Positions 1 to 64,000 of a stretch of DNA of 64,000 nucleotides are shown here, piece after piece. Every line of letters begins with the position of its first letter. The stretch's first letter is position 1. The stretch is from a virus. The notes under the pieces were generated by a model. That model searched no databases. It saw only the letters and a program-made list of their open reading frames with translations, and was not told where the DNA came from. The position numbers and the translations under genes are program-made. The stretch spans positions 1 through 64,000 of IMG/VR virus record IMGVR_UViG_3300032236_001530; one strand, 5' to 3'.

Positions 1-2
1 CA

Positions 3-359
3 TCCTTTGACCTTGTTAGTGATACATTAAAAAATGATATCAATGATATTCTTATAGCCATGAAAGATGATGATGATACTATAAGATTCGTTGTTCAAGG
101 GCTACCTCACCCTATCAATAGATTGTCTATTAATATTTATTTTACTGAAGATCCTTATGATACTAATGGTAAAGATAAGATATTAGATACTAATAAATAT
201 GAAGATGAGTTATTAAGATTAAATGATTATTTAGAAATGAATGGTTATACATTCTCTTCTTATAACTATCCAGGTGTAAGTTATGATGAAGTAACAAATG
301 ACTTCAATAAAATATTTGAGATAAAGCCAATCAATGGTTTAAATTTAATTTACAAATGA
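3..359 (+). CDS. 5'-truncated member of the leader-bearing paralogous family
   Basis: The reading frame is open from base 3 to the stop, so the ATG at 60 is probably internal and the true start lies left of the window. The segment just before that ATG reads like the helix shared by the head-leader family (pattern D-I-x-D-I-L-x-x-M-x-D). Its stop overlaps the next gene by ATGA, and that gene is a leader-bearing paralog. No enzymatic motif is visible. Family membership is inferred from the helix pattern and position; the diagnostic N-terminal leader is not in view. Confidence 0.6.
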   Translation, partial: SFDLVSDTLKNDINDILIAMKDDDDTIRFVVQGLPHPINRLSINIYFTEDPYDTNGKDKILDTNKYEDELLRLNDYLEMNGYTFSSYNYPGVSYDEVTNDFNKIFEIKPINGLNLIYK

Positions 360-787
360 GATATCTAAAGACATATAAAGTATTTGAATCTTCTTCTGAT
401 GAGGTTAAACAATATCTAACGGATATCTTCTTAGATATTCAAGATAAAGGAATTGAATTTGTAGGTATCAGTTCAACTACGACTAATGAAGAATTAGATA
501 CTTGCACAGTTATTATTGGTGATAGAAAGACTGCTAGGTTTAGAGCTAGAATGGAACGTAATACTAAAGTATTTCACTTATCAGATGTTTATGATAGTAT
601 TCAAATGGCTAAGAGTTATATGTCTGATGAAGGTTTCTCAGTTAATGATGTTAGAATCATTTCACCAGATAAATATGGTGAATTTGAAGTGTATGATCCT
701 TTATATAGTTTTAGTTTATATGAAAAAGGTAAAGGTGAATTGTTTAAAAAGCCAATTACTTATTTAGAATTAAAGTTCAGTAAATAA
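356..787 (+). CDS. Leader-bearing putative internal head protein (paralogous family)
   Basis: 143 residues. It begins MRYLKTYKVFE-SSS, a basic/aromatic leader ending in V-F-E, which fits the hydrophobic-x-Glu cleavage rule of T4-type prohead proteases. After the leader comes the family domain: a helix (YLTDIFLDIQDKGIEF) then strands, a second helix (about 85-95, MAKSYMSDEGF) and a C-terminal strand ending L-E-L-K-F-S-K. Its ATG overlaps the stop of the previous gene. The head location is inferred from the leader; biochemical function is unknown. Confidence 0.72.
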   Translation: MRYLKTYKVFESSSDEVKQYLTDIFLDIQDKGIEFVGISSTTTNEELDTCTVIIGDRKTARFRARMERNTKVFHLSDVYDSIQMAKSYMSDEGFSVNDVRIISPDKYGEFEVYDPLYSFSLYEKGKGELFKKPITYLELKFSK

Positions 788-797
788 TATATACACT

Positions 798-1433
798 ATG
801 AGATTTTTAAAAAGAATAAATGAAGGTTGGTCGGATGATTATGTAACAGACTTTTCTGATAATGGATTTACTATAGAAGAAACACCATCTAATATAAAAG
901 GTTCAATAAGTAAAGGTAAGTTTTTAGTAACTGATTTAAATAACTGGTTCACTGAAATGACAGATAAGTTATCAGATGATTATAAAGTCTTATCAGCTAA
1001 AACATTCTTTAATCAAACTACTGGTAATGCTAATTTTGAAATTGTGGTAGCTGAGACTGGCTTAGAAAGTGTTACTATTAATGTAGATGGTGCTGATATC
1101 GAATTTATACCTAAAACAATTATTTATATAAGTCATTATACTGATGTAAGCACTCTTCAATGGGGTGGTTTTTCTGTTAAGGGTAGATTATCAACCGGTC
1201 TAAATAAGACATTCTCAATATCCATTAAATGGAAAGATGATTTCAAAGAAATTAGTTTCTCATTATCGAATAAAGCAAGAGGTGTTACTATAACTAAAGA
1301 AAATATAGAAAAGGTATTCACGTTATTTGATTCAGGTCAAGTTAATTTTTCTAGTGAATTAACTTCTAATATTTATTCATCTAGAAAAGCTTTAGAGGAT
1401 ATTGGAATAATTAGATCAAAACTATCAGAATAA
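798..1433 (+). CDS. Leader-bearing protein, unknown body domain
   Basis: 211 residues starting MRFLKRINE-GW, a short leader ending I-N-E. AATATATAC lies 5 nt before the ATG, as in many leader genes. The body is predicted beta-rich with alternating hydrophobic strands and does not clearly match the helix-strand family domain of its neighbours. It converges with the minus-strand gene that ends at 1434. No catalytic motif was recognised. Virion packaging is inferred from the leader alone. Confidence 0.65.
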   Translation: MRFLKRINEGWSDDYVTDFSDNGFTIEETPSNIKGSISKGKFLVTDLNNWFTEMTDKLSDDYKVLSAKTFFNQTTGNANFEIVVAETGLESVTINVDGADIEFIPKTIIYISHYTDVSTLQWGGFSVKGRLSTGLNKTFSISIKWKDDFKEISFSLSNKARGVTITKENIEKVFTLFDSGQVNFSSELTSNIYSSRKALEDIGIIRSKLSE

Positions 1434-1901
1434 TTATTTAATCCTACAACTGGTTAACATAAAGTCTATCACAAATCTTGGTGTTTGACTTTGACTTTGA
1501 ATAACATCAGGTCCTAAATAATCTTTTAATCTTAAATAAACATCTTCTGATGTTCTGATAAGTTCGGTAGCATTATTTAATGATAGAATACTTGGCTCAC
1601 ACATAACTTCTAATCTTATCGGATGTCTTAATATATCATAACGAGTTTCTTTAACTGTAGCATATGACATAACGTCAGAGTCAAAAGAGTAATTAATTGG
1701 TTCCATTTCACAAGTTACTACTTCACCACTTTCTATCCAGTTATTAAATACTTTATTATCCACACGCCAGCTCATATTATCTAAGTTAACCCATTTGATT
1801 TCAAACTTTTTAGTATCCTCTAACTCTAAAAGAATATCTTCTATAGTTTCTTTATCAGGTAAGTCTTTAGGAAGTCTATTATGTAAATTAAGATTGCCCA
1901 T
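1434..1901 (-). CDS. Paralog of the leader family lacking the leader
   Basis: 155 residues. The body contains the family helix (IEDILLELEDTKKF) and a later helix (SEDVYLRLKDYLG), but the N-terminus is MGNLNLHNRLP instead of the basic head leader. It starts in a TAATG overlap with the upstream minus-strand gene, so it belongs to an operon of small tail-bearing proteins, but it does not carry their C-terminal tail. It may be a cytoplasmic version of the internal-head family. Function unknown. Confidence 0.6.
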   Translation of the reverse strand: MGNLNLHNRLPKDLPDKETIEDILLELEDTKKFEIKWVNLDNMSWRVDNKVFNNWIESGEVVTCEMEPINYSFDSDVMSYATVKETRYDILRHPIRLEVMCEPSILSLNNATELIRTSEDVYLRLKDYLGPDVIQSQSQTPRFVIDFMLTSCRIK

Positions 1902-2191
1902 TATAATATAGTTTGTAATTTCTTTTCTCTTAATACATCTAAAGGTATTTCTTCAATCACAATATTAATCGCTGAAGAATAATGACCAGTCACTGAGATA
2001 CAAGCAATACCTATAACCTTATGATTAACATAAGGAGCATAACGACCTTGACCTTTAACAACTTCCCACTCCATAGAAACCTCATCCCAATCATTTAAGA
2101 GTATTCTATAACTACCTGGGTTGTCTTTATAAAGGACTCTAACCATTGAGTTACGTTCAATATACTCGTCTATGAATTCTTTTAGTGTCAT
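1901..2191 (-). CDS. Small protein with shared C-terminal tail
   Basis: 96 residues, no recognised domain; mixed alpha/beta composition. It ends LREKKLQTIL, one of about 30 examples in the window of the tail R-[DE]-x-K-[LI]-x-x-[IL]-L. Both ends overlap neighbours (ATGA at the start, TAATG at the stop), which indicates translational coupling in a minus-strand operon running from about 4870 down to 1434. Confidence 0.6.
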   Translation of the reverse strand: MTLKEFIDEYIERNSMVRVLYKDNPGSYRILLNDWDEVSMEWEVVKGQGRYAPYVNHKVIGIACISVTGHYSSAINIVIEEIPLDVLREKKLQTIL

Positions 2192-2478
2192 AATAATTTA
2201 TTTAACTTGTAATTTCTAATTGCTTGTAAAACCTCATCACATTGTGAAAAGTCTAAACCCATATCATCTGTGAATATATTACCTACTAATTTAGTTTCAC
2301 CATCATAATCTTCATTGACCAATTTAGATAGTTCAGCACTATCATATTCATATAACTGTGATTTGAAAAGTGAATATTCATAACCAACCGCATAATACCA
2401 CTTACTATTTAAATAAAGAAATCTTGACCAACTATTTACGGTTTGACCAATATCCCAAACGTCACCATTCTTAATCAT
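2188..2478 (-). CDS. Small protein with shared C-terminal tail
   Basis: 96 residues. Rich in Tyr, Trp and acidic residues, with no recognised domain. C-terminus IRNYKLNKLL matches the tail common to the minus-strand genes of this phage. It overlaps the preceding gene by 8 nt and the following gene by ATGA. Function unknown. Confidence 0.6.
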   Translation of the reverse strand: MIKNGDVWDIGQTVNSWSRFLYLNSKWYYAVGYEYSLFKSQLYEYDSAELSKLVNEDYDGETKLVGNIFTDDMGLDFSQCDEVLQAIRNYKLNKLL

Positions 2479-2807
2479 GTAGTAATATTTCTATTTTAAT
2501 ATCTCTTAGAAAGACTTTCATCTTTTCTTTATCTACTCTTAGTGCGTCACTTGGAATAACATCGTGATGAGTTAACGCATAAGTTAAACCACCACCGTGT
2601 TCTTTATAAGTATACCAAAAGTAATCAGCCTCAGGTTCTCTCAAAAGAATATCTAATATATCTTTTAATGATTCGCCTTCAACATAAAGTCTCATATTGA
2701 TAGTGAGATTCTTCTCCACAAGGACGTGGACCTACTTTAGGGTTATTACTTTTTAATAACCATTGAGTAAAGTCTTCAGTAAAACATTCTCTTAACCTTT
2801 CTATCAT
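2471..2807 (-). pseudogene. Frameshifted paralog of the 107-residue gene at 6397-6720
   Basis: From an ATG at 2807 (TAATG overlap with the upstream stop) the frame encodes a product matching the N-terminus of the intact paralog through a shared N-N-P-K-V-G-P. It then runs out of frame for about 16 residues. The rest of the paralog (LREPEADYFWYTYKEHGGG onward, ending LRDIKIEILLHD) continues in another frame from 2719. The two copies differ by 4 nt between GGTCC and ATGAGA, a net +1 shift. An 82-residue product could still be made from the ATG at 2719, so this is either a broken gene or two pieces in use. Confidence 0.6.
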
Positions 2808-3049
2808 TAATAAGTTGTTAGAATTGATACATCTTGATTAGGAATCCAATACAATTCATCTAATGATTTTACAGTGTCAGTAGAAGCATTAAGATAGTAT
2901 CTACTAAACTTTTCAATAGCCTCTTCTTTAGAATTAGCTTTACAGATAGCGGCATCATCTTGACACCCTGGTAAGAAAGCCGCCATGTGAATATCATCGT
3001 CTTTTGGTTCTACTCGATCACCATAACTGGTGTAAATATAAATGTTCAT
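2807..3049 (-). CDS. Small protein, unknown
   Basis: 80 residues starting MNIYIYTSYGDRVEP and ending in ILTTY, without the common C-terminal tail. Contains a Cys/Ala stretch (FLPGCQDDAAICKA) and a helix near 45-55. Its TAA overlaps the ATG of the frameshifted gene downstream, so the operon arrangement is kept. No family recognised. Confidence 0.55.
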   Translation of the reverse strand: MNIYIYTSYGDRVEPKDDDIHMAAFLPGCQDDAAICKANSKEEAIEKFSRYYLNASTDTVKSLDELYWIPNQDVSILTTY

Positions 3050-3051
3050 TA

Positions 3052-3148
3052 TTAAAGGATGTTAAGTTCTACTTCTTTAATTTCTAGTTGATTTAGGATA
3101 AACTCTACTTTTAGGTGCGGTTACTATAATCTTAACCTCGTCACCATT
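3052..3148 (-). pseudogene. Remnant of a tail-bearing small gene
   Basis: This gap has no usable start but encodes two in-line fragments in different frames. The first is N-G-D-E-V-K-I-I-V-T-A-P-K, directly after the stop of the upstream gene. The second ends IKEVELNIL-stop, 2 nt before the next ATG. The second fragment matches the C-terminal tail of the neighbouring small proteins. The most economical reading is a decayed gene whose tail survives. This is weak evidence from a 97 bp stretch. Confidence 0.35.
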
Positions 3149-3598
3149 TTATTGTTTATTAAAGTGTTTTGAGAAATCGAAGTCTTTTACCAAGACTTTA
3201 TATTTAAGTGAGCCAATACCATTATCAGTTACAATCCATATTAAAGGTTTAATACTCATAATATAATCTACTAAGGCTTCTGGTACTTCACCAAATACTT
3301 CAGTGTATTTAGCTCTAGCATCATCTACTTTTACATAGTATTGATTGCCTTCTATAAATTCGTTTACGGATTTAGTACAGGTGTATAAAGAAACTAAACC
3401 ATTATCAATATCTAAATTGATTCTGGTATCTTCTTCTTCAGCCATCTGGTCTTTAAGATCACCAATCTGATTCTTTAGTTCTTTGATGATATCAGTATGT
3501 TCGGCAATAAGTGATTCATCAATTGAATCTATAAGACTTTGTTTAGCATCAATAGTTTGTGCTTCATCAAAATCTTCTATTAATTGTTCTATATTCAT
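3149..3598 (-). CDS. Acidic coiled-coil protein, unknown
   Basis: 149 residues. Residues about 1-60 are strongly helical and acidic (IDAKQSLIDSIDESLIAEH, then LKNQIGDLKDQM), consistent with a coiled coil. The rest is alpha/beta. It lacks the common tail and ends SKHFNKQ. A TACATTTG box overlaps the region just upstream (about 3602-3609), fitting a host-type -7 element, so this gene may head a transcript. Confidence 0.5.
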   Translation of the reverse strand: MNIEQLIEDFDEAQTIDAKQSLIDSIDESLIAEHTDIIKELKNQIGDLKDQMAEEEDTRINLDIDNGLVSLYTCTKSVNEFIEGNQYYVKVDDARAKYTEVFGEVPEALVDYIMSIKPLIWIVTDNGIGSLKYKVLVKDFDFSKHFNKQ

Positions 3599-3622
3599 AA
3601 TACAAATGTAAGAAATTAATTT

Positions 3623-3847
3623 TTATATTCCTAATTCTTTTAATTTAAATTCTCTTTCCCATTCAATAATATCACTTTCTAAATAACTCTTTAAAATCCT
3701 TTCACGAGGAGTTTGAACAAAATATCTAACTTCACCAGGAACATAATAAGAATCACCGTGATATGGTTTAACTTCTTTTACTATTTTTACTTGTAGAAGC
3801 CGATTGTTTATTTTAATATAAGTGATATCACCTCTTTCATATCTCAT
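3623..3847 (-). CDS. Small protein with shared C-terminal tail
   Basis: 74 residues, beta-rich with basic patches, ending EREFKLKELGI. The tail here takes its L-G-I form; the last codons GGA-ATA come just before the stop. Starts in an ATGA overlap with the preceding gene. May be a small SH3-like fold judging by strand pattern (ITYIKI...LLQVKIV), but this is not secure. Confidence 0.6.
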   Translation of the reverse strand: MRYERGDITYIKINNRLLQVKIVKEVKPYHGDSYYVPGEVRYFVQTPRERILKSYLESDIIEWEREFKLKELGI

Positions 3848-4071
3848 AGTATCTTATTTAATTTTTGTTCACGATACTCTTCTAATGATATCCATCTATC
3901 TCTTGAGAGTTTATTAGCACCATTAAATACAAAGGGCCAACTATCACCATTATCATCTCGCACTAAAAAATAAGCGGAATCATCACCATCGGTCATTTTG
4001 ATAAAATCATATATCTTACCTACACTCAATATATCTTCGAGTTGAATATTATTAATACAAACTAATTTCAT
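3844..4071 (-). CDS. Small SH3-like protein with shared C-terminal tail
   Basis: 75 residues. The layout is L-V-C-I-N-N, then V-G-K-I-Y-D-F, then DDNGD, then SLEEYREQKLNKIL. At least two other genes here (4068-4310, 4624-4872) repeat this order: cysteine/aliphatic strand, G-K-x-Y, D-D-G turn, then E-E-Y-R and the tail. The plan resembles a small five-strand barrel; function is unknown. ATGA overlaps at both ends. Confidence 0.6.
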   Translation of the reverse strand: MKLVCINNIQLEDILSVGKIYDFIKMTDGDDSAYFLVRDDNGDSWPFVFNGANKLSRDRWISLEEYREQKLNKIL

Positions 4072-4310
4072 ATTCCTAGTTTATCTATTTGTTGTTCACG
4101 ATAATCTTCTAAGGTAATAAAGTTATCAGGGTTAACATCCATAGTTGTTTCTAATTTATCGTGGTATATAATAAGATGATCCTCAGTACCCCAAGTTGAT
4201 CTATCATACACTTCAAAGATATCACCTTTACAGTAAGCTCTTTCATAATAAACCCCATTATGATGATGTGGTGAACGAAAAGGCGCATCATTAATAGCAA
4301 TTACTTTCAT
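4068..4310 (-). CDS. Small SH3-like protein with shared C-terminal tail
   Basis: 80 residues starting MKVIAINDAPF, ending TLEDYREQQIDKLGI. Related in plan to the genes directly before and after it, suggesting a local tandem family. Contains a His/Pro-rich loop (RSPHHHNGVYYERAY). Overlaps both neighbours by 4 nt. Function unknown. Confidence 0.6.
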   Translation of the reverse strand: MKVIAINDAPFRSPHHHNGVYYERAYCKGDIFEVYDRSTWGTEDHLIIYHDKLETTMDVNPDNFITLEDYREQQIDKLGI

Positions 4311-4627
4311 AAAAATTTATTTATTTTAATTTCTCTAATAGCTGATTTTAATATATTTTTATATACTTCCCTAAACTCTGATAGTTTACACGAGATATCT
4401 TCACCTATCTCCTTTTTACTATTACCCACATTATCTTCATTGATTCCACAAGATTCATCTAAGATAGTTTTAATTCTAGTACAATTAAAAATAACATCAT
4501 CATTATCTAAAAATTCAATTGATTTTATATAAACATCAATAGCCATTTTATCACCAGTAACAACTGATTTATTAAACTCATATATGTGTTTAACTATAAC
4601 ATCGTTATCCGATTTTGTTAATATCAT
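4307..4627 (-). CDS. Small helical protein with shared C-terminal tail
   Basis: 106 residues, mostly helical (FREVYKNILKSAIREIKINKFL at the end, which is the tail form R-E-I-K-I-N-K-F-L). It differs in fold from the SH3-like neighbours, so the same tail is attached to unrelated bodies. ATGA overlaps on both sides. Confidence 0.58.
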   Translation of the reverse strand: MILTKSDNDVIVKHIYEFNKSVVTGDKMAIDVYIKSIEFLDNDDVIFNCTRIKTILDESCGINEDNVGNSKKEIGEDISCKLSEFREVYKNILKSAIREIKINKFL

Positions 4628-4872
4628 AGTATCTTGTCTAATTGTTTTTGACGGTATTCTTCTAATGTAATAAAATCATTCTCATTATTTAGGTCAATAA
4701 GATATGATCGACCATCATCACCTATAAAAGAAGTGATGCTTAAATCAACATCAGTAAATGGACATATAGAGACATCCTTGATGAATTCATATACCTTTCC
4801 CTCTGTTAATAATTGCTTATTAACATAATTACTATTAATACAAACCCATTTAGATTTAATTGTGGTATTCAT
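4624..4872 (-). CDS. Small SH3-like protein with shared C-terminal tail; first gene of operon
   Basis: 82 residues from the ATG at 4872; a longer frame begins at TTG inside the promoter and was not used. Body has W-V-C-I-N-S, T-E-G-K-V-Y-E-F and D-D-G-R, then TLEEYRQKQLDKIL. Directly upstream, on the minus strand, is TATATTTG (4878-4885), a Bacteroidota -7 box only a few bases before the start, so the mRNA leader is very short. It is divergent from the leader gene at 4910. Confidence 0.65.
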   Translation of the reverse strand: MNTTIKSKWVCINSNYVNKQLLTEGKVYEFIKDVSICPFTDVDLSITSFIGDDGRSYLIDLNNENDFITLEEYRQKQLDKIL

Positions 4873-4895
4873 AATGCAAATATACAAAATATTAT

Positions 4896-4905
4896 TTAAT
4901 ATATA
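4896..4905 (+). promoter_or_regulatory. TTAATATATA element upstream of a leader gene
   Basis: TTAATATATA lies 4 nt before the ATG at 4910. The same decamer recurs at 12289, 14270, 24685, 25454, 34976 and 42140 at a 4-7 nt distance from start codons of leader and fibre genes. It may be a phage-specific late promoter giving nearly leaderless mRNA, or a translation-initiation element. Which of these applies is not resolved by the sequence. Confidence 0.5.
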
Positions 4906-4909
4906 CTAT

Positions 4910-5167
4910 ATGAGAATTAAAAGATTTAACGAAGAGTGGGAATACACTTATAAGGAAGAACCAGATACTTTAAGAGTAATGGGCAATGATGCTTATAAAT
5001 CACCTATAAGTAATTCAGTTATTAAATTATCAGTAACTAAGAATAAAAATGGTAGAACCAATGCTCTTGTTATTCAAACTAATGAAGGTGGTGCTGTTAT
5101 TAATGATCCAGCCGGTATTGATAAGTTAATTGATTGGTTAATGGAATACAAAGATACAATGTATTAA
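4910..5167 (+). CDS. Leader-bearing small protein (duplicate of the gene at 59217)
   Basis: 85 residues starting MRIKRFNE-EWEY from the ATG at 4910; a longer frame from 4862 was rejected because it runs through two promoter elements. It is clearly homologous over its whole length to the 85-residue protein at 59217-59474 (shared NDPAGIDK and LIDWLMEYKD near the C-terminus). The leader ends F-N-E. Function unknown; packaging in the head is inferred. Confidence 0.7.
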   Translation: MRIKRFNEEWEYTYKEEPDTLRVMGNDAYKSPISNSVIKLSVTKNKNGRTNALVIQTNEGGAVINDPAGIDKLIDWLMEYKDTMY

Positions 5168-5391
5168 TTCTTTTCAAACATTACTAAAATAGTTTTAGCT
5201 TCTTCAATTCTAAGAGATAAAACATAAGTATCAATTTGAAAGGCTATTGGATCACCACCAGGTGCTACAAATAGTTTAGTTATTTCAGTTCCCTCAATAC
5301 AACCCATTTCAACTAATCTTTGAGCAAAATTGCTTTGTTGAACTGAATCAATCTTATATGGTTTACCTATTTTTATAGTATCTGCTGTCAT
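5164..5391 (-). CDS. FeoA-like domain protein
   Basis: 75 residues. Pattern L-V-E-M-G-C-x-x-G-T-E-I, then A-P-G-G-D-P-I-A-F, then LSLRIEEAKTILV matches the single-domain FeoA/SH3-like family, which in bacteria modulates the FeoB ferrous iron transporter. No FeoB is in the window. It starts in an ATGA overlap with the tail-bearing gene upstream, so it is part of that operon, but it lacks the tail itself. It may regulate the host FeoB or be a reused small barrel. Confidence 0.7.
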   Translation of the reverse strand: MTADTIKIGKPYKIDSVQQSNFAQRLVEMGCIEGTEITKLFVAPGGDPIAFQIDTYVLSLRIEEAKTILVMFEKN

Positions 5392-5630
5392 AGTATAGAA
5401 CTCAATTTAATATCTCGTTCTTTTTGCTTAAGTCTTGATTCATATTCAGATAAGGGTATGAATATTCTTTCTTCAAATGGTGCTCTGTAAGTAGCAACTA
5501 TAGCTGGTATTGAATTATACTTTTCTCTTAATAGTACATTATCCCAAATCATAAAAGATTTCTTATCTTCTTCTGGTAGGAATTCAAATAGAATATCATA
5601 ATCAAATTTCATATTCTTAATGTATTTCAT
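5388..5630 (-). CDS. Small protein with shared C-terminal tail
   Basis: 80 residues starting MKYIKNMKFDYD and ending KERDIKLSSIL. The N-terminus superficially resembles the head leader but has no hydrophobic-x-Glu site in the first 13 residues. Start fixed by ATGA overlap with the L-G-I tail of the upstream gene. No domain recognised. Confidence 0.58.
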   Translation of the reverse strand: MKYIKNMKFDYDILFEFLPEEDKKSFMIWDNVLLREKYNSIPAIVATYRAPFEERIFIPLSEYESRLKQKERDIKLSSIL

Positions 5631-5947
5631 ATACCTAATGTTTTTAATTTATTATCTCTTACTACAGATTTATAGTTCTCGATTAGTTTATGAACCTCAT
5701 CGGCTTTAATATGTTCATCATTACACAGACACCAATTCATTTGATAACACTCTGCTTGTGCCCAATCATCATCATCTTCAGTTCTATAAATATAACCTAC
5801 ACTATATTTATTACCTAAGATTTCAAATTTGTATTCAGCACCTTGATCGTTGTTGTATTCATCACCTTCAAATATCTCTCGGTGTTTAAATTGGATAGGA
5901 GAATCTTTTAAGTTTCTAATATATCCAAATAGTTCTTCATTATTCAC
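5627..5947 (-). CDS. Small protein with shared C-terminal tail; GTG start, operon head
   Basis: 106 residues, start codon GTG at 5947. The host-type -7 box TATATTTG lies just upstream (5953-5960 on the plus strand as CAAATATA). Rich in Asp/Glu/Trp in the middle (TEDDDDWAQAE). Ends VVRDNKLKTLGI. First gene of a three-gene operon with 5388-5630 and the FeoA-like gene. Confidence 0.58.
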   Translation of the reverse strand: MNNEELFGYIRNLKDSPIQFKHREIFEGDEYNNDQGAEYKFEILGNKYSVGYIYRTEDDDDWAQAECYQMNWCLCNDEHIKADEVHKLIENYKSVVRDNKLKTLGI

Positions 5948-5992
5948 ATGGCAAATATAAGGAATATATTTCAGTATTTTTATATATACCTT

Positions 5993-6400
5993 ATGAAATA
6001 TTTAAAAAAATTTAATGAAGAATACCTTGATAAAGAAGTATCTGATTACTTAGCAGATATTGGTATTGCTCTTCAAGATATCGGAGTTAAGATGGTGTTT
6101 CAAAATCAAGGTAGCAAAGTAATAATGTATCTAACTGGTGGTATCGGATTTACTTTTACATTAGCCGATATCAGAGAAGAAGTAAATCACATTATACATT
6201 TTATGGAAGCTTCCGGTCATAAGTTATTATCAGCTAGATATAAACCATATAGACAAAATATTATATGGACTATTATGTATGAGGTAGATAGATTAAATAG
6301 ATGGGGTATACCTCAACAAAAAGAAGATATCTTTGATATTCAAGATTTTGATTTAAGTAAAGAAAGAATAGAAAGCTTTGAGTTAAAGTTTTCTAACTAA
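5993..6400 (+). CDS. Leader-bearing putative internal head protein (paralogous family)
   Basis: 135 residues from the ATG at 5993 (TATATATA 5 nt before it); the longer frame from 5948 was rejected. Leader MKYLKKFNE ends F-N-E. The family helix (VSDYLADIGIALQDIGVKMV) follows, then strands, a helix near 55-65 and the C-terminus FELKFSN, which matches the LKFSK end of the gene at 356. No catalytic residues seen. Confidence 0.72.
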   Translation: MKYLKKFNEEYLDKEVSDYLADIGIALQDIGVKMVFQNQGSKVIMYLTGGIGFTFTLADIREEVNHIIHFMEASGHKLLSARYKPYRQNIIWTIMYEVDRLNRWGIPQQKEDIFDIQDFDLSKERIESFELKFSN

Positions 6401-6720
6401 TTTAATAACATTTTTAATTTAATATCTCTTAGAAATACTTTAATCTTTTCTTTATTAACTCTTAGTGCATTAGATGGCACAACATCGTGATGTGGTAAAG
6501 CATAAGTTAAACCACCACCGTGTTCTTTATAAGTATACCAAAAGTAATCAGCCTCAGGTTCTCTTAAAAGAATATCTAATATCTCTCTTAATGATTCACT
6601 TTCAACATCAATTCTCATGTTGGTAAATCTTTGTTCACCTAAATAAGGACCTACCTTTGGATTATTACTTTTTAATAACCAAGTAGTGAAATCTTCTATA
6701 AAGCATTCTTTTAATTTCAT
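6397..6720 (-). CDS. Small protein with C-terminal tail; intact paralog of the frameshifted gene
   Basis: 107 residues. The N-terminal helix ends in LLKSNNPKVGP, a middle segment has LREPEADYFWYTYKEHGGG, and the tail is FLRDIKLKMLLN. It matches the broken copy at 2471-2807 along its full length. Starts in ATGA overlap with the gene upstream. Function unknown. Confidence 0.62.
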   Translation of the reverse strand: MKLKECFIEDFTTWLLKSNNPKVGPYLGEQRFTNMRIDVESESLREILDILLREPEADYFWYTYKEHGGGLTYALPHHDVVPSNALRVNKEKIKVFLRDIKLKMLLN

Positions 6721-7007
6721 AGTAATTGATTTAATTTTTCATCACGAAATATTTCAATAATTTCTGATTCTGTTATTCCTAAAAATCCTCTTTTATTGAA
6801 AACAAAGATTTCTTTTTCAGTGGCTAATCTATGTTTGTATTGAGACGTATCAATATAACCAAATATATTATACTTACTTACACCACCTTCGTCATGATAA
6901 TTTTCTAATGAATAAAACATTAAACGATTAGATTTAAATGCTTTACCCATGGTGATATTACCACTAGGCCATATCCTAACTACTAAATCATTTTCTTTCA
7001 TAATCAT
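6717..7007 (-). CDS. Small protein with shared C-terminal tail
   Basis: 96 residues (start at 7007, or at the ATG two codons later). N-terminal half is beta-rich (LVVRIWPSGNITMGKAF), C-terminal half ends IEIFRDEKLNQLL. Upstream 7008-7062 holds only a 16-codon frame. No domain recognised. Confidence 0.55.
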   Translation of the reverse strand: MIMKENDLVVRIWPSGNITMGKAFKSNRLMFYSLENYHDEGGVSKYNIFGYIDTSQYKHRLATEKEIFVFNKRGFLGITESEIIEIFRDEKLNQLL

Positions 7008-7062
7008 TTAATTCATCATCCCGTTATCTAAATCTTTATTATTAAAGGGTATCCACATAGAA

Positions 7063-7308
7063 TTATTCTTTAATTAACCTATATTTACCATAGTACCATG
7101 ATCCGGTAAACACAATAGTTTTATCTTCGGAGTTATTAGTTTTCAACCAGAAGTCATGATCCCATCCATTAGTATTCATATCATCATCAAAAATATATCC
7201 AAATTCTTCGAGTATATTTAGTACGGTATCAGGGATAGCATAGTCTAATGCTAGTTCTTTTTGGTCACTATTAATAAAGTTTTGTATAATTGTTTTCATA
7301 TATTTCAT
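7063..7308 (-). CDS. Small protein, unknown
   Basis: 81 residues, acidic middle (FDDDMNTNGWDHDFWL), no common C-terminal tail (ends YGKYRLIKE). The N-terminus MKYMKTIIQNF is loosely similar to the head leader but lacks a Glu cleavage position there. Function unknown. Confidence 0.45.
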   Translation of the reverse strand: MKYMKTIIQNFINSDQKELALDYAIPDTVLNILEEFGYIFDDDMNTNGWDHDFWLKTNNSEDKTIVFTGSWYYGKYRLIKE

Positions 7309-7378
7309 ATTAATTTATCAATTTGTAATTCGTTTTAATCTGTTTTAAAGTCTTTTGCATAATTATTTCTTTTTCTTA

Positions 7379-7726
7379 TTATTTTTTTACTACTTTGAAT
7401 AGTGCTTTTTCAATTGAATAACCATTATTAATAAAATATTTTAAACTATCTACATTACAATGTGCATAAATAGTTTTCTCAGAATCTTTTATTTTAGAGT
7501 CACGATAGTTCCAAAGAAGTTTATAAATACCTTTTTCGCGATGCTCTTTTTTAACAAAAGCATGGCATAAGTATATCACAGATGGGTGTTCTACATACGA
7601 AACAATACCTACTAATTCTTCTTTAATAAAACAACCATAGTATGTTGCAAATTCATCTAGTAGGTCAGGTTTAATCTCAGAGAATTCCTGATATACTTCT
7701 TTGTATGTTATTTTTTTTATCTCCAT
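7379..7726 (-). CDS. GNAT-family N-acetyltransferase
   Basis: 115 residues from the ATG at 7726; the TATTTTTG box immediately upstream argues against the longer frame. The GNAT core is visible: central strand YLCHAFVKKEHREKGIYKLL, where R-E-K-G-I takes the place of the acetyl-CoA-binding R/Q-x-x-G-x-G/A loop with its last Gly changed to Ile, then a helix and DSLKYFINNGY, typical of motif B. Substrate unknown. It lies between small-protein operons and carries neither the leader nor the tail. Confidence 0.65.
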   Translation of the reverse strand: MEIKKITYKEVYQEFSEIKPDLLDEFATYYGCFIKEELVGIVSYVEHPSVIYLCHAFVKKEHREKGIYKLLWNYRDSKIKDSEKTIYAHCNVDSLKYFINNGYSIEKALFKVVKK

Positions 7727-7763
7727 GTTGCAAAAATAAGGAATTAATTTAATAATATAAGGA

Positions 7764-7973
7764 TTAAACCCCAATCAATTTCTTTCTCTTAGAAAAATTA
7801 TACATAACGGCTACAACTAAAACAACGGCTACAAATGATAAGAATAGTGGTATGTAATAATTTTGATGATGTTGAATTGGATAACCAATACCTGGTACCC
7901 ATCTTGATGTATCAACTTGTGCAAATACCGATCCTGATAAAAAGGTAAGAAATATAAATAAAATGTTTTTCAT
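7764..7973 (-). CDS. Small exported membrane protein
   Basis: 69 residues from the second ATG (7973), giving a standard signal peptide MKNILFIFLTFLSGSVFAQ; the ATG at 7988 would add five residues. After a short hydrophilic stretch there is one membrane helix (about 40-58, LFLSFVAVVLVVAVMYNF) and a basic end FSKRKKL. Likely an inner-membrane protein with an N-out segment. Role unknown. Confidence 0.55.
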   Translation of the reverse strand: MKNILFIFLTFLSGSVFAQVDTSRWVPGIGYPIQHHQNYYIPLFLSFVAVVLVVAVMYNFSKRKKLIGV

Positions 7974-8036
7974 GATGTTTTTTTGCATTTATATAGCTTA
8001 TGATAAAGTATGTTTATTAATTATGATATATAATTA

Positions 8037-8126
8037 ATGTTTATTTATTTAGGGTTTGTATCTACTATAGTGCTTTTGTTTTTAATTGATGTTTTTATAT
8101 TTAAAAAGATTAAGAAATCAAAGTGA
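8037..8126 (+). CDS. 29-residue single-helix membrane peptide
   Basis: ATG at 8037, with ATATATAATTA directly before it. The product MFIYLGFVSTIVLLFLIDVF continues into a basic end with Lys-Lys-x-Lys-Lys. One membrane helix with positive C-terminus. Located 18 nt before a leader gene. Small and unsupported by homology, but composition and upstream element fit a real gene. Confidence 0.45.
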   Translation: MFIYLGFVSTIVLLFLIDVFIFKKIKKSK

Positions 8127-8144
8127 GTTATTAATATATATGTT

Positions 8145-8450
8145 ATGGAAAATATTAAAAGTTTTGAAAGTTTCACAAATGAAGGGTTGAAAAGTAAGAT
8201 AGCAACAGGTGCTGTGGCTTTATCTACATTAATGCCTATGTCTGGTAAATCACAAGATAAAGATGGTGATAAAACTGAAGATAAAAAAGAACAAGTTTAT
8301 ACAGCTACTAGAATTGGTAAGTTAAAAAATTATAATGTTGTTTATTTCAAAAGAGATACTAAGTCAAAATTTTCTTTTTATCCAATCTTTATAAAACTAA
8401 AAGACACTACTAGAACCTATAATGTAGGTGATACTATACAAGTACAATAA
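8145..8450 (+). CDS. Leader-bearing small protein
   Basis: 101 residues, TTAATATATA 8 nt before the ATG. Starts MENIKSFE-SFTNEGL, a leader variant ending S-F-E. A short hydrophobic stretch (IATGAVALSTLMPM, about 19-32) is followed by a charged linker and a beta-rich end YNVGDTIQVQ. The same YNVGDTI end occurs in the lipoprotein at 27847. Function unknown. Confidence 0.62.
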   Translation: MENIKSFESFTNEGLKSKIATGAVALSTLMPMSGKSQDKDGDKTEDKKEQVYTATRIGKLKNYNVVYFKRDTKSKFSFYPIFIKLKDTTRTYNVGDTIQVQ

Positions 8451-8451
8451 T

Positions 8452-8805
8452 ATGAAACACTTAAAATCATACAACGAGTCATTTACTTCTGATATTATAC
8501 CAATGGCGGCATCTATGCTTTCTGTATTAGCCTTAGTTACGATACCATTTATACCAGTAGCTTTAGCTGATGCTAAAAAAGATAAAGAAGATAAATTAAA
8601 AAAGATGGCTATCAGAGATAGTGTCATGAGAACTATCTTAGAAAAGATAGGTAGAAACTATCAAGCTCAGGCTTTATTGAACTCTTATAAATTAGGTGAA
8701 ATAAGTATTGAAGAGTTTGCTAATAAGATGAAAAGTATATTAAAACTTATTTTAACACCGACTCAATATGGTTATTGTGAAGATGTTATAGATAGCTTAA
8801 AATAG
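8452..8805 (+). CDS. Leader-bearing protein with a hydrophobic segment
   Basis: 117 residues from the ATG at 8452, one base after the previous stop. Leader MKHLKSYNE-SF. A long hydrophobic stretch (about 15-37, IPMAASMLSVLALVTIPFIP) could span a membrane. The rest is a helical basic domain with an oligomerisation-like C-terminus. If packaged in the head, the hydrophobic segment suggests a role at the host membrane after injection. This is inference. Confidence 0.62.
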   Translation: MKHLKSYNESFTSDIIPMAASMLSVLALVTIPFIPVALADAKKDKEDKLKKMAIRDSVMRTILEKIGRNYQAQALLNSYKLGEISIEEFANKMKSILKLILTPTQYGYCEDVIDSLK

Positions 8806-8822
8806 TTTTAATCAATTTTATA

Positions 8823-9185
8823 TTACCATCTTCCTTGTTCTCTTAATCCTTTATATGTTTCTAATTCTTCACCAGTTTTAACCCAGTGATTCCAATTCTT
8901 TCTTAATTTATCAAAATCATAATCTAAAGCCGAACCACCGTGTCTTTTTACATGCGACATAACAGATTCAGATACAATAGAAAAATGGTCGTATTCATTT
9001 TTACCACAACCACAAGCGGTTGACCTGCCGTTGTTATATTCCCAAACTAAAGGTTTAAGATTACAATTAGGACAAACGAGCCACCCATCTAATTTATTAG
9101 GAATTTGGTAAGCAGATATACATTTGTATTTACCACTAATTATATCAATTTTAATATCTCTTACTGATTGTGTGGTATTATCCAT
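8823..9185 (-). CDS. Zinc-ribbon-like protein
   Basis: 120 residues from the ATG at 9185. Contains CPNC at about 43-46 and C-G-C-G about 24 residues later, a C-x2-C...C-x-C arrangement that could bind one zinc ion. The C-terminal half is helical and basic (HVKRHGG, LRKNWNHWVKTGEEL). May be a nucleic-acid-binding protein. No family assigned. Confidence 0.55.
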   Translation of the reverse strand: MDNTTQSVRDIKIDIISGKYKCISAYQIPNKLDGWLVCPNCNLKPLVWEYNNGRSTACGCGKNEYDHFSIVSESVMSHVKRHGGSALDYDFDKLRKNWNHWVKTGEELETYKGLREQGRW

Positions 9186-9236
9186 ACTTTTTATTTGACT
9201 TATTTTATTAATTCTACAAACCAAGTATCTTACGCT

Positions 9237-9794
9237 TTAGCATAATATTGAATTTAATTTATAATCTCTAATTGCTAATTCTCTTTCTGCCTTTTCTTCC
9301 CAAATACGATAAGACGTATATTGAGAATCACCTGCCTTCCAAATACCCATCACATCAAACTCATGTGGATTGAAACCAGCTTTGGTTTCATTAAACATAA
9401 CATTGTAAGGAGTATAAATATTCTTTTTAAGACCTTTATACTTACCTTCTGTCTCTACTACATCACCAGGTAAAGTAGCACCTGAATAAGATATCTGACT
9501 TTCACCACACGGAACAAGGGTAATAATACCCTTATTCTTAATCAACTGAACATCTTCTGAACTTGCTGCCGCCCTCATTACACGAACTGATTGCTCAAGA
9601 AAATCAGGATCTGATTTATCCATATTATAAATCTGATAAGAAGCAGAAACATTAGAACCACCAAACATAAAGTAAGGTGCCTCCCAATTCATTCTACCTA
9701 AAAAATCCGTCTTACGATTATAAAAGAACAACCAGTCATGTAATAACTGATTATCATACAACCAAACAGAATATATTTTATAAATTAGATCCAT
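9237..9794 (-). CDS. Protein with shared C-terminal tail, unknown
   Basis: 185 residues. N-terminal half aromatic-rich (LLHDWLFFYNRKTDFLG, MNWEAPYFMFGG), then a beta-rich segment, and a C-terminal helix ending LAIRDYKLNSILC. One of the larger tail-bearing proteins, again of unrelated body. Overlaps the upstream gene by 17 nt. Function unknown. Confidence 0.58.
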   Translation of the reverse strand: MDLIYKIYSVWLYDNQLLHDWLFFYNRKTDFLGRMNWEAPYFMFGGSNVSASYQIYNMDKSDPDFLEQSVRVMRAAASSEDVQLIKNKGIITLVPCGESQISYSGATLPGDVVETEGKYKGLKKNIYTPYNVMFNETKAGFNPHEFDVMGIWKAGDSQYTSYRIWEEKAERELAIRDYKLNSILC

Positions 9795-9978
9795 TGTCTA
9801 ATACCTTTTCGATTTTAGAATCTCTTGTTGACTTTATTCGTTCAAGTTCCATTTGGATTTTAATCAAAGTGACTTCATCACAGACTCTATCCATCTGATT
9901 ATAAACAGATTCAACACCCCGTATATATAACTCTTGTAGGAATGCTAATCTTTTTTCTTTCCTTTCTAAAGTATTCAT
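9778..9978 (-). CDS. Small helical protein; operon head
   Basis: 66 residues, almost entirely helical and charged, with a tail-like segment RDSKIEKVL before a short extension (DNGSNL). The -7 box TATCTTTG lies upstream (9993-10000 as CAAAGATA on the plus strand), within 25 nt of the ATG. Starts a two-gene operon with 9237-9794. Confidence 0.5.
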   Translation of the reverse strand: MNTLERKEKRLAFLQELYIRGVESVYNQMDRVCDEVTLIKIQMELERIKSTRDSKIEKVLDNGSNL

Positions 9979-10028
9979 TATAATATTTTTAGCAAAGATA
10001 AAGTATTTATTATCAATAAAAAAATAAT

Positions 10029-10673
10029 TTATAAAGATTTAAACATACTTATTGTTTTTATTGGGTCTTCTGTTGAAAAAACAGAATTACCAGCCACAAG
10101 TGCATCAGCACCTGTATCCATTAACAATTTAGCATTACTTAAATTAACACCACCATCTATTTCAATAATAGGATTGACCTTATTAATTTCTATTAAATAT
10201 TTTAATTGTTTTACTTTTTTATAGGTGTTGGTAATGAAACTCTGACCACCAAAGCCAGGATTTACCGACATAATCAAAACTAAATCAACAGCTGAAATAA
10301 TATCTTCTAAAGTATTAATTGGTGTGTGAGGATTAATAGCAACACCAGCTTTCATTCCAGCTGACTTAATAGCAGCAATAGTGCGATGTAAATGTGGTGA
10401 GCATTCGGAATGTATTGTTAAAATATCAGCACCTGCGTCTCTGAATTCATTGATCCATTTCTCTGGTTCAACTATCATAAGATGTGTGTCTAATGTTTTA
10501 TTGGTTAATTTTTTAATGGCTTTAAGTACGGGTAAGCCAAAAGATATGTTCGGTACGAATCTACCATCCATGATATCAATATGTAACCAATCGCATTCGG
10601 ATTGATTAAGCATTTCAATATCTCGCTGTAGATTAGCGAAATCTGCGGATAAAACTGAAGGTGATAGTATCAT
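10029..10673 (-). CDS. rpe: Ribulose-phosphate 3-epimerase
   Basis: 214 residues, the normal length for this TIM-barrel enzyme, which interconverts ribulose 5-phosphate and xylulose 5-phosphate. Visible family motifs: S-P-S-V-L-S-A-D-F at the N-terminus, HIDIMDGRFVPNISFG with the metal ligands, DTHLMI, VLIMSVNPGFGGQSF, and EIDGGVN near the end with the second catalytic Asp. Uncommon in a phage. By analogy with pentose-phosphate genes carried by other phages it could support nucleotide synthesis. It follows 10703-11461 in the same direction. Confidence 0.93.
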   Translation of the reverse strand: MILSPSVLSADFANLQRDIEMLNQSECDWLHIDIMDGRFVPNISFGLPVLKAIKKLTNKTLDTHLMIVEPEKWINEFRDAGADILTIHSECSPHLHRTIAAIKSAGMKAGVAINPHTPINTLEDIISAVDLVLIMSVNPGFGGQSFITNTYKKVKQLKYLIEINKVNPIIEIDGGVNLSNAKLLMDTGADALVAGNSVFSTEDPIKTISMFKSL

Positions 10674-10702
10674 ATGAGTTATATAATAATGTATATGATT
10701 GT

Positions 10703-11461
10703 TTAAATTAAAGACTTAATATTTAATTTTTCATCTTGACTTTGTAACCAAGTATTTACTCTTTTACGATAAGACATATGAATATCAGCTTTTTCAATTT
10801 CTTCTTGAGCTTCTTTTAATTCTTTATCATACTTACCAGGTGTGGATTGTTTATATAACTCAATTAAACGCTTATTTATTGATATCATTTCTTCATCACT
10901 ACCATTACTAATATACTCAATTGATTGTTTTAAGCACTTAGCAATTGTAAGATTTTTTTCATACCAACCTCTACCTTTAACCCAAGCAATTTCATCAGGT
11001 GTTAAAACAATATCTTTTTCTTGGTAAAAATCATCTAAAGCTAACATTTCTTTCAAAGCTTTATTGTTACGAGTCAACCACTCAGAGTAATCTTTCATAA
11101 CTTCTGGATTTTGTAAATAAGTAAGAAGACCTGGCTCAAGTAAACCTTTATTTTCTAAAGTCACTAATCCTAAATACAATCTAACAAAATGTAAGTACCT
11201 TCCTTTATGACGATTATAATCACCATCAGTTCCTTCATCTTCCCACACATTATATCCTTTTGTAGGCATATAAAAAATGTTTGACTCTGGGTGTCCGATT
11301 GACCCACCGGTGTGACAATCTTTAACCAAACCTTCTTGGATAAGTTCATCAAGATATTGGGCATATTCACTTGATTTTACTTTGACAATTCCGGATAATC
11401 CTTGACCACTTTGTTTTTGAATTCTGATTAGACTTTTATAAACTTCTGATTTTGTTACCAT
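10703..11461 (-). CDS. Unknown protein, possibly helix-turn-helix at N-terminus
   Basis: 252 residues from the ATG at 11461; the longer frame overlaps the upstream gene. Residues about 1-60 (VYKSLIRIQKQSGQGLSGIV... YLDELIQEGLVK) read like a winged helix-turn-helix. A His/Trp/Tyr-rich middle is followed by a long helical C-terminus ending EKLNIKSLI, a weak form of the common tail. Could be a DNA-binding protein. Confidence 0.5.
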   Translation of the reverse strand: MVTKSEVYKSLIRIQKQSGQGLSGIVKVKSSEYAQYLDELIQEGLVKDCHTGGSIGHPESNIFYMPTKGYNVWEDEGTDGDYNRHKGRYLHFVRLYLGLVTLENKGLLEPGLLTYLQNPEVMKDYSEWLTRNNKALKEMLALDDFYQEKDIVLTPDEIAWVKGRGWYEKNLTIAKCLKQSIEYISNGSDEEMISINKRLIELYKQSTPGKYDKELKEAQEEIEKADIHMSYRKRVNTWLQSQDEKLNIKSLI

Positions 11462-11474
11462 TGATATATTTGTT

Positions 11475-11963
11475 TTATTTATTATAAAATATTCTAGCAC
11501 TTATTACATCACAGCAATGACAAAATGCTGCTAAAGGTGACATAACTCTTTCATCTTTTTTATAATCATCACCTTCACCGTGAATATACTTTAGTGCTAA
11601 CTTTTGATCGTTATTTAGTTGGATATTGAAGTGTTTAATTAATTCGGCTCTTATATCATTATCATTTCTAGGCATGGTTGAAAAGAACCAAGGGTATTCT
11701 GATTGAGAATATTTAATAGGCTTTTCTATATCGTGTAGAAAAAGCACTAAGATAGCATCTGATAAATCAATAGGTGGTTTTAATTGAGCATATAAAATAG
11801 TGGCATATTCCATAGTATTTTTAATATGGTCAAAATAGCCACCTTTCCAATTCTGGTGGTTATGTGATGAACCTTTAGCATCAGGGTAGTTATCTAAAAA
11901 GAATTGCCACATCTGTTTACAAGATTCTTTATTATTATCATTAATAAGCTCTAAGTAATTCAT
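11475..11963 (-). CDS. HD-domain metal-dependent phosphohydrolase-like protein
   Basis: 162 residues. HD-superfamily pattern: His in SHNHQNWKGGYFDHIKN (about 34-50), the HD pair in LVLFLHDIEKP, a further His in Y-I-H-G-E-G-D and a late Asp in CHCCDVISARI. Such domains hydrolyse phosphomonoesters or nucleotides. It is short for the family, so a minimal phage version. Lies in a minus-strand run with 11970-12215 upstream. Confidence 0.72.
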   Translation of the reverse strand: MNYLELINDNNKESCKQMWQFFLDNYPDAKGSSHNHQNWKGGYFDHIKNTMEYATILYAQLKPPIDLSDAILVLFLHDIEKPIKYSQSEYPWFFSTMPRNDNDIRAELIKHFNIQLNNDQKLALKYIHGEGDDYKKDERVMSPLAAFCHCCDVISARIFYNK

Positions 11964-11969
11964 ATCTAT

Positions 11970-12215
11970 TTATAAAATTTCAATTACATCTTGTAAGCAC
12001 AATTTAATAAGACTTGCTTTGATTTCAGAATCAGGTAGTTTTTGTACTTCGGCTAACATCTTTAAATTTCTATCTTTATCCGCATTAGCATCTGATATTA
12101 CACTATCTGAGATACTACTTAGATCTCTGAAATATTTGTTATAACTAATGGATTCATAGTCATCTGGATCCGCATTAGATATTAATTTGTTGATTAAATT
12201 TAATGTACTTGTCAT
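11970..12215 (-). CDS. Small helical protein, operon head
   Basis: 81 residues, helical, acidic, ending LCLQDVIEIL. First gene after the promoter at 12257-12287, upstream of the HD protein. Function unknown. Confidence 0.5.
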   Translation of the reverse strand: MTSTLNLINKLISNADPDDYESISYNKYFRDLSSISDSVISDANADKDRNLKMLAEVQKLPDSEIKASLIKLCLQDVIEIL

Positions 12216-12256
12216 TTTAAGATTTTTTAATTTAATTTATTATCATGATTTAGATA

Positions 12257-12287
12257 CAAAGATAAAAAAGGTATTTGATATAACAAA
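12257..12287 (-). promoter_or_regulatory. Bacteroidota-type promoter for the 12215-10029 operon
   Basis: Read on the minus strand: TTTG (12284-12287), 19 nt spacer, TATCTTTG (12257-12264). This is an exact fit to the TTTG-N19-21-TAnnTTTG consensus of Bacteroidota primary sigma factors. It is divergent from the leader gene at 12303, which has the TTAATATATA element instead. Confidence 0.75.
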
Positions 12288-12302
12288 ATTAATATATAAA
12301 AT

Positions 12303-12602
12303 ATGAAACATCTAAAAAAATATAATGAAAACAAATCATCTTATAGATTAACTATAGTTGATTTTACTGGAGGTGGTGACGGTGTTACTGCTCTTTATGT
12401 TAATGGCGAATTAGAAAAATATGGTGATTACTACCACGATAAAATTGATGAGTGGATTGAAGGATTTGAAGCCGGTGTTAAAATGACTGGTGCTTTTGTA
12501 GAAGTTGAAAAAGAAGAGTGTAAAGACGCTGATATGATTGAAGCCATATCTGAGTTGGCAGATACACCACCACAATCAATACACGATGTTAGAGGAATAT
12601 GA
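12303..12602 (+). CDS. Leader-bearing small protein
   Basis: 99 residues starting MKHLKKYNE-NKSS, with TTAATATATA 4 nt before the ATG. Body beta-rich then acidic helix (EVEKEECKDADMIEAISELA), ending VRGI. Its stop overlaps the next leader gene (ATGA), starting a four-gene leader operon to 14246. Function unknown. Confidence 0.65.
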   Translation: MKHLKKYNENKSSYRLTIVDFTGGGDGVTALYVNGELEKYGDYYHDKIDEWIEGFEAGVKMTGAFVEVEKEECKDADMIEAISELADTPPQSIHDVRGI

Positions 12603-13015
12603 AATACTTAAAAACATATAAAATATTTGAATCTAGTAAAGATGCTTATCATGATTTAATGATGGTTCTAAATGATTTATTTGATGAATGGGGTATTATA
12701 TCATATTCTAATGAAAGATTTGGAGATGATGTTGAAGATTATCCTGAACATAAATTCTGGGCATTTAGAGATGGTAGTGGTGATATTATGACTAACAATA
12801 TAGACTCAATAAAAGATGTTAAAGATATAGTTATTTACAATATATCAACTAATGATAAAGATAAATTCATGAGTGACTTAATAAGTTATAAGGAACAAAT
12901 AGAAAAGGTAACTGGTAAAAAGCTTCAAATACAAGAAGAAGAAGTTAATAACTTATTTAATGATTATATACTCAGATTATGGGATTCATACAAGAAAACA
13001 ATAATTCAGTTATAA
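12599..13015 (+). CDS. Leader-bearing putative internal head protein (paralogous family)
   Basis: 138 residues. Leader MKYLKTYKIFE-SSK ends I-F-E. The family helix follows (LMMVLNDLFDEWGII), then strands and a C-terminal helical extension. At DNA level its first 33 nt nearly equal those of the genes at 13018 and 13437. Function unknown. Confidence 0.7.
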   Translation: MKYLKTYKIFESSKDAYHDLMMVLNDLFDEWGIISYSNERFGDDVEDYPEHKFWAFRDGSGDIMTNNIDSIKDVKDIVIYNISTNDKDKFMSDLISYKEQIEKVTGKKLQIQEEEVNNLFNDYILRLWDSYKKTIIQL

Positions 13016-13017
13016 GT

Positions 13018-13440
13018 ATGAGATACTTGAAAACATATAAAATATTTGAATCATCACATGATGAAATGATGAATGTTCGTTATGGTGCTGATGTAGTGCA
13101 AGAATGTGATTCCGTCATTGCTGATATCAAAGATATGTTATTAGAATTAACAGACGTTGGTCTTCACACTTCAGTTGGTTATACACCAATGACATTAGCA
13201 TATCAAGAAAAAACACCTAAAATATGTGTTGAGATATCAACTTATGTTGGTGTAATAACCGCAAGGACAAGGGTTCATACTGCTGGTAAATTTTTAAAAG
13301 GTGATACCGATTACACATCAGAAGTTAGAGAAACTATTGAAAGAATAAAAGAATATGTTAAGTCAAGAGGTTATCTTAAAGGTGATGGTGAGTGGGAAAG
13401 TAATCACAGACAGATATATCAAATGCTAATACAAAAATGA
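13018..13440 (+). CDS. Leader-bearing putative internal head protein (paralogous family)
   Basis: 140 residues from the ATG at 13018, 2 nt after the previous stop; the longer frame from 12979 lies inside the upstream gene. Leader MRYLKTYKIFE-SSH. Family helix DVADIKDMLLELTDVGL-like (ADIKDMLLELTDVGLHTSVG), then strands, then a second helix (VRETIERIKEYVKSRGYLKG). A clean example of the two-helix family plan. Confidence 0.74.
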   Translation: MRYLKTYKIFESSHDEMMNVRYGADVVQECDSVIADIKDMLLELTDVGLHTSVGYTPMTLAYQEKTPKICVEISTYVGVITARTRVHTAGKFLKGDTDYTSEVRETIERIKEYVKSRGYLKGDGEWESNHRQIYQMLIQK

Positions 13441-14246
13441 GATACTTAAAAACATATAAAATATTTGAATCAACAATATCTAAAACAGAGTTGGTTAACA
13501 AAATTAGATACTATTCTAATTGGTTACATAACTATATGAAAGATGTTAATAAGTACACTACTAGTAATCTTAACTTTGGTTTTTCTTTCAATACTGAATT
13601 AGAGATAAACCAAATATTTAGTGTTACTAATGAATTAAATGACGATTCATCGGATGGTTTGATTACCGCTATCGCAAATGAGTTTATTACATGGTCTAAA
13701 TATTTCACAGAAAATAGATGGGGTTATAGAAAAGAAGATATTATCCGTAGAGGAATGTTTCATGAGTTATTACCTGAAAGTAATATCTACTTTTTTACAG
13801 ACTATGATAACTATACAGATGAATATAAGACAAAGAATAAATATGTTTTGTACACGCAAGAATTAAATCATGATTTATATGTTTATGTTGGTTTAACTAT
13901 TCAAAGATTAATTTCAGGAACTATTTGGGATATTCCTGGAAAGAAACAATTTACAGATATTGATAAAGATTTTATTTTAGATAGTTTAAGATCTGATTAT
14001 GATTTAGATGAAAGTTATATTCTAAAAGCATCTGCTATGATAGATTCTTATAAATTGATACAGAGAAAAGTATCACAAAACAGAGGAATATCTATTAGAT
14101 TACCTTTAATTGGCGAAAGATGGAAACATATTGTAATAGACAACAATTCAGATTTTATGTATAGACTACAATCTTATTTTAATGGTGCTATTTTAATACC
14201 ATCATACTATGATTATTATAAAATATATTTACCATTTTATAAATAA
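13437..14246 (+). CDS. Leader-bearing protein with large unknown body
   Basis: 269 residues, leader MRYLKTYKIFE-STI. The body is Tyr/Asn-rich alpha/beta with a conserved-looking helix near 15-30 (VNKIRYYSNWLHNYMKD) and no recognised enzyme motif. Last gene of the 12303-14246 leader operon. Transcription probably continues to the adhesin at 14284, which has its own TTAATATATA element. Confidence 0.65.
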   Translation: MRYLKTYKIFESTISKTELVNKIRYYSNWLHNYMKDVNKYTTSNLNFGFSFNTELEINQIFSVTNELNDDSSDGLITAIANEFITWSKYFTENRWGYRKEDIIRRGMFHELLPESNIYFFTDYDNYTDEYKTKNKYVLYTQELNHDLYVYVGLTIQRLISGTIWDIPGKKQFTDIDKDFILDSLRSDYDLDESYILKASAMIDSYKLIQRKVSQNRGISIRLPLIGERWKHIVIDNNSDFMYRLQSYFNGAILIPSYYDYYKIYLPFYK

Positions 14247-14283
14247 AGTACTTATTAATTTAAGAAAGATTAATATATAAAAC

Positions 14284-15378
14284 ATGCCAACTACAAGATT
14301 ATTCGCATATAATTCAGGGTCACCTATTTCTGGTGCAAGTCAGTCTGGAAACTTAGCTATATCAAACTCTTATATTAGTGGTTATAATTGGTGGGTTGGA
14401 CCAGATGAATCTTTAGGTTATGTAATTGCTCATACTGATACCAACACCGGTGTAAGAACCGAAAGAAATCACGCTGCTGTTATAGGTGTCAATGCTGTTG
14501 GCTTTTGGAGAACAGCAACTCAATCAGATTCAGCTTTTCTAACTATGTTTAATAACATATTCAATCAAAACTATGCTACAGCTTCTACTGCTGCCGACTG
14601 GTTGAATAATAATGGTTATTGGACTTCTTATTCAACATCAAGTACATTAGGAACAATAGGTAATCCAGCTGTAAGTGCTCAAGCTATTTATAATTCAGGA
14701 CAAACAACAAGTGGATGGTATTATATTAAAACTTCTAATATGGCTTCTGCTAGACAGATATATTGTAATATGACTGACCAAGGTGGTGGTTGGATGTTAA
14801 TGACTTATAATCCAAATGCTAGTTTAGGTCTTGGTACTCCTTATCCAAATCAATGGTTGGGTGGTACTGGATCATTCACCGCATCAGTTTCAATTGATGC
14901 TAGACAAGTTTGGTATCATAATGGAACTGCTCAATGTACTCAAGTTATGAAGATGGCTTCAACAGCTACCGCTTCTTTAATACCTTTACTTTCTAATGTT
15001 ATAATTGCTAATAAAGTAGTTTATACCAATCCAAGTAACTTACAATTAACAGCTACCTTCTCATCAGGAAGTGCTGTATTTGCTAATAATACACCTATGT
15101 CTGGTACTTGGTCCGCTATTAAAGGTCATACTCAAATGACTGGTCCACTAAATGTAAATGCTCCTGGTGATTGGGTTTATGCAACAACTGGACAATGGTG
15201 GACCGTCTGTGGACCATCTACGGCTTATCCAGATTCTCAAGGTAGAAGTGGTAATGCTCAAGGTTCTGGTTCTTGGGTAAATAATAATAATGCTAGTATA
15301 TATGGTATGGTTGATGTTGCTACAAGCGGTAACTCACTTAGTGCTACTATTAAAACCTATGCTGTTTTTATTAAATAA
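14284..15378 (+). CDS. Tail adhesin with fibrinogen-like C-terminal domain
   Basis: 364 residues, TTAATATATA 4 nt before the ATG. The N-terminal ~115 residues (ISGASQSGNLAISN, WWVGPDES, AVGFWRTAT, WLNNNGYWTSY) closely match the N-terminus of the protein at 25471, so they are a shared attachment module. The rest carries fibrinogen-C-like signatures (A-R-Q-I-Y-C-N-M-T-D-Q-G-G-G-W near 155-175 and a Trp/Gly-rich end), a fold often used for carbohydrate binding. Likely a receptor-binding protein on the virion. Confidence 0.75.
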   Translation: MPTTRLFAYNSGSPISGASQSGNLAISNSYISGYNWWVGPDESLGYVIAHTDTNTGVRTERNHAAVIGVNAVGFWRTATQSDSAFLTMFNNIFNQNYATASTAADWLNNNGYWTSYSTSSTLGTIGNPAVSAQAIYNSGQTTSGWYYIKTSNMASARQIYCNMTDQGGGWMLMTYNPNASLGLGTPYPNQWLGGTGSFTASVSIDARQVWYHNGTAQCTQVMKMASTATASLIPLLSNVIIANKVVYTNPSNLQLTATFSSGSAVFANNTPMSGTWSAIKGHTQMTGPLNVNAPGDWVYATTGQWWTVCGPSTAYPDSQGRSGNAQGSGSWVNNNNASIYGMVDVATSGNSLSATIKTYAVFIK

Positions 15379-15388
15379 TTAATTATAT

Positions 15389-15586
15389 ATGGAAAATCTA
15401 AATAAAGTAAACGATACAGATTACACACCAATTAAAGGTGATAATGTTGTTTTAAATGGTAGATTGGGTTATTTACTAGATAACGATTTTAATCAAATAT
15501 TTTGGACTGATACAGAAGAAATTGAAGATTGGTCAGGTGGTTGGTTATCATTTTTAGACGCTGGTGGTCATTTACTTTTAATTTAA
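15389..15586 (+). CDS. Small protein downstream of adhesin
   Basis: 65 residues, acidic, Trp- and Asp-rich (FWTDTEEIEDWSGGWLSFL), predicted all-beta. It follows the adhesin by 10 nt and converges with the minus-strand gene at 15583. Could be an assembly partner of the adhesin. No family recognised. Confidence 0.5.
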   Translation: MENLNKVNDTDYTPIKGDNVVLNGRLGYLLDNDFNQIFWTDTEEIEDWSGGWLSFLDAGGHLLLI

Positions 15587-16068
15587 ATACCCAACTCATC
15601 TAAAGCTTCTCTACGACTCATATAAGCATTAAATCCTGATCTGAATTCAGGACGAGACATTAAGTGATGATATAAAGAATCAGCATCAACTCTAAATATT
15701 GTATTAGGAAATGTTTCTGTATAGGTAGTTACCCTTGATAAAGAATCCCACTTACTAGTATTCTTTTTAATACACTTAACTACAATAGATTTTTGGTTCT
15801 TTTTTACAAACTCAATAATATCACCACTAATAAAATTAGGTCTATTAAATTCTTTAGAACCTGTTTGTACACCAGTTAGATAAGCATATCCATTAAAAGT
15901 ATAAGTACTACCAATCTCAATGTAATCCATAAGCATTGCTCTTTGTTTACTTTCTTTTATTTCCTCTAATCGAGCATTAGCTTTTAACAACTCAGATGAT
16001 TGATTTTGTAGTTGTTTAACCGTCTCAAGATTAGTATTTATTTGTGCTATTATTTGTGCTATTCTCAT
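15583..16068 (-). CDS. Coiled-coil protein with C-terminal tail
   Basis: 161 residues. Residues about 1-45 form a helix with heptads (IIAQINTNLETVKQLQNQSS), followed by a beta-rich domain and the end MSRREALDELGI, a variant of the common tail. The -7 box TATCTTTG is at 16084-16091 on the minus strand, 15 nt before the start. Lone gene between two plus-strand virion genes. Confidence 0.55.
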   Translation of the reverse strand: MRIAQIIAQINTNLETVKQLQNQSSELLKANARLEEIKESKQRAMLMDYIEIGSTYTFNGYAYLTGVQTGSKEFNRPNFISGDIIEFVKKNQKSIVVKCIKKNTSKWDSLSRVTTYTETFPNTIFRVDADSLYHHLMSRPEFRSGFNAYMSRREALDELGI

Positions 16069-16138
16069 ATTTTATTTTATATACAAAGATAGTAAAAGAT
16101 ATTAAATATATACACATGATTAAAAATAATTATTATTA

Positions 16139-17908
16139 ATGCCTACACCTACATTTGATTTCTACCAACGAGCTTATGCTATAAACCAAGCATGGGGTGA
16201 TACCACTAAAATTAGTTTAAGTAGTATTAAGATGGGTGGTACGGGTAATTTAGCTTATCAAGTTACAAAAACTTTTTATGCTGATGCTGCATCAAATAGT
16301 CCAAACTATAATATGATAGCTGGACCAAATTATTACAATAATAACTTCCAATATAACTCAGCTGGTCATACACATAGTGCTTCTTATTTACAATTTACAA
16401 ATGTTGGAAAGCCGGTTCCAGTAGCTGATAGTTTTTTTCAACAACCGTGGGACCAAACATCTAGACCATCCGCTTTAGGTGATTTTTATAGTAGTAATCT
16501 TTTTGGTGATTTAAGAGATGGTTCTTGGGTTGAAACTGGTAGTGATCCAAATATGAGTGGTCAGAATATAATCAATGTTTACAATATTAATGGTTCGAGT
16601 GGTCATATAGACTGGATATCCACTATTATTACCGGTTGTCCTTTTACTGCTGATTGTGCAAACACTAGATTATTTACACATCCAACTTTTAATAGTAATA
16701 GTGTCCCTGGTTACTCATATCCATCAAGTTTATCATTAATAGCTTATTTTGCTTGGGATGGTAGTGGTCAATTATACTACGAGCTATTTGGTTTTGATTA
16801 TACAGGTAATTCTTTGTACTCATTAACTAATTTAAATTTGCCTTTTTATGATGAGTTTCAATACCAAGGAAAACATGATATTTTTTTCTTACCAAATAGT
16901 ATGAATGGTTGTTTATTGATTTGGGGTCCTAATGCTGGTGGTCATCCTCAGATTTACGAAATCGACCTAAATGGTAGTATAATTAACAATGCTGATGCTG
17001 ATGCTGTTAGTTACTCATACGCACTAGATGTAATTTGCTGGGGTGATAATCACAGTTCGCTTATTTGGACAGCAGTTAGTAGTAGCACTAATCAGATAAA
17101 TAGTACATTAGCTTCTCATTGTAATTTATTTGATTGTGATTGTAATGATTATATTGAGGGTATTAATGGTCCACATAATGACACTTTCTATTTTGGAGAT
17201 GATCAAACAACTCATGGTTATATATATGGTTGGGCGATTAGTGTTGACGGTGGGGGTAATATAATAGGGGCTATTTCAGAGAGAAATTCACTTAGTGGTT
17301 TAAGTCTACCTGTGCTTAAAAGAGTTGTTGCAATTGCTCCATTTTCAATGGTTATTGGTGGTGATGGAATACACACCACAACACAAGTACTAGCAAGAAT
17401 ATCGTGCAAAAATAGTTGGTATACAGCAGTAAGATCTGGTAGTACTAATTGTTATGCTTATCCTACTACTTCACATCATACAGACTTTTTAGCTATGGAT
17501 CATAGCTATTGTCGTGATATTTATGGTGGTTATGACTCAACTGGTTTTTATACTTCTGGTCGTGAAACTGGATTACCTGTTGGTGCTGGTAATCAACATA
17601 TATTTAGTATAGATTCTGGGTTGAATAATTACTTTTTTTCAAATAACTATGTGAGTCAATATCAAAACCAAAACCAAACCGCCGTATCATATTCCTCTAT
17701 ACAAAATAACCTAATTTATTTAGGTCCTGCAAATTGGACTAATTCCAGTGGGTTGTCTTATGTTTATCTATCAATAACTAGTGGTGGTGCCGCATACCCT
17801 TTTAGTACACCCGCTGGTGCATCACCAGGTGTTGGTACAGGTGTTAGTTTTGTGGCTAGTTTTACAGCGAACGCTGGAGTTTTATTACTAACATTCTTTT
17901 ATGGTTAA
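16139..17908 (+). CDS. Large fibre-like virion protein, unknown fold
   Basis: 589 residues, Ser/Asn/Gly/Tyr-rich with little Lys, a composition typical of tail spikes and fibres. Repeated short blocks with N-G-S, D-G-S-G and several Cys pairs (for example CDCND near 335) suggest a beta-propeller or beta-helix. The C-terminus is Gly/Ala/Phe-rich. Start is the first ATG in a region with a distant TAAATATATA. Function inferred from composition and from its position next to adhesin genes. Confidence 0.6.
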   Translation: MPTPTFDFYQRAYAINQAWGDTTKISLSSIKMGGTGNLAYQVTKTFYADAASNSPNYNMIAGPNYYNNNFQYNSAGHTHSASYLQFTNVGKPVPVADSFFQQPWDQTSRPSALGDFYSSNLFGDLRDGSWVETGSDPNMSGQNIINVYNINGSSGHIDWISTIITGCPFTADCANTRLFTHPTFNSNSVPGYSYPSSLSLIAYFAWDGSGQLYYELFGFDYTGNSLYSLTNLNLPFYDEFQYQGKHDIFFLPNSMNGCLLIWGPNAGGHPQIYEIDLNGSIINNADADAVSYSYALDVICWGDNHSSLIWTAVSSSTNQINSTLASHCNLFDCDCNDYIEGINGPHNDTFYFGDDQTTHGYIYGWAISVDGGGNIIGAISERNSLSGLSLPVLKRVVAIAPFSMVIGGDGIHTTTQVLARISCKNSWYTAVRSGSTNCYAYPTTSHHTDFLAMDHSYCRDIYGGYDSTGFYTSGRETGLPVGAGNQHIFSIDSGLNNYFFSNNYVSQYQNQNQTAVSYSSIQNNLIYLGPANWTNSSGLSYVYLSITSGGAAYPFSTPAGASPGVGTGVSFVASFTANAGVLLLTFFYG

Positions 17909-18396
17909 AATAATAACTTTCCAATTCTTTTAGCCTTTTCTACAAACTCTTGATAAGTACCATTATTCTCAATAACAATATCAGCATCTGATTTGTTTAT
18001 ATTAAATGATGTAGTTGGTTCCGAAGGTAGTCTATCAGAAGCATCTACCCAGATAATTAAATCAAATAACCCCTGTTTAACACATTCATCAAACTCCATT
18101 TTATCTCTCATACCAACATAACAATCAGTACGGCTTAAAATATCTTGAGCCAATCTAGCACGATTATCTTTATTATAATCACAAATGGCTAAGTACCATT
18201 CATCGCGATGATTAACACGATCGTTAAAGCATTCGTCTGGTGTTTTATAACCATACTTGTCTTTTAACTGATCATATAAAAAGAAATCAACTGATGCTTG
18301 TGAAGAAGACATAAAGGTTAAGCCAAAATGTTCTTGGAACAATTCAGCCAAAGTGTCTTTACCATGACGTGCATTCCCTAAGATTAATATTTTCAT
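17905..18396 (-). CDS. P-loop (deoxy)nucleotide kinase-like protein
   Basis: 163 residues. Walker A G-N-A-R-H-G-K-D-T at residues 7-15, followed by a helix and D-R at about 60. Later come LIIWVDASDRLP and an R-rich lid area (NKDNRARLAQDIL). The plan fits phage deoxynucleoside monophosphate kinases such as T4 gene 1, though it is shorter. Probably phosphorylates nucleotides for phage DNA synthesis; substrate not inferred. Confidence 0.65.
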   Translation of the reverse strand: MKILILGNARHGKDTLAELFQEHFGLTFMSSSQASVDFFLYDQLKDKYGYKTPDECFNDRVNHRDEWYLAICDYNKDNRARLAQDILSRTDCYVGMRDKMEFDECVKQGLFDLIIWVDASDRLPSEPTTSFNINKSDADIVIENNGTYQEFVEKAKRIGKLLF

Positions 18397-18779
18397 TGTA
18401 TAATTTCGTTTAACTTTTCTTGCCTAGTATAGCCAATTGGAAGTCTAGCTCCAAATCCACTTCTAATATCTTTTAAATTTTGCTCATGTGATTTTAAATA
18501 CTCAATCGCATCTGAAAAATATTCATAATGAGCTTTTGTTATATTGTCGTTTGATATATGAATATTAATATATTGGTAGTAATCATCTTCAATTAAGAAG
18601 TGTGTATTATTTTTCTTATAAGTAATTTTAGAGGAATATTTACCATCCCATATAATAAGTGATATACCTTCATTACCAAGCGGATTATCCTTTTTGGGTT
18701 TATCAGTATAATCATATTTAGTTACTTTAGAAAAACGAGTCAATATCTGATATCCGTAATCTGGATTTAGTATGTCCAT
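18393..18779 (-). CDS. Small protein with tail-like end
   Basis: 128 residues, beta-rich centre (DDYYQYINIHISN), basic/aromatic. Ends YTRQEKLNEIIQ, a divergent form of the common tail. Overlaps both neighbours (ATGA; single-base) in the 18982-17905 operon with the kinase-like protein. Function unknown. Confidence 0.55.
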   Translation of the reverse strand: MDILNPDYGYQILTRFSKVTKYDYTDKPKKDNPLGNEGISLIIWDGKYSSKITYKKNNTHFLIEDDYYQYINIHISNDNITKAHYEYFSDAIEYLKSHEQNLKDIRSGFGARLPIGYTRQEKLNEIIQ

Positions 18780-18982
18780 TAGTTTAATATTTTATTAATT
18801 TTTCTATCTCTTAATTCATCAACAGGTATAATTTCTTCACAATGGTTTTTTGGTACTTCAATTACATAAGTGCCATAAACAGAAGAGTGTACGCCTTTGT
18901 AGGTGTTCTCTTTTTCTTCACAATCTTGTATTACAGAACCTTCCCAAAGTCCGTGGTATTCTTTAATAACTCTTACATTCAT
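18779..18982 (-). CDS. Small SH3-like protein with shared C-terminal tail; operon head
   Basis: 67 residues from the ATG at 18982; the longer frame runs through the TATCTTTG box just upstream. Layout: V-R-V-I-K-E-Y, L-W-E-G-S-V-I, Y-V-I-E-V, then PVDELRDRKINKILN. It resembles the small barrels at 3844-4872. Heads a three-gene operon. Confidence 0.58.
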   Translation of the reverse strand: MNVRVIKEYHGLWEGSVIQDCEEKENTYKGVHSSVYGTYVIEVPKNHCEEIIPVDELRDRKINKILN

Positions 18983-19060
18983 ACAAGCAAAGATATAAAA
19001 TATATTGATTTTTTCCAATTGTATAGGTATAAAAATAATATATAAAAATAAAAAGTAAAA

Positions 19061-19276
19061 ATGACTATAACAGAATTACAAACTAATTTACAAAGTGCTA
19101 CATTAAGAGGTGGTGGAAGCTACACAATAACATCTATTGAATGTAATCTTTCAGGAATTCCTATGAAAGTTGTTGGTAAAATAGGCACAGCTGATGCTTC
19201 ATGGAATGTGAATGGTTTATATATTACTAACACGCAAGATAGAACCAAAGATCTTATTATTGTACATACTACTTAA
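19061..19276 (+). CDS. Small protein, unknown
   Basis: 71 residues, beta-rich, Thr/Gly/Ile-rich (GGGSYTITSIECNLSG). AATATATAA lies about 22 nt before the ATG. It has neither leader nor tail. Could be a minor virion protein by composition. Isolated plus-strand gene. Confidence 0.45.
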   Translation: MTITELQTNLQSATLRGGGSYTITSIECNLSGIPMKVVGKIGTADASWNVNGLYITNTQDRTKDLIIVHTT

Positions 19277-19294
19277 TATCATTTACTCTTGCAT

Positions 19295-19480
19295 TTAATT
19301 TATTTTATAATGATAAATCTTTAATGAGTCTACTAAAGTAGAATCTGGATGATTTATTGCTGCTTCTATTGAATCTGCTCTATCTGTTTCAATTGATTTT
19401 TTAACACTATATTTATACAAGCTATAGTAAAATAAAGATAAAACAGCTAACATAACAACTATTAATAGCTTAACTTTCAT
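19295..19480 (-). CDS. Small membrane-anchored protein
   Basis: 61 residues. N-terminal hydrophobic helix (about 3-22, VKLLIVVMLAVLSLFYYSLY), then a short charged periplasmic domain. No lipobox. Function unknown. Confidence 0.5.
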   Translation of the reverse strand: MKVKLLIVVMLAVLSLFYYSLYKYSVKKSIETDRADSIEAAINHPDSTLVDSLKIYHYKIN

Positions 19481-19525
19481 ATATTATTTAAATTTTTTAT
19501 CTACTTGGTAAATCCAAATAGGTAA

Positions 19526-19741
19526 TTAGTGCCTATGACCACCATAACCACCATGATATCCGCCACCTGGACGAGCGTATCCTGGGCGACCATAATATCC
19601 ATAATGAGGCATTGGTCTATAAAGAGGCATTGGTCTGTACCCATAGACTGGACGGTGATAATTATATGCGTAAGGCTCAATCATACAAGATTGTAAACTT
19701 AACAATAAAATCATTGACAATAGGAAAATTAACTTTTTCAT
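19526..19741 (-). CDS. Gly/Tyr/Pro/His-rich lipoprotein
   Basis: 71 residues from the ATG at 19741, which gives a clear signal peptide MKKLIFLLSMILLLSLQSC with lipobox L-Q-S-C. The mature part is low-complexity (RPMP and GYYG/GGYHGGYGG motifs) and probably disordered or surface-coating. A longer upstream frame was rejected. Possibly alters the host envelope during infection. Confidence 0.6.
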   Translation of the reverse strand: MKKLIFLLSMILLLSLQSCMIEPYAYNYHRPVYGYRPMPLYRPMPHYGYYGRPGYARPGGGYHGGYGGHRH

Positions 19742-19770
19742 AGGATTTTTATTTTTATATATTAAAATTT

Positions 19771-20019
19771 TTATAATAAATCTTCTAATCTTTTTTCTCT
19801 CCACTCCTGTAGTGAAACAAATGCTTCTAATGGGTAAATATATTCGCTATTAATATCATCACCCCAAACTATACATCTTTTAAATTTTGGATTTTCATCC
19901 ATCTCATCTCCTTCTGGTACCGGTGTAGGTAATACAGAAATACTATATTGCTTACCAATAGTAAGATTACTAACGGTACCACCAACAACATTTAACTTCT
20001 TAACACAAATAACTATCAT
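19771..20019 (-). CDS. Small SH3-like protein with shared C-terminal tail
   Basis: 82 residues: V-I-C-V-K-K, LTIGKQYSISV, a Pro/Asp/Glu-rich loop, then FVSLQEWREKRLEDLL. It follows the same plan as the small barrels near 4000. ATGA overlap with the HAD protein upstream. Function unknown. Confidence 0.58.
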   Translation of the reverse strand: MIVICVKKLNVVGGTVSNLTIGKQYSISVLPTPVPEGDEMDENPKFKRCIVWGDDINSEYIYPLEAFVSLQEWREKRLEDLL

Positions 20020-20429
20020 TTGCTCAATATTCTTTTTGCTTCAATATACTCTTCTTCTGAAAAGCCAATCCAGCCTCTACATCTTACAATATTGGGTAAA
20101 CCAAAAGATTGTATATCTCTTACATTATCATCTATTATAATAAATTTATTATAAGAGTTGCTAAATAACCAGCTTTCTATCTCGGCGCCTCTACCTTCAT
20201 CTGGAAAAATTGGCGTGAAATCAAAAATAGGTACAACTATACCTTGTTCTGTAAATATCTTTTGTAGTTGTTGTTTTGTATGATTTGTCCGCCAAGTTGA
20301 TGTAATAACCGGCTTTAAATCAAATTCTAAGCACAGCTTATTATACAAATCAACAGAAGTTTTATTCCATTGATTTCTATTAATTGTGTTTAAAACACCA
20401 TCTATATCTGTGAATATAAAATTATTCAT
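20016..20429 (-). CDS. HAD-superfamily phosphatase-like protein
   Basis: 137 residues. Motif I F-T-D-I-D-G-V-L-N at the N-terminus with the nucleophilic and acid/base Asp, motif II ITSTW, and a late IIDDNVRD for the metal-binding acidic pair. Small cap. Probably a nucleotide or sugar phosphatase. The start is fixed by a strong Shine-Dalgarno sequence, rare in this window. Confidence 0.75.
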   Translation of the reverse strand: MNNFIFTDIDGVLNTINRNQWNKTSVDLYNKLCLEFDLKPVITSTWRTNHTKQQLQKIFTEQGIVVPIFDFTPIFPDEGRGAEIESWLFSNSYNKFIIIDDNVRDIQSFGLPNIVRCRGWIGFSEEEYIEAKRILSK

Positions 20430-20433
20430 TTTT

Positions 20434-20441
20434 ACCTCCTT
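20434..20441 (-). promoter_or_regulatory. Canonical Shine-Dalgarno site
   Basis: The minus strand reads AAGGAGGT with a 4 nt spacer to the ATG at 20429. Almost no other gene in the window has a recognisable site of this strength, consistent with Bacteroidota habits. It therefore supports this start and suggests different translational control or recent acquisition of the HAD gene. Confidence 0.65.
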
Positions 20442-21138
20442 ATTTTACAATTTCAAAATATCTTTCTCTTAATAACTTAAAGTAGTCATAATTGTTAATA
20501 CCATAATTACCAATAGCCCACATATCATTATACTCAACAACTACATTATCACCATTTTCTAACACACCAATATCAATTGTATAAGCAATTGGAAATTTAG
20601 ACTTATTAGAATTGATAACAGATTCTAAATATTCTTTACTTGGTGCTGTGAAAAAATCACCTGAGTAATTGTGAATATCAACAACTTTATCACGATGTAT
20701 ATAACAACGCCACTCACTTTTAATTGGACTCGGAAATACATCATACACCATCACCATTGTATCATCTGGTATATTAGATATTGAAGTATGTATCATTTTA
20801 TCAAGAACAAAACCTGTGAATAATTTAATATCAAAAGGTTTAATGAATACATCACCAATACTCTTAGCTTCACCTAAAGTCATTACTTTACATTCACGAT
20901 TTGAATTTTGTGGAACTCTAACATCAGTCTTTCCTACTTTAGAAAAAACTTCTTTCATAAATTCAACTGAACCAATAAAAACATTTGACTTAATCAATTG
21001 ATTAAACTTACCAGATTGAACCTCATCAAATGTTGTTAAACGAATATCTTGTGCATTATCTAATGCACCATAAAGACCACAAGCACAATCAAAGTGATGT
21101 GGTAGTTTTCTTTCGTTATCGGATTGTATGTATACCAT
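20440..21138 (-). CDS. ATP-grasp domain protein
   Basis: 232 residues from the ATG at 21138, just after the -7 box TATATTTG. The C-terminal half shows ATP-grasp signatures: F-I-K-P near 110, M-V-Y-D-V-F, S-E-W-R-C-Y-I, and YTIDIGVLENGDNVVVEYND with the metal-binding acidic/Asn residues. Such proteins form amide or similar bonds using ATP. Resembles the short phage/bacterial R2K-type ATP-grasp group that modifies peptides or proteins. Substrate unknown. Confidence 0.68.
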   Translation of the reverse strand: MVYIQSDNERKLPHHFDCACGLYGALDNAQDIRLTTFDEVQSGKFNQLIKSNVFIGSVEFMKEVFSKVGKTDVRVPQNSNRECKVMTLGEAKSIGDVFIKPFDIKLFTGFVLDKMIHTSISNIPDDTMVMVYDVFPSPIKSEWRCYIHRDKVVDIHNYSGDFFTAPSKEYLESVINSNKSKFPIAYTIDIGVLENGDNVVVEYNDMWAIGNYGINNYDYFKLLRERYFEIVK

Positions 21139-21192
21139 ATAATGACAAATATACAAATAAGTTTCCAGAATGTCAAAATAATATATACTCTA

Positions 21193-22407
21193 ATGAAATA
21201 CTTAAAATCATATAAGATGTTTGAATCACTTTCATATAATGCTGATTGGAAAAAACACGATAGTGCTATTAGAGCTGAGTTGGAAAGAGATTTAAATGAT
21301 ATTCTTTTAGAGATTACGGATTTAGGATTCCGCTCACATATATCTGGTTGGACCAAAGGTCCTGAAGGTATGTCACATTTCAGCCATCCTTATGTTTGGA
21401 TTAGATCAACATCTAAAACACCGGTTCCTATGATTGAACACACAGAAGACGTAATTGAAAGAATTAAAGATTACCTATCTGGAAAGGGATATCAAACAAA
21501 AGTTAGATTTTTTAATGAAGGCAAATCTTCTATGCAGATTTATATTTACTTTGATTTAGATCTTAAAGATATTAATGAATCTGTTAATCCAGAAGATTTA
21601 GATTACAATCTCATTGAAGATGTAAAAGATATATTACTTCCTTTTTCTGATATGGGTATGAAAGTTAGTTGCGATTATACTAGTAAAGGTGATAGTATTG
21701 CAATTAATGTAATGACATCAAAAGAAAAAGCATTTGATATTAATGAGTATAAAGATGATATAGATTCACTTCTTTCTTATATGAAAGAAAATAACTGGGG
21801 TATATTGAACTTCAATTTAGGTATTGTTGAAAAGAAAGAAGATTGGTCAGGTACTCACTTATTACCAAGGAGTCAACAAATTATATCTTACCCAAATGGT
21901 CCTCTTCAATATGATAAAGTTAAGAATCCTACATTTTGGATAACTGCTGAATTTGTAAAGATTGTTTATACAAAAGTAAAAAGTGTTAAAGAGTCAGTAG
22001 AATCAGATACGGTTAAAAAAGATATTGAAGAAATATGTTATGAATTAACAGATTATGGTAAATTTAGAGTTGATATTAGACAAAATGTAAAATATTCTAG
22101 ATCCGCTTTCACCACTGGCAAAGAAGAGAAAGAATGGGTGGTGATTATATCACTTGATGATCATATGGATTATGATGGATTCTTACTAAGTGAAGTAGAA
22201 GATACTCTTATGAGAATAAAGTCATATCTTGGTTTAGGAAGATTTATGAGATGTGATGTACTTTTAGTTGGTGAACAAGATAGGAAACCACTTAATTATA
22301 TATCGGATGAAGATAGGAAAAATAATATAAACTTTCCATCTCCAAGAGGAATAGATAAATTAACCGATGAAAGAATAACAAATATAATTATTCACTACAC
22401 ATTATGA
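21193..22407 (+). CDS. Leader-bearing protein with three tandem family domains
   Basis: 404 residues from the ATG at 21193 (AATATATAC 4-5 nt before it). Leader MKYLKSYKMFE-SLS. The family helix occurs three times: LNDILLEITDLGFRSHI (about 30-47), VKDILLPFSDMGMKVSC (about 145-162) and IEEICYELTDYGKFRVD (about 280-296). Each is followed by strands and a second helix such as VIERIKDYLSGKGY. This shows the domain is a repeatable module. Ends ITNIIIHYTL; stop overlaps the next leader gene. Confidence 0.75.
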   Translation: MKYLKSYKMFESLSYNADWKKHDSAIRAELERDLNDILLEITDLGFRSHISGWTKGPEGMSHFSHPYVWIRSTSKTPVPMIEHTEDVIERIKDYLSGKGYQTKVRFFNEGKSSMQIYIYFDLDLKDINESVNPEDLDYNLIEDVKDILLPFSDMGMKVSCDYTSKGDSIAINVMTSKEKAFDINEYKDDIDSLLSYMKENNWGILNFNLGIVEKKEDWSGTHLLPRSQQIISYPNGPLQYDKVKNPTFWITAEFVKIVYTKVKSVKESVESDTVKKDIEEICYELTDYGKFRVDIRQNVKYSRSAFTTGKEEKEWVVIISLDDHMDYDGFLLSEVEDTLMRIKSYLGLGRFMRCDVLLVGEQDRKPLNYISDEDRKNNINFPSPRGIDKLTDERITNIIIHYTL

Positions 22408-22865
22408 GATACTTAAAATCATATAAATTATTTGAAGCCAGATTTGTAGAATTTAGAGAAATTGTTTCTACGATTAAAGATATCTGTCAAGAGTTTGAAG
22501 ATAATAATTGTAGATGTGAAATAGAACCAAAAGATGATATTCAATTAAATATTATATCACTTAAAAGTAGAGGACATCTTAGTAGTTTAACAATACCTTT
22601 TTATCTTGAAATAAATATTGATAGAATAATAATTAAACAAGATGATAATAGAAGTGGGTTTGGTGAATTTCCAGAATGGTTTATAGAGACATGTAGAAGA
22701 ATAGAAGATTTTATGTTATCTGAAGGTTTCAAAACTTTACCATCAGTTAGATATACCGTTGATTGGGAAAACTTTGATACAATTGATGAGTTAGAAGAAC
22801 AAACTGGATTAATATCAAAAGTAAAATTAGAATTTATACCTAATGAAGTACCTAAAGAAATATAA
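22404..22865 (+). CDS. Leader-bearing putative internal head protein (paralogous family)
   Basis: 153 residues, leader MRYLKSYKLFE-ARF. Family helix IVSTIKDICQEFEDNNCRCEI, strands, second helix (FIETCRRIEDFMLSEGF), ending LEFIPNEVPKEI. Its last 23 nt also encode, in another frame, the start of the next gene. Function unknown. Confidence 0.72.
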   Translation: MRYLKSYKLFEARFVEFREIVSTIKDICQEFEDNNCRCEIEPKDDIQLNIISLKSRGHLSSLTIPFYLEINIDRIIIKQDDNRSGFGEFPEWFIETCRRIEDFMLSEGFKTLPSVRYTVDWENFDTIDELEEQTGLISKVKLEFIPNEVPKEI

Positions 22866-23235
22866 GCTATTTGAATCCTATAAAGAAATACTAGATAACA
22901 TCGAAGATATCTTTCGTGAGATAGAAGATGTTGGATTTAGAATTGAATATAACAAAGGTGGAGTTGATGAAATAACTAAAATCTATATTGAGAAATTTGA
23001 TGCTAATAATGATTCAATACCTTATATACCAAATCAAGATTTTGTACTGGCTTTACAACATTTAATTTCATACCTCAGTAAAGATTATGATATTGAAATA
23101 GAAACTATACACCAATCACAATGTGTTGATTTTTTAAGCACAAAAGATGGCTTAACCGAAAAAGACGCTACAATCATAGGTGATTATAAAGCACCTATTG
23201 ATTATATTAGAATTGTAATAAGTAATAAAGATTAG
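22843..23235 (+). CDS. Leader-bearing putative internal head protein (paralogous family)
   Basis: 130 residues, leader MKYLKKYKLFE-SYK. Family helix ILDNIEDIFREIEDVGFRIEY, strands, second helix (ALQHLISYLSKDYDI). The leader codons overlap the end of the previous gene in a different frame, so both sequences are constrained. Third gene of the 21193-23235 leader operon. Confidence 0.72.
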   Translation: MKYLKKYKLFESYKEILDNIEDIFREIEDVGFRIEYNKGGVDEITKIYIEKFDANNDSIPYIPNQDFVLALQHLISYLSKDYDIEIETIHQSQCVDFLSTKDGLTEKDATIIGDYKAPIDYIRIVISNKD

Positions 23236-23237
23236 TA

Positions 23238-23615
23238 TTAGTATATACCTTGTCCAAATGAATCGTGTTTAATTGATTCCTTACAATATAAATCCCAAAT
23301 TAAAAGTGCAGTACAATTAGTATTTTGTATAATCAATTCACATTCTTCCGGAACATCATCATAGTGAATATCAATTTCTAATTCTTTTATCTTACTCCAT
23401 TTCCAAGCACCTTCAGTGAAGTAAATATTTTCTTCTGGTATATTTAACCTCTTAGCAACCGAATAAACATCTGGGTTTTTTTGATCCGAACAACGAGCCG
23501 TGATGATAAAAACATTACAAGCTTCAGCCGATTTAAGCAATAAATTAGCTTTACACTGGATGATATCCTCACCCAGAGTACAATCAAAATCAAAGCTAAT
23601 TTTTAACGGTTTCAT
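23238..23615 (-). CDS. HAD-like phosphatase/nucleotidase
   Basis: 125 residues from the ATG at 23615 (ATGA overlap with the upstream HAD gene). Motif I F-D-F-D-C-T-L-G-E, motif II V-F-I-I-T-A-R, and H-Y-D-D-V-P late in the protein. Short, without a large cap. Together with 23612-24121 it forms a pair of nucleotidase-like genes. Confidence 0.68.
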   Translation of the reverse strand: MKPLKISFDFDCTLGEDIIQCKANLLLKSAEACNVFIITARCSDQKNPDVYSVAKRLNIPEENIYFTEGAWKWSKIKELEIDIHYDDVPEECELIIQNTNCTALLIWDLYCKESIKHDSFGQGIY

Positions 23616-24121
23616 AATAAATATTCTAATACTGATTTCCAATTTGGAAACTTATCAGTTGCAAAGTGAATGTGTTCTCCTTTAAATTCTGTTACCCCAT
23701 ATTTCTTTCTATCATCAATTAAAGCTCTACCTGTAAATAAACTTTTATCATTTGATAGAATCAATCTTTTATAAGCTACTTCACCTAAATACTTTTCAAC
23801 CCATATTCTTTTATCTGTATAACAAGAAACATTTTCCCAACAAGGTGCTGATAAAATATAAACTTCATATTTTTCTGATAACTTCTTAAAGGCTTCAATA
23901 GCACCTTCAACTGGTGGTAAATCAATATAAAACCCTTGAGTATGATAAAACTTCTTTTTGAATAAATCATCAACTGATAATCCTAACTTATCAGACCAAA
24001 CTTTCATACCGGCTTCAGCGTCAGCAAGTACGCCATCCATATCAATAAATAAAAGCTCTTTAGGATTTTTTAGATATCCATAAACTGGATCCTTTTCGCT
24101 ATTTCCATATAACTCACTCAT
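23612..24121 (-). CDS. 5'(3')-deoxyribonucleotidase-like HAD protein
   Basis: 169 residues. Motif I F-I-D-M-D-G-V-L-A-D (about 24-33), a cap helix region with FYIDLPPVEGA, motif II Y-I-L-S-A-P, and A-L-I-D-D-R-K-K with the terminal acidic motif. This order is typical of 5'(3')-deoxyribonucleotidases, which dephosphorylate deoxynucleotides. TATATTTG lies just upstream on the minus strand. Plausible role in nucleotide pool control during infection. Confidence 0.75.
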   Translation of the reverse strand: MSELYGNSEKDPVYGYLKNPKELLFIDMDGVLADAEAGMKVWSDKLGLSVDDLFKKKFYHTQGFYIDLPPVEGAIEAFKKLSEKYEVYILSAPCWENVSCYTDKRIWVEKYLGEVAYKRLILSNDKSLFTGRALIDDRKKYGVTEFKGEHIHFATDKFPNWKSVLEYLL

Positions 24122-24157
24122 ATCACAAATATATGGATATTATATGAGAAATCAAAG

Positions 24158-24667
24158 TTATAGTTTCATTTCAATTCTTAAACTTGAAAAAGAAATATAA
24201 TCACCTATACCATTAAAATCATCTGGTTTATACCAACCTATACCAAACTCAATACCACTATTAAACATTCTAAAAGGTGAGTTAGTATTGTATTTAATTC
24301 CTATTTTAGCAAGTTCTTGAGCGGTTTTACCACTAATACCTGGTGTTAATTCATTACCAGAGTAATCATAATACCAATCATTTAATCTAATGATGGCATC
24401 TTTAACTTCTTTCCATAAAAATAAACTACCAGGATATTTACCACCAGGAGGAGCTGGAACATTTGGTATAACTCTGTCAGGAGATCCCCAGGGTCTCTGA
24501 ATACGGATTTCTAAATAAATATCTGAATGTTTTTTACCTTCAACATCTTTTCTTAATCTAGAAGTTTCGACTTGAAGACCATTATCTTCTACTTCAACAA
24601 GGATGTCTCTTACCTCATTTTCCAATTCATCTATATTAAATGACTCAAACAACTTTAGATATTTCAT
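24158..24667 (-). CDS. Leader-bearing putative internal head protein (paralogous family)
   Basis: 169 residues, leader MKYLKLFE-SFN. Family helix IDELENEVRDILVEVEDNGL, strands with a Pro/Gly-rich loop, a second helix region (EVKDAIIRLNDWYYD), ending SLRIEMKL. Although on the minus strand it has AAATATATAATCCT before the ATG, so the AT element follows the leader class, not the strand. Confidence 0.72.
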   Translation of the reverse strand: MKYLKLFESFNIDELENEVRDILVEVEDNGLQVETSRLRKDVEGKKHSDIYLEIRIQRPWGSPDRVIPNVPAPPGGKYPGSLFLWKEVKDAIIRLNDWYYDYSGNELTPGISGKTAQELAKIGIKYNTNSPFRMFNSGIEFGIGWYKPDDFNGIGDYISFSSLRIEMKL

Positions 24668-24700
24668 AGGATTATATATTTATTTTAATATATACTTTTA

Positions 24701-25096
24701 ATGAGATACTTAAAACTATTTGAATCATTCACATCTATTGGTGATTTAGTACAAGATGCTAAAGATATCTGTTTAGAATTAAATGATGATGGTATAACAA
24801 CCAAATGTTATTATAATCCACCTTACGTTATTAATAGTAATATTCATCCTGAGTTTATATCCATTGGAATGGAAAGACTTGTAAGTGATGAAAATGATTA
24901 TTATGATGTTTTAAGTTGGGGTGAGATTAATGAAGTAATTGATAGATTAATTTATTACTTTGAATCAAATAATTGGAAATTATCAAGTATTTTAATAGAT
25001 GGTGATAATTTAATTAACCCTAAAGAATGGATAGAATCACTTAGAAAAAAAGTTCATTATTCTTTTACTGGAATAACAATTAATTTCTCAAAATAA
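24701..25096 (+). CDS. Leader-bearing putative internal head protein (paralogous family)
   Basis: 131 residues, leader MRYLKLFE-SFT, TTAATATATA 6 nt upstream. Family helix LVQDAKDICLELNDDGI, strands, second helix (INEVIDRLIYYFESNNW), ending FTGITINFSK. Divergent from its paralog at 24158; the two share a 33 bp intergenic region with an element for each direction. Confidence 0.74.
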   Translation: MRYLKLFESFTSIGDLVQDAKDICLELNDDGITTKCYYNPPYVINSNIHPEFISIGMERLVSDENDYYDVLSWGEINEVIDRLIYYFESNNWKLSSILIDGDNLINPKEWIESLRKKVHYSFTGITINFSK

Positions 25097-25122
25097 TATA
25101 TAAGAAAAATAATCACTACGAA

Positions 25123-25233
25123 ATGGCAAGAGCAAGTAAAAAAGGTAAAAAAGGTAAATCTAGAAAAAGTTTTTTAAAAGATTTAAAGAGAGCTAAACAA
25201 AATGATATTGTTATTAAGTCTTTATCTAAATAA
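25123..25233 (+). CDS. Very basic 36-residue protein
   Basis: ATG at 25123. N-terminal half is Lys/Arg/Ser/Gly (MARASKKGKKGKSRKSF), C-terminal half is a short helix. AATATATAA lies upstream and a strong terminator follows the stop. Likely a nucleic-acid-binding or DNA-condensing peptide; the composition recalls small head proteins processed during packaging. Function not proven. Confidence 0.6.
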   Translation: MARASKKGKKGKSRKSFLKDLKRAKQNDIVIKSLSK

Positions 25234-25236
25234 CTG

Positions 25237-25263
25237 AAAACCCACCATAAGGTGGGTTTTTTT
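25237..25263. terminator. Intrinsic terminator
   Basis: Stem AAAACCCACC/GGTGGGTTTT around the loop ATAA, then a T run on the plus strand and an A run before the stem, so it can serve both the plus-strand gene ending at 25233 and the minus-strand gene ending at 25262. Confidence 0.85.
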
Positions 25264-25384
25264 AATACTTTGATATGCCGTGTGTTAATATGTTGTAAAT
25301 TACCAACGCGACAAAAGTCGCCATAACTAGTACCATAAGTATCGTACTTTTGTTTCTTAAAATTTTACTACCAATTGTTCTCAT
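25262..25384 (-). CDS. 40-residue single-pass membrane protein
   Basis: ATG at 25384. Product starts MRTIGSKILRNKS and has a membrane helix (about 14-34, ILMVLVMATFVALVIYNIL), ending HGISKY. A complete host-type promoter lies at 25421-25451, so it is transcribed early and separately. Possibly acts on the host membrane. Function unknown. Confidence 0.6.
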   Translation of the reverse strand: MRTIGSKILRNKSTILMVLVMATFVALVIYNILTHGISKY

Positions 25385-25420
25385 ATATAAATTATTTTAT
25401 TGTTGTAGTGATTAGTATTA

Positions 25421-25451
25421 CAAAGATAAGTAATTTATTTTAATTTGCAAA
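25421..25451 (-). promoter_or_regulatory. Bacteroidota-type promoter
   Basis: Minus strand TTTG (25448-25451), 19 nt spacer, TATCTTTG (25421-25428). Drives the membrane peptide at 25262-25384. It sits back to back with the TTAATATATA element (25454-25463) of the adhesin at 25471. Confidence 0.75.
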
Positions 25452-25470
25452 ATTTAATATATAATTTTAT

Positions 25471-26466
25471 ATGAGTTCAAGATTATATGCTTATAACACG
25501 GGTGCTACCGTTTCGGGTGCTAGTCAGTCAGGAAACCTAGCAATTTCTAATGACTTAAAGGGAGGTGGTGCTGTTCAATGGTGGTATGGCCCAGACGAAA
25601 CATCAGGGTATGTTATCGCTTATCCAGATACTTCAGGTAAAAGAAAGTCAAATGGAGTTACTATTAGTAATGCCGTTGGTTTCAGAAGAACATCAACTAA
25701 AACAGATGCTGAATTTATATCACTTGCTAATAGCATCACTGGTCAAGGATTTGCATCAGCATCCATAGCAGTCAATTGGTTAAACACAAATGGTTATTAT
25801 ACATCATATGCAATTGCATCAATAGTCACTTCAGGGTTGGTAATGAATTTAGACGCTGGTGATTTATCATCATATCCAGGTAGTGGACTAACATGGTCAA
25901 GTCTTGTTAATGGTTATAAAGGCACATTAGGAACTGGTGTAGGATTCACATCAAGTAATGGAGGTGCATTGACATTTAATGGTGGTGCTGCAGCATATGT
26001 AAATATGTACTCATCAGCTAGTGGTTTAGCTTCAGTAACTAATAATATCTCTGTTGAAGCTTGGTATCAAAGTACTAACAACCATCCGGCAATTTTGCGT
26101 ACGGGTATTAGTAGTTCGGGTTTTGTATTTGGATATTATAGTGGAACTGGCACCTCTTGGAAAACTACAAAATACGGTGTTATAGATCTAAACGCTGGTG
26201 CAATTCCGCAAAATACATCTTGGCATCAAGTTGTATTAACATATTCAAGTACAACAGGAACCAGAATTTATATCGACGGGGTTCTAAGCAGTCCAACCTC
26301 AGCAAATACTAGTAATATAGCAGCTGGTACTGAATTTTCTATAGGTAGAAGTGAAGACATACAACACGTTGGTAATATTGCTATATTCCGTTGGTATAGC
26401 TCTGTATTATCAGCCACTGATGTATTGCAAAACTTTAATGCTGTAAAATCAAGATTTGGATTATAA
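25471..26466 (+). CDS. Tail adhesin with LamG/concanavalin-like C-terminal domain
   Basis: 331 residues. N-terminal ~115 residues match the adhesin at 14284 (SGASQSGNLAISN, YGPDETSGYVIAY, AVGFRRTST, WLNTNGYYTSY). From about 125 on it has the LamG/ConA-like lectin pattern: LVMNLDAGD, ISVEAWYQS, TSWHQVVLTYSS, TRIYIDGVL. A jelly-roll carbohydrate-binding domain on the same base module points to interchangeable receptor-binding heads. Confidence 0.78.
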   Translation: MSSRLYAYNTGATVSGASQSGNLAISNDLKGGGAVQWWYGPDETSGYVIAYPDTSGKRKSNGVTISNAVGFRRTSTKTDAEFISLANSITGQGFASASIAVNWLNTNGYYTSYAIASIVTSGLVMNLDAGDLSSYPGSGLTWSSLVNGYKGTLGTGVGFTSSNGGALTFNGGAAAYVNMYSSASGLASVTNNISVEAWYQSTNNHPAILRTGISSSGFVFGYYSGTGTSWKTTKYGVIDLNAGAIPQNTSWHQVVLTYSSTTGTRIYIDGVLSSPTSANTSNIAAGTEFSIGRSEDIQHVGNIAIFRWYSSVLSATDVLQNFNAVKSRFGL

Positions 26467-26493
26467 GACTGACATAGTATGAATATATAACTT

Positions 26494-27027
26494 ATGTCAA
26501 GAAAATCAAGTATTAAAAAGATTAAAAGAAATAACTCTGAATCAAAAAACATAGAAGCTGCACTTTCTATGTATCTGTATGAAAAACAACACTCACCGAT
26601 TACAACAAGATTTACTGGCTATGGTTTAGCTGAATGTGATGTAATATCCATCAGTAAGTCAGATTATATTTATGAGTATGAAATTAAAATTTCTCGTTCT
26701 GATTTTAGAGCTGATTTCAATAAAGACAAGCATAAATTAATGCTTGAAAGAAAGGGAACTAAAACCAGAATGATTAAAGAAAATAATCAAATGGTTAAAG
26801 ATACTTTATACCTAACATGTAATTACTTTAACTTTGTTGTACCAACTGGATTAGTAACAGCGGAAGAAGTTCCAGAATATGCTGGTTTAATTTATATGGA
26901 TGAAAATTTGAATTTTGAGATAATAAAAAAAGCCCCTCTTTTGCACAAAGAGAAGGCTACTTATAATTTTATAAGACAACTATCACATAACTTAACTTGT
27001 AAGTTAGTATTCAAAAAGGTAAGTTAA
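26494..27027 (+). CDS. PD-(D/E)XK nuclease-like protein
   Basis: 177 residues. After a basic start (MSRKSSIKKIKRNN), CDVISISKSDYIYEYEIKIS gives Asp...E-x-K spaced as in PD-(D/E)XK enzymes, followed by RSDFRADF. The middle NYFNFVVPTGLV and YAGLIYM are recurrent in this kind of small phage/bacterial nuclease. GAATATATAA stands upstream. A role in DNA processing is likely; specificity unknown. Confidence 0.6.
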   Translation: MSRKSSIKKIKRNNSESKNIEAALSMYLYEKQHSPITTRFTGYGLAECDVISISKSDYIYEYEIKISRSDFRADFNKDKHKLMLERKGTKTRMIKENNQMVKDTLYLTCNYFNFVVPTGLVTAEEVPEYAGLIYMDENLNFEIIKKAPLLHKEKATYNFIRQLSHNLTCKLVFKKVS

Positions 27028-27425
27028 GAGATAGGGTTTTGTTTTATCTCGAATATACTATATTCGTGTTCTTTTTTACCGTGATAAAACTTTTCTAAAG
27101 CCACTTTCATATTCTTAGCATGGAAGTAAGATTTATAAGTTTTACCCTCACCTATCTTTGACCAATTGATGGTGTAAGATGTTTCTGTTTGTGTGTGATA
27201 TCTAACCCAATTTAAAGCTTCTGTTAGACCATCTAAGACATCACTACAAGTAATATCAACTAACAAAAACTCTTCTTTTTTCATAGGATTATATGTAATC
27301 ACTGAAATTGATTTAAGTGTTTCATCTTCGTTTTTATTATACTCGAAGTGAGTGTGACAACCATTATCAAATTTAATTAATTTTGATATTTCAGATTCTA
27401 AGGATAATTGCTTTTCCATATACAA
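27024..27425 (-). CDS. Unknown protein
   Basis: 133 residues, no tail, ends FEIKQNPIS. Beta-rich N-terminal half, then helices with aromatic residues (YKSYFHAKNMKVALEKFY). The minus-strand -7 box TATATTTG is at 27439-27446, just before the start. Function unknown. Confidence 0.5.
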   Translation of the reverse strand: MYMEKQLSLESEISKLIKFDNGCHTHFEYNKNEDETLKSISVITYNPMKKEEFLLVDITCSDVLDGLTEALNWVRYHTQTETSYTINWSKIGEGKTYKSYFHAKNMKVALEKFYHGKKEHEYSIFEIKQNPIS

Positions 27426-27489
27426 TAGATTTTATATACAAATATAAGATTAATTTAATTAATATATACAATCAAATTAAATATTTTTT

Positions 27490-27846
27490 ATGAAAAAACT
27501 AACCGAAATGATCAATGAACAAGTAAATGTTGGTGTACAACCACTTAATACCGAATTACTATTCATTACTAAAGGCGAACAACAAGTAGGTAGTTTACTT
27601 TTAATCTATAATGAAAATAAAGCTTCTATTTATTCGGTAGAAGTACTTAATAATCACCGTGGTCACGGCTATGGTAAGAGATTAGTTGAAAATGCTATCG
27701 CTAGATGTAAGCAAAGAATGTGTGAGTCGATTGAGTTAAACACTGAAATCGACAATACGATTGCTAACAATCTTTATAGATCAATGGGATTTGAATTAAG
27801 AGGCTTAAAAGATAGCTTTAATAACTATATTAAACCTCTTAATTAA
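27490..27846 (+). CDS. GNAT-family N-acetyltransferase with leader-like N-terminus
   Basis: 118 residues. Begins MKKLTEMINE-QVN, which ends I-N-E like the head leader though the sequence differs. The core is clear: ASIYSVEVLNNHRGHGYGKR with the acetyl-CoA loop R-G-H-G-Y-G, then a helix and NNLYRSMGFELRG. Probably acetylates a protein or small amine. If the leader is functional it could be delivered with the DNA. Confidence 0.72.
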   Translation: MKKLTEMINEQVNVGVQPLNTELLFITKGEQQVGSLLLIYNENKASIYSVEVLNNHRGHGYGKRLVENAIARCKQRMCESIELNTEIDNTIANNLYRSMGFELRGLKDSFNNYIKPLN

Positions 27847-28068
27847 TTATTGATGTTTGATAGTGTCTCCTACGTTGTATAAATCGCAAGGTGCGTTAAA
27901 GACATTCATACCACGATTCCAGTAGTAAACACATTCGGTGTCTACTTCATATTTTTCAACAACCATCCATTTGCTGAATTTATACTTTGATGGTATCTTA
28001 CCAAATTTCGGAGAGCAACTAAGTGCAGTGATTGCTACAATAGTAAGAGCAATAAAAATTCTTTTCAT
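27847..28068 (-). CDS. Small lipoprotein
   Basis: 73 residues with signal peptide and lipobox (IVAITALSC-SPK). Mature part ends CDLYNVGDTIKHQ, sharing YNVGDTI with the leader protein at 8145. Lies in a convergent pair with the acetyltransferase. Function unknown. Confidence 0.62.
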   Translation of the reverse strand: MKRIFIALTIVAITALSCSPKFGKIPSKYKFSKWMVVEKYEVDTECVYYWNRGMNVFNAPCDLYNVGDTIKHQ

Positions 28069-28102
28069 TTAATAAATTTTATATAAAGTTAAGATAATTT
28101 AT

Positions 28103-28510
28103 TTAATTAAACAAATCATTTATTATAAAGTCTCGTTGAATTGCTTTAGGAAATAATCTTATAATATCTTTTTTACTATCTAAAATAATAGAGCCGTGTT
28201 TATAGGACTCGTATATTTCTTCTACACCATCTTTGACTATATTTCCTTCTAAATAAATAGTTAGTATTTGACCATTATTTACATCAACCCAAATGTTAAT
28301 AAGATCATTAAATTTCAATTTATAAAACATCCTCCACTTAGGGTGGGTTTTTTTAACCTCGACAAGCACACTTTTTCTATTAACGGTTTGATACTTTGTT
28401 TCATGTGTATCCGGAACCATTTTATATGGTTCATTCCACTTATCAGAGTGCTTTCTATGTGGCTCACATTTTTTGAACCCCATACTCAATAATTTTTTAT
28501 GTGTATTCAC
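28103..28510 (-). CDS. Unknown protein
   Basis: 135 residues, basic N-terminal half (KKCEPHRKHSDKWNEPYKM), hydrophobic beta centre, acidic C-terminal helix ending FIINDLFN. A TATATTTG box precedes the start. Conserved-looking but not recognised. Confidence 0.5.
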   Translation of the reverse strand: MNTHKKLLSMGFKKCEPHRKHSDKWNEPYKMVPDTHETKYQTVNRKSVLVEVKKTHPKWRMFYKLKFNDLINIWVDVNNGQILTIYLEGNIVKDGVEEIYESYKHGSIILDSKKDIIRLFPKAIQRDFIINDLFN

Positions 28511-28569
28511 ATGGGCAAATATAAGTATTTAAAATAAAAAACCTCATTTAAGAGGGTTAATATTTTAAT

Positions 28570-29313
28570 CTATTTTCTTTTTTTAAGAAACTCTTTTGTT
28601 TTATCTAATAAATATTTAGGTAAAGCATTACCAACAAGTGCGTATTTATTCTTAATATCTCTACCTAATTCTTTAGCACTAAAGAAATTACCAGATAATT
28701 TAACTTCATATTTTTTGCCTCTGTATGTAACGGTAATTAAGTATTTATAAAAATCAGAATCCGATGGCTCAACATTTATAACTTTAATTAATTCTATTTC
28801 TTTGAAAGCTCTTGTGATTAGTTCTGACTTTTCTTTAGTCATTTTTTCTTGATATTCCATCATTGCTAATTTAGCTTCATCTGGAATAGATTTAATTCTA
28901 TCTACAATTTCTCTTTTCTCTTCTGATTGCCAATCTATGTAGAATGGATCATCGTTGTTTCTTGGTCTAAAAACATCATAATATAATTTTTCACCATCTA
29001 CCACACCACCTTGACCCCAGTGTGTTCCACCAGAATAAGAACCTAATTCAGATGCTTCTTGAGGAATATAATCCCAAGTTAATCTTAGTTTGTAACCATC
29101 TTTGAAATTAATACGGTACATATTAGCAGTTTTATTATGACCATAGAAACGACCAGGGTTAGTTGAACACCAGTTAGTATCTTTGTTTTGTTGCTTAACA
29201 GAATCAAATGTCTTAGACACCTTAACTTCAAGATTATCATCTTTGTAAAGAGTAGGTGTGTTTTGTGATGTTTCAACAAACTCAAATAATTTATATGTTA
29301 TTAAATATTTCAT
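28570..29313 (-). CDS. Leader-bearing protein with Trp-Cys motif domain
   Basis: 247 residues, leader MKYLITYKLFE-FVE; AATATATAATC before the ATG. An N-terminal domain has T-N-W-C-S-T-N-P-G (about 45-55) followed by Y-R-I-N-F and L-R-L-T-W-D-Y, a pattern I associate with uncharacterised phage virion proteins. C-terminal part helical then beta with a basic end LKKRK. Function unknown; packaging inferred. Confidence 0.65.
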   Translation of the reverse strand: MKYLITYKLFEFVETSQNTPTLYKDDNLEVKVSKTFDSVKQQNKDTNWCSTNPGRFYGHNKTANMYRINFKDGYKLRLTWDYIPQEASELGSYSGGTHWGQGGVVDGEKLYYDVFRPRNNDDPFYIDWQSEEKREIVDRIKSIPDEAKLAMMEYQEKMTKEKSELITRAFKEIELIKVINVEPSDSDFYKYLITVTYRGKKYEVKLSGNFFSAKELGRDIKNKYALVGNALPKYLLDKTKEFLKKRK

Positions 29314-29316
29314 TGA

Positions 29317-30405
29317 TTATATATTATTTCTCAACCAATTAATTTTTGATTCGTGTAGTAATAAACAAGGGCTTGTTGTAAAGAATTCAAATCCAAATTG
29401 CTTTGCTTTATTAAACCTACCTAATTTAGAAGTATCTCTAATTACTTCAAGTTCCTTAGGTACTTCAAAACCCTTTGAATACTTGGTCATAATAAATAAA
29501 TCATCTGTAAACTCTTGATCTATCTTTGACCAAAGTGCTAAGTCAGGTGAGCCAGCAAATACAATTTGTGAATTATCAAATGGTATTACTAAATAATTAT
29601 CAGAGCCAGAACCAAAGTAGTTGGCTCCTTCTTTTGTAGTAGAGCCAATTAAACTTTTATATCTTGGAACTGGATAATCTTTTCTTAAATCAAAAAATGT
29701 TTTATAATTGTACTTTCCAATAGTTCCTTTTCTTTCCTTTTCTAAGAATAAACCTAATTGACCAAAATCTCTACCTGATTTTCGCCAGAGTTGGTCATTC
29801 ATAAAAGAAAAGTTTTTACAATTCTCTTTTAATATTTTTAAGAATTCTTCTTCACTTATTTTTTTGGTTCTTGATGTAGAATCTCTTGAAACTAAAGTAT
29901 CAACCGATTCATTTATAGTAAGTAATTCCTCACATCTATTTAAATTATCCATTTGAAAATCAGACATTCTATCAGATGAGAATATTTGTTTTGCTTCTTC
30001 TAATGTAACCCATTTCCACTCATCAACTTCTGGAAAGACTGGCTTACCATTTCTGATAACCATTGAATCACAATGTAAATTAAAACCAGAAAGATCTTCT
30101 TCAACTTTAACAAAAAATCCTTTCAGATATTTGTTAGAATCTTTGTATTTAAGCTCATTAAAATCTCCCTGGTGGACGATCGTTAACTCATCCAATACAA
30201 TACCTGTTTCTTCAAATAACTCTCTTTTTGCTACTTCAAATTGGTTAGTTTCACCTTTATCTGCTCTACCTTTAGGAACTCCCCAAACGGTAGATCTAAA
30301 TCCTGTTGGATGTTGTATCAATAACAAATTATTAGCATCAAATAGATAGATACCACAAGTTATTCTTTTCTCTAAAGATTCGTTATATGTTTTTAAGTAT
30401 CTCAT
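29317..30405 (-). CDS. Leader-bearing Nudix hydrolase with C-terminal extension
   Basis: 362 residues. Leader MRYLKTYNE-SLE. Residues about 13-165 are a Nudix domain; the box reads G-R-A-D-K-G-E...A-K-R-E-L-F-E-E-T-G-I, one residue longer than the textbook G-x5-E-x7-R-E-U spacing. Nudix enzymes cleave nucleoside-diphosphate derivatives. The C-terminal ~190 residues form a separate domain (LWRKSG, YKSLIGSTT, NYLVIPFDN); a distant similarity to ADP-ribosyltransferases (R...STS) is possible but unproven. Its C-terminus abuts the Trp-Cys gene downstream. Confidence 0.75.
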   Translation of the reverse strand: MRYLKTYNESLEKRITCGIYLFDANNLLLIQHPTGFRSTVWGVPKGRADKGETNQFEVAKRELFEETGIVLDELTIVHQGDFNELKYKDSNKYLKGFFVKVEEDLSGFNLHCDSMVIRNGKPVFPEVDEWKWVTLEEAKQIFSSDRMSDFQMDNLNRCEELLTINESVDTLVSRDSTSRTKKISEEEFLKILKENCKNFSFMNDQLWRKSGRDFGQLGLFLEKERKGTIGKYNYKTFFDLRKDYPVPRYKSLIGSTTKEGANYFGSGSDNYLVIPFDNSQIVFAGSPDLALWSKIDQEFTDDLFIMTKYSKGFEVPKELEVIRDTSKLGRFNKAKQFGFEFFTTSPCLLLHESKINWLRNNI

Positions 30406-31012
30406 CTATTTTATTCGCCAATTGATAGTCTAACTCTGTGATTTTATCACCAGCATCATGTGTTGATAAAGTAAGTTCTATTTTGTTATATACCCAATTA
30501 ATTTCTGGATGATGATTCATCGATTCACAGATAGTAGCAAGTCTATTAATAAAAGCTAAAGCCTCGTTAAAATCTTTGAATTCAAATTTTCTTTTTAACT
30601 TATCATTCTTTTCAATCCATTTGAGTTCATTTTTATCAAAGATAAAAGCTATTTCATATATCATATTATTTTGAACAAACTCAGAATCACTAACAAATTG
30701 TCTAAAGTAATTCCAACCCGAACCTGAAAAGTTTTGAGACATATGGTGACGACTCTTTTGTGGATAATAGTTAAGAACTATTTTACCTAATCTCCAGTTA
30801 TCACTAATAACATCTAAAGATCTTTCAAAGTAATCTTTAACATCTGACCAATTAAATAATTTATCACGAGAAACATCAATAGAAACCATTTCTAGACCCT
30901 GTGGTCTAATATCCACATCAACATCATATCCATCGTCCTTTAACTCAAGGAATATGTCCTCAACGTCTTGTTCTAAAGATTCAAATAGTTTATATTTCTT
31001 TAAGTATTTCAT
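30383..31012 (-). CDS. Leader-bearing family domain fused to pterin-4a-carbinolamine dehydratase-like domain
   Basis: 209 residues. Leader MKYLKKYKLFE-SLE, then the family helix VEDIFLELKDDGYDVDV and strands to about 110. From about 135 the sequence matches the PCD/DCoH fold: FKDFNEALAFINRLA, then HHPEINW with the His-His-Pro, then LSTHDAGDKIT and a D-x-x-x-A end. That family dehydrates 4a-hydroxytetrahydrobiopterin. The stop of this gene overlaps the start of the Nudix gene by 23 nt. Confidence 0.75.
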   Translation of the reverse strand: MKYLKKYKLFESLEQDVEDIFLELKDDGYDVDVDIRPQGLEMVSIDVSRDKLFNWSDVKDYFERSLDVISDNWRLGKIVLNYYPQKSRHHMSQNFSGSGWNYFRQFVSDSEFVQNNMIYEIAFIFDKNELKWIEKNDKLKRKFEFKDFNEALAFINRLATICESMNHHPEINWVYNKIELTLSTHDAGDKITELDYQLANKIDEILKNI

Positions 31013-31389
31013 TAAAAAGGATATTCAGTTTTTTCAGCACCTGGTATTCTAAAAGATATATGAATCCTATTATCCACAGAGACCATTAATTTACCTTCAA
31101 TTTTTAATTCATCACATGCTCTTTTGTAGCAAACACTAATATCTTTAACCAATTCAAGATACTTTTCATATCTTTCAACCATTTGTTCGGGTGTCATTTT
31201 AGAACCCAGTGGTTGTTCTTTAGTCCAAGGTTTTATTGTAACTTGATATTCAATATCATTTGAATCCAAAGAAAATTCAACTTGAATTGTAGTATCATCT
31301 ATTAATTCAGCAAATATATCTTTAAGTATCTTATCCATTTCAAGACACTTCTCAGCTAAACTCTCATTGAATTTTTTTAAGTATTTCAT
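31012..31389 (-). CDS. Leader-bearing putative internal head protein (paralogous family)
   Basis: 125 residues, leader MKYLKKFNE-SLA; TTTTAATATATATTAT precedes the ATG. Family helix CLEMDKILKDIFAELIDDT, strands, a second helix (LVKDISVCYKRACDEL), short beta end. First gene of the four-gene minus-strand leader operon 31389-28570. Confidence 0.7.
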   Translation of the reverse strand: MKYLKKFNESLAEKCLEMDKILKDIFAELIDDTTIQVEFSLDSNDIEYQVTIKPWTKEQPLGSKMTPEQMVERYEKYLELVKDISVCYKRACDELKIEGKLMVSVDNRIHISFRIPGAEKTEYPF

Positions 31390-31456
31390 ATAATATATAT
31401 TAAAATTAATATTTTGAAAATAAAAATCAATATATAATCAAAATTAATTTTATCTT

Positions 31457-31687
31457 ATGAGTGAAAACTTAGGAACCATTAAAATTATGGAAGGTAGAAT
31501 CATTACTAAAAAAAATGATGTAACCGAAGTTTGGAGTCGAGGTGGTGGAGACCCAAATAACTACATAGTTTATAACGGATCTACATACCGACTATTAAAT
31601 AACAAAGAGCAAGAAAAAGAATTGAAAAAGAAATACGAGGAAATCGAAGACGACCTTGATATCTTCGATGATAATGCTCCTTTTTAA
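31457..31687 (+). CDS. Small acidic protein, unknown
   Basis: 76 residues, ends in an acidic stretch (EEIEDDLDIFDDNAPF). N-terminal half is beta-rich with Gly-Gly (WSRGGGDPNNYIVYNG). Neither leader nor tail. The terminator follows directly. Function unknown. Confidence 0.5.
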   Translation: MSENLGTIKIMEGRIITKKNDVTEVWSRGGGDPNNYIVYNGSTYRLLNNKEQEKELKKKYEEIEDDLDIFDDNAPF

Positions 31688-31693
31688 AATAAA

Positions 31694-31717
31694 AAACCTC
31701 AGATTTCTCTGAGGTTT
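31694..31717. terminator. Bidirectional intrinsic terminator
   Basis: Ten-base-pair stem AAACCTCAGA/TCTGAGGTTT with loop TTTC, A-rich before and T-rich after, placed between convergent genes 31457-31687 and 31722-32255. The core CCTCAGA-TTTC-TCTGAGG is repeated exactly at 58526-58545. Confidence 0.85.
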
Positions 31718-31721
31718 CTTT

Positions 31722-32255
31722 TTATCTTTTATTTCTTATCTTTTTACCTAAAACATCTTTCTGACTTGATGTGCCTTTTCTAATATGTTTAATTATTACT
31801 TTAAGTTGCACATTACCATCTGTTGTTGTATAAGTCTTTCCACCATACTTAATCACACCGATACCTCTATTCCAATTCTTAGCCAAAAGTGTATATGTAT
31901 CATCGCTACTTACACCAAATGGTAAAACCTTATTAGCACCATCCTCAAATCGAAATAAATAAACACCATCTGCGGCCTGACCTTCAAATAAACAAGGTGT
32001 GCCTTTTTTAATAACAATTTTATCATAGTTATTTATATCTGATAAAATGATTTCACCGTTGGATGTAAAAGAAGCATCTTGATCGTCGGATGACCTTTCA
32101 AGGAAAATTGTTTCTGAAACCCAAAACTGAACATTACCCAGTGTGTTGGAATCCAGATTATATGTTTTTCTAACGGTGTCTGTGAATAAAACTTTTTTAC
32201 TAGAGCCACAAGATGCTAGTAAAATTAAAGATAGGATAAATAGTAAATTTTTCAT
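31722..32255 (-). CDS. Lipoprotein, unknown
   Basis: 177 residues, signal peptide with lipobox (SLILLASC-GSS). Mature domain is beta-rich (YNLDSNTLGNVQFWVSETI, VLPFGVSSDDTYTLLA) with a basic C-terminus GKKIRNKR. Follows the membrane protein at 32257 by a single base. An envelope role is likely. Confidence 0.62.
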   Translation of the reverse strand: MKNLLFILSLILLASCGSSKKVLFTDTVRKTYNLDSNTLGNVQFWVSETIFLERSSDDQDASFTSNGEIILSDINNYDKIVIKKGTPCLFEGQAADGVYLFRFEDGANKVLPFGVSSDDTYTLLAKNWNRGIGVIKYGGKTYTTTDGNVQLKVIIKHIRKGTSSQKDVLGKKIRNKR

Positions 32256-32256
32256 A

Positions 32257-32679
32257 TTATAATTTGTGATTGTTTTTTAAGAAGTCGACAATAAAGATTA
32301 TAGCACAACCTGTTATAACAGCACCTAACTTTTTTGTATTTTTTTGGCGCATATTATACTCTTCAATTGGGTTAAGTTTAACTTTGTAACTTTGTGAGTT
32401 ATAAATTCTTGTATTAGAATAAGCCTTATATTCTGAATACTCACTCTTTGGTTGATTTGATTTATAATTAGAAAAATCAACTTTTGACTGAGTTGGTTTG
32501 TAATCTGAATAATTAGTAGTTGTGTTAACAGAATATTCTGTTTTAAGTGAGTCTAATGTTTGTGCTTTAGCTTTTGTTGCTAATACAAATATAATGGCTA
32601 GTATCATTAATAGCCAAAGTAACTTTTTGAGGAATTTAAAAAGTAGATAAACTACTACCAAGAATATTAATATTTTCAT
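32257..32679 (-). CDS. Membrane protein with two hydrophobic segments
   Basis: 140 residues. N-terminal pair of hydrophobic stretches (about 2-38, with KKLLWLLMILAIIFVLATKA), a Tyr/Ser/Lys-rich linker with repeated Y-K-P/S-Y-S-K-like motifs (DYKPTQSKVDFSNYKSNQPK), and a C-terminal helix (VITGCAIIFIVDFL). Operon with the lipoprotein at 31722. Function unknown. Confidence 0.55.
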   Translation of the reverse strand: MKILIFLVVVYLLFKFLKKLLWLLMILAIIFVLATKAKAQTLDSLKTEYSVNTTTNYSDYKPTQSKVDFSNYKSNQPKSEYSEYKAYSNTRIYNSQSYKVKLNPIEEYNMRQKNTKKLGAVITGCAIIFIVDFLKNNHKL

Positions 32680-32699
32680 ATAGTGGTTATTTTATAACA

Positions 32700-32730
32700 C
32701 AAATATACAAAGTGTTTTTTATAAAACCAA
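32700..32730 (-). promoter_or_regulatory. Bacteroidota-type promoter
   Basis: Minus strand TTTG (about 32728-32731), about 20 nt spacer, TATATTTG (32700-32707), 20 nt before the ATG of the membrane protein at 32679. Fits the host consensus. Confidence 0.65.
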
Positions 32731-32731
32731 A

Positions 32732-33409
32732 TTATATTCCTAAATTATCTAATTTTCTTCTACGAATTTCTGTTTTTATTAGAGCTTGTAATTTTTCTTT
32801 TTTTGATTCAGTATAACCTTGAACAGATATTTCACCATGTTCATCTTGTTTAGCATATCTTTTTAATTCTTCTGCGTAAAAGTAATTAATAAACGTAGTA
32901 TCATATTCAAAATTACTTAACTCTTCTACCAACTCTTTAGTTTGAAATTCAACCTTCTTAAAATTCAAAATAATCAAATCAACATCTATATAAATTATCT
33001 TATCGGTATACTTATCAATCAAATCTGAATAAAATAGATTCATATACTCAACCACATAAGGTGATTGAATTTTCATATAAAGTGAGTTACAATGAACTTT
33101 CCATTTTTGATATTCACCAGAATCACCAGAAACACTAGATAATAATTTTAAATCTTTTTTGTTTTTAAGAAACCATCTAACCCTTTCAATATCTTCTTTC
33201 CATTTTTCATCTATCAAACCAGCATCAAACAAACCAATTAGTAAAGATGGAAAAAGTGCGTTCAAATCTATTTGAACTACATCTTCATATAGATTACCTC
33301 TACTGAAATCACCTAAATGATGTATTCTTTTATCTCTAACAACCCAATTATTAAAACTAAGACCTTCTAATTTTTTTAGACGTTCTATATAATCCTGTCT
33401 TAGTTTCAT
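32732..33409 (-). CDS. Miniature family B DNA polymerase-like protein with shared C-terminal tail
   Basis: 225 residues. Three polymerase-like motifs occur in the correct order. Motif A-like is VVQIDLNALFPSLL (about 44-57; compare D-x-x-S-L-Y-P-S). Motif B-like is KWKVHCNSLYM (about 102-112; compare K-x6-7-N-S-x-Y-G). Motif C-like is IIYIDVDLIIL (about 136-146; compare Y-x-D-T-D). No exonuclease and almost no thumb are present; a normal enzyme is at least twice as long. The end is EIRRRKLDNLGI, the common tail. Could be a minimal polymerase, a primase-like enzyme or a repurposed palm domain. Confidence 0.55.
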   Translation of the reverse strand: MKLRQDYIERLKKLEGLSFNNWVVRDKRIHHLGDFSRGNLYEDVVQIDLNALFPSLLIGLFDAGLIDEKWKEDIERVRWFLKNKKDLKLLSSVSGDSGEYQKWKVHCNSLYMKIQSPYVVEYMNLFYSDLIDKYTDKIIYIDVDLIILNFKKVEFQTKELVEELSNFEYDTTFINYFYAEELKRYAKQDEHGEISVQGYTESKKEKLQALIKTEIRRRKLDNLGI

Positions 33410-33861
33410 ATTCCTAATTCTTTTAACTTTTCTTCACGAACTTCTGATAAAAATCCTTTTGGATAAAACTGAACAATAAAACGATATCCTTGATTAGTCA
33501 TATAATCAACTCTACTATTCTCAAACTTTGTTTCACCTGAGTTAGAACCGGCTCTTGGCATAACTTCATCTGATGGATCCCAAAACATATTAACGAATCT
33601 ATATTCTAATGTTTTGCGCCATTTATCTTTAGCATTATCAATGTAAGGGTTTGTATTATTTTGATCGTAGATTGAATTAGAAATACCATCTTCAAAATTA
33701 AATGTAACTTTGTAACAGAACTCAATTTCTGGATAACCAGTGTAATATTTATCCATTCTGAATAAATTAACAGATTCTACTTTACGAGAGTGACCATCAA
33801 CTTTAATTGATTCAATTACCTCTTTCCACTTATCAGTTAATATTTTAGAAAATACATCCAT
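33406..33861 (-). CDS. Protein with shared C-terminal tail, unknown
   Basis: 151 residues, beta-rich middle (EIEFCYKVTFNFEDG), aromatic and acidic. Ends LSEVREEKLKELGI. ATGA overlap into the polymerase-like gene, so the two are co-translated. Function unknown. Confidence 0.58.
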   Translation of the reverse strand: MDVFSKILTDKWKEVIESIKVDGHSRKVESVNLFRMDKYYTGYPEIEFCYKVTFNFEDGISNSIYDQNNTNPYIDNAKDKWRKTLEYRFVNMFWDPSDEVMPRAGSNSGETKFENSRVDYMTNQGYRFIVQFYPKGFLSEVREEKLKELGI

Positions 33862-34196
33862 TACAATCCTAATTCTTTTAATCTTTGTTCTCTTACTTCT
33901 TGTATAGAAGGTAATTTAACTCTGGTTGATTTACCTTTTGTACCATCTGATAATGTAGGCGCATATTTACCTGCCTTTGATATACCAGATGTACGAGAAA
34001 ATAGTTTCTTTTCTTTAATTGGAAGAAATCCCTTCATAGATGAAAATTGAGCTTGTGTTATTTCAATTATCTCATGATGTAAATATTTTCTACAATCATC
34101 ACTTTCACCTACCCAACGAGCAAGCAAATGAAGATGGTACTGACCATTATTCTCAGTTATATAATCACCACTATTTGAGTTTATCCAATAATTCAT
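33861..34196 (-). CDS. Protein with shared C-terminal tail, unknown
   Basis: 111 residues. N-terminal half aromatic/His-rich (NGQYHLHLLARWVGES), C-terminal half basic and ending SIQEVREQRLKELGL. Overlaps the next gene by one base. Upstream 2 nt is the ParB-like gene, so all belong to one operon from 34939. Confidence 0.58.
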   Translation of the reverse strand: MNYWINSNSGDYITENNGQYHLHLLARWVGESDDCRKYLHHEIIEITQAQFSSMKGFLPIKEKKLFSRTSGISKAGKYAPTLSDGTKGKSTRVKLPSIQEVREQRLKELGL

Positions 34197-34197
34197 A

Positions 34198-34563
34198 TTA
34201 TACTAATCTACAAGGTATTTCTAAATCTTCTGATAGGTAATAAATAGCACATACTCTGTGATACCCATCAGCTATAATTAAGCGATTTTCACTTCTAACT
34301 AAAAGCACAGGTGATAACATTTCACCTTTCTTTACTTTCTTTAAATTCTTTTTAACATGGATATTATCCTTAGGTAACATCGGTAATCGAGAAGCTCGCA
34401 AAACATCTTTTGCTTTCTTTTTAGTTGTATCTGCTTCCCTTAAAGACTTAACAATCTTAGTTACTTTTGCTTCATTAAAATGTAGGTCTAAGTAGTCTGA
34501 TGCTGCCGGAAAATCATGTTCCTCTGGATTTTCTAACCAGATTGCTTTTTTACTTTTCTTCAT
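34198..34563 (-). CDS. ParB-N/sulfiredoxin-like domain protein
   Basis: 121 residues. The C-terminal part LSPVLLVRSENRLIIADGYHR matches the core of the ParB N-terminal fold, in which G-x-x-R forms the nucleotide-binding pocket (here G-Y-H-R). The N-terminus is basic. Phage members of this fold act as CTP/ATPase switches or nucleases. No DNA-binding HTH is present, so it is not a complete ParB. Confidence 0.65.
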   Translation of the reverse strand: MKKSKKAIWLENPEEHDFPAASDYLDLHFNEAKVTKIVKSLREADTTKKKAKDVLRASRLPMLPKDNIHVKKNLKKVKKGEMLSPVLLVRSENRLIIADGYHRVCAIYYLSEDLEIPCRLV

Positions 34564-34939
34564 TTAATTTATCTTTTATGAATTTTTTACATTTTTTATA
34601 ATACTTATTTTCAAACTCTCTGGCTTGAACCTCAAATGGATTTAAGTCATATCCCCATTCTTCATCTAATTTACAATAAATTCTATTATCAGGAAGTGAA
34701 GGCATTTGGAGAAAATGACAATATTCATGAATGATTGTTTTTATTATATCTTTTTTTGTTTTACAATTTAATGGGAAAACTTTAATAACTCTATTAACAT
34801 AAGAGCCATAGTATCTTTTATATCTTCTATCATAAGAAATAACAAGGTCACAATCTTTGGTTTTCAAAGGTGAGCCCCATTTTAATTGACACCATTTAAA
34901 TGCTAATTCTGCTACCTTAGTGGATTTATCTTGAGTCAT
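34550..34939 (-). CDS. SprT-like zinc metallopeptidase
   Basis: 129 residues from the ATG at 34939, close behind the -7 box TATCTTTG (34944-34951). HExxH is present as IIHEYCHFLQM (about 72-82), with a downstream acidic/aromatic region (EEWGYDLNPFEVQAREFE) that may supply the third ligand. SprT-like proteases cut DNA-bound or other proteins. First gene of the operon leading to the ParB-like and polymerase-like genes. Confidence 0.68.
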   Translation of the reverse strand: MTQDKSTKVAELAFKWCQLKWGSPLKTKDCDLVISYDRRYKRYYGSYVNRVIKVFPLNCKTKKDIIKTIIHEYCHFLQMPSLPDNRIYCKLDEEWGYDLNPFEVQAREFENKYYKKCKKFIKDKLNEEK

Positions 34940-34990
34940 GTTACAAAGATACAAAAATTATTTACAATAAACAAATTAATATATACAATT

Positions 34991-36127
34991 ATGATTAAGA
35001 AATTTAATGATTTTAGTGAATCTTTATTAGAAAGTTTGCTTAATGAGTCTATTCTTTATTTTTCACCAGACTTTAGAAATAAATTAAAGATGATGAAGAA
35101 TAAAACAACAAGTTTAGTTATAAATAACATAACTAATGACTTGTTGAATTTAGAAGGTGAAAACCTTGACTCTGATGTAACATTTATTGATTTATCAAAA
35201 GATGAAGGATTTCTACACTTTATGCCTATGGCTAAAGCAATTGATAAAATACACACAAAGTTTCCAACAACTAAAGGTGTTGATGGCTTAGACGTTCAAG
35301 TAGATACCTACACCAATGACCTGTTGTATGATAGAGAAATGGATGGTTGGAACATTGGCATTTATAAAGGAACTAACTCAATTAAAGTTGGTAAGTTTAT
35401 CCAAAAAGTAATGCCTGGTAAATATAATGATAAACAAATTGAGGAATTTGTAAATAATCTAAAATCTATTCAAAGTAATAATCAAGAAAAAATAAGTCTT
35501 GTAAAAGGAGAAGATATTAAATATTGGTATAATAAGGATAATTACTTATCACAATCAGGAAGTTTAGGTAATTCTTGTATGGCTGATAAAGACTTTTTTG
35601 ATATCTACGTTAAAAACCCAGATGTTTGTAGATTGTTAATAATGACTATTGGTGATAAACTAATAGGTAGAGCACTTGTTTGGAAGATAAATTCTTGTGA
35701 ATATGCCACGCTCCCGATTGATGGTGATGATTTAAATTTTGAATATTATATCGATAGAGTTTATACTAGCAAAGATTATCAAATAAACATAATAAAAGAT
35801 TATGCAAGAAATCAAAGGTGGGCTCTTCGTTCGTCTAACGGATATTCAAGTGGACAAGGTATTGAATATAAAGGCAAAGAAATAGAGGTTAAAATGTCTG
35901 TTAAGATTAATAGTAAGATAAAATATAAATCTTATCCCTATATGGATACTTTTGTAAGATATGATTATGTAACTGGTTTACTTTGGAATGATGATAGAAA
36001 AGATAGGAATACAAGAGGTCATATTCTTAGATCAACTCAAGGTGATTACTTAGAAGGTTATCCAAGAGGATATATTAGAAGATTTGGTGATTACTTTGGA
36101 TTAAATCTTCCACCATTCGGAGAATAA
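34991..36127 (+). CDS. Leader-bearing large protein, unknown
   Basis: 378 residues from the ATG at 34991, TTAATATATA 5 nt upstream; the longer frame overlaps a promoter and was dropped. Leader variant MIKKFNDFSE-SLL. A helical N-terminal region follows. Then comes a domain with GSLGNSCMADKDFFDIYVKN, LIGRALVWKI and a Tyr-rich segment (YIDRVYTSKDYQ). I recall similar blocks in unannotated large-phage proteins, without function. Terminator follows the stop. Confidence 0.65.
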   Translation: MIKKFNDFSESLLESLLNESILYFSPDFRNKLKMMKNKTTSLVINNITNDLLNLEGENLDSDVTFIDLSKDEGFLHFMPMAKAIDKIHTKFPTTKGVDGLDVQVDTYTNDLLYDREMDGWNIGIYKGTNSIKVGKFIQKVMPGKYNDKQIEEFVNNLKSIQSNNQEKISLVKGEDIKYWYNKDNYLSQSGSLGNSCMADKDFFDIYVKNPDVCRLLIMTIGDKLIGRALVWKINSCEYATLPIDGDDLNFEYYIDRVYTSKDYQINIIKDYARNQRWALRSSNGYSSGQGIEYKGKEIEVKMSVKINSKIKYKSYPYMDTFVRYDYVTGLLWNDDRKDRNTRGHILRSTQGDYLEGYPRGYIRRFGDYFGLNLPPFGE

Positions 36128-36133
36128 TAATAA

Positions 36134-36159
36134 AAAACCCACTCAAATGAGTGGGTTTT
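36134..36159. terminator. Bidirectional intrinsic terminator
   Basis: Stem AAAACCCACTC/GAGTGGGTTTT with loop AAAT and a long T run after it, between convergent genes 34991-36127 and 36162-37700. Almost the same hairpin as at 45658-45683. Confidence 0.87.
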
Positions 36160-36161
36160 TT

Positions 36162-37700
36162 TTATTTAATTTGAAACAAATCTTTATATGTAGTGATAGT
36201 TGATTTATCTATTCTAACATTAATATGACTAGGATCTAACTTATCAGTTGTATCAACTCCCATAGCCGCCATAACTTCTTTAACCTCGTGTATAATAGCT
36301 TTGTGATAGTTATAAACACGAACTCTTTTTTCAGCTGGATTAAGACCTTTAACTAAGTGAGGATTTTGAGTAGCAATACCAACAGGACAAGTATTCTTAT
36401 TACATTCTCTTGCTTGAATACAACCTAAACTCAACATAAAAGCTCTAGCAGCATTTACGCAATCCGCACCAATTGATAACAATTTAACGATATCAAAGCT
36501 TGTAGAAGCTTTACCAGAAGCAATAATTTTAACTTGGTCTCTTAAACCATTTAATTTCAATTGTTGATCAATAAAAACTAAAGCATCTACTAATGGTGTA
36601 CCAATACTATTTGTGAAAACAATTGGAGCAGCACCAGTTCCACCTTCACCACCATCAATTGTGATAAAGTCTGGGAAGGTGTTAATTTTTTTCATATGGG
36701 CAATTAACTCAGCTACTTCTTGTTCATCACCTAAGCACATTTTAATACCAATAGGTTTGCCGTTACTTAATTGACGAAGTTTCTTTACGAAACGTAACAT
36801 ACTATCTGGGTTATTAAAAGCGGTATGATAAGGAGGACTCATTACATCAACGCCTGGTTCAACACCGCGAATTTCAGCAATTTCTTTTGTATTCTTTTTA
36901 GCAGGTAAGATACCACCATGACCAGGCTTAGCACCTTGAGATAATTTAATCTCAATCATTTTAACTTGCGGTAACATAGCATTTCTTTTGAAAGCAGCAT
37001 CGTCAAAAACTCTAACACCTTTTTCAGTTTTACCAGCACCAAAATAACCTGTACCTATTTGAAAACAAAGGTCACCACCTTCTTCTTTGTGATAAGGAGA
37101 TAAACCGCCTTCACCTGTGTTTTGATAAAAGTTACCTAATTTAGCACCACCATTGATGGCTTTAACAGCAGCATCAGAAAGAGCACCATAACTCATAGCA
37201 CTTACATTAAATATACTGGCACTATAAGGTCGAGTGCAGAATTTAGAACCGATTGTAACTCGTGGTTCTGTTATTTGTTTAATATCTTTAGGATACATTG
37301 AGTGTTTAACAAACTCATATCCTTTTTCATAAACATCTAATTGAGTACCAAAAGGAGTTGTATTAATATCACCTTTTGCTTTTTGATAAACATCAGAACG
37401 AGCCTCACGATTGTAAGGAGTACCGTTGGTATCATCTTCAATAAAATATTGTTGAATTTTACTTCTTTCATGCTCAAATACCCAACGAAGTCTACCGATT
37501 AAAGGGTAGTTTCTAAGAAGTGAGTGTTGGGTTTGTATAATATCATGTATAACTACCCCAAGACCGATACCGGTCAGGATAGTTATAAACAATGATATTT
37601 CAAAAGAAGTTGTACTTTTTGATAGGAATGTTAATGTGGCAAATAAAGCAGTCAATATAATAAAGATTGCTAAAATCTTACCTCTTGTTAATTTGCTCAT
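36162..37700 (-). CDS. Membrane-anchored FMN-binding glutamate synthase-like oxidoreductase
   Basis: 512 residues. Two membrane helices at about 10-55, then the GltB-type FMN/iron-sulfur domain. Visible signatures: NTGEGGLSPYH, QIGTGYFGA, IEIKLSQGAKPGHGG, FITIDGGEGGTGA, IIASGKASTSFD, GADCVNAARAFM, and the Fe-S cysteines C-I-Q-A-R-E-C-N-K-N-T-C-P-V-G. It matches the stand-alone glutamate synthase-like proteins common in bacteria, whose exact reaction is often unknown. Odd cargo for a phage. The -7 box TATATTTG is at 37720-37727. Confidence 0.85.
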   Translation of the reverse strand: MSKLTRGKILAIFIILTALFATLTFLSKSTTSFEISLFITILTGIGLGVVIHDIIQTQHSLLRNYPLIGRLRWVFEHERSKIQQYFIEDDTNGTPYNREARSDVYQKAKGDINTTPFGTQLDVYEKGYEFVKHSMYPKDIKQITEPRVTIGSKFCTRPYSASIFNVSAMSYGALSDAAVKAINGGAKLGNFYQNTGEGGLSPYHKEEGGDLCFQIGTGYFGAGKTEKGVRVFDDAAFKRNAMLPQVKMIEIKLSQGAKPGHGGILPAKKNTKEIAEIRGVEPGVDVMSPPYHTAFNNPDSMLRFVKKLRQLSNGKPIGIKMCLGDEQEVAELIAHMKKINTFPDFITIDGGEGGTGAAPIVFTNSIGTPLVDALVFIDQQLKLNGLRDQVKIIASGKASTSFDIVKLLSIGADCVNAARAFMLSLGCIQARECNKNTCPVGIATQNPHLVKGLNPAEKRVRVYNYHKAIIHEVKEVMAAMGVDTTDKLDPSHINVRIDKSTITTYKDLFQIK

Positions 37701-37750
37701 GATTATGATTTTTAATACACAAATATACGAAAGTTTTTGATATTGTGAAA

Positions 37751-38458
37751 TTATTTCTGGTTAAATTTGAAACCTGTTGCTTTTTCAATATCTTCTTTCT
37801 TAACTTTCCAGTGGTCTAAACCTACTGGTTTATCAGCTGTGTTGTCAAAAATATAATACTCATAAGTTTTTGTTTTCTTAATATAAATAACTTTCCAACA
37901 TTTAGTAGGGATATGTAAACCATCAATTATTGTTGCTGTTCCAAATGAACCACACCAAACATATACTGAATCATATTGTAAAGCTAATTCTCTTGTTCTT
38001 TCTTCTAATTTTTTCCAATCACCTGCATTTAATGAGTGATATTGTGGAGCCATATTAGTAAAATAAAAACACTCAGTTAATACTTTTTGAGCATCAACTT
38101 TTTTACCAGCTACCGTAATCGGACATTCATTATCCGCTGCAGGACACATATGGCCTCTATCAAAACCTTTTAATGATTTAGCTTTTTGTGCTTGGTTAGC
38201 AGCATCATACTCTTTTTGAATATCTGAACTTTTCTCAACAATTGGATCAGGTCCAAATTGGTCTTTTCTTTCTATTTGGTCACAACCACATCTTTCTTTT
38301 GTGTCCCACCATTGAACTAAAAGAGGGTAATCTAATGTAGGACTCCAAAGTGTTGTATAGCCACTATGTTTAATTGTAACCGTGTCTTTTGGAATCTGAG
38401 CCAACGCTTGACCTACCACGAAGAATAATGTGATAAGCGATAATAATAGTTTTTTCAT
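37751..38458 (-). CDS. Secreted DNA/RNA non-specific endonuclease (NUC1 type)
   Basis: 235 residues with signal peptide (LLLSLITLFFVVGQALAQ). The catalytic segment FDRGHMCPAADN (about 106-117) contains the D-R-G-H signature of the beta-beta-alpha-metal endonuclease family, followed by FYFTNMAPQYHSLNAGDW with the metal-binding Asn. Acts outside the cytoplasm on DNA or RNA; in an infected cell it might degrade external DNA or nucleic acids released at lysis. Confidence 0.85.
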   Translation of the reverse strand: MKKLLLSLITLFFVVGQALAQIPKDTVTIKHSGYTTLWSPTLDYPLLVQWWDTKERCGCDQIERKDQFGPDPIVEKSSDIQKEYDAANQAQKAKSLKGFDRGHMCPAADNECPITVAGKKVDAQKVLTECFYFTNMAPQYHSLNAGDWKKLEERTRELALQYDSVYVWCGSFGTATIIDGLHIPTKCWKVIYIKKTKTYEYYIFDNTADKPVGLDHWKVKKEDIEKATGFKFNQK

Positions 38459-38508
38459 ACTGAATTTAATTTTAGATATATATTAAATTCTTCTGATTTC
38501 GTGGGTTT

Positions 38509-38853
38509 TTATTTCCAAATTATCTGTACTGCTAGAATTCCAGCGGCCAAACATAGACATACTATAGTTTTTGGCGTGAATGGTTCTTTCATTATAAATG
38601 ATGATAATAAAGCAAATACGATAGCACCAACAGCAAATCCAATAAGTCGTCCAGGCCAAACCTCACCATTAAATGCTAAAGCACAATATTTAGTAAAATA
38701 AATTAGTAAAAGTGAAATCGGAAATCCAAAAATAAAAGCCATTGAAATAGGGTGATTCTTAGCCCAAGTCCAAAAGAATTGACTTTGTAATTGTAAGTAA
38801 GCCAACGATTGTGCAATAGTAACAATTACCAATGATATTATAAAGTTTTTCAT
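38509..38853 (-). CDS. Four-helix integral membrane protein
   Basis: 114 residues with four hydrophobic segments (about 3-20, 36-52, 66-85, 95-113). Resembles half-size transporter-like proteins but no family is assigned. Starts in ATGA overlap with the tail-bearing gene upstream, so part of the operon 42094-38509. Confidence 0.6.
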   Translation of the reverse strand: MKNFIISLVIVTIAQSLAYLQLQSQFFWTWAKNHPISMAFIFGFPISLLLIYFTKYCALAFNGEVWPGRLIGFAVGAIVFALLSSFIMKEPFTPKTIVCLCLAAGILAVQIIWK

Positions 38854-39362
38854 AATCCTAAATTTTCTAATTTAACTCTTCTATCAAATGCCACTTCATC
38901 AACTAAATGATACTCATTTTTATCCATATTAAAACCTTTCATAAAAGAATCGATATTAAAATGATTGTTCATACTATCCAATAATGATTTACATTCATCA
39001 AGTATAGTTTGTTCAGTATCACCATCTTGGAATGGTCTAAATATCGAGTAACTAATTGGTCTGTCACCATTTATGTATTCAACATCACCACAATCTAATT
39101 CAATTCTCCATTTATTTCCGTGTTCCCAATATCTTCTATTAATGGATCTTACGAGAAAAAATAACCCTTCTTGTGTACATTCTTCGATATGTAAGAATAT
39201 TAAAAGACCATACCATCCACTTTTCATTTTATTAAATGATTTGTCTAATGTTGTACTTTGTACATGAACTCCTGGTAAAGCTTGAATAGCCATTAACAAA
39301 TCTTTATACTCTTTCTTGAGTTTATATCTGTTGATATCTGGTGTTTCTTTTCTTAAAATCAT
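38850..39362 (-). CDS. Protein with shared C-terminal tail, unknown
   Basis: 170 residues from the ATG forming an ATGA overlap (39362); an ATG two codons earlier is also possible. Contains LPGVHVQSTTLDKSFNKM and a beta-rich centre with L-D-C-G-D. Ends VAFDRRVKLENLGL. Function unknown. Confidence 0.55.
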   Translation of the reverse strand: MILRKETPDINRYKLKKEYKDLLMAIQALPGVHVQSTTLDKSFNKMKSGWYGLLIFLHIEECTQEGLFFLVRSINRRYWEHGNKWRIELDCGDVEYINGDRPISYSIFRPFQDGDTEQTILDECKSLLDSMNNHFNIDSFMKGFNMDKNEYHLVDEVAFDRRVKLENLGL

Positions 39363-39562
39363 TCCCATATTTGTTCAATTTTTTTATTTCTTTCTTCATC
39401 AACTGGGTAAAATAGTTCTTTTGTATACCAAAGATTTCTCAATTCATCATCAACAATTTTAAATCCAATATTATCAATATCAGTTACCACATAAGATTTA
39501 TCAATAGTTAGACCTTTAAGTTTACCAACCGAATCATTATCTGATTTACATCTAACTATCAT
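39359..39562 (-). CDS. Small SH3-like protein with tail-like end
   Basis: 67 residues: M-I-V-R-C-K, LTIDKSYVVTD, V-D-D-E turn, W-Y-T-K, then PVDEERNKKIEQIWE, a looser version of the tail. Related in plan to the barrels at 3844-4872. ATGA overlaps both sides. Confidence 0.55.
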   Translation of the reverse strand: MIVRCKSDNDSVGKLKGLTIDKSYVVTDIDNIGFKIVDDELRNLWYTKELFYPVDEERNKKIEQIWE

Positions 39563-39900
39563 ACTCCAATCTTATTTAATTTAACTTCTCTTAGAAATGG
39601 TGTGATAATCTTATATGTCAATTCAATCATTGAGTTTTCAGATGTGTATATTTGATTATCAACCTCAACATGAATTTTATAATTTATTATATCAAACTCA
39701 CCAGTATCTGACCACATTTGAACTACACTATAATTCTTTTCAATTCTTATTTGTGTTGAAATATCATCTTGTTTATAATAATAATAAAGTAAATAGTGAT
39801 TATCTTGAGAGACAATAATCAAATCATCTATTAATAATCTCGAACTGAAGTTAAACCCATCATAAATAAGTTTAATATCTTTCCAAAGTTTTTCTAACAT
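39559..39900 (-). CDS. Protein with shared C-terminal tail, unknown
   Basis: 113 residues, beta-rich (HYLLYYYYKQDDISTQIRI), ends TPFLREVKLNKIGV. Overlaps the previous gene by 7 nt and the next by ATGA. Function unknown. Confidence 0.56.
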   Translation of the reverse strand: MLEKLWKDIKLIYDGFNFSSRLLIDDLIIVSQDNHYLLYYYYKQDDISTQIRIEKNYSVVQMWSDTGEFDIINYKIHVEVDNQIYTSENSMIELTYKIITPFLREVKLNKIGV

Positions 39901-40295
39901 AATATTGTTTCAATTTTTTTATCTCTTTCAAATGATTTAGTTACATCTGTGAATAACCAACTTTTATTTTCAACCTTTCCTGTATCTAAGTTCTTTTCAA
40001 TTAGACCTTTTGATATAATACTTTCTGTTTTATACTCAGTGATATCACCATTGTTATAAACAACTCTTTCAAGATAAGCATATGCCTCTGATGTTGGTGA
40101 TGATTTGAAAAAGCGAACAACTACTACATCACCTTTAGACAATTCAATAGTATCAGTTTCATCCCAATCACTAATATCTCTCATATCACCACATCTTTTA
40201 TCTCTACAATTTGACCATGAAATATCATTATTAACTAAAAAGAAATTCTCTTTTTGTAATTTCTCATGTATTTGACCAGGTATATAATTCATCAT
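39894..40295 (-). CDS. Protein with shared C-terminal tail, unknown
   Basis: 133 residues starting MMNYIPGQIHEKL, with a Cys/Asp-rich segment (SNCRDKRCGDMRDISDW) and a central barrel-like stretch (DVVVVRFF). Ends KSFERDKKIETILC. In the same overlapped operon. Confidence 0.56.
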   Translation of the reverse strand: MMNYIPGQIHEKLQKENFFLVNNDISWSNCRDKRCGDMRDISDWDETDTIELSKGDVVVVRFFKSSPTSEAYAYLERVVYNNGDITEYKTESIISKGLIEKNLDTGKVENKSWLFTDVTKSFERDKKIETILC

Positions 40296-40579
40296 ACTAA
40301 TTGGTTTAATTTGTATTCTCTTATAAGAGGTTTAATATAATTTATATCATCTTCTCTAAAGCACCTATTATTTAAGAAACCAGGTGATGTTATAAACTTT
40401 TCTGTTTTAATAACATCTTCTGGTTTAGAATCCGGTTTAATTTGTAAAGCAATAGTACTTATATAACCATATGCTTCTAGATTACCAACTTTAGAAGTAT
40501 AATATTGTATTTCTCTAACGAGGTTACCAACTCTTAGATATAATCTATCTTCAGGGTATTTTATGTAGTCATATCTCAT
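40292..40579 (-). CDS. Protein with shared C-terminal tail, unknown
   Basis: 95 residues, ends IKPLIREYKLNQLV. Basic/aromatic N-terminus (MRYDYIKYPEDRLYL). It begins with Met-Arg-Tyr but has no head leader. ATGA overlaps. Function unknown. Confidence 0.55.
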   Translation of the reverse strand: MRYDYIKYPEDRLYLRVGNLVREIQYYTSKVGNLEAYGYISTIALQIKPDSKPEDVIKTEKFITSPGFLNNRCFREDDINYIKPLIREYKLNQLV

Positions 40580-40884
40580 GATAATAAATTTTCTAATTGT
40601 GAATCCCTCATTGCATTATTTAATAAAGGAATTATCTTCTCGGCATAAGGATTTCCATTGCTAATAACTTTTTTATCAATTAATAAAATTCCTAAATTTT
40701 TATCTTTATGATATAAACTAAATCCTTGTTTTTCGATTTTCCAATCAAACTCATTTATAACTGGAGCCAATGAATACTTATCTCGTAAATATTCTAAATC
40801 ATCCGAAAACTCATAACTAATCAAATCTCTATCAGGATTTGATATAGCATGACTTCCTTTATATTCTATTACAACATATCTCAT
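40576..40884 (-). CDS. Protein with shared C-terminal tail, unknown
   Basis: 102 residues, alternating strands and helices (FSDDLEYLRDKYSLAPVI), ends NNAMRDSQLENLLS. In the 42094-38509 operon. Function unknown. Confidence 0.55.
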   Translation of the reverse strand: MRYVVIEYKGSHAISNPDRDLISYEFSDDLEYLRDKYSLAPVINEFDWKIEKQGFSLYHKDKNLGILLIDKKVISNGNPYAEKIIPLLNNAMRDSQLENLLS

Positions 40885-41462
40885 TTTAATAACCTTTCCA
40901 ATTGTAAATTTCTCAATTCATCAGTAGTTCTATGAAACCACCAAGTTCTTTCATAAGCTTGTCTTAATTGTCGCCAATTAGGCATTGAATCCCAAACACC
41001 ATATATCAAAAGATAATCGTGCCACATTGGTAGTCGTTGAATTTCTGTTTCAACTTCACCCATATAATGGTGATATTTCTTACCTTCGTATTTATATTCA
41101 TACTTAACTTGCCACTCCCAAGTTCTACGACAATCTACCCACTCAAGTTCTACGGTTTGATCACAAGGTAAAGAATTTAGATAAAGACCTAACTTTGGAT
41201 AAAACAACTCGTGGTCATGTGGTACATTAGATTTGTATCTACCATCCATCAGTTTCTCATAAAGAAAAAACTGACCTATTTTTTGAGGTCTATTTGTATC
41301 AAAGTAGTTATACTTATCAAAATGATTCTTAAATAGAGTTTTGTCAACTAATTGAACATCAGAATTGACTTCTGAAAACTGCAACGTAATATGTTGATCT
41401 TTTTCAATTTCTCTAATGTAAATTGACTTTTCCTTACTCTTTAAAATTTCTTCTTTTGTCAT
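40881..41462 (-). CDS. Trp/Tyr-rich protein with shared C-terminal tail
   Basis: 193 residues, unusually rich in Trp, Tyr and His (VDCRRTWEWQVKYEYKYEGK, then MPNWRQLRQAYERTWWFHR). Ends TDELRNLQLERLLK. No known domain recognised. Overlaps both neighbours by 4 nt. Confidence 0.56.
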   Translation of the reverse strand: MTKEEILKSKEKSIYIREIEKDQHITLQFSEVNSDVQLVDKTLFKNHFDKYNYFDTNRPQKIGQFFLYEKLMDGRYKSNVPHDHELFYPKLGLYLNSLPCDQTVELEWVDCRRTWEWQVKYEYKYEGKKYHHYMGEVETEIQRLPMWHDYLLIYGVWDSMPNWRQLRQAYERTWWFHRTTDELRNLQLERLLK

Positions 41463-42094
41463 AATTTAATTTCCTCAACTACCTCATTAAGAAGTTTAAA
41501 TTTCTTATAAATTCTACTATATCTATACTGGTCGTCACATTCAACATAATATTTTTTATCACCAATAGAAATGGTTGAAATGCGAGGAGCTTCTTTTTCT
41601 TTGTAAATAAATCTTAATTTACTCTCTATCATTTCTGATAGAATTTCTCTCACACGAAGATGATAATGTTTAGTGTTACCTTGTAAAGATTGATACAATT
41701 CACCAAGTTCAAATGCCTTCTCATTGGAAAGTAAAAATTCTAATTTTTCATTTCTATTGTTAATTGTTTTTTCAGTATTGAATTTAACTAAATCAGCCGA
41801 ACGAATTCCCCAAGAATCATACTCCGAATTCTTACTTAACTCTCTTTGATAAATTTTACCTTCTCGGTTGAAATAAACTTTTCTTTTATCCTTTTCAAAT
41901 TCTTGTACTTCACTAACAATTCTATCAACACAATCAATAACAAGTTTTTGTCTATTTGAATGTCTTTCAAAAGCTTTGAGATATAGTTCATGAACCTCAT
42001 CAATAGTCCAAGCCTTTGGTTCACGTTTGAACTTCAATTTGAAAAGGTCTGAGTTTCCCCAAAATCTCTGATAATTTAAATGATTATATCCCAT
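41459..42094 (-). CDS. Unknown protein, operon head
   Basis: 211 residues from the ATG at 42094; the minus strand reads GTATATTTGCCATTATATG, so the -7 box is within 12 nt of the start and the longer frame is excluded. Helical N-terminal half, later beta (TISIGDKKYYVECDDQ), ends LLNEVVEEIKL, at best a weak tail. First gene of an eight-gene overlapped operon. Confidence 0.55.
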   Translation of the reverse strand: MGYNHLNYQRFWGNSDLFKLKFKREPKAWTIDEVHELYLKAFERHSNRQKLVIDCVDRIVSEVQEFEKDKRKVYFNREGKIYQRELSKNSEYDSWGIRSADLVKFNTEKTINNRNEKLEFLLSNEKAFELGELYQSLQGNTKHYHLRVREILSEMIESKLRFIYKEKEAPRISTISIGDKKYYVECDDQYRYSRIYKKFKLLNEVVEEIKL

Positions 42095-42153
42095 ATAATG
42101 GCAAATATACAAAATAGTTTAATAAATCCAAAATCAAATTTAATATATAGGGT

Positions 42154-45100
42154 ATGGCTATTAAATACATTATAGATAACTCAGATAACTCATTAGGTAC
42201 TCAAAGTATAAATGGTACCGTTTCCGTTGGCAACTTAACAATAACCGATATACAATCAACCACCGGTCTAACAAACTATGTAGTTGTTGATAGTGATGGT
42301 AATACTTTCTATCAAACAGGTGGTGGAGGTGGAACAAGTAGTCCTATTTTAGGAACATCACACTCTGTTCCTATGTATAACACTAATGGTATTGGATTAA
42401 CAGATAGCGTTGCTTACATTTTCCCAGCTAAATATAATAACACTGCATCAAATGGCTACTCAAATCCTATACCGGATACTTTAATAGTTGGTGGTACTAA
42501 AATTGGCGCTTCAACAAATTATCCACAAACGGTTGGTGTTATTGATAATGGTACAACAGCAAATGGTTTAGCTAGATATCCACAACTTATGGTAATCGCG
42601 GGTACAGCTTACCCTGGTGGTTACACAGCTGGTGTTGCTGCTATTAGTGCTATGGTTATTGATGGTGTTAAAAATAGAAGAGCAACTTTATTTTATAACT
42701 ACAATGATGGAGTTTGGGGCTTATCAGATACAGGGTCTACTGGGGGTGACACATTTGCTTTGTTTCAATCAACAAAAAGAGTGATGTCTGTTTTTAGTAC
42801 AGGTCATGTTAACTTTCAAAATGGTGGTACACATTCAGATTCTGGTAATTTCTTTACCATTGTTGGTACTTCATCTTTCACTGGTGGCAAATTAGAAATA
42901 GGAACAGATTCTGGAATACAACTTTTGGGTTTAACTTCAGGTACTCCTACTTCAACTGGTCAGGCAATTGGTGTTGATGCGTCAGGTAATATTATTACGG
43001 TAGTTGGTGGGGGTGGTAGCACGGGCTCATCTGGATCTAGTGGTTCCTCTGGATCTAGTGGTACATCAGGGTTTAACGGTTCAAGTGGATCTTCCGGATC
43101 TTCTGGTACTTCAGGTAATAGTGGATCTTCGGGTACTTCAGGTAATAGCGGATCTTCTGGTTCCTCAGGCTCATCTGGTTTAAGTGGTTCTTCAGGATCA
43201 TCCGGTGTAAATGGTACATTTATGGGATCTAGTGGTACATCTGGTGTTAGTGGATCATCAGGTTCAAGTGGTATATCAGGTTCTTCTGGATCAAATGGGT
43301 CTTCAGGTACATCTGGTATATCGGGGTCTTCTGGATCAAGCGGATCTTCAGGTTCCTCTGGATCGAGCGGTTCATCTGGTATATCGGGTTCTTCTGGATC
43401 AAATGGGTCTTCAGGTACATCTGGTTTATCCGGTTCTTCTGGGTTAAGTGGATCTTCAGGTTCCTCTGGATCAAGCGGTTCAAGTGGTATTAATGGATCT
43501 AGTGGTTCATCTGGCTTATCAGGATCTAGTGGCTCATCTGGATATAGTGGATCTTCAGGTTCCTCTGGAACAAGTGGTTCTTCTGGGTTATCAGGATCAA
43601 GTGGATCTTCGGGTATTGATGGATCAAGTGGATCATCTGGCTTATCAGGATCTAGTGGCTCTTCAGGTTTATCTGGATCAAGTGGTTCATCTGGCTTATC
43701 TGGATCAAGTGGATCTTCGGGTATTGATGGATCAAGTGGCTCTTCAGGTTTATCTGGATCAAGTGGCTCTTCAGGTTTATCTGGATCAAGTGGATCTTCG
43801 GGTTTATCTGGATCAAGTGGATCTTCGGGTTTATCTGGATCAAGTGGCTCTTCAGGTTTATCTGGATCAAGTGGATCTTCGGGTATTGATGGATCAAGTG
43901 GCTCTTCAGGTTTATCTGGATCAAGTGGATCTTCGGGTTTATCTGGATCAAGTGGATCATCTGGCTTATCAGGATCAAGTGGATCATCTGGTTCATCGGG
44001 ATCAAGTGGTTCAAGTGGTAACTCAGGTTCTTCAGGATCAAGTGGTTCATCTGGCTTATCAGGATCGAGCGGTTCATCTGGATTATCTGGATCGAGCGGT
44101 TCATCAGGTTTATCTGGCTCAAGTGGATCTTCGGGTATTGATGGATCAAGTGGATCTTCAGGTCTATCAGGATCAAGTGGCTCATCCGGATTATCAGGAT
44201 CAAGTGGTTCATCAGGTTTATCAGGATCGAGTGGTTCTTCCGGGTTATCTGGATCAAGTGGTTCCTCTGGGTTTGGTGGATCAAGTGGCTCATCCGGATT
44301 ATCAGGATCAAGTGGCTCATCTGGATTATCAGGATCAAGTGGCTCATCAGGTCTATCAGGATCAAGTGGATCTTCGGGTTTATCAGGATCAAGTGGCTCA
44401 TCTGGGGTTGATGGATCGAGCGGTTCATCGGGTTTATCAGGATCAAGTGGCTCATCAGGTTTATCAGGATCAAGTGGATCATCTGGCTTATCAGGATCAA
44501 GTGGATCATCTGGCTTATCAGGATCAAGCGGCTCATCTGGCTTATCAGGATCAAGTGGATCTTCGGGTTTATCAGGATCAAGTGGCTCTTCAGGAAACTC
44601 TGGTTCCAGTGGATCAAGTGGCACATCTGGATTATCTGGTTCTAGTGGATCATCCGGTACATCGGGTAGTAGTGGCTCAAGTGGTACATCCGGTTCACAT
44701 GGTTCATCTGGATCAAGTGGAACTTCTGGATCAAGTGGCTCATCTGGATCAAGTGGAACATCAGGTGTTAACGGTTATTCAGGAGTTGATGGTACATCTG
44801 GATCTTCAGGATCTTCTGGTAACTCCGGTTCAAGTGGTTCATCAGGTAACTCCGGTTCAAGTGGTTCATCAGGTAATTCTGGATCAAGTGGCTCATCGGG
44901 TAACTCTGGTAGCAGTGGTTCATCAGGATCTTCTGGTAGTTCAGGATTGAGTGGATCTTCTGGTAGTAGTGGAACATCGGGTAAAGATGGTCCATTAAAT
45001 GGTCCTTATTCTAATCCAAATGGTCCGGTTACTGGTGGTTATCTTGGTCAATTATATTTTGGTTCAGATGGTAGTGTTTGGAATTGGAATGGTAGTAGCT

Positions 45101-45654
45101 GGTTATATAGTGGTAACATATCTGGTTCTTCTGGATCAAGTGGTTCATCTGGTGTTAATGGATATGGTTCATCAGGATCTTCGGGTGTCAGTGGATCAAG
45201 TGGGTCATCAGGTGTTTCTGGATCATCAGGATCTTCAGGTGTTAGTGGATCATCAGGTGTTTCTGGATCAAGCGGCTCTTCTGGTGTTAATGGATCAGGA
45301 TCAAGTGGGTCATCTGGTATTAGCGGTTCATCTGGATCAAGTGGTTCATCCGGTGTTAATGGTTCTGGATCAAGTGGATCAAGTGGGTCATCAGGAACTG
45401 ATGGATCAAGTGGTTCATCCGGTGTATCTGGATCAAGTGGTTCATCCGGTGTTAGTGGTGGTGTGACTAATGCAGGTGCTTTAGCCACTGCTTGGGGTCT
45501 ACCAGGTGATTTAAAAAATGGTAATTGCCAACCTCTTGATGGTGATGGTAACCCAATAGGACCCGCGGGTATATGGGTATTTAGATATGATGGTGATCCA
45601 GATGCAACCTATGGTCCTTGTTTTAAACTTAAAATATGTTGTGAATTACCTTAA
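42154..45654 (+). CDS. Collagen-like Gly-Ser-rich tail fibre
   Basis: 1166 residues; TTAATATATA 4 nt before the ATG. N-terminal ~285 residues are a non-repetitive fibre base (GTVSVGNLTITDIQS, TGLTNYVVVDSDGN, FFTIVGTSSFTGGK). From about 290 to 945 and again from about 990 to 1105 Gly occurs every third residue, mainly as GSS-GSS-GLS with few Pro. Between the two lies a globular insert (about 948-990, QLYFGSDGSVWNWNGSSW). The C-terminal cap has Cys near the end (FKLKICCELP). A triple-helical virion fibre is likely; the dense Ser could be glycosylated by the nearby cluster. Confidence 0.88.
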   Translation: MAIKYIIDNSDNSLGTQSINGTVSVGNLTITDIQSTTGLTNYVVVDSDGNTFYQTGGGGGTSSPILGTSHSVPMYNTNGIGLTDSVAYIFPAKYNNTASNGYSNPIPDTLIVGGTKIGASTNYPQTVGVIDNGTTANGLARYPQLMVIAGTAYPGGYTAGVAAISAMVIDGVKNRRATLFYNYNDGVWGLSDTGSTGGDTFALFQSTKRVMSVFSTGHVNFQNGGTHSDSGNFFTIVGTSSFTGGKLEIGTDSGIQLLGLTSGTPTSTGQAIGVDASGNIITVVGGGGSTGSSGSSGSSGSSGTSGFNGSSGSSGSSGTSGNSGSSGTSGNSGSSGSSGSSGLSGSSGSSGVNGTFMGSSGTSGVSGSSGSSGISGSSGSNGSSGTSGISGSSGSSGSSGSSGSSGSSGISGSSGSNGSSGTSGLSGSSGLSGSSGSSGSSGSSGINGSSGSSGLSGSSGSSGYSGSSGSSGTSGSSGLSGSSGSSGIDGSSGSSGLSGSSGSSGLSGSSGSSGLSGSSGSSGIDGSSGSSGLSGSSGSSGLSGSSGSSGLSGSSGSSGLSGSSGSSGLSGSSGSSGIDGSSGSSGLSGSSGSSGLSGSSGSSGLSGSSGSSGSSGSSGSSGNSGSSGSSGSSGLSGSSGSSGLSGSSGSSGLSGSSGSSGIDGSSGSSGLSGSSGSSGLSGSSGSSGLSGSSGSSGLSGSSGSSGFGGSSGSSGLSGSSGSSGLSGSSGSSGLSGSSGSSGLSGSSGSSGVDGSSGSSGLSGSSGSSGLSGSSGSSGLSGSSGSSGLSGSSGSSGLSGSSGSSGLSGSSGSSGNSGSSGSSGTSGLSGSSGSSGTSGSSGSSGTSGSHGSSGSSGTSGSSGSSGSSGTSGVNGYSGVDGTSGSSGSSGNSGSSGSSGNSGSSGSSGNSGSSGSSGNSGSSGSSGSSGSSGLSGSSGSSGTSGKDGPLNGPYSNPNGPVTGGYLGQLYFGSDGSVWNWNGSSWLYSGNISGSSGSSGSSGVNGYGSSGSSGVSGSSGSSGVSGSSGSSGVSGSSGVSGSSGSSGVNGSGSSGSSGISGSSGSSGSSGVNGSGSSGSSGSSGTDGSSGSSGVSGSSGSSGVSGGVTNAGALATAWGLPGDLKNGNCQPLDGDGNPIGPAGIWVFRYDGDPDATYGPCFKLKICCELP
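43018..44990 (+). repeat. Tandem coding repeat of the collagen-like fibre
   Basis: Imperfect tandem array with a 9 bp base unit and a 27 bp higher unit (GGA-TCA-AGT / GGC-TCA-TCA / GGT-TTA-TCA encoding GSS-GSS-GLS). Serine codons alternate between AGT and TCN types in a regular order. The array creates long open frames on both strands, which are shadows. Such a tract is expected to change length by slippage or recombination. Confidence 0.9.
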
Positions 45655-45657
45655 TAA

Positions 45658-45683
45658 AAAACCCACTCATTTGAGTGGGTTTT
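45658..45683. terminator. Bidirectional intrinsic terminator
   Basis: Stem AAAACCCACTCA/TGAGTGGGTTTT with a short TT loop, flanked by A and T runs. It ends the fibre gene on the plus strand and the nuclease/tRNA-Leu transcript on the minus strand, whose 3' end is only a few bases away. Confidence 0.85.
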
Positions 45684-45690
45684 ATTTTTG

Positions 45691-45806
45691 TACAAGAGGA
45701 TGGATTCGCACCAACACGATTTAGTTACCTATCAATCAACCTCATTAAAAGGTCACGTCTGCTAATTACATTTCGCTAGCAAAATGTTTATTTCCGCCAC
45801 TCTTGT
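45691..45806 (-). tRNA. tRNA-Leu(TAA) with enlarged D-loop
   Basis: 116 nt. Acceptor ACAAGAG pairs perfectly with CTCTTGT. Anticodon stem GACCT/AGGTT with loop TTTAATG gives anticodon TAA. Long variable arm GATT...AATC fits class II. T-loop is TGCGAAT, with G in place of the usual second T, and one T-stem pair is T-T. Between GGCGGAAAT and TAGCAGACG of the D-arm lie about 25 extra nt holding a hairpin ACATTT/AAATGT, and the usual GG of the D-loop is not evident. Its 5' end coincides with the stop codon of the nuclease gene. Confidence 0.78.
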
Positions 45807-46456
45807 TAGTCGTAAAGTTTTATAAAATCTTTACCATATTTTTCTATTACATAATTTAGAAAAGGTTTAATTCTATCTTTATCTATTAGCTCTATTTTAT
45901 TTTTAAATCCTTCCAACTTGGATACTGACTGATCCGTTATATAACCTTTTATCTCAAAAAAAGTATCATCTATTTTGAAATCTGGGTAATATTTATGTTC
46001 TTTTCCTTGGAAAATATATTTAAATGATTCAAAATTTCTTTCAAATTTAATACCATGGTCTATATTATAGATTACCCATGCCAATTCCCAGCTACTATCA
46101 CACCAATATCCTTTATATCTACCTTTCTTACCTCTACCACTACCTTTTCTATAACCACCACCAACTTCTTTCATTTTTTTGGATATCTTATCTCTTCTTG
46201 ATTCTTCGTTGATTTCTTTTCTATCACCTCTATTATATGACTCTTTTATACCTTTTGATAACTTATCAACATAATCATTATACCAATCAAGTCCAAACTT
46301 ATCAATATAATTTATACCTTTATTCCAACCACCTGCTTTCCCTCTTTTAATTTTTCTCCTTGGACCTCTACCATCACAAGAATTAATATGTTTTTCAATG
46401 GATGATTTTATATAAAAGTTACATTTTGGGCAAATATGGTTAATCTCGTTTTTCAT
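45806..46456 (-). CDS. Homing-endonuclease-like PD-(D/E)XK protein with zinc finger
   Basis: 216 residues. N-terminal C-P-K-C...H-x3-C zinc finger (about 9-27), a basic middle (KIKRGKAGGWNKGI and GSGRGKKGRYKG) with a helical DNA-binding stretch, and a catalytic block YWCDSSWELAWVIYN, then KYYPDFKIDDTFFEIKGYI, which fits P-D-x(n)-E-x-K. This layout recalls free-standing phage homing nucleases. TATATATACTAT precedes the ATG. It is transcribed into the adjoining tRNA-Leu; its TAA overlaps the tRNA by one base. Confidence 0.72.
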   Translation of the reverse strand: MKNEINHICPKCNFYIKSSIEKHINSCDGRGPRRKIKRGKAGGWNKGINYIDKFGLDWYNDYVDKLSKGIKESYNRGDRKEINEESRRDKISKKMKEVGGGYRKGSGRGKKGRYKGYWCDSSWELAWVIYNIDHGIKFERNFESFKYIFQGKEHKYYPDFKIDDTFFEIKGYITDQSVSKLEGFKNKIELIDKDRIKPFLNYVIEKYGKDFIKLYD

Positions 46457-46495
46457 ATAGTATATATAAAAATCAAGACTACCTCTTTATACCAC

Positions 46496-46645
46496 TTATT
46501 CATCCATATCAACATCAGAAACTATATGTTTTCTACAAAATTTAGCCATTTTTGAATTTGGGTAATGATTGTATAAAAACTCAGATACTAAAATAGGAAA
46601 GCCTAATAAAGATAAAGATATCAAAAATATTATTATAATATTCAT
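46496..46645 (-). CDS. 49-residue membrane protein
   Basis: ATG at 46645 in a TAATG overlap with the lipoprotein upstream. One hydrophobic helix (about 2-20, NIIIIFLISLSLLGFPILV), then a basic segment and acidic end (DVDMDE). Translational coupling supports its reality. Function unknown. Confidence 0.55.
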   Translation of the reverse strand: MNIIIIFLISLSLLGFPILVSEFLYNHYPNSKMAKFCRKHIVSDVDMDE

Positions 46646-46911
46646 TACTTAAAAGTAAATACTTTATATGGTGCTAAAATTGTTACTTTAGAACCATTAG
46701 AATTATAATACCAAATAGAGTCTGAGTTTTGACCATAAATGGTATCTGTTATTGCAATAGCTGGCTTATAGTCAGTATCACTTACTTGATTACCTACATA
46801 AGAGTATTTTCTACTCTCTACCTTAACAAGACCTTCTATTTTATATTTATACTCCTTTTGTTTACAAGAAAAGAGACAAATACTTAAAAGTATAAAAATA
46901 TATTTTTTCAT
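46645..46911 (-). CDS. Small lipoprotein
   Basis: 88 residues, signal peptide with lipobox (LLSICLFSC-KQK). Mature part beta-rich, Tyr/Lys-rich. One base separates it from the exported protein upstream. Role unknown, probably host envelope. Confidence 0.62.
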   Translation of the reverse strand: MKKYIFILLSICLFSCKQKEYKYKIEGLVKVESRKYSYVGNQVSDTDYKPAIAITDTIYGQNSDSIWYYNSNGSKVTILAPYKVFTFK

Positions 46912-46912
46912 A

Positions 46913-47272
46913 TTATTTGTTTTTAATTTTTATCATATCGTTTGCAACACGATCAACATTTTTTTGGTCTAAGTAACCCATTTTATTACATATATCCATA
47001 ATAAATTTTTTAGACGGTTTACCATATATAGTACCTAAAATCACGCCTGTCTTTGTGTGCTTTATTAAAGTAACATTTTCATCATTTTCTGAACGACTTG
47101 CAATTATTACAAAGTTACAACAAAATTCATTATCAGATCTCATACTAACAAAATGAGTTGTATCTGATGAGTTTTTATATTTATACTCAATTGTAATAGA
47201 TGGTGTATTTTCGGCTTTGACTAATTGACTCCCAGTCAATATAATCAATAATATTAATGCTAACTTTTTCAT
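46913..47272 (-). CDS. Secreted small protein
   Basis: 119 residues, signal peptide (KLALILLIILTGSQLVKA-E). Mature domain has Cys pair (F-C-C-N-F), beta-rich, with a basic helical C-terminus. CAAATATA just upstream (about 47276-47283) supplies a minus-strand -7 box. Heads a three-gene exported-protein operon ending at 46496. Confidence 0.58.
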   Translation of the reverse strand: MKKLALILLIILTGSQLVKAENTPSITIEYKYKNSSDTTHFVSMRSDNEFCCNFVIIASRSENDENVTLIKHTKTGVILGTIYGKPSKKFIMDICNKMGYLDQKNVDRVANDMIKIKNK

Positions 47273-47300
47273 AAAACAAATATAATAAAAAAAATTTAAA

Positions 47301-48413
47301 TTAAAAATTATTAACAGAATTAATTATTAAATCTACTTCATCAGTTGTTAAAAAAGGATGAATTGGTAATGAAACAATTCTATCGGCCCATTCATCAGTT
47401 ACCTTACTTGAATACACAATATCCATAGAACTATCAAAGATAGCTGTTTTATGAATTGGAATAGGGTAGTGAATAATTGTTGTGATACCATTAGAAGCCA
47501 TATGTTTTTCAAATGTTTGTCTATCATCAACCATTACACAAAAAATATGATATGAATGTAAAGTACAATCTCCATAAACTTTTGGTAAAGTAACCTTATC
47601 ATTATTCATTTCATTTAGAAATCTTGTAACAATCTCATTCTTAGTCATAGTCCAAGATTTCAAGTGCTTTAACTTCTCAGAAAGAATAATTGCTTGCATT
47701 GAATCTAATCTATGATTGTTACCCAACTCATCATAGTAATACTTAACTTTAGAGCCATAGTTTCTAAGTGATTTTAATCTTGTATTTAACTCTTCTGAAT
47801 TTGTAGTAATAATACCAGCATCACCAGCAGCACCTAAGTTTTTACCGGGATATAAAGAGTAAACAGCCATATCACCATAAGAACCTAAGTGATTACCTTT
47901 ATATCTTGTTTCGTGTGATTGAGAACAATCTTCTAAAATACCAAAGTTGTATTTCTTAGACAAATCTACAATTTTATCCATATCACAAGCTTGTCCATAT
48001 AAGTGAACAGGAATAACAACAACTTTACCATAAACACCTCTCCATTTTTCTAAGAAAGATTCTAAACTATTAACATCAATAGTAAAGTATTCATTTTGGT
48101 CAACTAAAGCCACCTTTGGTTTATCACCTGGTAGATTCTTAACAGCTAAATAATCAGCGATAAATGTGTTAGCCGGTATAATAACTAAGTCATTTGATTT
48201 CAAATCATATGTTTGTAAAGCTAATTTCAGACCGTCTGTACCGTTTGAAACACCAACTGCGTATTTAACTCCAAAGTATTCAGCAAATTGTTGCTCAAAC
48301 TCTGCTACTGATTTTCCATTTATATAAGAGCCTTCGTGTCCTAACTTGTCTATTTTTTCAAGAACCACTTCTCTAATTGTTTGCCATTGTTTTCCTAAAT
48401 CGTTAAATTGCAT
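47301..48413 (-). CDS. DegT/DnrJ/EryC1 PLP-dependent sugar aminotransferase
   Basis: 370 residues, normal length. PLP-fold signatures: GVSNGTDGLKLAL, IPANTFIADYLAV, ILEDCSQSHETRYKG, and the catalytic Lys in YSLYPGKNLGAAGDAGII. Such enzymes aminate nucleotide-linked keto-sugars. Overlaps the oxidoreductase gene upstream by 11 nt. Together with it and the hexapeptide acyltransferase it could make a 3-acylamino sugar. Confidence 0.88.
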   Translation of the reverse strand: MQFNDLGKQWQTIREVVLEKIDKLGHEGSYINGKSVAEFEQQFAEYFGVKYAVGVSNGTDGLKLALQTYDLKSNDLVIIPANTFIADYLAVKNLPGDKPKVALVDQNEYFTIDVNSLESFLEKWRGVYGKVVVIPVHLYGQACDMDKIVDLSKKYNFGILEDCSQSHETRYKGNHLGSYGDMAVYSLYPGKNLGAAGDAGIITTNSEELNTRLKSLRNYGSKVKYYYDELGNNHRLDSMQAIILSEKLKHLKSWTMTKNEIVTRFLNEMNNDKVTLPKVYGDCTLHSYHIFCVMVDDRQTFEKHMASNGITTIIHYPIPIHKTAIFDSSMDIVYSSKVTDEWADRIVSLPIHPFLTTDEVDLIINSVNNF

Positions 48414-49221
48414 ATTCTAAATTCATTGTTATTTTTAATGTTATATTCTTATTTTCTATAAAGTTATCTGATGTAAAAAAGTAATCCATAGCTAAATGTA
48501 AAGGTGATTTTGTGTTAGATAAATCCTCTAAACCTTTACCACTTACAATTGTTTTTTTAACATCATCGAATACAATAATCTCATCATCTTCTGTTATAAA
48601 TAAAGCGACTCTGTTTTTAGTTTTATGTTGCCAAGAAGAGTTAATAATAACTTGTAAGCCATCTTTATAATACCAACTAATATTAGATCCAAATTCTTCA
48701 TTTGACTTAATTGAGAATTCATTCCAAGTAAAGTCAAAATTATCTAAACCAAAGATGTAGTAAAGTATTGATAAATCATGTGATGATAAATCAGGTATAG
48801 AACCACAATCATGTCTAACTGGACCATCATTAGTTCTATTAAGAATAACTTGTTTGATTTTCTTTTTAGATACTATTTTTTTAACTCTATCAATACAAGG
48901 ATTAAAAGTATAAACCCAATCAACAAATAACATATTGTTATTTTTATCCATCAGTGAGTAAATATCATTAGCTTCTTTTGATGTTAGTGCTAAAGGTTTC
49001 TCGCACCAAATTCTTTTGTTTTTATATTGACCAATTTTACTTAAAACTTCATGATGTGAAGTGAAAGGCGTTATAACAAAATAGTAGTCATAAGTATCAT
49101 CTAACTCATTAAAGTTATCCAAAACTATATCAATTATTTTAACATCATCATATCCCAATGACATTAAGTTTTTATGGATTATTTTACCCCAATATCCATA
49201 TCCTATTAAGCAAATTCTCAT
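48403..49221 (-). CDS. Gfo/Idh/MocA-type NAD(P)-dependent sugar oxidoreductase
   Basis: 272 residues. N-terminal Rossmann motif GYGYWGKIIHKNL, then TPFTSHHEVL, W-C-E-K-P-L-A-L with the conserved E-K-P, and DLSSHDLSILYYIFG containing the conserved His/Asp. Somewhat shorter than usual. ATGA overlap with the acyltransferase gene. Confidence 0.82.
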   Translation of the reverse strand: MRICLIGYGYWGKIIHKNLMSLGYDDVKIIDIVLDNFNELDDTYDYYFVITPFTSHHEVLSKIGQYKNKRIWCEKPLALTSKEANDIYSLMDKNNNMLFVDWVYTFNPCIDRVKKIVSKKKIKQVILNRTNDGPVRHDCGSIPDLSSHDLSILYYIFGLDNFDFTWNEFSIKSNEEFGSNISWYYKDGLQVIINSSWQHKTKNRVALFITEDDEIIVFDDVKKTIVSGKGLEDLSNTKSPLHLAMDYFFTSDNFIENKNITLKITMNLEYAI

Positions 49222-49652
49222 ATTTGTCTTGTTATTTTTGCTGGGTTACCATAAGCAACACAATTATCTGGTATGTCTTTAGTAACAACAGAACCAGCAC
49301 CAATTATTACATTATTTCCTATTTTAACAGGTAAAATTGTTGAATTTGAACCAATTCTAACTCTATCACCAACTATTGTTTCCTTCATTTTCCAACTTTC
49401 AATTAAGTCAGAATCGAATATATCATTAGTAAACATCACACCATGTCCAATGAATGTGTTTTTACCTATCTTAACACCTGATGGTATAAATGAATGAGAG
49501 CTAATAATTGAGTATTCACCGACTTCAGCATCTTTTTGTATTTCTACAAATGGTCCAATTTTAACATTATCACCAATAGTACAACCATATAAATTAACTG
49601 GTTCTACAATTGATACATTTTCACCTAAGTTTATATTTTTAATTCCTGCCAT
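49218..49652 (-). CDS. Left-handed beta-helix (hexapeptide) sugar acyltransferase
   Basis: 144 residues with continuous hexapeptide repeats (IGDNVKIGPFVEIQKDAEVG, IGKNTFIGHGVMF, VGDRVRIGSNSTILP) and the terminal CVAYGNPAK typical of WbpD-like and related N- or O-acetyltransferases. Third member of the presumptive amino-sugar pathway. Confidence 0.85.
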   Translation of the reverse strand: MAGIKNINLGENVSIVEPVNLYGCTIGDNVKIGPFVEIQKDAEVGEYSIISSHSFIPSGVKIGKNTFIGHGVMFTNDIFDSDLIESWKMKETIVGDRVRIGSNSTILPVKIGNNVIIGAGSVVTKDIPDNCVAYGNPAKITRQI

Positions 49653-49656
49653 ATTT

Positions 49657-50709
49657 TTATTTTATTTTTAAGTGTATTTTTTCTTCATGTATTAAGATGT
49701 TATTCTCATATGCTTTTATTAAAAAACTATAAAAATTATCTTCTGTATTATATGAAGGTGCCATGAAGTAGTTTATATCTTTAGCTAAACTGATAGGTGT
49801 TGCATAAATTAAAAACCCATCATCGCTGTTGTAAATTTCAAACACCAAATTCATATCTCTTTGTACTTTTGTTATCTTAAAAGCGTTATCATATCTTGTA
49901 AAATTCAATGTAAAATCATGACTAAAAACTGATAGCTCTTCGTGTAAACAAGGTATCTCAACACCTCTTCCTTTATGAAAAGCCTCACTAAATTCAAGTT
50001 TATCCTTTTCTTCATTCCAATTATAAGTACACCTTAAATCAACTGGTATACTACCATCATATCCACAATATCTAAACCTTTGATATACTATTTTATCTTT
50101 AGACCTAATATCACTACTTAGCCAAGAATTGTGTTTTATATGAGCTACATTTTTTGGAATCTCTAAACCATTAGCATCACTTAATAAAACACCATTGTTA
50201 TAAGTGAATTGATTATCAAAGTAAAAGGAACTTATACCTCCATTTCTATCAGTTCTTATAATTCTTTCATGAGTGTAATCTTGGAATAGGTTTTCTTCTA
50301 TTGTTAAATTTTTAAAGTTAACAGAATACCAATCATTTTCAGGATTTTTGTTTATGAAGTCTATAATATTTAATATTTGCTCTTTTGTATAACATTCATC
50401 ACCATCCAATACCCATATTAAATCACAATTTTGTTTATTAAGTAAATTCAAACAAAGATTTCTACTCTCATCTTCTCCTAATAGATTTTTACCTTTTGTT
50501 GTTATTAAAAAGTCAATATCATATTCTGATAATATTTTAAGTGTTTCTTGATTTCTAAATGGTATACCTAATTTATAGTAGTCAGAAAACATACCGCTAT
50601 TGGCTGCTATCACAATCTCATTATCTTGCTTTAGTTCAAACCAAGGATCTAAACAATCTTTTATATACTTTTCGCAGTTATAAACCGTGAGTAATACTCC
50701 TATCTTCAT
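49657..50709 (-). CDS. Family 2-like glycosyltransferase
   Basis: 350 residues. GT-A start GVLLTVYNCEKYIKDCL and metal-binding acidic motif L-I-W-V-L-D-G-D-E (about 93-101). The C-terminal 200 residues are a separate beta-rich region. Transfers a sugar from a nucleotide donor; acceptor may be a virion or host surface protein. Confidence 0.75.
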   Translation of the reverse strand: MKIGVLLTVYNCEKYIKDCLDPWFELKQDNEIVIAANSGMFSDYYKLGIPFRNQETLKILSEYDIDFLITTKGKNLLGEDESRNLCLNLLNKQNCDLIWVLDGDECYTKEQILNIIDFINKNPENDWYSVNFKNLTIEENLFQDYTHERIIRTDRNGGISSFYFDNQFTYNNGVLLSDANGLEIPKNVAHIKHNSWLSSDIRSKDKIVYQRFRYCGYDGSIPVDLRCTYNWNEEKDKLEFSEAFHKGRGVEIPCLHEELSVFSHDFTLNFTRYDNAFKITKVQRDMNLVFEIYNSDDGFLIYATPISLAKDINYFMAPSYNTEDNFYSFLIKAYENNILIHEEKIHLKIK

Positions 50710-50723
50710 ATAAAGTTTTTATT

Positions 50724-51488
50724 TTATTCTTTCCAAAAGTTTACGGTTCTTAAATCACCATTGCCTAAAAAAAGTACAAAGCTTTTGAATCCAAGTCTGT
50801 TCATTCTATTAACAAAATTCTCTTGAAAAGCATCAAAGTGTTCGTTTAGTTTGTGAAACTCACAAGATAAACATCTAAGTGATGACAAGTTTTCATCAGT
50901 AATTGCTGTTAAAACATCAACTTCACCACCTTCTATATCCATCTTCATGAAATCAATTTTATCAGAAAATGTACCAAATAAATCGTTTATACCAACTACA
51001 TAAGCTTTTTCTTGATGTATTACTGGTCTATTATTTACCGCTTCATCTTTTGATGAACCACCACCAATGTGAGTATAATCGGTATGAATTTTAAAATCTA
51101 CCCATTTATTTTGAGCACCTACCGCCATTTTATAAACTAATGTTTTAGGTCCTCTATTCTTAATTAGACAATTAAAGGTTGGAGTTAAAGGTTCGAATGA
51201 TATAACTTTAGAAGCGCCTCTAAATTCAGCTCTATGTGCGAATATACCAATGTTACCACCGATATCTAATACAACATCACCTTCTTTAATAAAACAACCA
51301 TATCTTTCATAATCACAACCATTATCATCATAAACGAAATTAGTAAACATTTCATGCCACATGTAATTGTTTCCATCAAACTCACCAGCGTGATATTTTT
51401 CTAGTGTAAAATTTTTATTTTCTTCTGATAAATCTCTTAGAACTTCATTTCCTTCTTTATCTAAAGTCCATATTTTTTTGTTTCCCAT
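50724..51488 (-). CDS. FkbM-family methyltransferase
   Basis: 254 residues. SAM motif I DVVLDIGGNIGIFAHRA, then VISFEPLTPTFNCL and FMKMDIEGGEVDVL, all typical of FkbM enzymes, which O-methylate sugars. Lies one base downstream of another methyltransferase-like gene. Confidence 0.85.
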   Translation of the reverse strand: MGNKKIWTLDKEGNEVLRDLSEENKNFTLEKYHAGEFDGNNYMWHEMFTNFVYDDNGCDYERYGCFIKEGDVVLDIGGNIGIFAHRAEFRGASKVISFEPLTPTFNCLIKNRGPKTLVYKMAVGAQNKWVDFKIHTDYTHIGGGSSKDEAVNNRPVIHQEKAYVVGINDLFGTFSDKIDFMKMDIEGGEVDVLTAITDENLSSLRCLSCEFHKLNEHFDAFQENFVNRMNRLGFKSFVLFLGNGDLRTVNFWKE

Positions 51489-51489
51489 A

Positions 51490-52161
51490 CTATCTTTTTT
51501 TAATTATTATTTTAATGTTTTCACCAACTCTGTGATTACTTATTAAATCCCAATCAGTATTTTCTTTTTGACACCAATGATATATCATAGAACCTTTACC
51601 AACTATATCATATGTGATATCAATTCTTTTAGATTCACCTGTATATTCACCATTTGATAGTTCGCTCCAATTAACCCAGGTTCCTTTAAGGAAGTTATCA
51701 TCAACTATCACTATTGAACCAGATGGCATTTTATCTTTTATAGCTACAAATTCAAGCCAACCATGCAACATGGAAGGAACCGGATTCATTAAATCTAAGT
51801 CACATGAATCTAAATGAACTAAATTTGGAGTACCATTATAACCTTCTAAAAACTTAACCGAGTCTGATACATAATGGTATATTTTTAATCCAGGTATATA
51901 CTTATCAAAAATTTCTTTACTTCTATTTACTATATCTTCGTAGATATCAACAGAGTGGTAAACCCCATATGTTGATTCAGTTATTTTTGCTAAATACAAT
52001 CCAAAACACCCATCTTCTAAATTTTGACTAGCGCCTGTCTCAATACACTCTACTTTATCAAAGTTAAAATGTTCTTTCAAAGCCAAATAAACATCATTTG
52101 ATTGGTTTATTCTTTTATCTGATATTGATTGGTAAAAGTCTAATTCTTTTTTAGTATCCAT
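51490..52161 (-). CDS. Class I SAM methyltransferase-like protein
   Basis: 223 residues from the ATG at 52161 (TAATG overlap with the upstream stop). ECIETGASQNLEDG occupies motif I, HSVDIYEDIVNRSKEI motif II, and LVHLDSCDLD plus SIVIVDDNFL follow. Probably methylates a sugar or nucleotide-sugar. A longer frame inside the previous gene was not used. Confidence 0.65.
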   Translation of the reverse strand: MDTKKELDFYQSISDKRINQSNDVYLALKEHFNFDKVECIETGASQNLEDGCFGLYLAKITESTYGVYHSVDIYEDIVNRSKEIFDKYIPGLKIYHYVSDSVKFLEGYNGTPNLVHLDSCDLDLMNPVPSMLHGWLEFVAIKDKMPSGSIVIVDDNFLKGTWVNWSELSNGEYTGESKRIDITYDIVGKGSMIYHWCQKENTDWDLISNHRVGENIKIIIKKR

Positions 52162-54038
52162 TATATCTTGTAAAAGTTTTCTATCTGTTGCATAACAGAT
52201 TCTGGTGTAATTGCTTTTGTACAAATGAATCTTCTTGCTTCATCATTTCTATAGACTGGGCACCATAACCAATCATTCGCATTAAATGGGTATTTATGAA
52301 AACAACCATGGCAAACTGATTCCTCATAGATTCTCAATGTTTTATCATCGATATATTCATTATCTTTTGATGTAGCATTTGAAATAATAACCGTTGGTTT
52401 ACCTAAACCTTGAGCAACCCAAGTCAAACCACTACTCAGACCAATAAACATTTCAGCGTGTTGAAGATAATTTAAAACTTCATTAAAAGGAAGACCTATT
52501 TTTCTAACCGCTTTACTTGGTACTTCATTCATATGACCCGGTATACCAAAAGAAAAATCTTTTTCTACAACAACAGGTGTTAAACCTTTCTTTCTTAACA
52601 TTTTACAAAGTTCATCCCAAGCACCTGGGTGGTTCCAGTATTTACATTGTGCTGTACTATGTACACCAATACAAACATACTTAGCTTTTATTGGTCTTTC
52701 GCCATTTGGTTTGTCTACTTTTAATACCGTGCCTTTATCACTTATATTAAAGTCTTTAGCATAACCTTCTAAAAGAGGAACATCAAATTTATATGTTGTT
52801 AAAATCTTCTCATTATGAGCTATGTTATTAACATACCAAATACCTTCTTCTGGTGTGAATTTAATATTAGCTTCATCCTTTTTATAAATCATTAGGTTAG
52901 GATATGAAGCTCTGAATAGTTCAGGTAATTTACAAATAACTGAAACATCTTTACCTGATTCCTGTCTCCACTTTTCTATAATAGCCATTGCACCAACACT
53001 ATCTCCTAAAGCATTACTTTGAATCTCAACTAATGTTCTTGGTTTAGTTATTTGTCTTTCTACCTTTATAACATCATTTGTTTTACCCCAAACATTTTTT
53101 ATTTCTTCCAGTACTGGAACATAAGATGGGTTACATTCAAAAGATGGTTTCTTTTCTAAACAAGTTGATATTAAAGTAACAGCTTGTATATGACCCCAAT
53201 CTCTTAAAGAGTATTTAAGATCTGATGCGCAGTGTAACTGACAACCACCAACAACATAAGAATATTTATATTGCTGTGAGCTTTTTCTCCAAGGTGCTCT
53301 ATACTCGGATTTAATAGAACTACCTAATTGGATTATATTTACATCTGTTGTACCGGCTAAATGTAATATACCAGAATCCATTGTGATAACACAATTCGAT
53401 TTGTTAATAATGTGCCAAGATTGGTCTAGTGTTGTCTTATTAGTCAAGTCTAAACCATTTTTAATATCTAATTTGAATACTGGTTTTAAAGTTGTTCCAC
53501 TATAATCAGATTCTTCTTTAGCATCTTTACCAATACTAACTACTGGTATACCTAACTCTTCAAGTGATATAATAAGTGCTTGCCAATTATATTTACTCCA
53601 AGTTCTTGAATCCCAAGATTGAGCTGGGTGAATAACAACATATTTTTCTGGTAGCTGAATTCCTGATAAACAAGACTCGTCTGATTGTGGAAAATAATCA
53701 CAATTCATTTCATCTGGGGTTAACATAAACCCTAAATCTTTTGCGTGGAACTGACGAATGTCACACATAGCATGTTTGAATTCGATACCACGAGAATCTG
53801 TTTTACCTAATAAAAAGAATGTTTTATGAAGGTTATATTTTTCAGATAGTTGTTCTTCTGTATATTGATTAAAGTCTAAGCTTTCATCTACATAAGGACA
53901 ATTCTTAAAAAGATAAGGATGATTTGATATAACCGTTATTGGTGATTGAAAAATTTGAGATAGCTTCTTTATTGTTGGTGTTGCTGATATAAGATCACCC
54001 ATAGCACCAGCTGAAGAATAAAATGCTTGTTTTTTCAT
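52161..54038 (-). CDS. Double-domain GT9 (heptosyltransferase-like) glycosyltransferase
   Basis: 625 residues, about twice a normal GT9. First half: SAGAMGDLISATPTIKKL, VVIHPAQSWDSRTW, CVITMDSGILHLAGTT. Second half: LVEIQSNALGDSVGAMAII, CKYWNHPGAWDEL, MFIGLSSGLTWVAQGLGKP. Both halves keep the start and the C-terminal donor-site pattern, so it is a tandem fusion. It could add sugars processively or to two positions. First gene of the cluster. Confidence 0.83.
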   Translation of the reverse strand: MKKQAFYSSAGAMGDLISATPTIKKLSQIFQSPITVISNHPYLFKNCPYVDESLDFNQYTEEQLSEKYNLHKTFFLLGKTDSRGIEFKHAMCDIRQFHAKDLGFMLTPDEMNCDYFPQSDESCLSGIQLPEKYVVIHPAQSWDSRTWSKYNWQALIISLEELGIPVVSIGKDAKEESDYSGTTLKPVFKLDIKNGLDLTNKTTLDQSWHIINKSNCVITMDSGILHLAGTTDVNIIQLGSSIKSEYRAPWRKSSQQYKYSYVVGGCQLHCASDLKYSLRDWGHIQAVTLISTCLEKKPSFECNPSYVPVLEEIKNVWGKTNDVIKVERQITKPRTLVEIQSNALGDSVGAMAIIEKWRQESGKDVSVICKLPELFRASYPNLMIYKKDEANIKFTPEEGIWYVNNIAHNEKILTTYKFDVPLLEGYAKDFNISDKGTVLKVDKPNGERPIKAKYVCIGVHSTAQCKYWNHPGAWDELCKMLRKKGLTPVVVEKDFSFGIPGHMNEVPSKAVRKIGLPFNEVLNYLQHAEMFIGLSSGLTWVAQGLGKPTVIISNATSKDNEYIDDKTLRIYEESVCHGCFHKYPFNANDWLWCPVYRNDEARRFICTKAITPESVMQQIENFYKI

Positions 54039-54083
54039 TAACTAATTAAAAATTTATAGTTATATGTTACAAGTATCAATTTG

Positions 54084-54842
54084 TTACAATAAATTAAAAT
54101 TATCTTTGTCTTTTATAAAAGGTAATTGTGTTCTTACCTTGTTTAATTCAAGCTTAGATAGTGTTGTAGTAAAAACATCCTCACTTTGTGAACTTATATA
54201 AAGCGTTTCACCTAAAGCATTTACTAAAGAAGTATCACCGTTATATGATAAATTATTACCGTCTTCACCAATTCTATTAACACCAATTACATAACATTGA
54301 TTCTCAATAGCTCTTGCTACTAATAAACTTCTCCAAGCCAATTTTCTTTTATTTGGCCAGTTAGCCACATAAATTAAAACATCATAATCTTCTACGTTTC
54401 TAGACCAAACAGGAAATCTTAAATCATAACAAATCAGTGGACAGATTTTCCAATCTTTATATTCAATAATTAATTTTGAATTACCTGGTGTATAATGTTC
54501 GTCTTCACCAGCAAATGAGAAAAGATGTCTTTTATCATAATGATGAATAGAACCATCAGGATTGACCCAAATAAATCGGTTGAAGTATTTACCTTCTTCT
54601 TCAATTATAATTGAACCACATATCGCTAAATCTTTCTCAGAGGCATTCTGCTTCATCCATTGAGTAGTTTTGCCGTCCATTTTTTCTGCATGTGGTTTTG
54701 GGTTCATTGTGAATCCAGTAGTAAACATTTCAGGTAAGATAATTAAATCAGATTCTATATTATCAATTTTACTTTGATAATTTTTAAGATTGGAATCTAT
54801 ATCTTCCCAGATTATATTAGTTTGTATTGTTGTTATGTTCAT
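54084..54842 (-). CDS. Carbon-nitrogen hydrolase (omega-amidase type nitrilase)
   Basis: 252 residues from the ATG at 54842 (TAATG overlap with the IscA-like gene). Catalytic triad positions are visible: Glu in LIILPEMFTTGF, Lys in H-Y-D-K-R-H, and Cys in CPLICYDLRFPVW. Matches omega-amidase YafV-like enzymes that hydrolyse alpha-ketoglutaramate-type amides. A metabolic repair enzyme, rare in phages. Confidence 0.87.
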   Translation of the reverse strand: MNITTIQTNIIWEDIDSNLKNYQSKIDNIESDLIILPEMFTTGFTMNPKPHAEKMDGKTTQWMKQNASEKDLAICGSIIIEEEGKYFNRFIWVNPDGSIHHYDKRHLFSFAGEDEHYTPGNSKLIIEYKDWKICPLICYDLRFPVWSRNVEDYDVLIYVANWPNKRKLAWRSLLVARAIENQCYVIGVNRIGEDGNNLSYNGDTSLVNALGETLYISSQSEDVFTTTLSKLELNKVRTQLPFIKDKDNFNLL

Positions 54843-55165
54843 TATATAGAAAAGGACTGACCGCAACCACAATTTCTTGAGGCATTGGGATTGTTAAATG
54901 TAAAACCTTTACCGTTAAGACCACCAGAGTAATCTAATTCTGTTCCAAATAAATAAAGAAAGCTTTTTTTATCACAAACAATCTTTACACCTTTGTCTTC
55001 AAATTCTTGATCGCCTTCACTTAATTTATCATCAAATGAAAGATCATAAGATAATCCAGAGCAACCACCACCTTTAACACCAACACGAATGAATGGATTG
55101 ATGAGGTCTTCTTCTTTCATTAATTTAATAGCTTGTTCTTTGGCAGACTCAGTTATAGTTATCAT
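54842..55165 (-). CDS. HesB/IscA-family iron-sulfur carrier
   Basis: 107 residues, full family length. Conserved cysteines: GGGCSGLSYDL (about 34-44) and C-G-C-G-Q-S-F near the end. Binds and transfers Fe-S clusters or iron. Coupled to the nitrilase. The glutamate synthase-like protein at 36162 carries Fe-S cysteines and is one possible client. Confidence 0.9.
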   Translation of the reverse strand: MITITESAKEQAIKLMKEEDLINPFIRVGVKGGGCSGLSYDLSFDDKLSEGDQEFEDKGVKIVCDKKSFLYLFGTELDYSGGLNGKGFTFNNPNASRNCGCGQSFSI

Positions 55166-55182
55166 AATTAGTTATAATAAAA

Positions 55183-55204
55183 AAACCCCAAAAAGATGGG
55201 GTTT
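55183..55204 (-). terminator. Intrinsic terminator
   Basis: Stem AAACCCC/GGGGTTT, with seven T on the minus strand after it. It ends transcription of the leader gene at 55225-55566 and separates it from the IscA-like gene downstream on the same strand. Confidence 0.8.
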
Positions 55205-55224
55205 ATTTTTATTTTTTATAAAAT

Positions 55225-55566
55225 TTATTTTAATTCTTCTGTAATTTCTTTAGCAATTTCTTTAGGGTCTTTATCAGGATTTGCAGCAATTGTATCAGCG
55301 ATTCTTTTATTAACCGCATCTTTTTTCTCTTTACTGAACTTTAAGTAGGATGGTAAAAAAGCACCACCTACTAAACCTAAAGCACCAAGTACACCCGATA
55401 CCGTTTCCCAGTTATAAACTAAGTCGTGAGTACCATCATAATGTGATTGTTGTAACCATTGTACAAAGTTATTATATATGTCAGATACAGCAGCAAAGTC
55501 GAATTCTTCGTTAACTTTAACTTCTTGTTTTTCTGAATAAGATTCAAATCTTTTAAGATGTTTCAT
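55225..55566 (-). CDS. Leader-bearing protein with membrane segment
   Basis: 113 residues from the ATG at 55566. Leader MKHLKRFE-SYS. A helical acidic region, then a hydrophobic segment (about 56-73, VSGVLGALGLVGGAFLP) and a charged C-terminal helix (ADTIAANPDKDPKEIAKEI). Like the gene at 8452 it combines the leader with a possible membrane-inserting stretch. Confidence 0.65.
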   Translation of the reverse strand: MKHLKRFESYSEKQEVKVNEEFDFAAVSDIYNNFVQWLQQSHYDGTHDLVYNWETVSGVLGALGLVGGAFLPSYLKFSKEKKDAVNKRIADTIAANPDKDPKEIAKEITEELK

Positions 55567-55660
55567 AATTAATATTTTTAATTTTATATACATTATATAT
55601 TAATTATGAAAATTACATTTTAATACTGAACTTTATTCATTAAAATTCATATTAAATATT

Positions 55661-55855
55661 ATAAAAAAATTCCTAATACTCACACTGGTATTATCTTTGG
55701 TTATATCTTCCTGTAAGAAAGAAAATACGGTTTTACCAAAACAAAATATTATTAAAGTAGATTCGTTGAAGGTGAATATACCACAAAAGGCAAAGCCAAG
55801 TACAAAAAAGAAAAGATGTCGTAGGATATTAAAACTACTACATCTTAAACATTAA
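55661..55855 (+). CDS. Possible small lipoprotein with non-ATG start
   Basis: From an ATA codon at 55661 the frame encodes a typical signal peptide and lipobox (KKFLILTLVLSLVISSC-KK) and a basic C-terminus (KKKRCRR). No ATG, GTG or TTG lies in a suitable place upstream before the in-frame stop. Either a rare start codon is used, or the start codon has mutated and the gene is dead. Confidence 0.4.
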   Translation: MKKFLILTLVLSLVISSCKKENTVLPKQNIIKVDSLKVNIPQKAKPSTKKKRCRRILKLLHLKH

Positions 55856-55857
55856 TA

Positions 55858-56217
55858 CTATTTTAGTATTTCATCTATTTTATTATCTCTTTTTATGTCT
55901 TTGTTATTAGATAGAAATTGACTCCAGGATTGCAGTAAACCATCATTCTTTCTAAGTTTTATTTGCTTTCTAACATTTATTTTTATAAGAAAAATTAAAA
56001 TAAATTGTAATATTTTATTTATACCGATTGATCTTAGCTCATAGAATTTACTATCTGTGTTTAACTTAAAGTACCAAACTTCACCATCAAAATCTTTTTT
56101 AATTGTTAAATACTTATTTGAGTAGAAGTCAGTTCTACCTTCGGTAGACCATTTACTATCTTTGCTAATTATTTCTCTTATAATAAATCTTCTTAAATCC
56201 TTAATTGAATTATCCAT
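55858..56217 (-). CDS. Protein with shared C-terminal tail and membrane-like segment
   Basis: 119 residues, basic. A hydrophobic helix (about 72-88, INKILQFILIFLIKINV) and an end DIKRDNKIDEILK that fits the common tail. Isolated from the main tail-bearing operons, showing the tail is not limited to one operon. Function unknown. Confidence 0.52.
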   Translation of the reverse strand: MDNSIKDLRRFIIREIISKDSKWSTEGRTDFYSNKYLTIKKDFDGEVWYFKLNTDSKFYELRSIGINKILQFILIFLIKINVRKQIKLRKNDGLLQSWSQFLSNNKDIKRDNKIDEILK

Positions 56218-56237
56218 GTAAATATTAATTATTTTGT

Positions 56238-56498
56238 TTACTTTGATTTTTTCAACTCTTTTCTTGCAATCATTTTTAATTTAAGATTGTAGATTTCATG
56301 GTCTGTTAAACCAATAAATGAGTCAATTACTATTGTTTCTTCTTTTCCCTTAAAAGGTCTTTCTTTATATTCATCACTTAATTCATCATCATTTGTTTTT
56401 ACAACAATGACTTTTTTTAAAGTATCTGTTTTACTTACGGTTTGAGAAAAAGTAAATAAAGGTAATATAAATAAGGTTAGTGTGAATATTTTCTTCAT
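56238..56498 (-). CDS. Secreted small protein
   Basis: 86 residues, signal peptide (IFTLTLFILPLFTFS-Q). Mature part charged (KTNDDELSDEYKERPFKGKEE), helical C-terminus. A TATATTTG box precedes the start. Function unknown. Confidence 0.55.
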   Translation of the reverse strand: MKKIFTLTLFILPLFTFSQTVSKTDTLKKVIVVKTNDDELSDEYKERPFKGKEETIVIDSFIGLTDHEIYNLKLKMIARKELKKSK

Positions 56499-56521
56499 AT
56501 AACAAATATAGTTAATTTTTA

Positions 56522-56722
56522 TCAGTCTTCAAAATTATTATCATCTTCATTTAAAAAATCTTCATAAATCTGAAACTCTTCTAATCTCCATAACATCTTA
56601 CCCGCTTCATCCAATTCATCAAACTTTTCCCAATCTCTATTTCTTCTAGCATAAAATATTTGTTGCATAGTTAGCTTTTCGGAAATTTTAATTAAATTAT
56701 AATTTAAAAGATCTTTATTCAT
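56522..56722 (-). CDS. Small acidic helical protein
   Basis: 66 residues, helical with W/E/D-rich end (FLNEDDNNFED). Could be a small regulatory or inhibitor protein. No family recognised. Confidence 0.48.
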   Translation of the reverse strand: MNKDLLNYNLIKISEKLTMQQIFYARRNRDWEKFDELDEAGKMLWRLEEFQIYEDFLNEDDNNFED

Positions 56723-56769
56723 AATTATTTTATATATTTAAACTTAAATTTCTAAAAAAGTATAATAGT

Positions 56770-56910
56770 ATGCAAAATTTAATTTACAAGATTCAAAGAT
56801 GGTTCGACTTAAATTTATCTTGGTTCTTCATCAATGCTCGTAAACAAGAAGCTTGGTGTGAACATCTTAAAGAAAAGTATCCTGAAGATTACCAAAAAAG
56901 TATTAAATAA
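56770..56910 (+). CDS. 46-residue protein, unknown
   Basis: ATG at 56770. Product starts MQNLIYKIQRWFDLNLSWFF, then a charged helix (KQEAWCEHLKEKYPEDYQK). Amphipathic aromatic N-terminus may be membrane-associated. Precedes the gene at 56926 in the same direction with a shared terminator. Confidence 0.5.
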   Translation: MQNLIYKIQRWFDLNLSWFFINARKQEAWCEHLKEKYPEDYQKSIK

Positions 56911-56925
56911 ATTAAAATAAAAAAT

Positions 56926-57111
56926 ATGATAGAATCTATGGGAGACGCAGAAATGTCAGCAGCACCAAGTTATCGTTGGGAAAATCAACAATACTTGTTG
57001 AAAACGATTATGAACCAATTAGGAATGACTGAACAAGATTTAGAAAAAGATCCTTCTTGGGTTAAAGCCAAAGTAAGAGAATCTAATATTGATAAAGTAT
57101 TAGAAAACTAA
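56926..57111 (+). CDS. Small protein with tail-like C-terminus
   Basis: 61 residues, helical, ends KVRESNIDKVLEN, the only plus-strand example of the common tail. The N-terminus MIESMGDAEMSAAP is acidic. The terminator follows directly. Function unknown. Confidence 0.5.
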   Translation: MIESMGDAEMSAAPSYRWENQQYLLKTIMNQLGMTEQDLEKDPSWVKAKVRESNIDKVLEN

Positions 57112-57115
57112 AAAT

Positions 57116-57139
57116 AAAACCTCTCAATTGAGAGGTTTT
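57116..57139. terminator. Bidirectional intrinsic terminator
   Basis: Stem AAAACCTCTC/GAGAGGTTTT around AATT, A run before and T run after, between convergent genes ending at 57111 and 57141. Confidence 0.85.
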
Positions 57140-57140
57140 T

Positions 57141-57536
57141 TTATTTTAACTTGTGCCAGAACTTTTCAGGTAAATGGATATTTTCAACATTGATAGCTTC
57201 CATAAAAAGAGGAGCTATATCTTTTGGTTTATAACCAGCCAATCCACAACCAATCTCAGTAACTAAAAATATCAAATTAGGATTATTTTTAGCAAATTCA
57301 ATAAACTCATCAACAAAGGGTTTAATCTCTGTTATTGTTAATGTTCTTTTAATAGAAGCATCTTTTGTAGGTATACCATAAGTTCTACCTTGTAGACCAG
57401 CGGCTTGACCCCACTTAGCACCCCAACCTAAAGCAGTTTTAGCAGCACCTTTTCCATGTCGACCTGATAGATTTGAACCAAAAACAAATATGTTTCCAGT
57501 CTCAAGCTTCTTTATATTATCTGGTGTTATTCTCAT
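57141..57536 (-). CDS. Macro-like (A1S_2505-type) protein
   Basis: 131 residues. N-terminal IFVFGSNLSGRHGKGAAKTA and later FLVTEIGCGLAGYKP match a small phage/bacterial group thought to share the macro-domain fold, which binds ADP-ribose or related nucleotides. Possible counter-measure against ADP-ribosylation or NAD-based defence. The exact ligand cannot be read from sequence. Confidence 0.7.
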   Translation of the reverse strand: MRITPDNIKKLETGNIFVFGSNLSGRHGKGAAKTALGWGAKWGQAAGLQGRTYGIPTKDASIKRTLTITEIKPFVDEFIEFAKNNPNLIFLVTEIGCGLAGYKPKDIAPLFMEAINVENIHLPEKFWHKLK

Positions 57537-57596
57537 TTTAGTTGTATTAATTAAATTAAATTTGTTTTTTCGAGTTGTTAATTAAATATATAGAGT

Positions 57597-58511
57597 ATGA
57601 AGCATATAAAAGAATTTAGTCTTTTTGAATCAGTTCATGAGAATTCTTGGGATTATAATGAATTAATGGGTAGACTTTTACACCTATATGGTTCTATTCC
57701 AGTTCCTAAAGAAAAATCATCTGTTGTTATAAGTAAAATTATTCAATCATCAATGGGTGAGTTATTTACTCTTGGTGAAAATGTTGATATTAACTTTTGT
57801 AAAGTACATGATAAAATTAGATTTAGTGACTATTTTGATTCTTTACTTGAAGATAAAGATGTAAGAGGTCATAACTTTGAAGGTCTTGTATGTGGTCTTT
57901 TTGGTGGTAGACTATCAACAAGAGGTGCTAAATACGACTTAACAATTGATAGTCAAAGATATAGTGTGAAATTCGTAGACCATAAAAATAAAGCACCTGA
58001 AATTGGCAGATTCAAAAGTATTATAACAACTAAGAAAAATGTAAACCAAGCCGTTATAGATGGTGGTGGTTTAACAAATGTTTTCAGAGGCACTGATACT
58101 AGATTAAAAAGAAAAATATGGAACGCTATTACTCCTGAAATTGATGGCTGGATTTTAGCTTACCCGGATAATATTGATAACCCCACAAACATTGTATTAA
58201 ATGTTGTTGATAAACCAGAAATGTTTAGAATTATAAATGAAGGTTTTGTTGTGGCACCAAAAGGCGGTTATAATGATATTTACTCACTTGCTTTAAGTTC
58301 AAGATATATTAATGAAGGTGATTATATAAAAAGTGTTATTAAAATTCCTCAAGTTTCTTTTGCTGAATTAAAAGAAGAATATAAAACAATTCAAGATGAA
58401 AACTGGGCAGTGAGTGTATTTGGTAATATGGGTTATAAAATGAGACCCGATGTTCTTAGATATATTAGAATGAATAAAGAAACAATTATTAAAAGGCTTA
58501 GTGAAATTTAA
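57597..58511 (+). CDS. Leader-bearing nuclease-like protein
   Basis: 304 residues, TAAATATATA before the ATG. Leader MKHIKEFSLFE-SVH. Residues about 100-130 read GHNFEGLVCGLFGG...KYDLTIDSQRYSVKF, an arrangement of Glu, Asp and V-K that fits a PD-(D/E)XK-type core. C-terminal half helical. If the leader works, a nuclease would be injected with the DNA. The nuclease call is tentative. Confidence 0.6.
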   Translation: MKHIKEFSLFESVHENSWDYNELMGRLLHLYGSIPVPKEKSSVVISKIIQSSMGELFTLGENVDINFCKVHDKIRFSDYFDSLLEDKDVRGHNFEGLVCGLFGGRLSTRGAKYDLTIDSQRYSVKFVDHKNKAPEIGRFKSIITTKKNVNQAVIDGGGLTNVFRGTDTRLKRKIWNAITPEIDGWILAYPDNIDNPTNIVLNVVDKPEMFRIINEGFVVAPKGGYNDIYSLALSSRYINEGDYIKSVIKIPQVSFAELKEEYKTIQDENWAVSVFGNMGYKMRPDVLRYIRMNKETIIKRLSEI

Positions 58512-58521
58512 TTAGTAATAA

Positions 58522-58549
58522 AAAAGCCTCAGATTTCTCTGAGGCTTTT
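58522..58549. terminator. Bidirectional intrinsic terminator
   Basis: Stem AAAAGCCTCAGA/TCTGAGGCTTTT with loop TTTC, between convergent genes. It repeats the CCTCAGA-TTTC-TCTGAGG hairpin found at 31697-31714. Confidence 0.87.
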
Positions 58550-58550
58550 T

Positions 58551-59156
58551 TTATTTAAAATAACCAAGTTCTTTTAATGATAAATAAGCAAAATAAACAC
58601 CAAATATACCCATAATAAGACTCATTGTATATACCGCATATACCACAATTAAGGCTGAGAATGATACCGATAACCAAGAAGCAATTCTTCTATTTTTATA
58701 TCGATTTTTAGAAAGATTTGCTATACTTCTAACAATCTGACCACCATCCATTGGATATATTGGTAAAATATTAAATATAAATAAAAACAAATTAATATTA
58801 TACATATCATTAACAAATTCATGTATTGGTCCAACCGGACAATAAGGCTCTATAAAATAACACAATAAAGAAAGAATTAGTGTACTTATAGGACCAGCCG
58901 CTGTAATTGGAATTGAATCCCTGTCGTGCATATTTGAATCTATTGCAGCAGCACCAGAAATCATATCAATTGTGATTCCATAAACTTTATAACCTTTTTG
59001 ATTAGCCATCCAAGCATGACCCAATTCATGTATTAGAACTGAAACAAAGACCGCGCCGACTGCAATTGGTGGTAGCATTAAAAATAATAGGAAGAACCAA
59101 ATACTAACTGATACTGGTGCTCCTCGGAAATTAAATAATTTAAACGATTGTTTCAT
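58551..59156 (-). CDS. M50-family (site-2 type) membrane metalloprotease
   Basis: 201 residues with about five membrane segments. Zinc site H-E-L-G-H in VLIHELGHAWMAN (about 42-54) and the second motif L-P-I-Y-P-M-D-G-G-Q near 135, both diagnostic for M50 peptidases; no PDZ or CBS domain. Cuts substrates within the membrane. TACATTTG precedes the start on the minus strand. Unusual in a phage; may target host envelope or stress signalling. Confidence 0.85.
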   Translation of the reverse strand: MKQSFKLFNFRGAPVSVSIWFFLLFLMLPPIAVGAVFVSVLIHELGHAWMANQKGYKVYGITIDMISGAAAIDSNMHDRDSIPITAAGPISTLILSLLCYFIEPYCPVGPIHEFVNDMYNINLFLFIFNILPIYPMDGGQIVRSIANLSKNRYKNRRIASWLSVSFSALIVVYAVYTMSLIMGIFGVYFAYLSLKELGYFK

Positions 59157-59216
59157 GTGTATATTTTTTACAAATGTAAGGAATATTATTAAATAATAAA
59201 ATTAAATATATACTTT

Positions 59217-59474
59217 ATGAGAATTAAAAGATTTAACGAGGATTGGGAATATACAATTACTGAAAAAGATGATGAGTTAAGTATTTTGGGTAGTGATGCT
59301 TACAAATCACCACATTCAAACTCGGTTGTTAAACTATCAACTACTAAGAATAAAAACGGTAGAACCGAAGCAATCATTATTCAAACTAATCAACACGGAA
59401 CAATTATTAATGACCCAGCTGGAATTGATAAGATAATAGATTGGTTAATGGAATACAAAGATAGAATGTATTAA
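59217..59474 (+). CDS. Leader-bearing small protein (duplicate of the gene at 4910)
   Basis: 85 residues, TAAATATATA 6 nt upstream. Leader MRIKRFNE-DWEY. Homologous over full length to the protein at 4910-5167, with identical LGSDAYKSP-type and NDPAGIDK segments. The two genes are 54 kb apart. Function unknown; packaged location inferred. Confidence 0.72.
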   Translation: MRIKRFNEDWEYTITEKDDELSILGSDAYKSPHSNSVVKLSTTKNKNGRTEAIIIQTNQHGTIINDPAGIDKIIDWLMEYKDRMY

Positions 59475-59495
59475 TCAAAACTATTTAAAATAAAA

Positions 59496-59519
59496 AAGAC
59501 CAAGATAAATCTTGGTCTT
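59496..59519 (-). terminator. Terminator of the RNA locus
   Basis: Stem AAGACCAAG/CTTGGTCTT; on the minus strand a T-rich run follows. It lies just after the last hairpin of the giant RNA region and closes the minus-strand transcript that includes the tRNAs. Confidence 0.8.
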
Positions 59520-59524
59520 AAAAA

Positions 59525-60450
59525 TAAAACGCTGAGATTACACGTTCAGTGTGGCATCTTTGACTGGATTATTGTTTCCCAGTTTTATCCACCATCTTTT
59601 GAATGGTATCACCACAGTGACGGTTAGTTTGACTAACCACTTCTTGAGTTACTGAATACTCTCCACTTACTCTGCTTACTCAACCCTCGCAGGCTGATTC
59701 GGGATTCGACCCCCTATAAGTTTTTCGATGAAATCACATCCGCCTTTCGAGCTTATGTGGCTATGGACATCCCATAACTAAGTAGTCACCTTTCTATCAG
59801 TAACTAGGTAACACTTTCGATTTAAGTTTTAATTTTTACGTCAAAAAGTAAATTTTAGTGCTTGTAGATTGTGTCGAAGTAGTGGTCACCTCTCAGCTCC
59901 CAAAGCTTTTGGCCTCAAGAATACTGGACTACTCCGTGTGATGCCTCCATCACAACTCTTTAAGATATCTTCACCACGATTCACCTTACGGCTCACCTAC
60001 ACCCTTGGTAGAGTGATTAGTGTTCATTAACAGCACCACCTGTACAATGAATTGTCTTTCGACTTTGAGACACCTCTCAAGTTGAAACTCGCGATGATAA
60101 TAACTGGTGGGTCACCATTTCTCGCAAAATTTCTACAGGTTATTCTTATTGCTCTTCCGAACTCAACTGAACAATCTACACTTGCCCAGTCACCAATCCA
60201 TTTCCCTACGGAGTTACCCTCAGTACTTCAGGATTAGTGATATCCTGCTTGCTTACTCGACCTTGGTTACCCAAGACGCAAACACAATTCGCAGTTGTGT
60301 TCACTTTATCCCCCTTTCAAGGTTTATTTAACGACTATAAGCGGCCGTTGTCTTCACATTAGCCGAAGCTAATGATTCAACATATCATTCAAGGATTAAT
60401 AGACCTCACTGTCTATCAACTTACGTCTCTTGTGAGAGAACCTTTAATTT
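59525..60450 (-). ncRNA. Large structured non-coding RNA (GOLLD/ROOL-like candidate)
   Basis: About 930 nt with no credible gene and visibly higher GC than the coding DNA. On the minus strand many local hairpins are perfect: ATTAGC-TTCG-GCTAAT (60358-60373), CTTGG-GTAA-CCAAG (60262-60275), AACACAA/TTGTGTT (60281-60301), TTGAGA-GGTG-TCTCAA (60065-60080), TGTGATG-GAGG-CATCACA (59937-59954), GGTTAGT/ACTAACC (59622-59638). UUCG and GNRA loops are hallmarks of selected RNA structure. Size, tRNA neighbours and phage context fit the GOLLD/ROOL kind of RNA, but I cannot align it. Ends are approximate. Confidence 0.75.
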
Positions 60451-60514
60451 CAAAGAACTTTATTTATAGTTTTTATTTTTACTTTGTTTAGAAAAATAAA
60501 AAATATTTTTTCTG

Positions 60515-60586
<72 letters not shown>

Positions 60587-60594
60587 ATTTGTAG

Positions 60595-60754
60595 TAGCCC
60601 GTAGAGGATTCGAACACTCTGTTTTCTAACCGAAAAGTTAGACGTCCTAAACATCAGGTCACGACTTGAGAGGATTGGCACCTTCTCATAACCCACCTTG
60701 GAGTCGTTTTGTTGACCGTCTGTTTCTCTTGCGAGTCCAGTAGACGAACGGGCC
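60595..60754 (-). tRNA. Interrupted tRNA (Glu-like) with ~85 nt structured insertion in the D-loop
   Basis: The 5' part (GGCCCGT, TC, GTCTACTGG) and the 3' part (TTTAGGAC, anticodon arm, T-arm, ACGGGCT) pair into a tRNA: the seven-pair acceptor includes one G-T, and D-stem GTC pairs with GAC. Between them lie about 85 nt with their own stems: CTC-GCAA-GAG, GGTCA/TGACC, ACGACT/AGTCGT and a T-arm-like hairpin GAGAAGG...CCTCTC. The anticodon loop holds TTTTC but has 6 or 8 nt, not 7, and the T-stem has an extra base. It resembles the neighbouring tRNA-Glu. Spliced tRNA, pseudo-tRNA or tRNA-like RNA are all possible. Confidence 0.6.
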
Positions 60755-60813
60755 AAATAATTACCTAACATTGAACTTTTTGCCATATAGGACTTAGTCA
60801 AGTTAGGATTTTG

Positions 60814-60887
60814 TAGCGTGTAGAGGATTCGAACCTCTGTTCTTCGGGCGAAAACCCGACCGTCCTGAGCCGCTAGACGAACACGCC
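60814..60887 (-). tRNA. tRNA-Glu(TTC)
   Basis: 74 nt with all arms intact: acceptor GGCGTGT/ACACGCT, D-arm GTCTA-GCGGCTC-AGGAC, anticodon stem TCGGG/CCCGA with loop TTTTCGC giving TTC, T-arm AGAGG-TTCGAAT-CCTCT. No encoded CCA (the sequence continues CAAAA). About 10 nt downstream of promoter P4. Confidence 0.95.
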
Positions 60888-60904
60888 ATTTGTTTTTTGT
60901 TTCA

Positions 60905-60936
60905 CAAAGATAAGAAGAATTTTTTAATCTACCAAA
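60905..60936 (-). promoter_or_regulatory. Promoter P4 of the RNA locus
   Basis: Minus strand TTTG (60933-60936), 20 nt spacer, TATCTTTG (60905-60912). Expected start is about 10 nt before tRNA-Glu. Part of a set of near-identical repeats with P2 and P3 (shared GATTTGGTAGATTAAAAAA and TTATCTTTGT). Confidence 0.82.
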
Positions 60937-60959
60937 TCTTTTTTCAATTTTTTTTATCT

Positions 60960-61035
60960 CGATTTAGTTGTTTACCTCCTTTCTGCCTGTAATCGGGAGG
61001 ATTACTGTATAATCAGGCTATTAACTTCTAAACCG
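60960..61035 (-). ncRNA. Small structured RNA unit C
   Basis: On the minus strand an 8-pair stem CGGTTTAG/CTAAATCG (one G-T) encloses GCCTG/CAGGC and TAATC-CTCCC-GATTA. The hairpin loop CTCC can pair with the downstream AAAGGAGG, a possible pseudoknot. It begins at the expected start of promoter P3. No reading frame. May be a separate small RNA or a leader of the tRNA transcript. Confidence 0.5.
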
Positions 61036-61046
61036 ATTTTGTTTTA

Positions 61047-61078
61047 CAAAGATAAGGAGACTTTTTCATTTCACCAAA
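61047..61078 (-). promoter_or_regulatory. Promoter P3 of the RNA locus
   Basis: Minus strand TTTG (61075-61078), 20 nt spacer, TATCTTTG (61047-61054). Same sequence family as P2 and P4. Followed by structured unit C. Confidence 0.8.
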
Positions 61079-61107
61079 TCTTTTTTTATTTTTTTTTCAA
61101 AGAACTT

Positions 61108-61123
61108 ATCAGACGTTTCTGAT
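61108..61123 (-). ncRNA. Hairpin following promoter P2 (unit B)
   Basis: Perfect hairpin ATCAGA-AACG-TCTGAT starting about where the P2 transcript should begin. Only about 16 nt, then an A-rich stretch and promoter P3. May protect the 5' end of the RNA. Weak evidence alone; notable because each promoter here is followed by a hairpin. Confidence 0.4.
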
Positions 61124-61131
61124 TTGTTTTA

Positions 61132-61163
61132 CAAAGATAAGGACACTTTTTTAATCTACCAAA
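61132..61163 (-). promoter_or_regulatory. Promoter P2 of the RNA locus
   Basis: Minus strand TTTG (61160-61163), 20 nt spacer, TATCTTTG (61132-61139). Spacer and flanks nearly identical to P4. Confidence 0.8.
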
Positions 61164-61175
61164 TCTTTTTCAAAA

Positions 61176-61252
61176 AAAGGGTTATGATTTTATCCTTCGT
61201 GATGGGGAGCGCTTATCATAATTAAGTTTTGCGTATTATACCAACACCCTTT
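61176..61252 (-). ncRNA. Small structured RNA unit A
   Basis: On the minus strand a closing stem AAAGGGT/ACCCTTT encloses TTATGAT/ATCATAA stacked next to it, with a long GC-containing loop (AAGCGCTCCCCATC). The 3' stem runs into a T stretch, so it may end its own transcript. Starts about 10 nt after the expected start of promoter P1. Otherwise unassigned. Confidence 0.5.
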
Positions 61253-61268
61253 GTTTCAATTGTGAATA

Positions 61269-61298
61269 CAAAGATAGTATATTATTTTTAATTACAAA
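61269..61298 (-). promoter_or_regulatory. Promoter P1 of the RNA locus
   Basis: Minus strand TTTTG (core TTTG 61295-61298), 18 nt spacer, TATCTTTG (61269-61276). Less similar to P2-P4 in the spacer but the same boxes. Divergent from the lipoprotein gene at 61334. Confidence 0.7.
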
Positions 61299-61333
61299 AG
61301 TTTTTCTAAAATAATTTTTCAATATATAATTTT

Positions 61334-62182
61334 ATGAAGAAGATAATTACTTATATATGTTTTTTAACCTTAATAACATCTTGTGGTTTGTTTAAAAACC
61401 ATGTTAAAAGTGTTGATAATATTAAAAATACTTCTACAGATACACTATATGTAAACTCAATTAATATAGACTCTGTAAAAGAAATAAAAACAGAGGAGAT
61501 GAAACCTGATGAAGATGGAGAAGGCGTTGTTGATGTTGCTGATGGCTTGGCTGGTATGGGTAGTAATGAACACTCAAGAAAGGCTAATAGAAGACCAAGT
61601 AGTATAGAAGATAAACCAATAGAAGATAAGACTACACAAGACCAAATAATTAATCCAAATTTAGGTCTTGTTGCTTATTCTGTTCCATTAGAAATGATTG
61701 TAGGCAAAACTTATACAGCTAAACTAAGAATATCTAAAGAAAAAAATAAAATTGAATTGATAGGAGGTGATGGTGATCCTATAAGTGATGTTACAATAGA
61801 TTCAAAGATTACAATTGCTTCTATTAGGGTTGAACCTATTATGTCATCATCGTTAATATCAGATAGCTCAAAAATGGTAATACAAAATATATCATCACAA
61901 ACACAGGATATTGACAAAGATGGGTTTACTGAGTGGGAATGGAGATTAACACCGATAAAAGGCGGTGATGTTTTGTTAAGAATTGTTGTTGATGTTATTG
62001 ATCCAGCTACTAAGGTTAAGAAAGACATACCCGTTTATGATAAAGTTATAAAAGTTAAATCAAACTTAATATACGATATGGGTTGTTTTGTTAAAGATTA
62101 CTGGCAATGGCTTATAACTACAATAGTACTTCCATTTATTATTTGGTTTTATAATAAAAGAAGAAAAGAAAAAGAATCGTAA
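61334..62182 (+). CDS. Lipoprotein with C-terminal membrane anchor
   Basis: 282 residues, AATATATAA before the ATG. Signal peptide and lipobox (ICFLTLITSC-GLF), a charged disordered region (about 55-105), a beta-sandwich-like domain (about 118-245: VPLEMIVGKTYTAKLRIS, then EWRLTPIKGGDVLLRIVVDV), and a C-terminal membrane helix (WQWLITTIVLPFIIWFY) with a basic end. Spanning from a lipid anchor to a membrane helix is unusual. It may connect the two membranes. Confidence 0.68.
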   Translation: MKKIITYICFLTLITSCGLFKNHVKSVDNIKNTSTDTLYVNSINIDSVKEIKTEEMKPDEDGEGVVDVADGLAGMGSNEHSRKANRRPSSIEDKPIEDKTTQDQIINPNLGLVAYSVPLEMIVGKTYTAKLRISKEKNKIELIGGDGDPISDVTIDSKITIASIRVEPIMSSSLISDSSKMVIQNISSQTQDIDKDGFTEWEWRLTPIKGGDVLLRIVVDVIDPATKVKKDIPVYDKVIKVKSNLIYDMGCFVKDYWQWLITTIVLPFIIWFYNKRRKEKES

Positions 62183-62301
62183 AATATTTATAACCATCTA
62201 AACCTTGGTTGGTACTAAATTATACCTCAATTTTATCATTTTTTGATGATCTTTTTACATTTTAAAACTTAATATATAAAGAAAATTAAGAATTAACCAC
62301 T

Positions 62302-64000
62302 ATGAAATTACTTAAATTTATAAGTAGCGCTTTGCTTCTTATGATCATTTCCTTACCAGCTTTCTCACAAACTGGTCCCCCAGCGCCTTCGTCCGGTAAC
62401 TGGGCTATTATCGATACCAACTATACAGTAGGTACAAACACTTTAGGTGTTACTAAAGCAAGAATCACTTTACAAAACACAACAGTTACAAAAACAACTG
62501 GCGTTCAGTTTAGAGTATTCTATGATAAAACAGCATTTGCTGCTGCAAGTGTTGCTTTAGTTGGCACACCTCCAAATTTATATCTACAATATGTAGATAA
62601 CAATGCAAATGGTTATGTTACTGTTACACTAGTTTATACTGGTTCAAGTAGTACATACTCACTATCAAATGGTCAAATGTTTGAAATAACATTTACGCAT
62701 GTTACTGCGACAACATTTGAGACATTATCATCAATTGGTAATCTAACTTGGACAGGAGCTTATCCTTATACTCAAGTAGCTTCAGCTCAATCTGGTATGG
62801 ATACCGTATTATCACTTTATAACTATGGTGGTAACTTTATCTTACCTCATCTATCATATCATGGTAGATTTGTTAACGTTACTGGTTCAGGTGCTAAAAA
62901 CTTAACATTAGCTCTACAAAAGAAACCTAAAACTGGTTCAACTTGGACAAATGTTAATACTTATGTAACAGATACTGCTGGTAGATTCTCATTCAATGAG
63001 ATTGTAGATACTACTTACTATAATGCTCGTTTAGCCGTTCAAGGTGATACAATGGGTGTTGGTAGTGTAATATCTGTAGCTGACGCACAATTAATTAACC
63101 AATGGGTTATTGGTGGTTCTACACCAACTGCTTGGAACTTCTACACAGGTGATGTAAATGGTGATAATAACCTAACTATCTCTGATGCTTATGGTGTTTT
63201 TGGTAGAATTGCTGGTAGATTCACTACTTGGCCAAATTCAGTTAAAGATATTAAATTCTTTACAGATGCTGAATACAACACAGTTGTTACATCACCATCA
63301 ACAAATATGACATCAACTGTTCCAGGTGTTACGAATTTCACATTTGATATCTTACCTGGTAATCCGGATTCAGTTATTTACCATGTATTAGTTCCGGGTG
63401 ATGCTAATAGCACAGGTTATCATATGGCTCGTCTAACTCCAATTGATATTATTAATCCAGTAAATGCTCCTAATCATTTAATTGATGAAACTGTTCAATA
63501 TGATTTTGTTGCACCTACTATTGAAGTAAATGTTCCTAATCTAACTGTTGAAGAAGGTAACTTAGTAAAACTTCCTGTTAAAGTATTTACAGGTGGCAGT
63601 AAAGTAGGATCTTTACAACTAGCCCTTAAATTTGATGGTAACTTATTAGAATTCAAACAAGTTATTAATAGTGAAAAAGCTATGAATTGGATGTCTTTTA
63701 TTAATCCAATGGATAGTGTTGTTGAGTGGGGTGGATATGATAGAACTAATGGTGAGAATCTATTCATCGATGGTGAAACAGTATTTACATTAGACTTCTT
63801 AGCTAAATCACCTAAAGACCAATGGGGTAAGTCACCTCTTTATACAACAAGAAAATTTGTTGGTGATGAAAGTTCTGGTGATATGAATTGTAAACCTACA
63901 AATGGTATCTATGCTGTCTATAAAATGGCAAATACATCAGTACCATTAAAATTAAATGAGATTTTAGTTTATCCTAATCCAACAACTGGTGAGGTTACAA
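62302..64000 (+). CDS. Secreted cohesin/dockerin-like protein with type IX secretion tail (3' truncated)
   Basis: At least 566 residues; runs off the window. Signal peptide LLLMIISLPAFS-Q. A cohesin-like beta-sandwich (about 35-165) is followed by an Ig-like stretch. A dockerin-type region comes next, with VADAQLINQWVIGG and GDVNGDNNLTISDAYGVFG (a calcium-loop pattern). A second cohesin-like domain (about 400-530, LTVEEGNLVKLPVKV) follows. Near the edge, EILVYPNPTTGEV is the start of a type A Por secretion-system sorting domain. TTAATATATA lies about 30 nt upstream. Export through the host type IX system is implied. Confidence 0.78.
   Translation, partial: MKLLKFISSALLLMIISLPAFSQTGPPAPSSGNWAIIDTNYTVGTNTLGVTKARITLQNTTVTKTTGVQFRVFYDKTAFAAASVALVGTPPNLYLQYVDNNANGYVTVTLVYTGSSSTYSLSNGQMFEITFTHVTATTFETLSSIGNLTWTGAYPYTQVASAQSGMDTVLSLYNYGGNFILPHLSYHGRFVNVTGSGAKNLTLALQKKPKTGSTWTNVNTYVTDTAGRFSFNEIVDTTYYNARLAVQGDTMGVGSVISVADAQLINQWVIGGSTPTAWNFYTGDVNGDNNLTISDAYGVFGRIAGRFTTWPNSVKDIKFFTDAEYNTVVTSPSTNMTSTVPGVTNFTFDILPGNPDSVIYHVLVPGDANSTGYHMARLTPIDIINPVNAPNHLIDETVQYDFVAPTIEVNVPNLTVEEGNLVKLPVKVFTGGSKVGSLQLALKFDGNLLEFKQVINSEKAMNWMSFINPMDSVVEWGGYDRTNGENLFIDGETVFTLDFLAKSPKDQWGKSPLYTTRKFVGDESSGDMNCKPTNGIYAVYKMANTSVPLKLNEILVYPNPTTGEVT

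What the first reader, a model, noticed from the sequence alone, without database searches (positions are those of the whole stretch)
59525..60450. A giant structured RNA next to phage tRNAs
About 930 nt without genes, elevated GC, and at least a dozen perfect hairpins with UUCG, GNRA and other stable loops, followed by an intrinsic terminator. Its strand and position (downstream of tRNA-Met in one transcript) match the habit of GOLLD and ROOL RNAs of phages, which assemble into large RNA-only complexes. A segment near 59695-59720 also resembles a T-arm. It may be a divergent member or a new class.
Basis: partly seen in the sequence, partly recalled or inferred. Interest (0 to 1): 0.87.

Follow-up and report, generated by a model that had tools for sequence, protein, structure and literature searches.

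The report
GOLLD RNA of a huge phage
The stretch encodes a GOLLD RNA, a known kind of giant phage RNA that assembles into hollow cages, and comparison with relatives suggests that phages of this group make it the way bacteria make ribosomal RNA, with a ribosomal-RNA-type antitermination signal in front and, in most relatives but not here, a tRNA-like element right behind.

Summary
The minus strand at 60351-59529 (823 nt) is a complete GOLLD RNA: Rfam RF02032 matches 59529-59936(-) over its whole length (269.8 bits, cut-off 150). The half that Rfam does not model is the ordinary GOLLD 5' domain: 33 of 34 viral contigs found by a motif from that half alone also carry RF02032. A 24-sequence alignment supports 198 pairs in 36 helices, 142 with changes on both sides. 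The "T-arm" at 59700-59714 is a GOLLD hairpin whose loop centre is CG in 8 and GC in 16 of 24 sequences, the switch reported for the self-kissing loop L21a. So it is a new member of a known family, not a new class.

New here is the flanking logic. The RNA lies last in an operon with four tandem Bacteroidota-type promoters, tRNA-like genes, tRNA-Met and a terminator. An rRNA-type boxA (GTTCTTTGA) precedes it. GTTCTTT[GA]A precedes the 5' domain in 40/41 records, against 21/388 control stretches. In 19/35 GOLLD loci an acceptor-plus-T-arm element starts 2-22 nt after the 3' end (0.25 expected), often as a defective tRNA; the window has a terminator instead. I infer rRNA-type antitermination, and RNase P processing in relatives. 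Neither is shown by experiment.

The parts
61269..61298 (-). Bacteroidota-type promoter (TTTG-N-TAnnTTTG), first of four in tandem
   Evidence: Pattern match; 18 in window vs 4.2 expected
61132..61163 (-). Bacteroidota-type promoter, second
   Evidence: a boxA follows it
61097..61105 (-). boxA copy 1 (GTTCTTTGA), behind the second promoter
61047..61078 (-). Bacteroidota-type promoter, third
60905..60936 (-). Bacteroidota-type promoter, fourth
60813..60887 (-). tRNA-Glu-like gene with a 6-nt anticodon loop (TTTTCG)
   Evidence: ARAGORN tRNA-???; Rfam tRNA 47.1 bits; loop read from sequence
60596..60754 (-). tRNA-like element with roughly 85 extra nt in the D loop and a 6-nt anticodon loop
   Evidence: Read by eye from the sequence; not called by ARAGORN or Rfam; acceptor and anticodon stems present in its fold, but fold no better than shuffles
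60514..60586 (-). tRNA-Met (CAT)
   Evidence: ARAGORN, Rfam 62.9 bits
60450..60458 (-). boxA copy 2 (GTTCTTTGA) directly before GOLLD
60352..60449 (-). Variable leader between boxA and the GOLLD 5' domain, with hairpins
   Evidence: Not conserved in relatives
59937..60351 (-). GOLLD 5' domain
   Evidence: Homologous in 24 non-redundant GOLLDs; its motif finds GOLLD in 33 of 34 records
59529..59936 (-). GOLLD 3' domain
   Evidence: RF02032, 269.8 bits, model 1-416 of 416
59819..59879 (-). Unpaired A/U-rich linker inside the 3' domain (no tRNA in it)
   Evidence: Unpaired in Rfam model and in consensus structure; limits read from the sequence
59700..59714 (-).
   Evidence: Loop centre CG in 8, GC in 16 of 24 sequences; compare
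59488..59519 (-). Intrinsic terminator (10-bp stem, U tract)

Best explanation
The feature is a full-length GOLLD RNA of about 823 nt, carried by a large phage that is probably a virus of Bacteroidota. It is the last unit of a stable-RNA operon built like a ribosomal RNA operon: tandem promoters, boxA, tRNA-like genes, tRNA-Met, a second boxA, GOLLD, terminator. Shown by computation: family membership, both domains, covarying structure, the association with boxA, and in relatives with a tRNA-like element at the 3' end. Inferred: (1) boxA recruits the host NusB-S10 antitermination complex, so that RNA polymerase reads the long untranslated RNA without Rho termination, possibly also helping it fold; (2) RNases that mature tRNA-Met separate GOLLD from it, and the terminator sets the 3' end here, where relatives use an acceptor-plus-T-arm element as a probable RNase P signal; (3) the RNA assembles into a hollow cage through its kissing loops, like the solved GOLLD env-38. 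For the last step, use, I lean towards a container that holds or shields a cargo (its own linker, tRNAs, or ribosomal or other host components) during lytic growth; that is a guess at about 0.3.
For: RF02032 over the full model. 5'-domain motif finds GOLLD in 33/34 records. 24-sequence structure: 96.1% of cells paired, covariation 0.678 vs 0.247 shuffled and at most 0.127 slid. Length 823 nt vs 833 for env-38. Loop dinucleotide CG/GC in 24/24, matching the reported L21a switch. boxA 27-119 nt before the 5'-domain anchor in 40/41 records, 23/24 non-redundant, vs 21/388 control stretches; same motif in Bacteroidota 16S leaders, 30/75 exact vs 0.2 expected. Four promoters in tandem, terminator, tRNA-Met. 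tRNA-like element after the RNA in 19/35 loci vs 0.25 expected.
Against: No transcript, processing or binding data. boxA is missing at LR756502, at Lactobacillales-type GOLLDs and at Acinetobacter phage Herod, so it is not needed by GOLLD as such. The window itself has no tRNA-like 3' element. The structure was derived from the same alignment on which it was scored. Host phylum is inferred from promoter and boxA type only.
Confidence: 0.75

Rival explanations
1. A new class of giant phage RNA that only resembles GOLLD in its 3' half, with an unrelated 5' half.
For: Rfam models the 3' half only; BLAST finds the 5' half in just two phage records.
Against: A motif of the 5' half alone retrieves RF02032 carriers in 33 of 34 records; the 5' half aligns and covaries with them throughout.
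Confidence: 0.02
2. The GTTCTTT[GA]A motif before GOLLD is not boxA but a part of the RNA's own fold or a promoter element.
For: It sits close to the 5' domain in nearly every record and often shortly after a promoter.
Against: Its distance from the 5' domain varies from 27 to 119 nt; it occurs alone between tRNA genes and in rRNA leaders and spacers of Bacteroidota.
Confidence: 0.2
3. The tRNA-like elements behind GOLLD in relatives are decaying tRNA genes of a recombining tRNA island, not processing signals.
For: GOLLDs lie in tRNA-rich loci, and pseudo-tRNAs near GOLLD are known; some of the odd elements are related to one another.
Against: They start at a near-constant distance from the RNA end, keep acceptor and T-arm while losing other arms, and odd loops are enriched there (7/14) over other tRNAs of the same loci (4/96, p = 2.8e-5).
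Confidence: 0.35
4. This GOLLD copy is a decayed, non-functional remnant that no longer assembles.
For: The related huge phage LR756504 has tRNA clusters but no GOLLD, so the RNA is dispensable in this group. It has lost the tRNA-like 3' element seen in relatives.
Against: The helices are kept with compensatory change, the loop dinucleotide is self-complementary, and promoters, boxA and terminator are intact.
Confidence: 0.05

Closest known systems
GOLLD RNA, Rfam RF02032 (solved example: env-38 14-mer cage, PMC12286853)
   Same: Full-length match of the 3' domain, homologous 5' domain, similar total length (823 vs 833 nt), downstream of tRNA-Met as env-38 is, self-complementary loop with the GC/CG switch, phage host with tRNA genes nearby.
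   Different: Terminator instead of a following tRNA; boxA in front, a feature of this branch that I did not find described; no tRNA in the linker.
GOLLDs of uncultured huge phages LR745206.1 and LR756502.1
   Same: Closest sequences: 82% and 77% identity in the 3' domain, 77% and 75% in the 5' domain.
   Different: Both are followed by tRNA-like elements; LR756502 lacks the boxA.
ROOL and OLE RNAs
   Same: Giant ornate RNAs that form multimers; ROOL is also a phage RNA and a cage (PMC12286853).
   Different: The region matches no other Rfam family but tRNA meaningfully.
Ribosomal RNA operon with boxA antitermination
   Same: boxA after a promoter and again before a long structured RNA, tRNAs in the same unit.
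   Different: No rRNA; action of the Nus factors untested.
RNase P-made 3' ends by a tRNA-like element (mammalian MALAT1 mascRNA, own knowledge)
   Same: Relatives carry a tRNA-like element immediately after the RNA.
   Different: Not present in the window; cleavage untested.

Membership tests
GOLLD (RF02032) | Match of the conserved 3' domain above the Rfam gathering score | tested here: met
   269.8 bits vs 150, model 1-416 of 416
GOLLD (RF02032) | A 5' domain homologous to that of other GOLLDs | tested here: met
   33/34 records found by the 5' motif carry RF02032; alignment of 24
GOLLD (RF02032) | Covarying ornate secondary structure | tested here: met
   96.1% of cells paired, 142 pairs with changes on both sides
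GOLLD (RF02032) | Phage or prophage location near tRNA genes | tested here: met
   Virus record, tRNA-Met upstream
GOLLD (RF02032) | Self-complementary kissing loop L21a (GC or CG) | tested here: met
   CG here, GC or CG in 24/24; loop assigned by position offset to env-38
GOLLD (RF02032) | Assembly into a 14-mer RNA cage | not testable with these tools
   Needs mass photometry or cryo-EM
ROOL / OLE RNA | Match to the Rfam model | tested here: not met
   No match at E up to 5 in 59400-61400
rrn-type boxA antitermination unit | boxA sequence as in the host phylum's rRNA leaders, after the promoter and before the long RNA | tested here: met
   host phylum itself inferred
rrn-type boxA antitermination unit | NusB-S10 binding and suppression of Rho termination | not testable with these tools
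   Needs binding and reporter assays

The most novel reading that the evidence does not exclude
Phages of Bacteroidota make GOLLD cages from operons that copy the ribosomal RNA operon: the host's boxA antitermination complex transcribes, and perhaps chaperones, the giant RNA. Across GOLLDs of several phage types, a degenerate tRNA that kept only what RNase P needs serves as a dedicated 3'-end processing signal, a phage counterpart of mascRNA-type processing.
Probability: 0.5. Interest if true: 0.7.

Novelty: new member of a known kind. Interest (0 to 1): 0.52.

Why it matters
The function of GOLLD, a natural RNA nanocage, is unknown, and so is how phages produce it. The conserved boxA and the tRNA-like 3' element give concrete, cheap tests of how it is transcribed and processed. 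They suggest that the phage treats GOLLD like ribosomal RNA, which would allow the amounts that a 14-copy cage needs.

Tried and rejected
Coding explanation: only short mechanical ORFs. New RNA class: rejected. ROOL, OLE and other families: no match. T-arm reading at 59695-59720: it is a GOLLD hairpin. Plasmid relatives: none. Two other 5'-domain patterns found nothing in viral contigs. boxA as a universal GOLLD feature: not so; absent from Lactobacillales-type records and from Acinetobacter phage Herod. GOLLD in LR756504: absent. Relatives of the virus record, and a phylum-wide search for prophage copies, could not be run. DNA similarity of 46.8-54.7 kb to known phages: none.

Full report
What is there. 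The minus strand of 59529-59936 matches the whole Rfam GOLLD model RF02032 with 269.8 bits (gathering score 150). The window is the first 64 kb of a 155,228-bp virus record that has one GOLLD. No ROOL, OLE or other family matches meaningfully. The region has no credible gene, a raised GC content and folds better than shuffles (z = -5.7).

The 5' half. Rfam models only the 3' domain, so the remaining 415 nt needed their own test. BLAST finds them only in two uncultured huge phages, LR745206.1 and LR756502.1, both of which carry RF02032 directly behind. A 21-base motif taken from the 5' half alone (GAGGGTAACTCCGTAGNGAAA) was then scanned through 2.9 million viral contigs. It hit 34 records, of which 33 carry RF02032; where the 3'-domain pattern could be placed it mostly lies some 540-580 nt downstream. 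With a separate scan for a 3'-domain pattern, in which 32 of 80 records proved to be GOLLD, this gave 65 GOLLD loci; 41 of them, 24 non-redundant, have this type of 5' domain. The alignments show a homologous 5' domain that starts at about window 60351. The RNA is thus 823 nt long, close to the 833 nt of the solved env-38 GOLLD.

Structure. RNAalifold on the 24 sequences gives 198 pairs, 142 with changes on both sides. Counted separately, 96.1% of cells pair against 74.3% in shuffles and at most 43.2% when partners are slid, and the covariation score is 0.678 against 0.247 and at most 0.127. The caveat is that the structure was derived from the same alignment. Both domains take part. Its loop centre is CG in the window's clade (8 of 24) and GC in the other 16. 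This is the switch that Kretsch et al. [quoted passage not shown] I assigned the loop by position offset, since the env-38 sequence was not at hand.

Operon. Reading down the minus strand, four Bacteroidota-type promoters (TTTG, spacer, TAnnTTTG) lie within 61298-60905; 18 such matches in the window stand against 4.2 expected. Then come a tRNA-Glu-like gene with a 6-nt anticodon loop (60887-60813), a second such element with roughly 85 extra nt in its D loop (60754-60596, read by eye), tRNA-Met (60586-60514), GOLLD, and a terminator (59519-59488). The host phylum is inferred from these promoters and from the boxA below. The nearest named phage is LR745206, to which two neighbouring proteins are 33% and 49% identical.

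boxA. The alignment of the flanks showed GTTCTTTGA or GTTCTTTAA shortly before the 5' domain. Counted, it lies 27-119 nt upstream of the 5'-domain anchor in 40 of 41 records (23 of 24 non-redundant), against 21 of 388 control stretches of the same loci. The exception is LR756502. The motif also stands upstream of 16S rRNA in Bacteroidota genomes: 30 of 75 exact within 500 nt, where shuffles give 0.2, and 58 of 75 with at most one mismatch, for which no chance rate was computed. It stands, with at most one mismatch, upstream of 23S in the three loci where that could be checked. In E. coli, boxA lies after promoter P2 and again before 23S, and is necessary and sufficient for the antitermination complex (PMC10250234); a boxA protects long untranslated RNA from Rho (PMC4807359). 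The window repeats this plan: one copy at 61105 behind a promoter, one at 60458 before GOLLD, and the only third copy at 3478, opposite a long ORF. In relatives boxA also stands between tRNA genes. It is absent from Lactobacillales-type records and from Acinetobacter phage Herod, so it belongs to this branch, not to GOLLD at large. I found no report of it: the cryo-EM paper does not mention boxA and the paper searches returned none, but the original GOLLD papers did not turn up in the library.

The 3' end. In the window a terminator stem begins 9 nt after the RNA. In most other GOLLDs a tRNA or tRNA-like element begins there. A search for an acceptor stem closing on a T-arm, starting 2-22 nt after the RNA, succeeds in 19 of 35 loci, Herod included. 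Shuffled flanks give 0.25, and other anchors in the same tRNA-rich loci 4.2%. Several elements are defective as tRNAs: no anticodon arm (L105), acceptor and T-arm only (L186), or anticodon loops of 5, 6 or 8 nt (L187, LR756502, L100, L190, loops read by eye). Among ARAGORN calls, odd loops make up 7 of 14 at this position and 4 of 96 elsewhere (p = 2.8e-5; some of the 14 are related to each other). What is kept is what RNase P recognises (established knowledge), so I infer a processing signal. A pseudo-tRNA inside a mycobacterial GOLLD gene was reported before (PMC6582537), and closeness to tRNA islands is known.

Verdict. Membership in GOLLD is secure; the cage is inherited from env-38 and untested here. 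What this adds is the rRNA-like make-up of the operon and the tRNA-like 3' signal of its relatives. Both rest on statistics over dozens of loci, and both need an experiment.

Noticed in passing
window 60813-60887 and 60596-60754; LR745206, LR756502, L100: tRNA-Glu-like genes with a consistent 6-nt anticodon loop (TTTTCR), some with long insertions in the D loop. Whether they are charged, or only serve RNA processing, is open.
   Followed up: partly
L106, L165, L177, L180, L184, L186: boxA motifs also stand before or between tRNA genes without GOLLD next to them, as if whole tRNA operons of these phages used rRNA-type antitermination.
   Followed up: partly
window 36162-37700 (-), 10029-10673 (-), 54842-55165 (-): Metabolic genes in the phage: glutamate synthase-like, ribulose-phosphate 3-epimerase, iron-sulphur assembly protein (Pfam).
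   Followed up: no
L196 7136-8566 (-), 10381-11313 (-), 14181-15341 (-); L193 18228-19499 (+): Elsewhere in the record, by eye: a nicotinamide phosphoribosyltransferase-like and a nicotinamide nucleotide adenylyltransferase-like gene (a possible NAD rebuilding pair), a polyphosphate kinase 2-like protein and an adenylosuccinate synthetase-like protein.
   Followed up: no
window 42154-45654 (+): A 1166-aa protein made largely of GSSGSSG repeats, the cause of the local GC peak at 43-46 kb; a shorter one lies at L195 11464-13410 (-).
   Followed up: no
window 356-787, 798-1433, 12599-13440, 22404-25096, 28570-31012 and others: Many otherwise different proteins begin with nearly the same peptide, M(K/R)YLK-(T/K/S)-YK-x-FES, as if they shared an N-terminal tag.
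   Followed up: no
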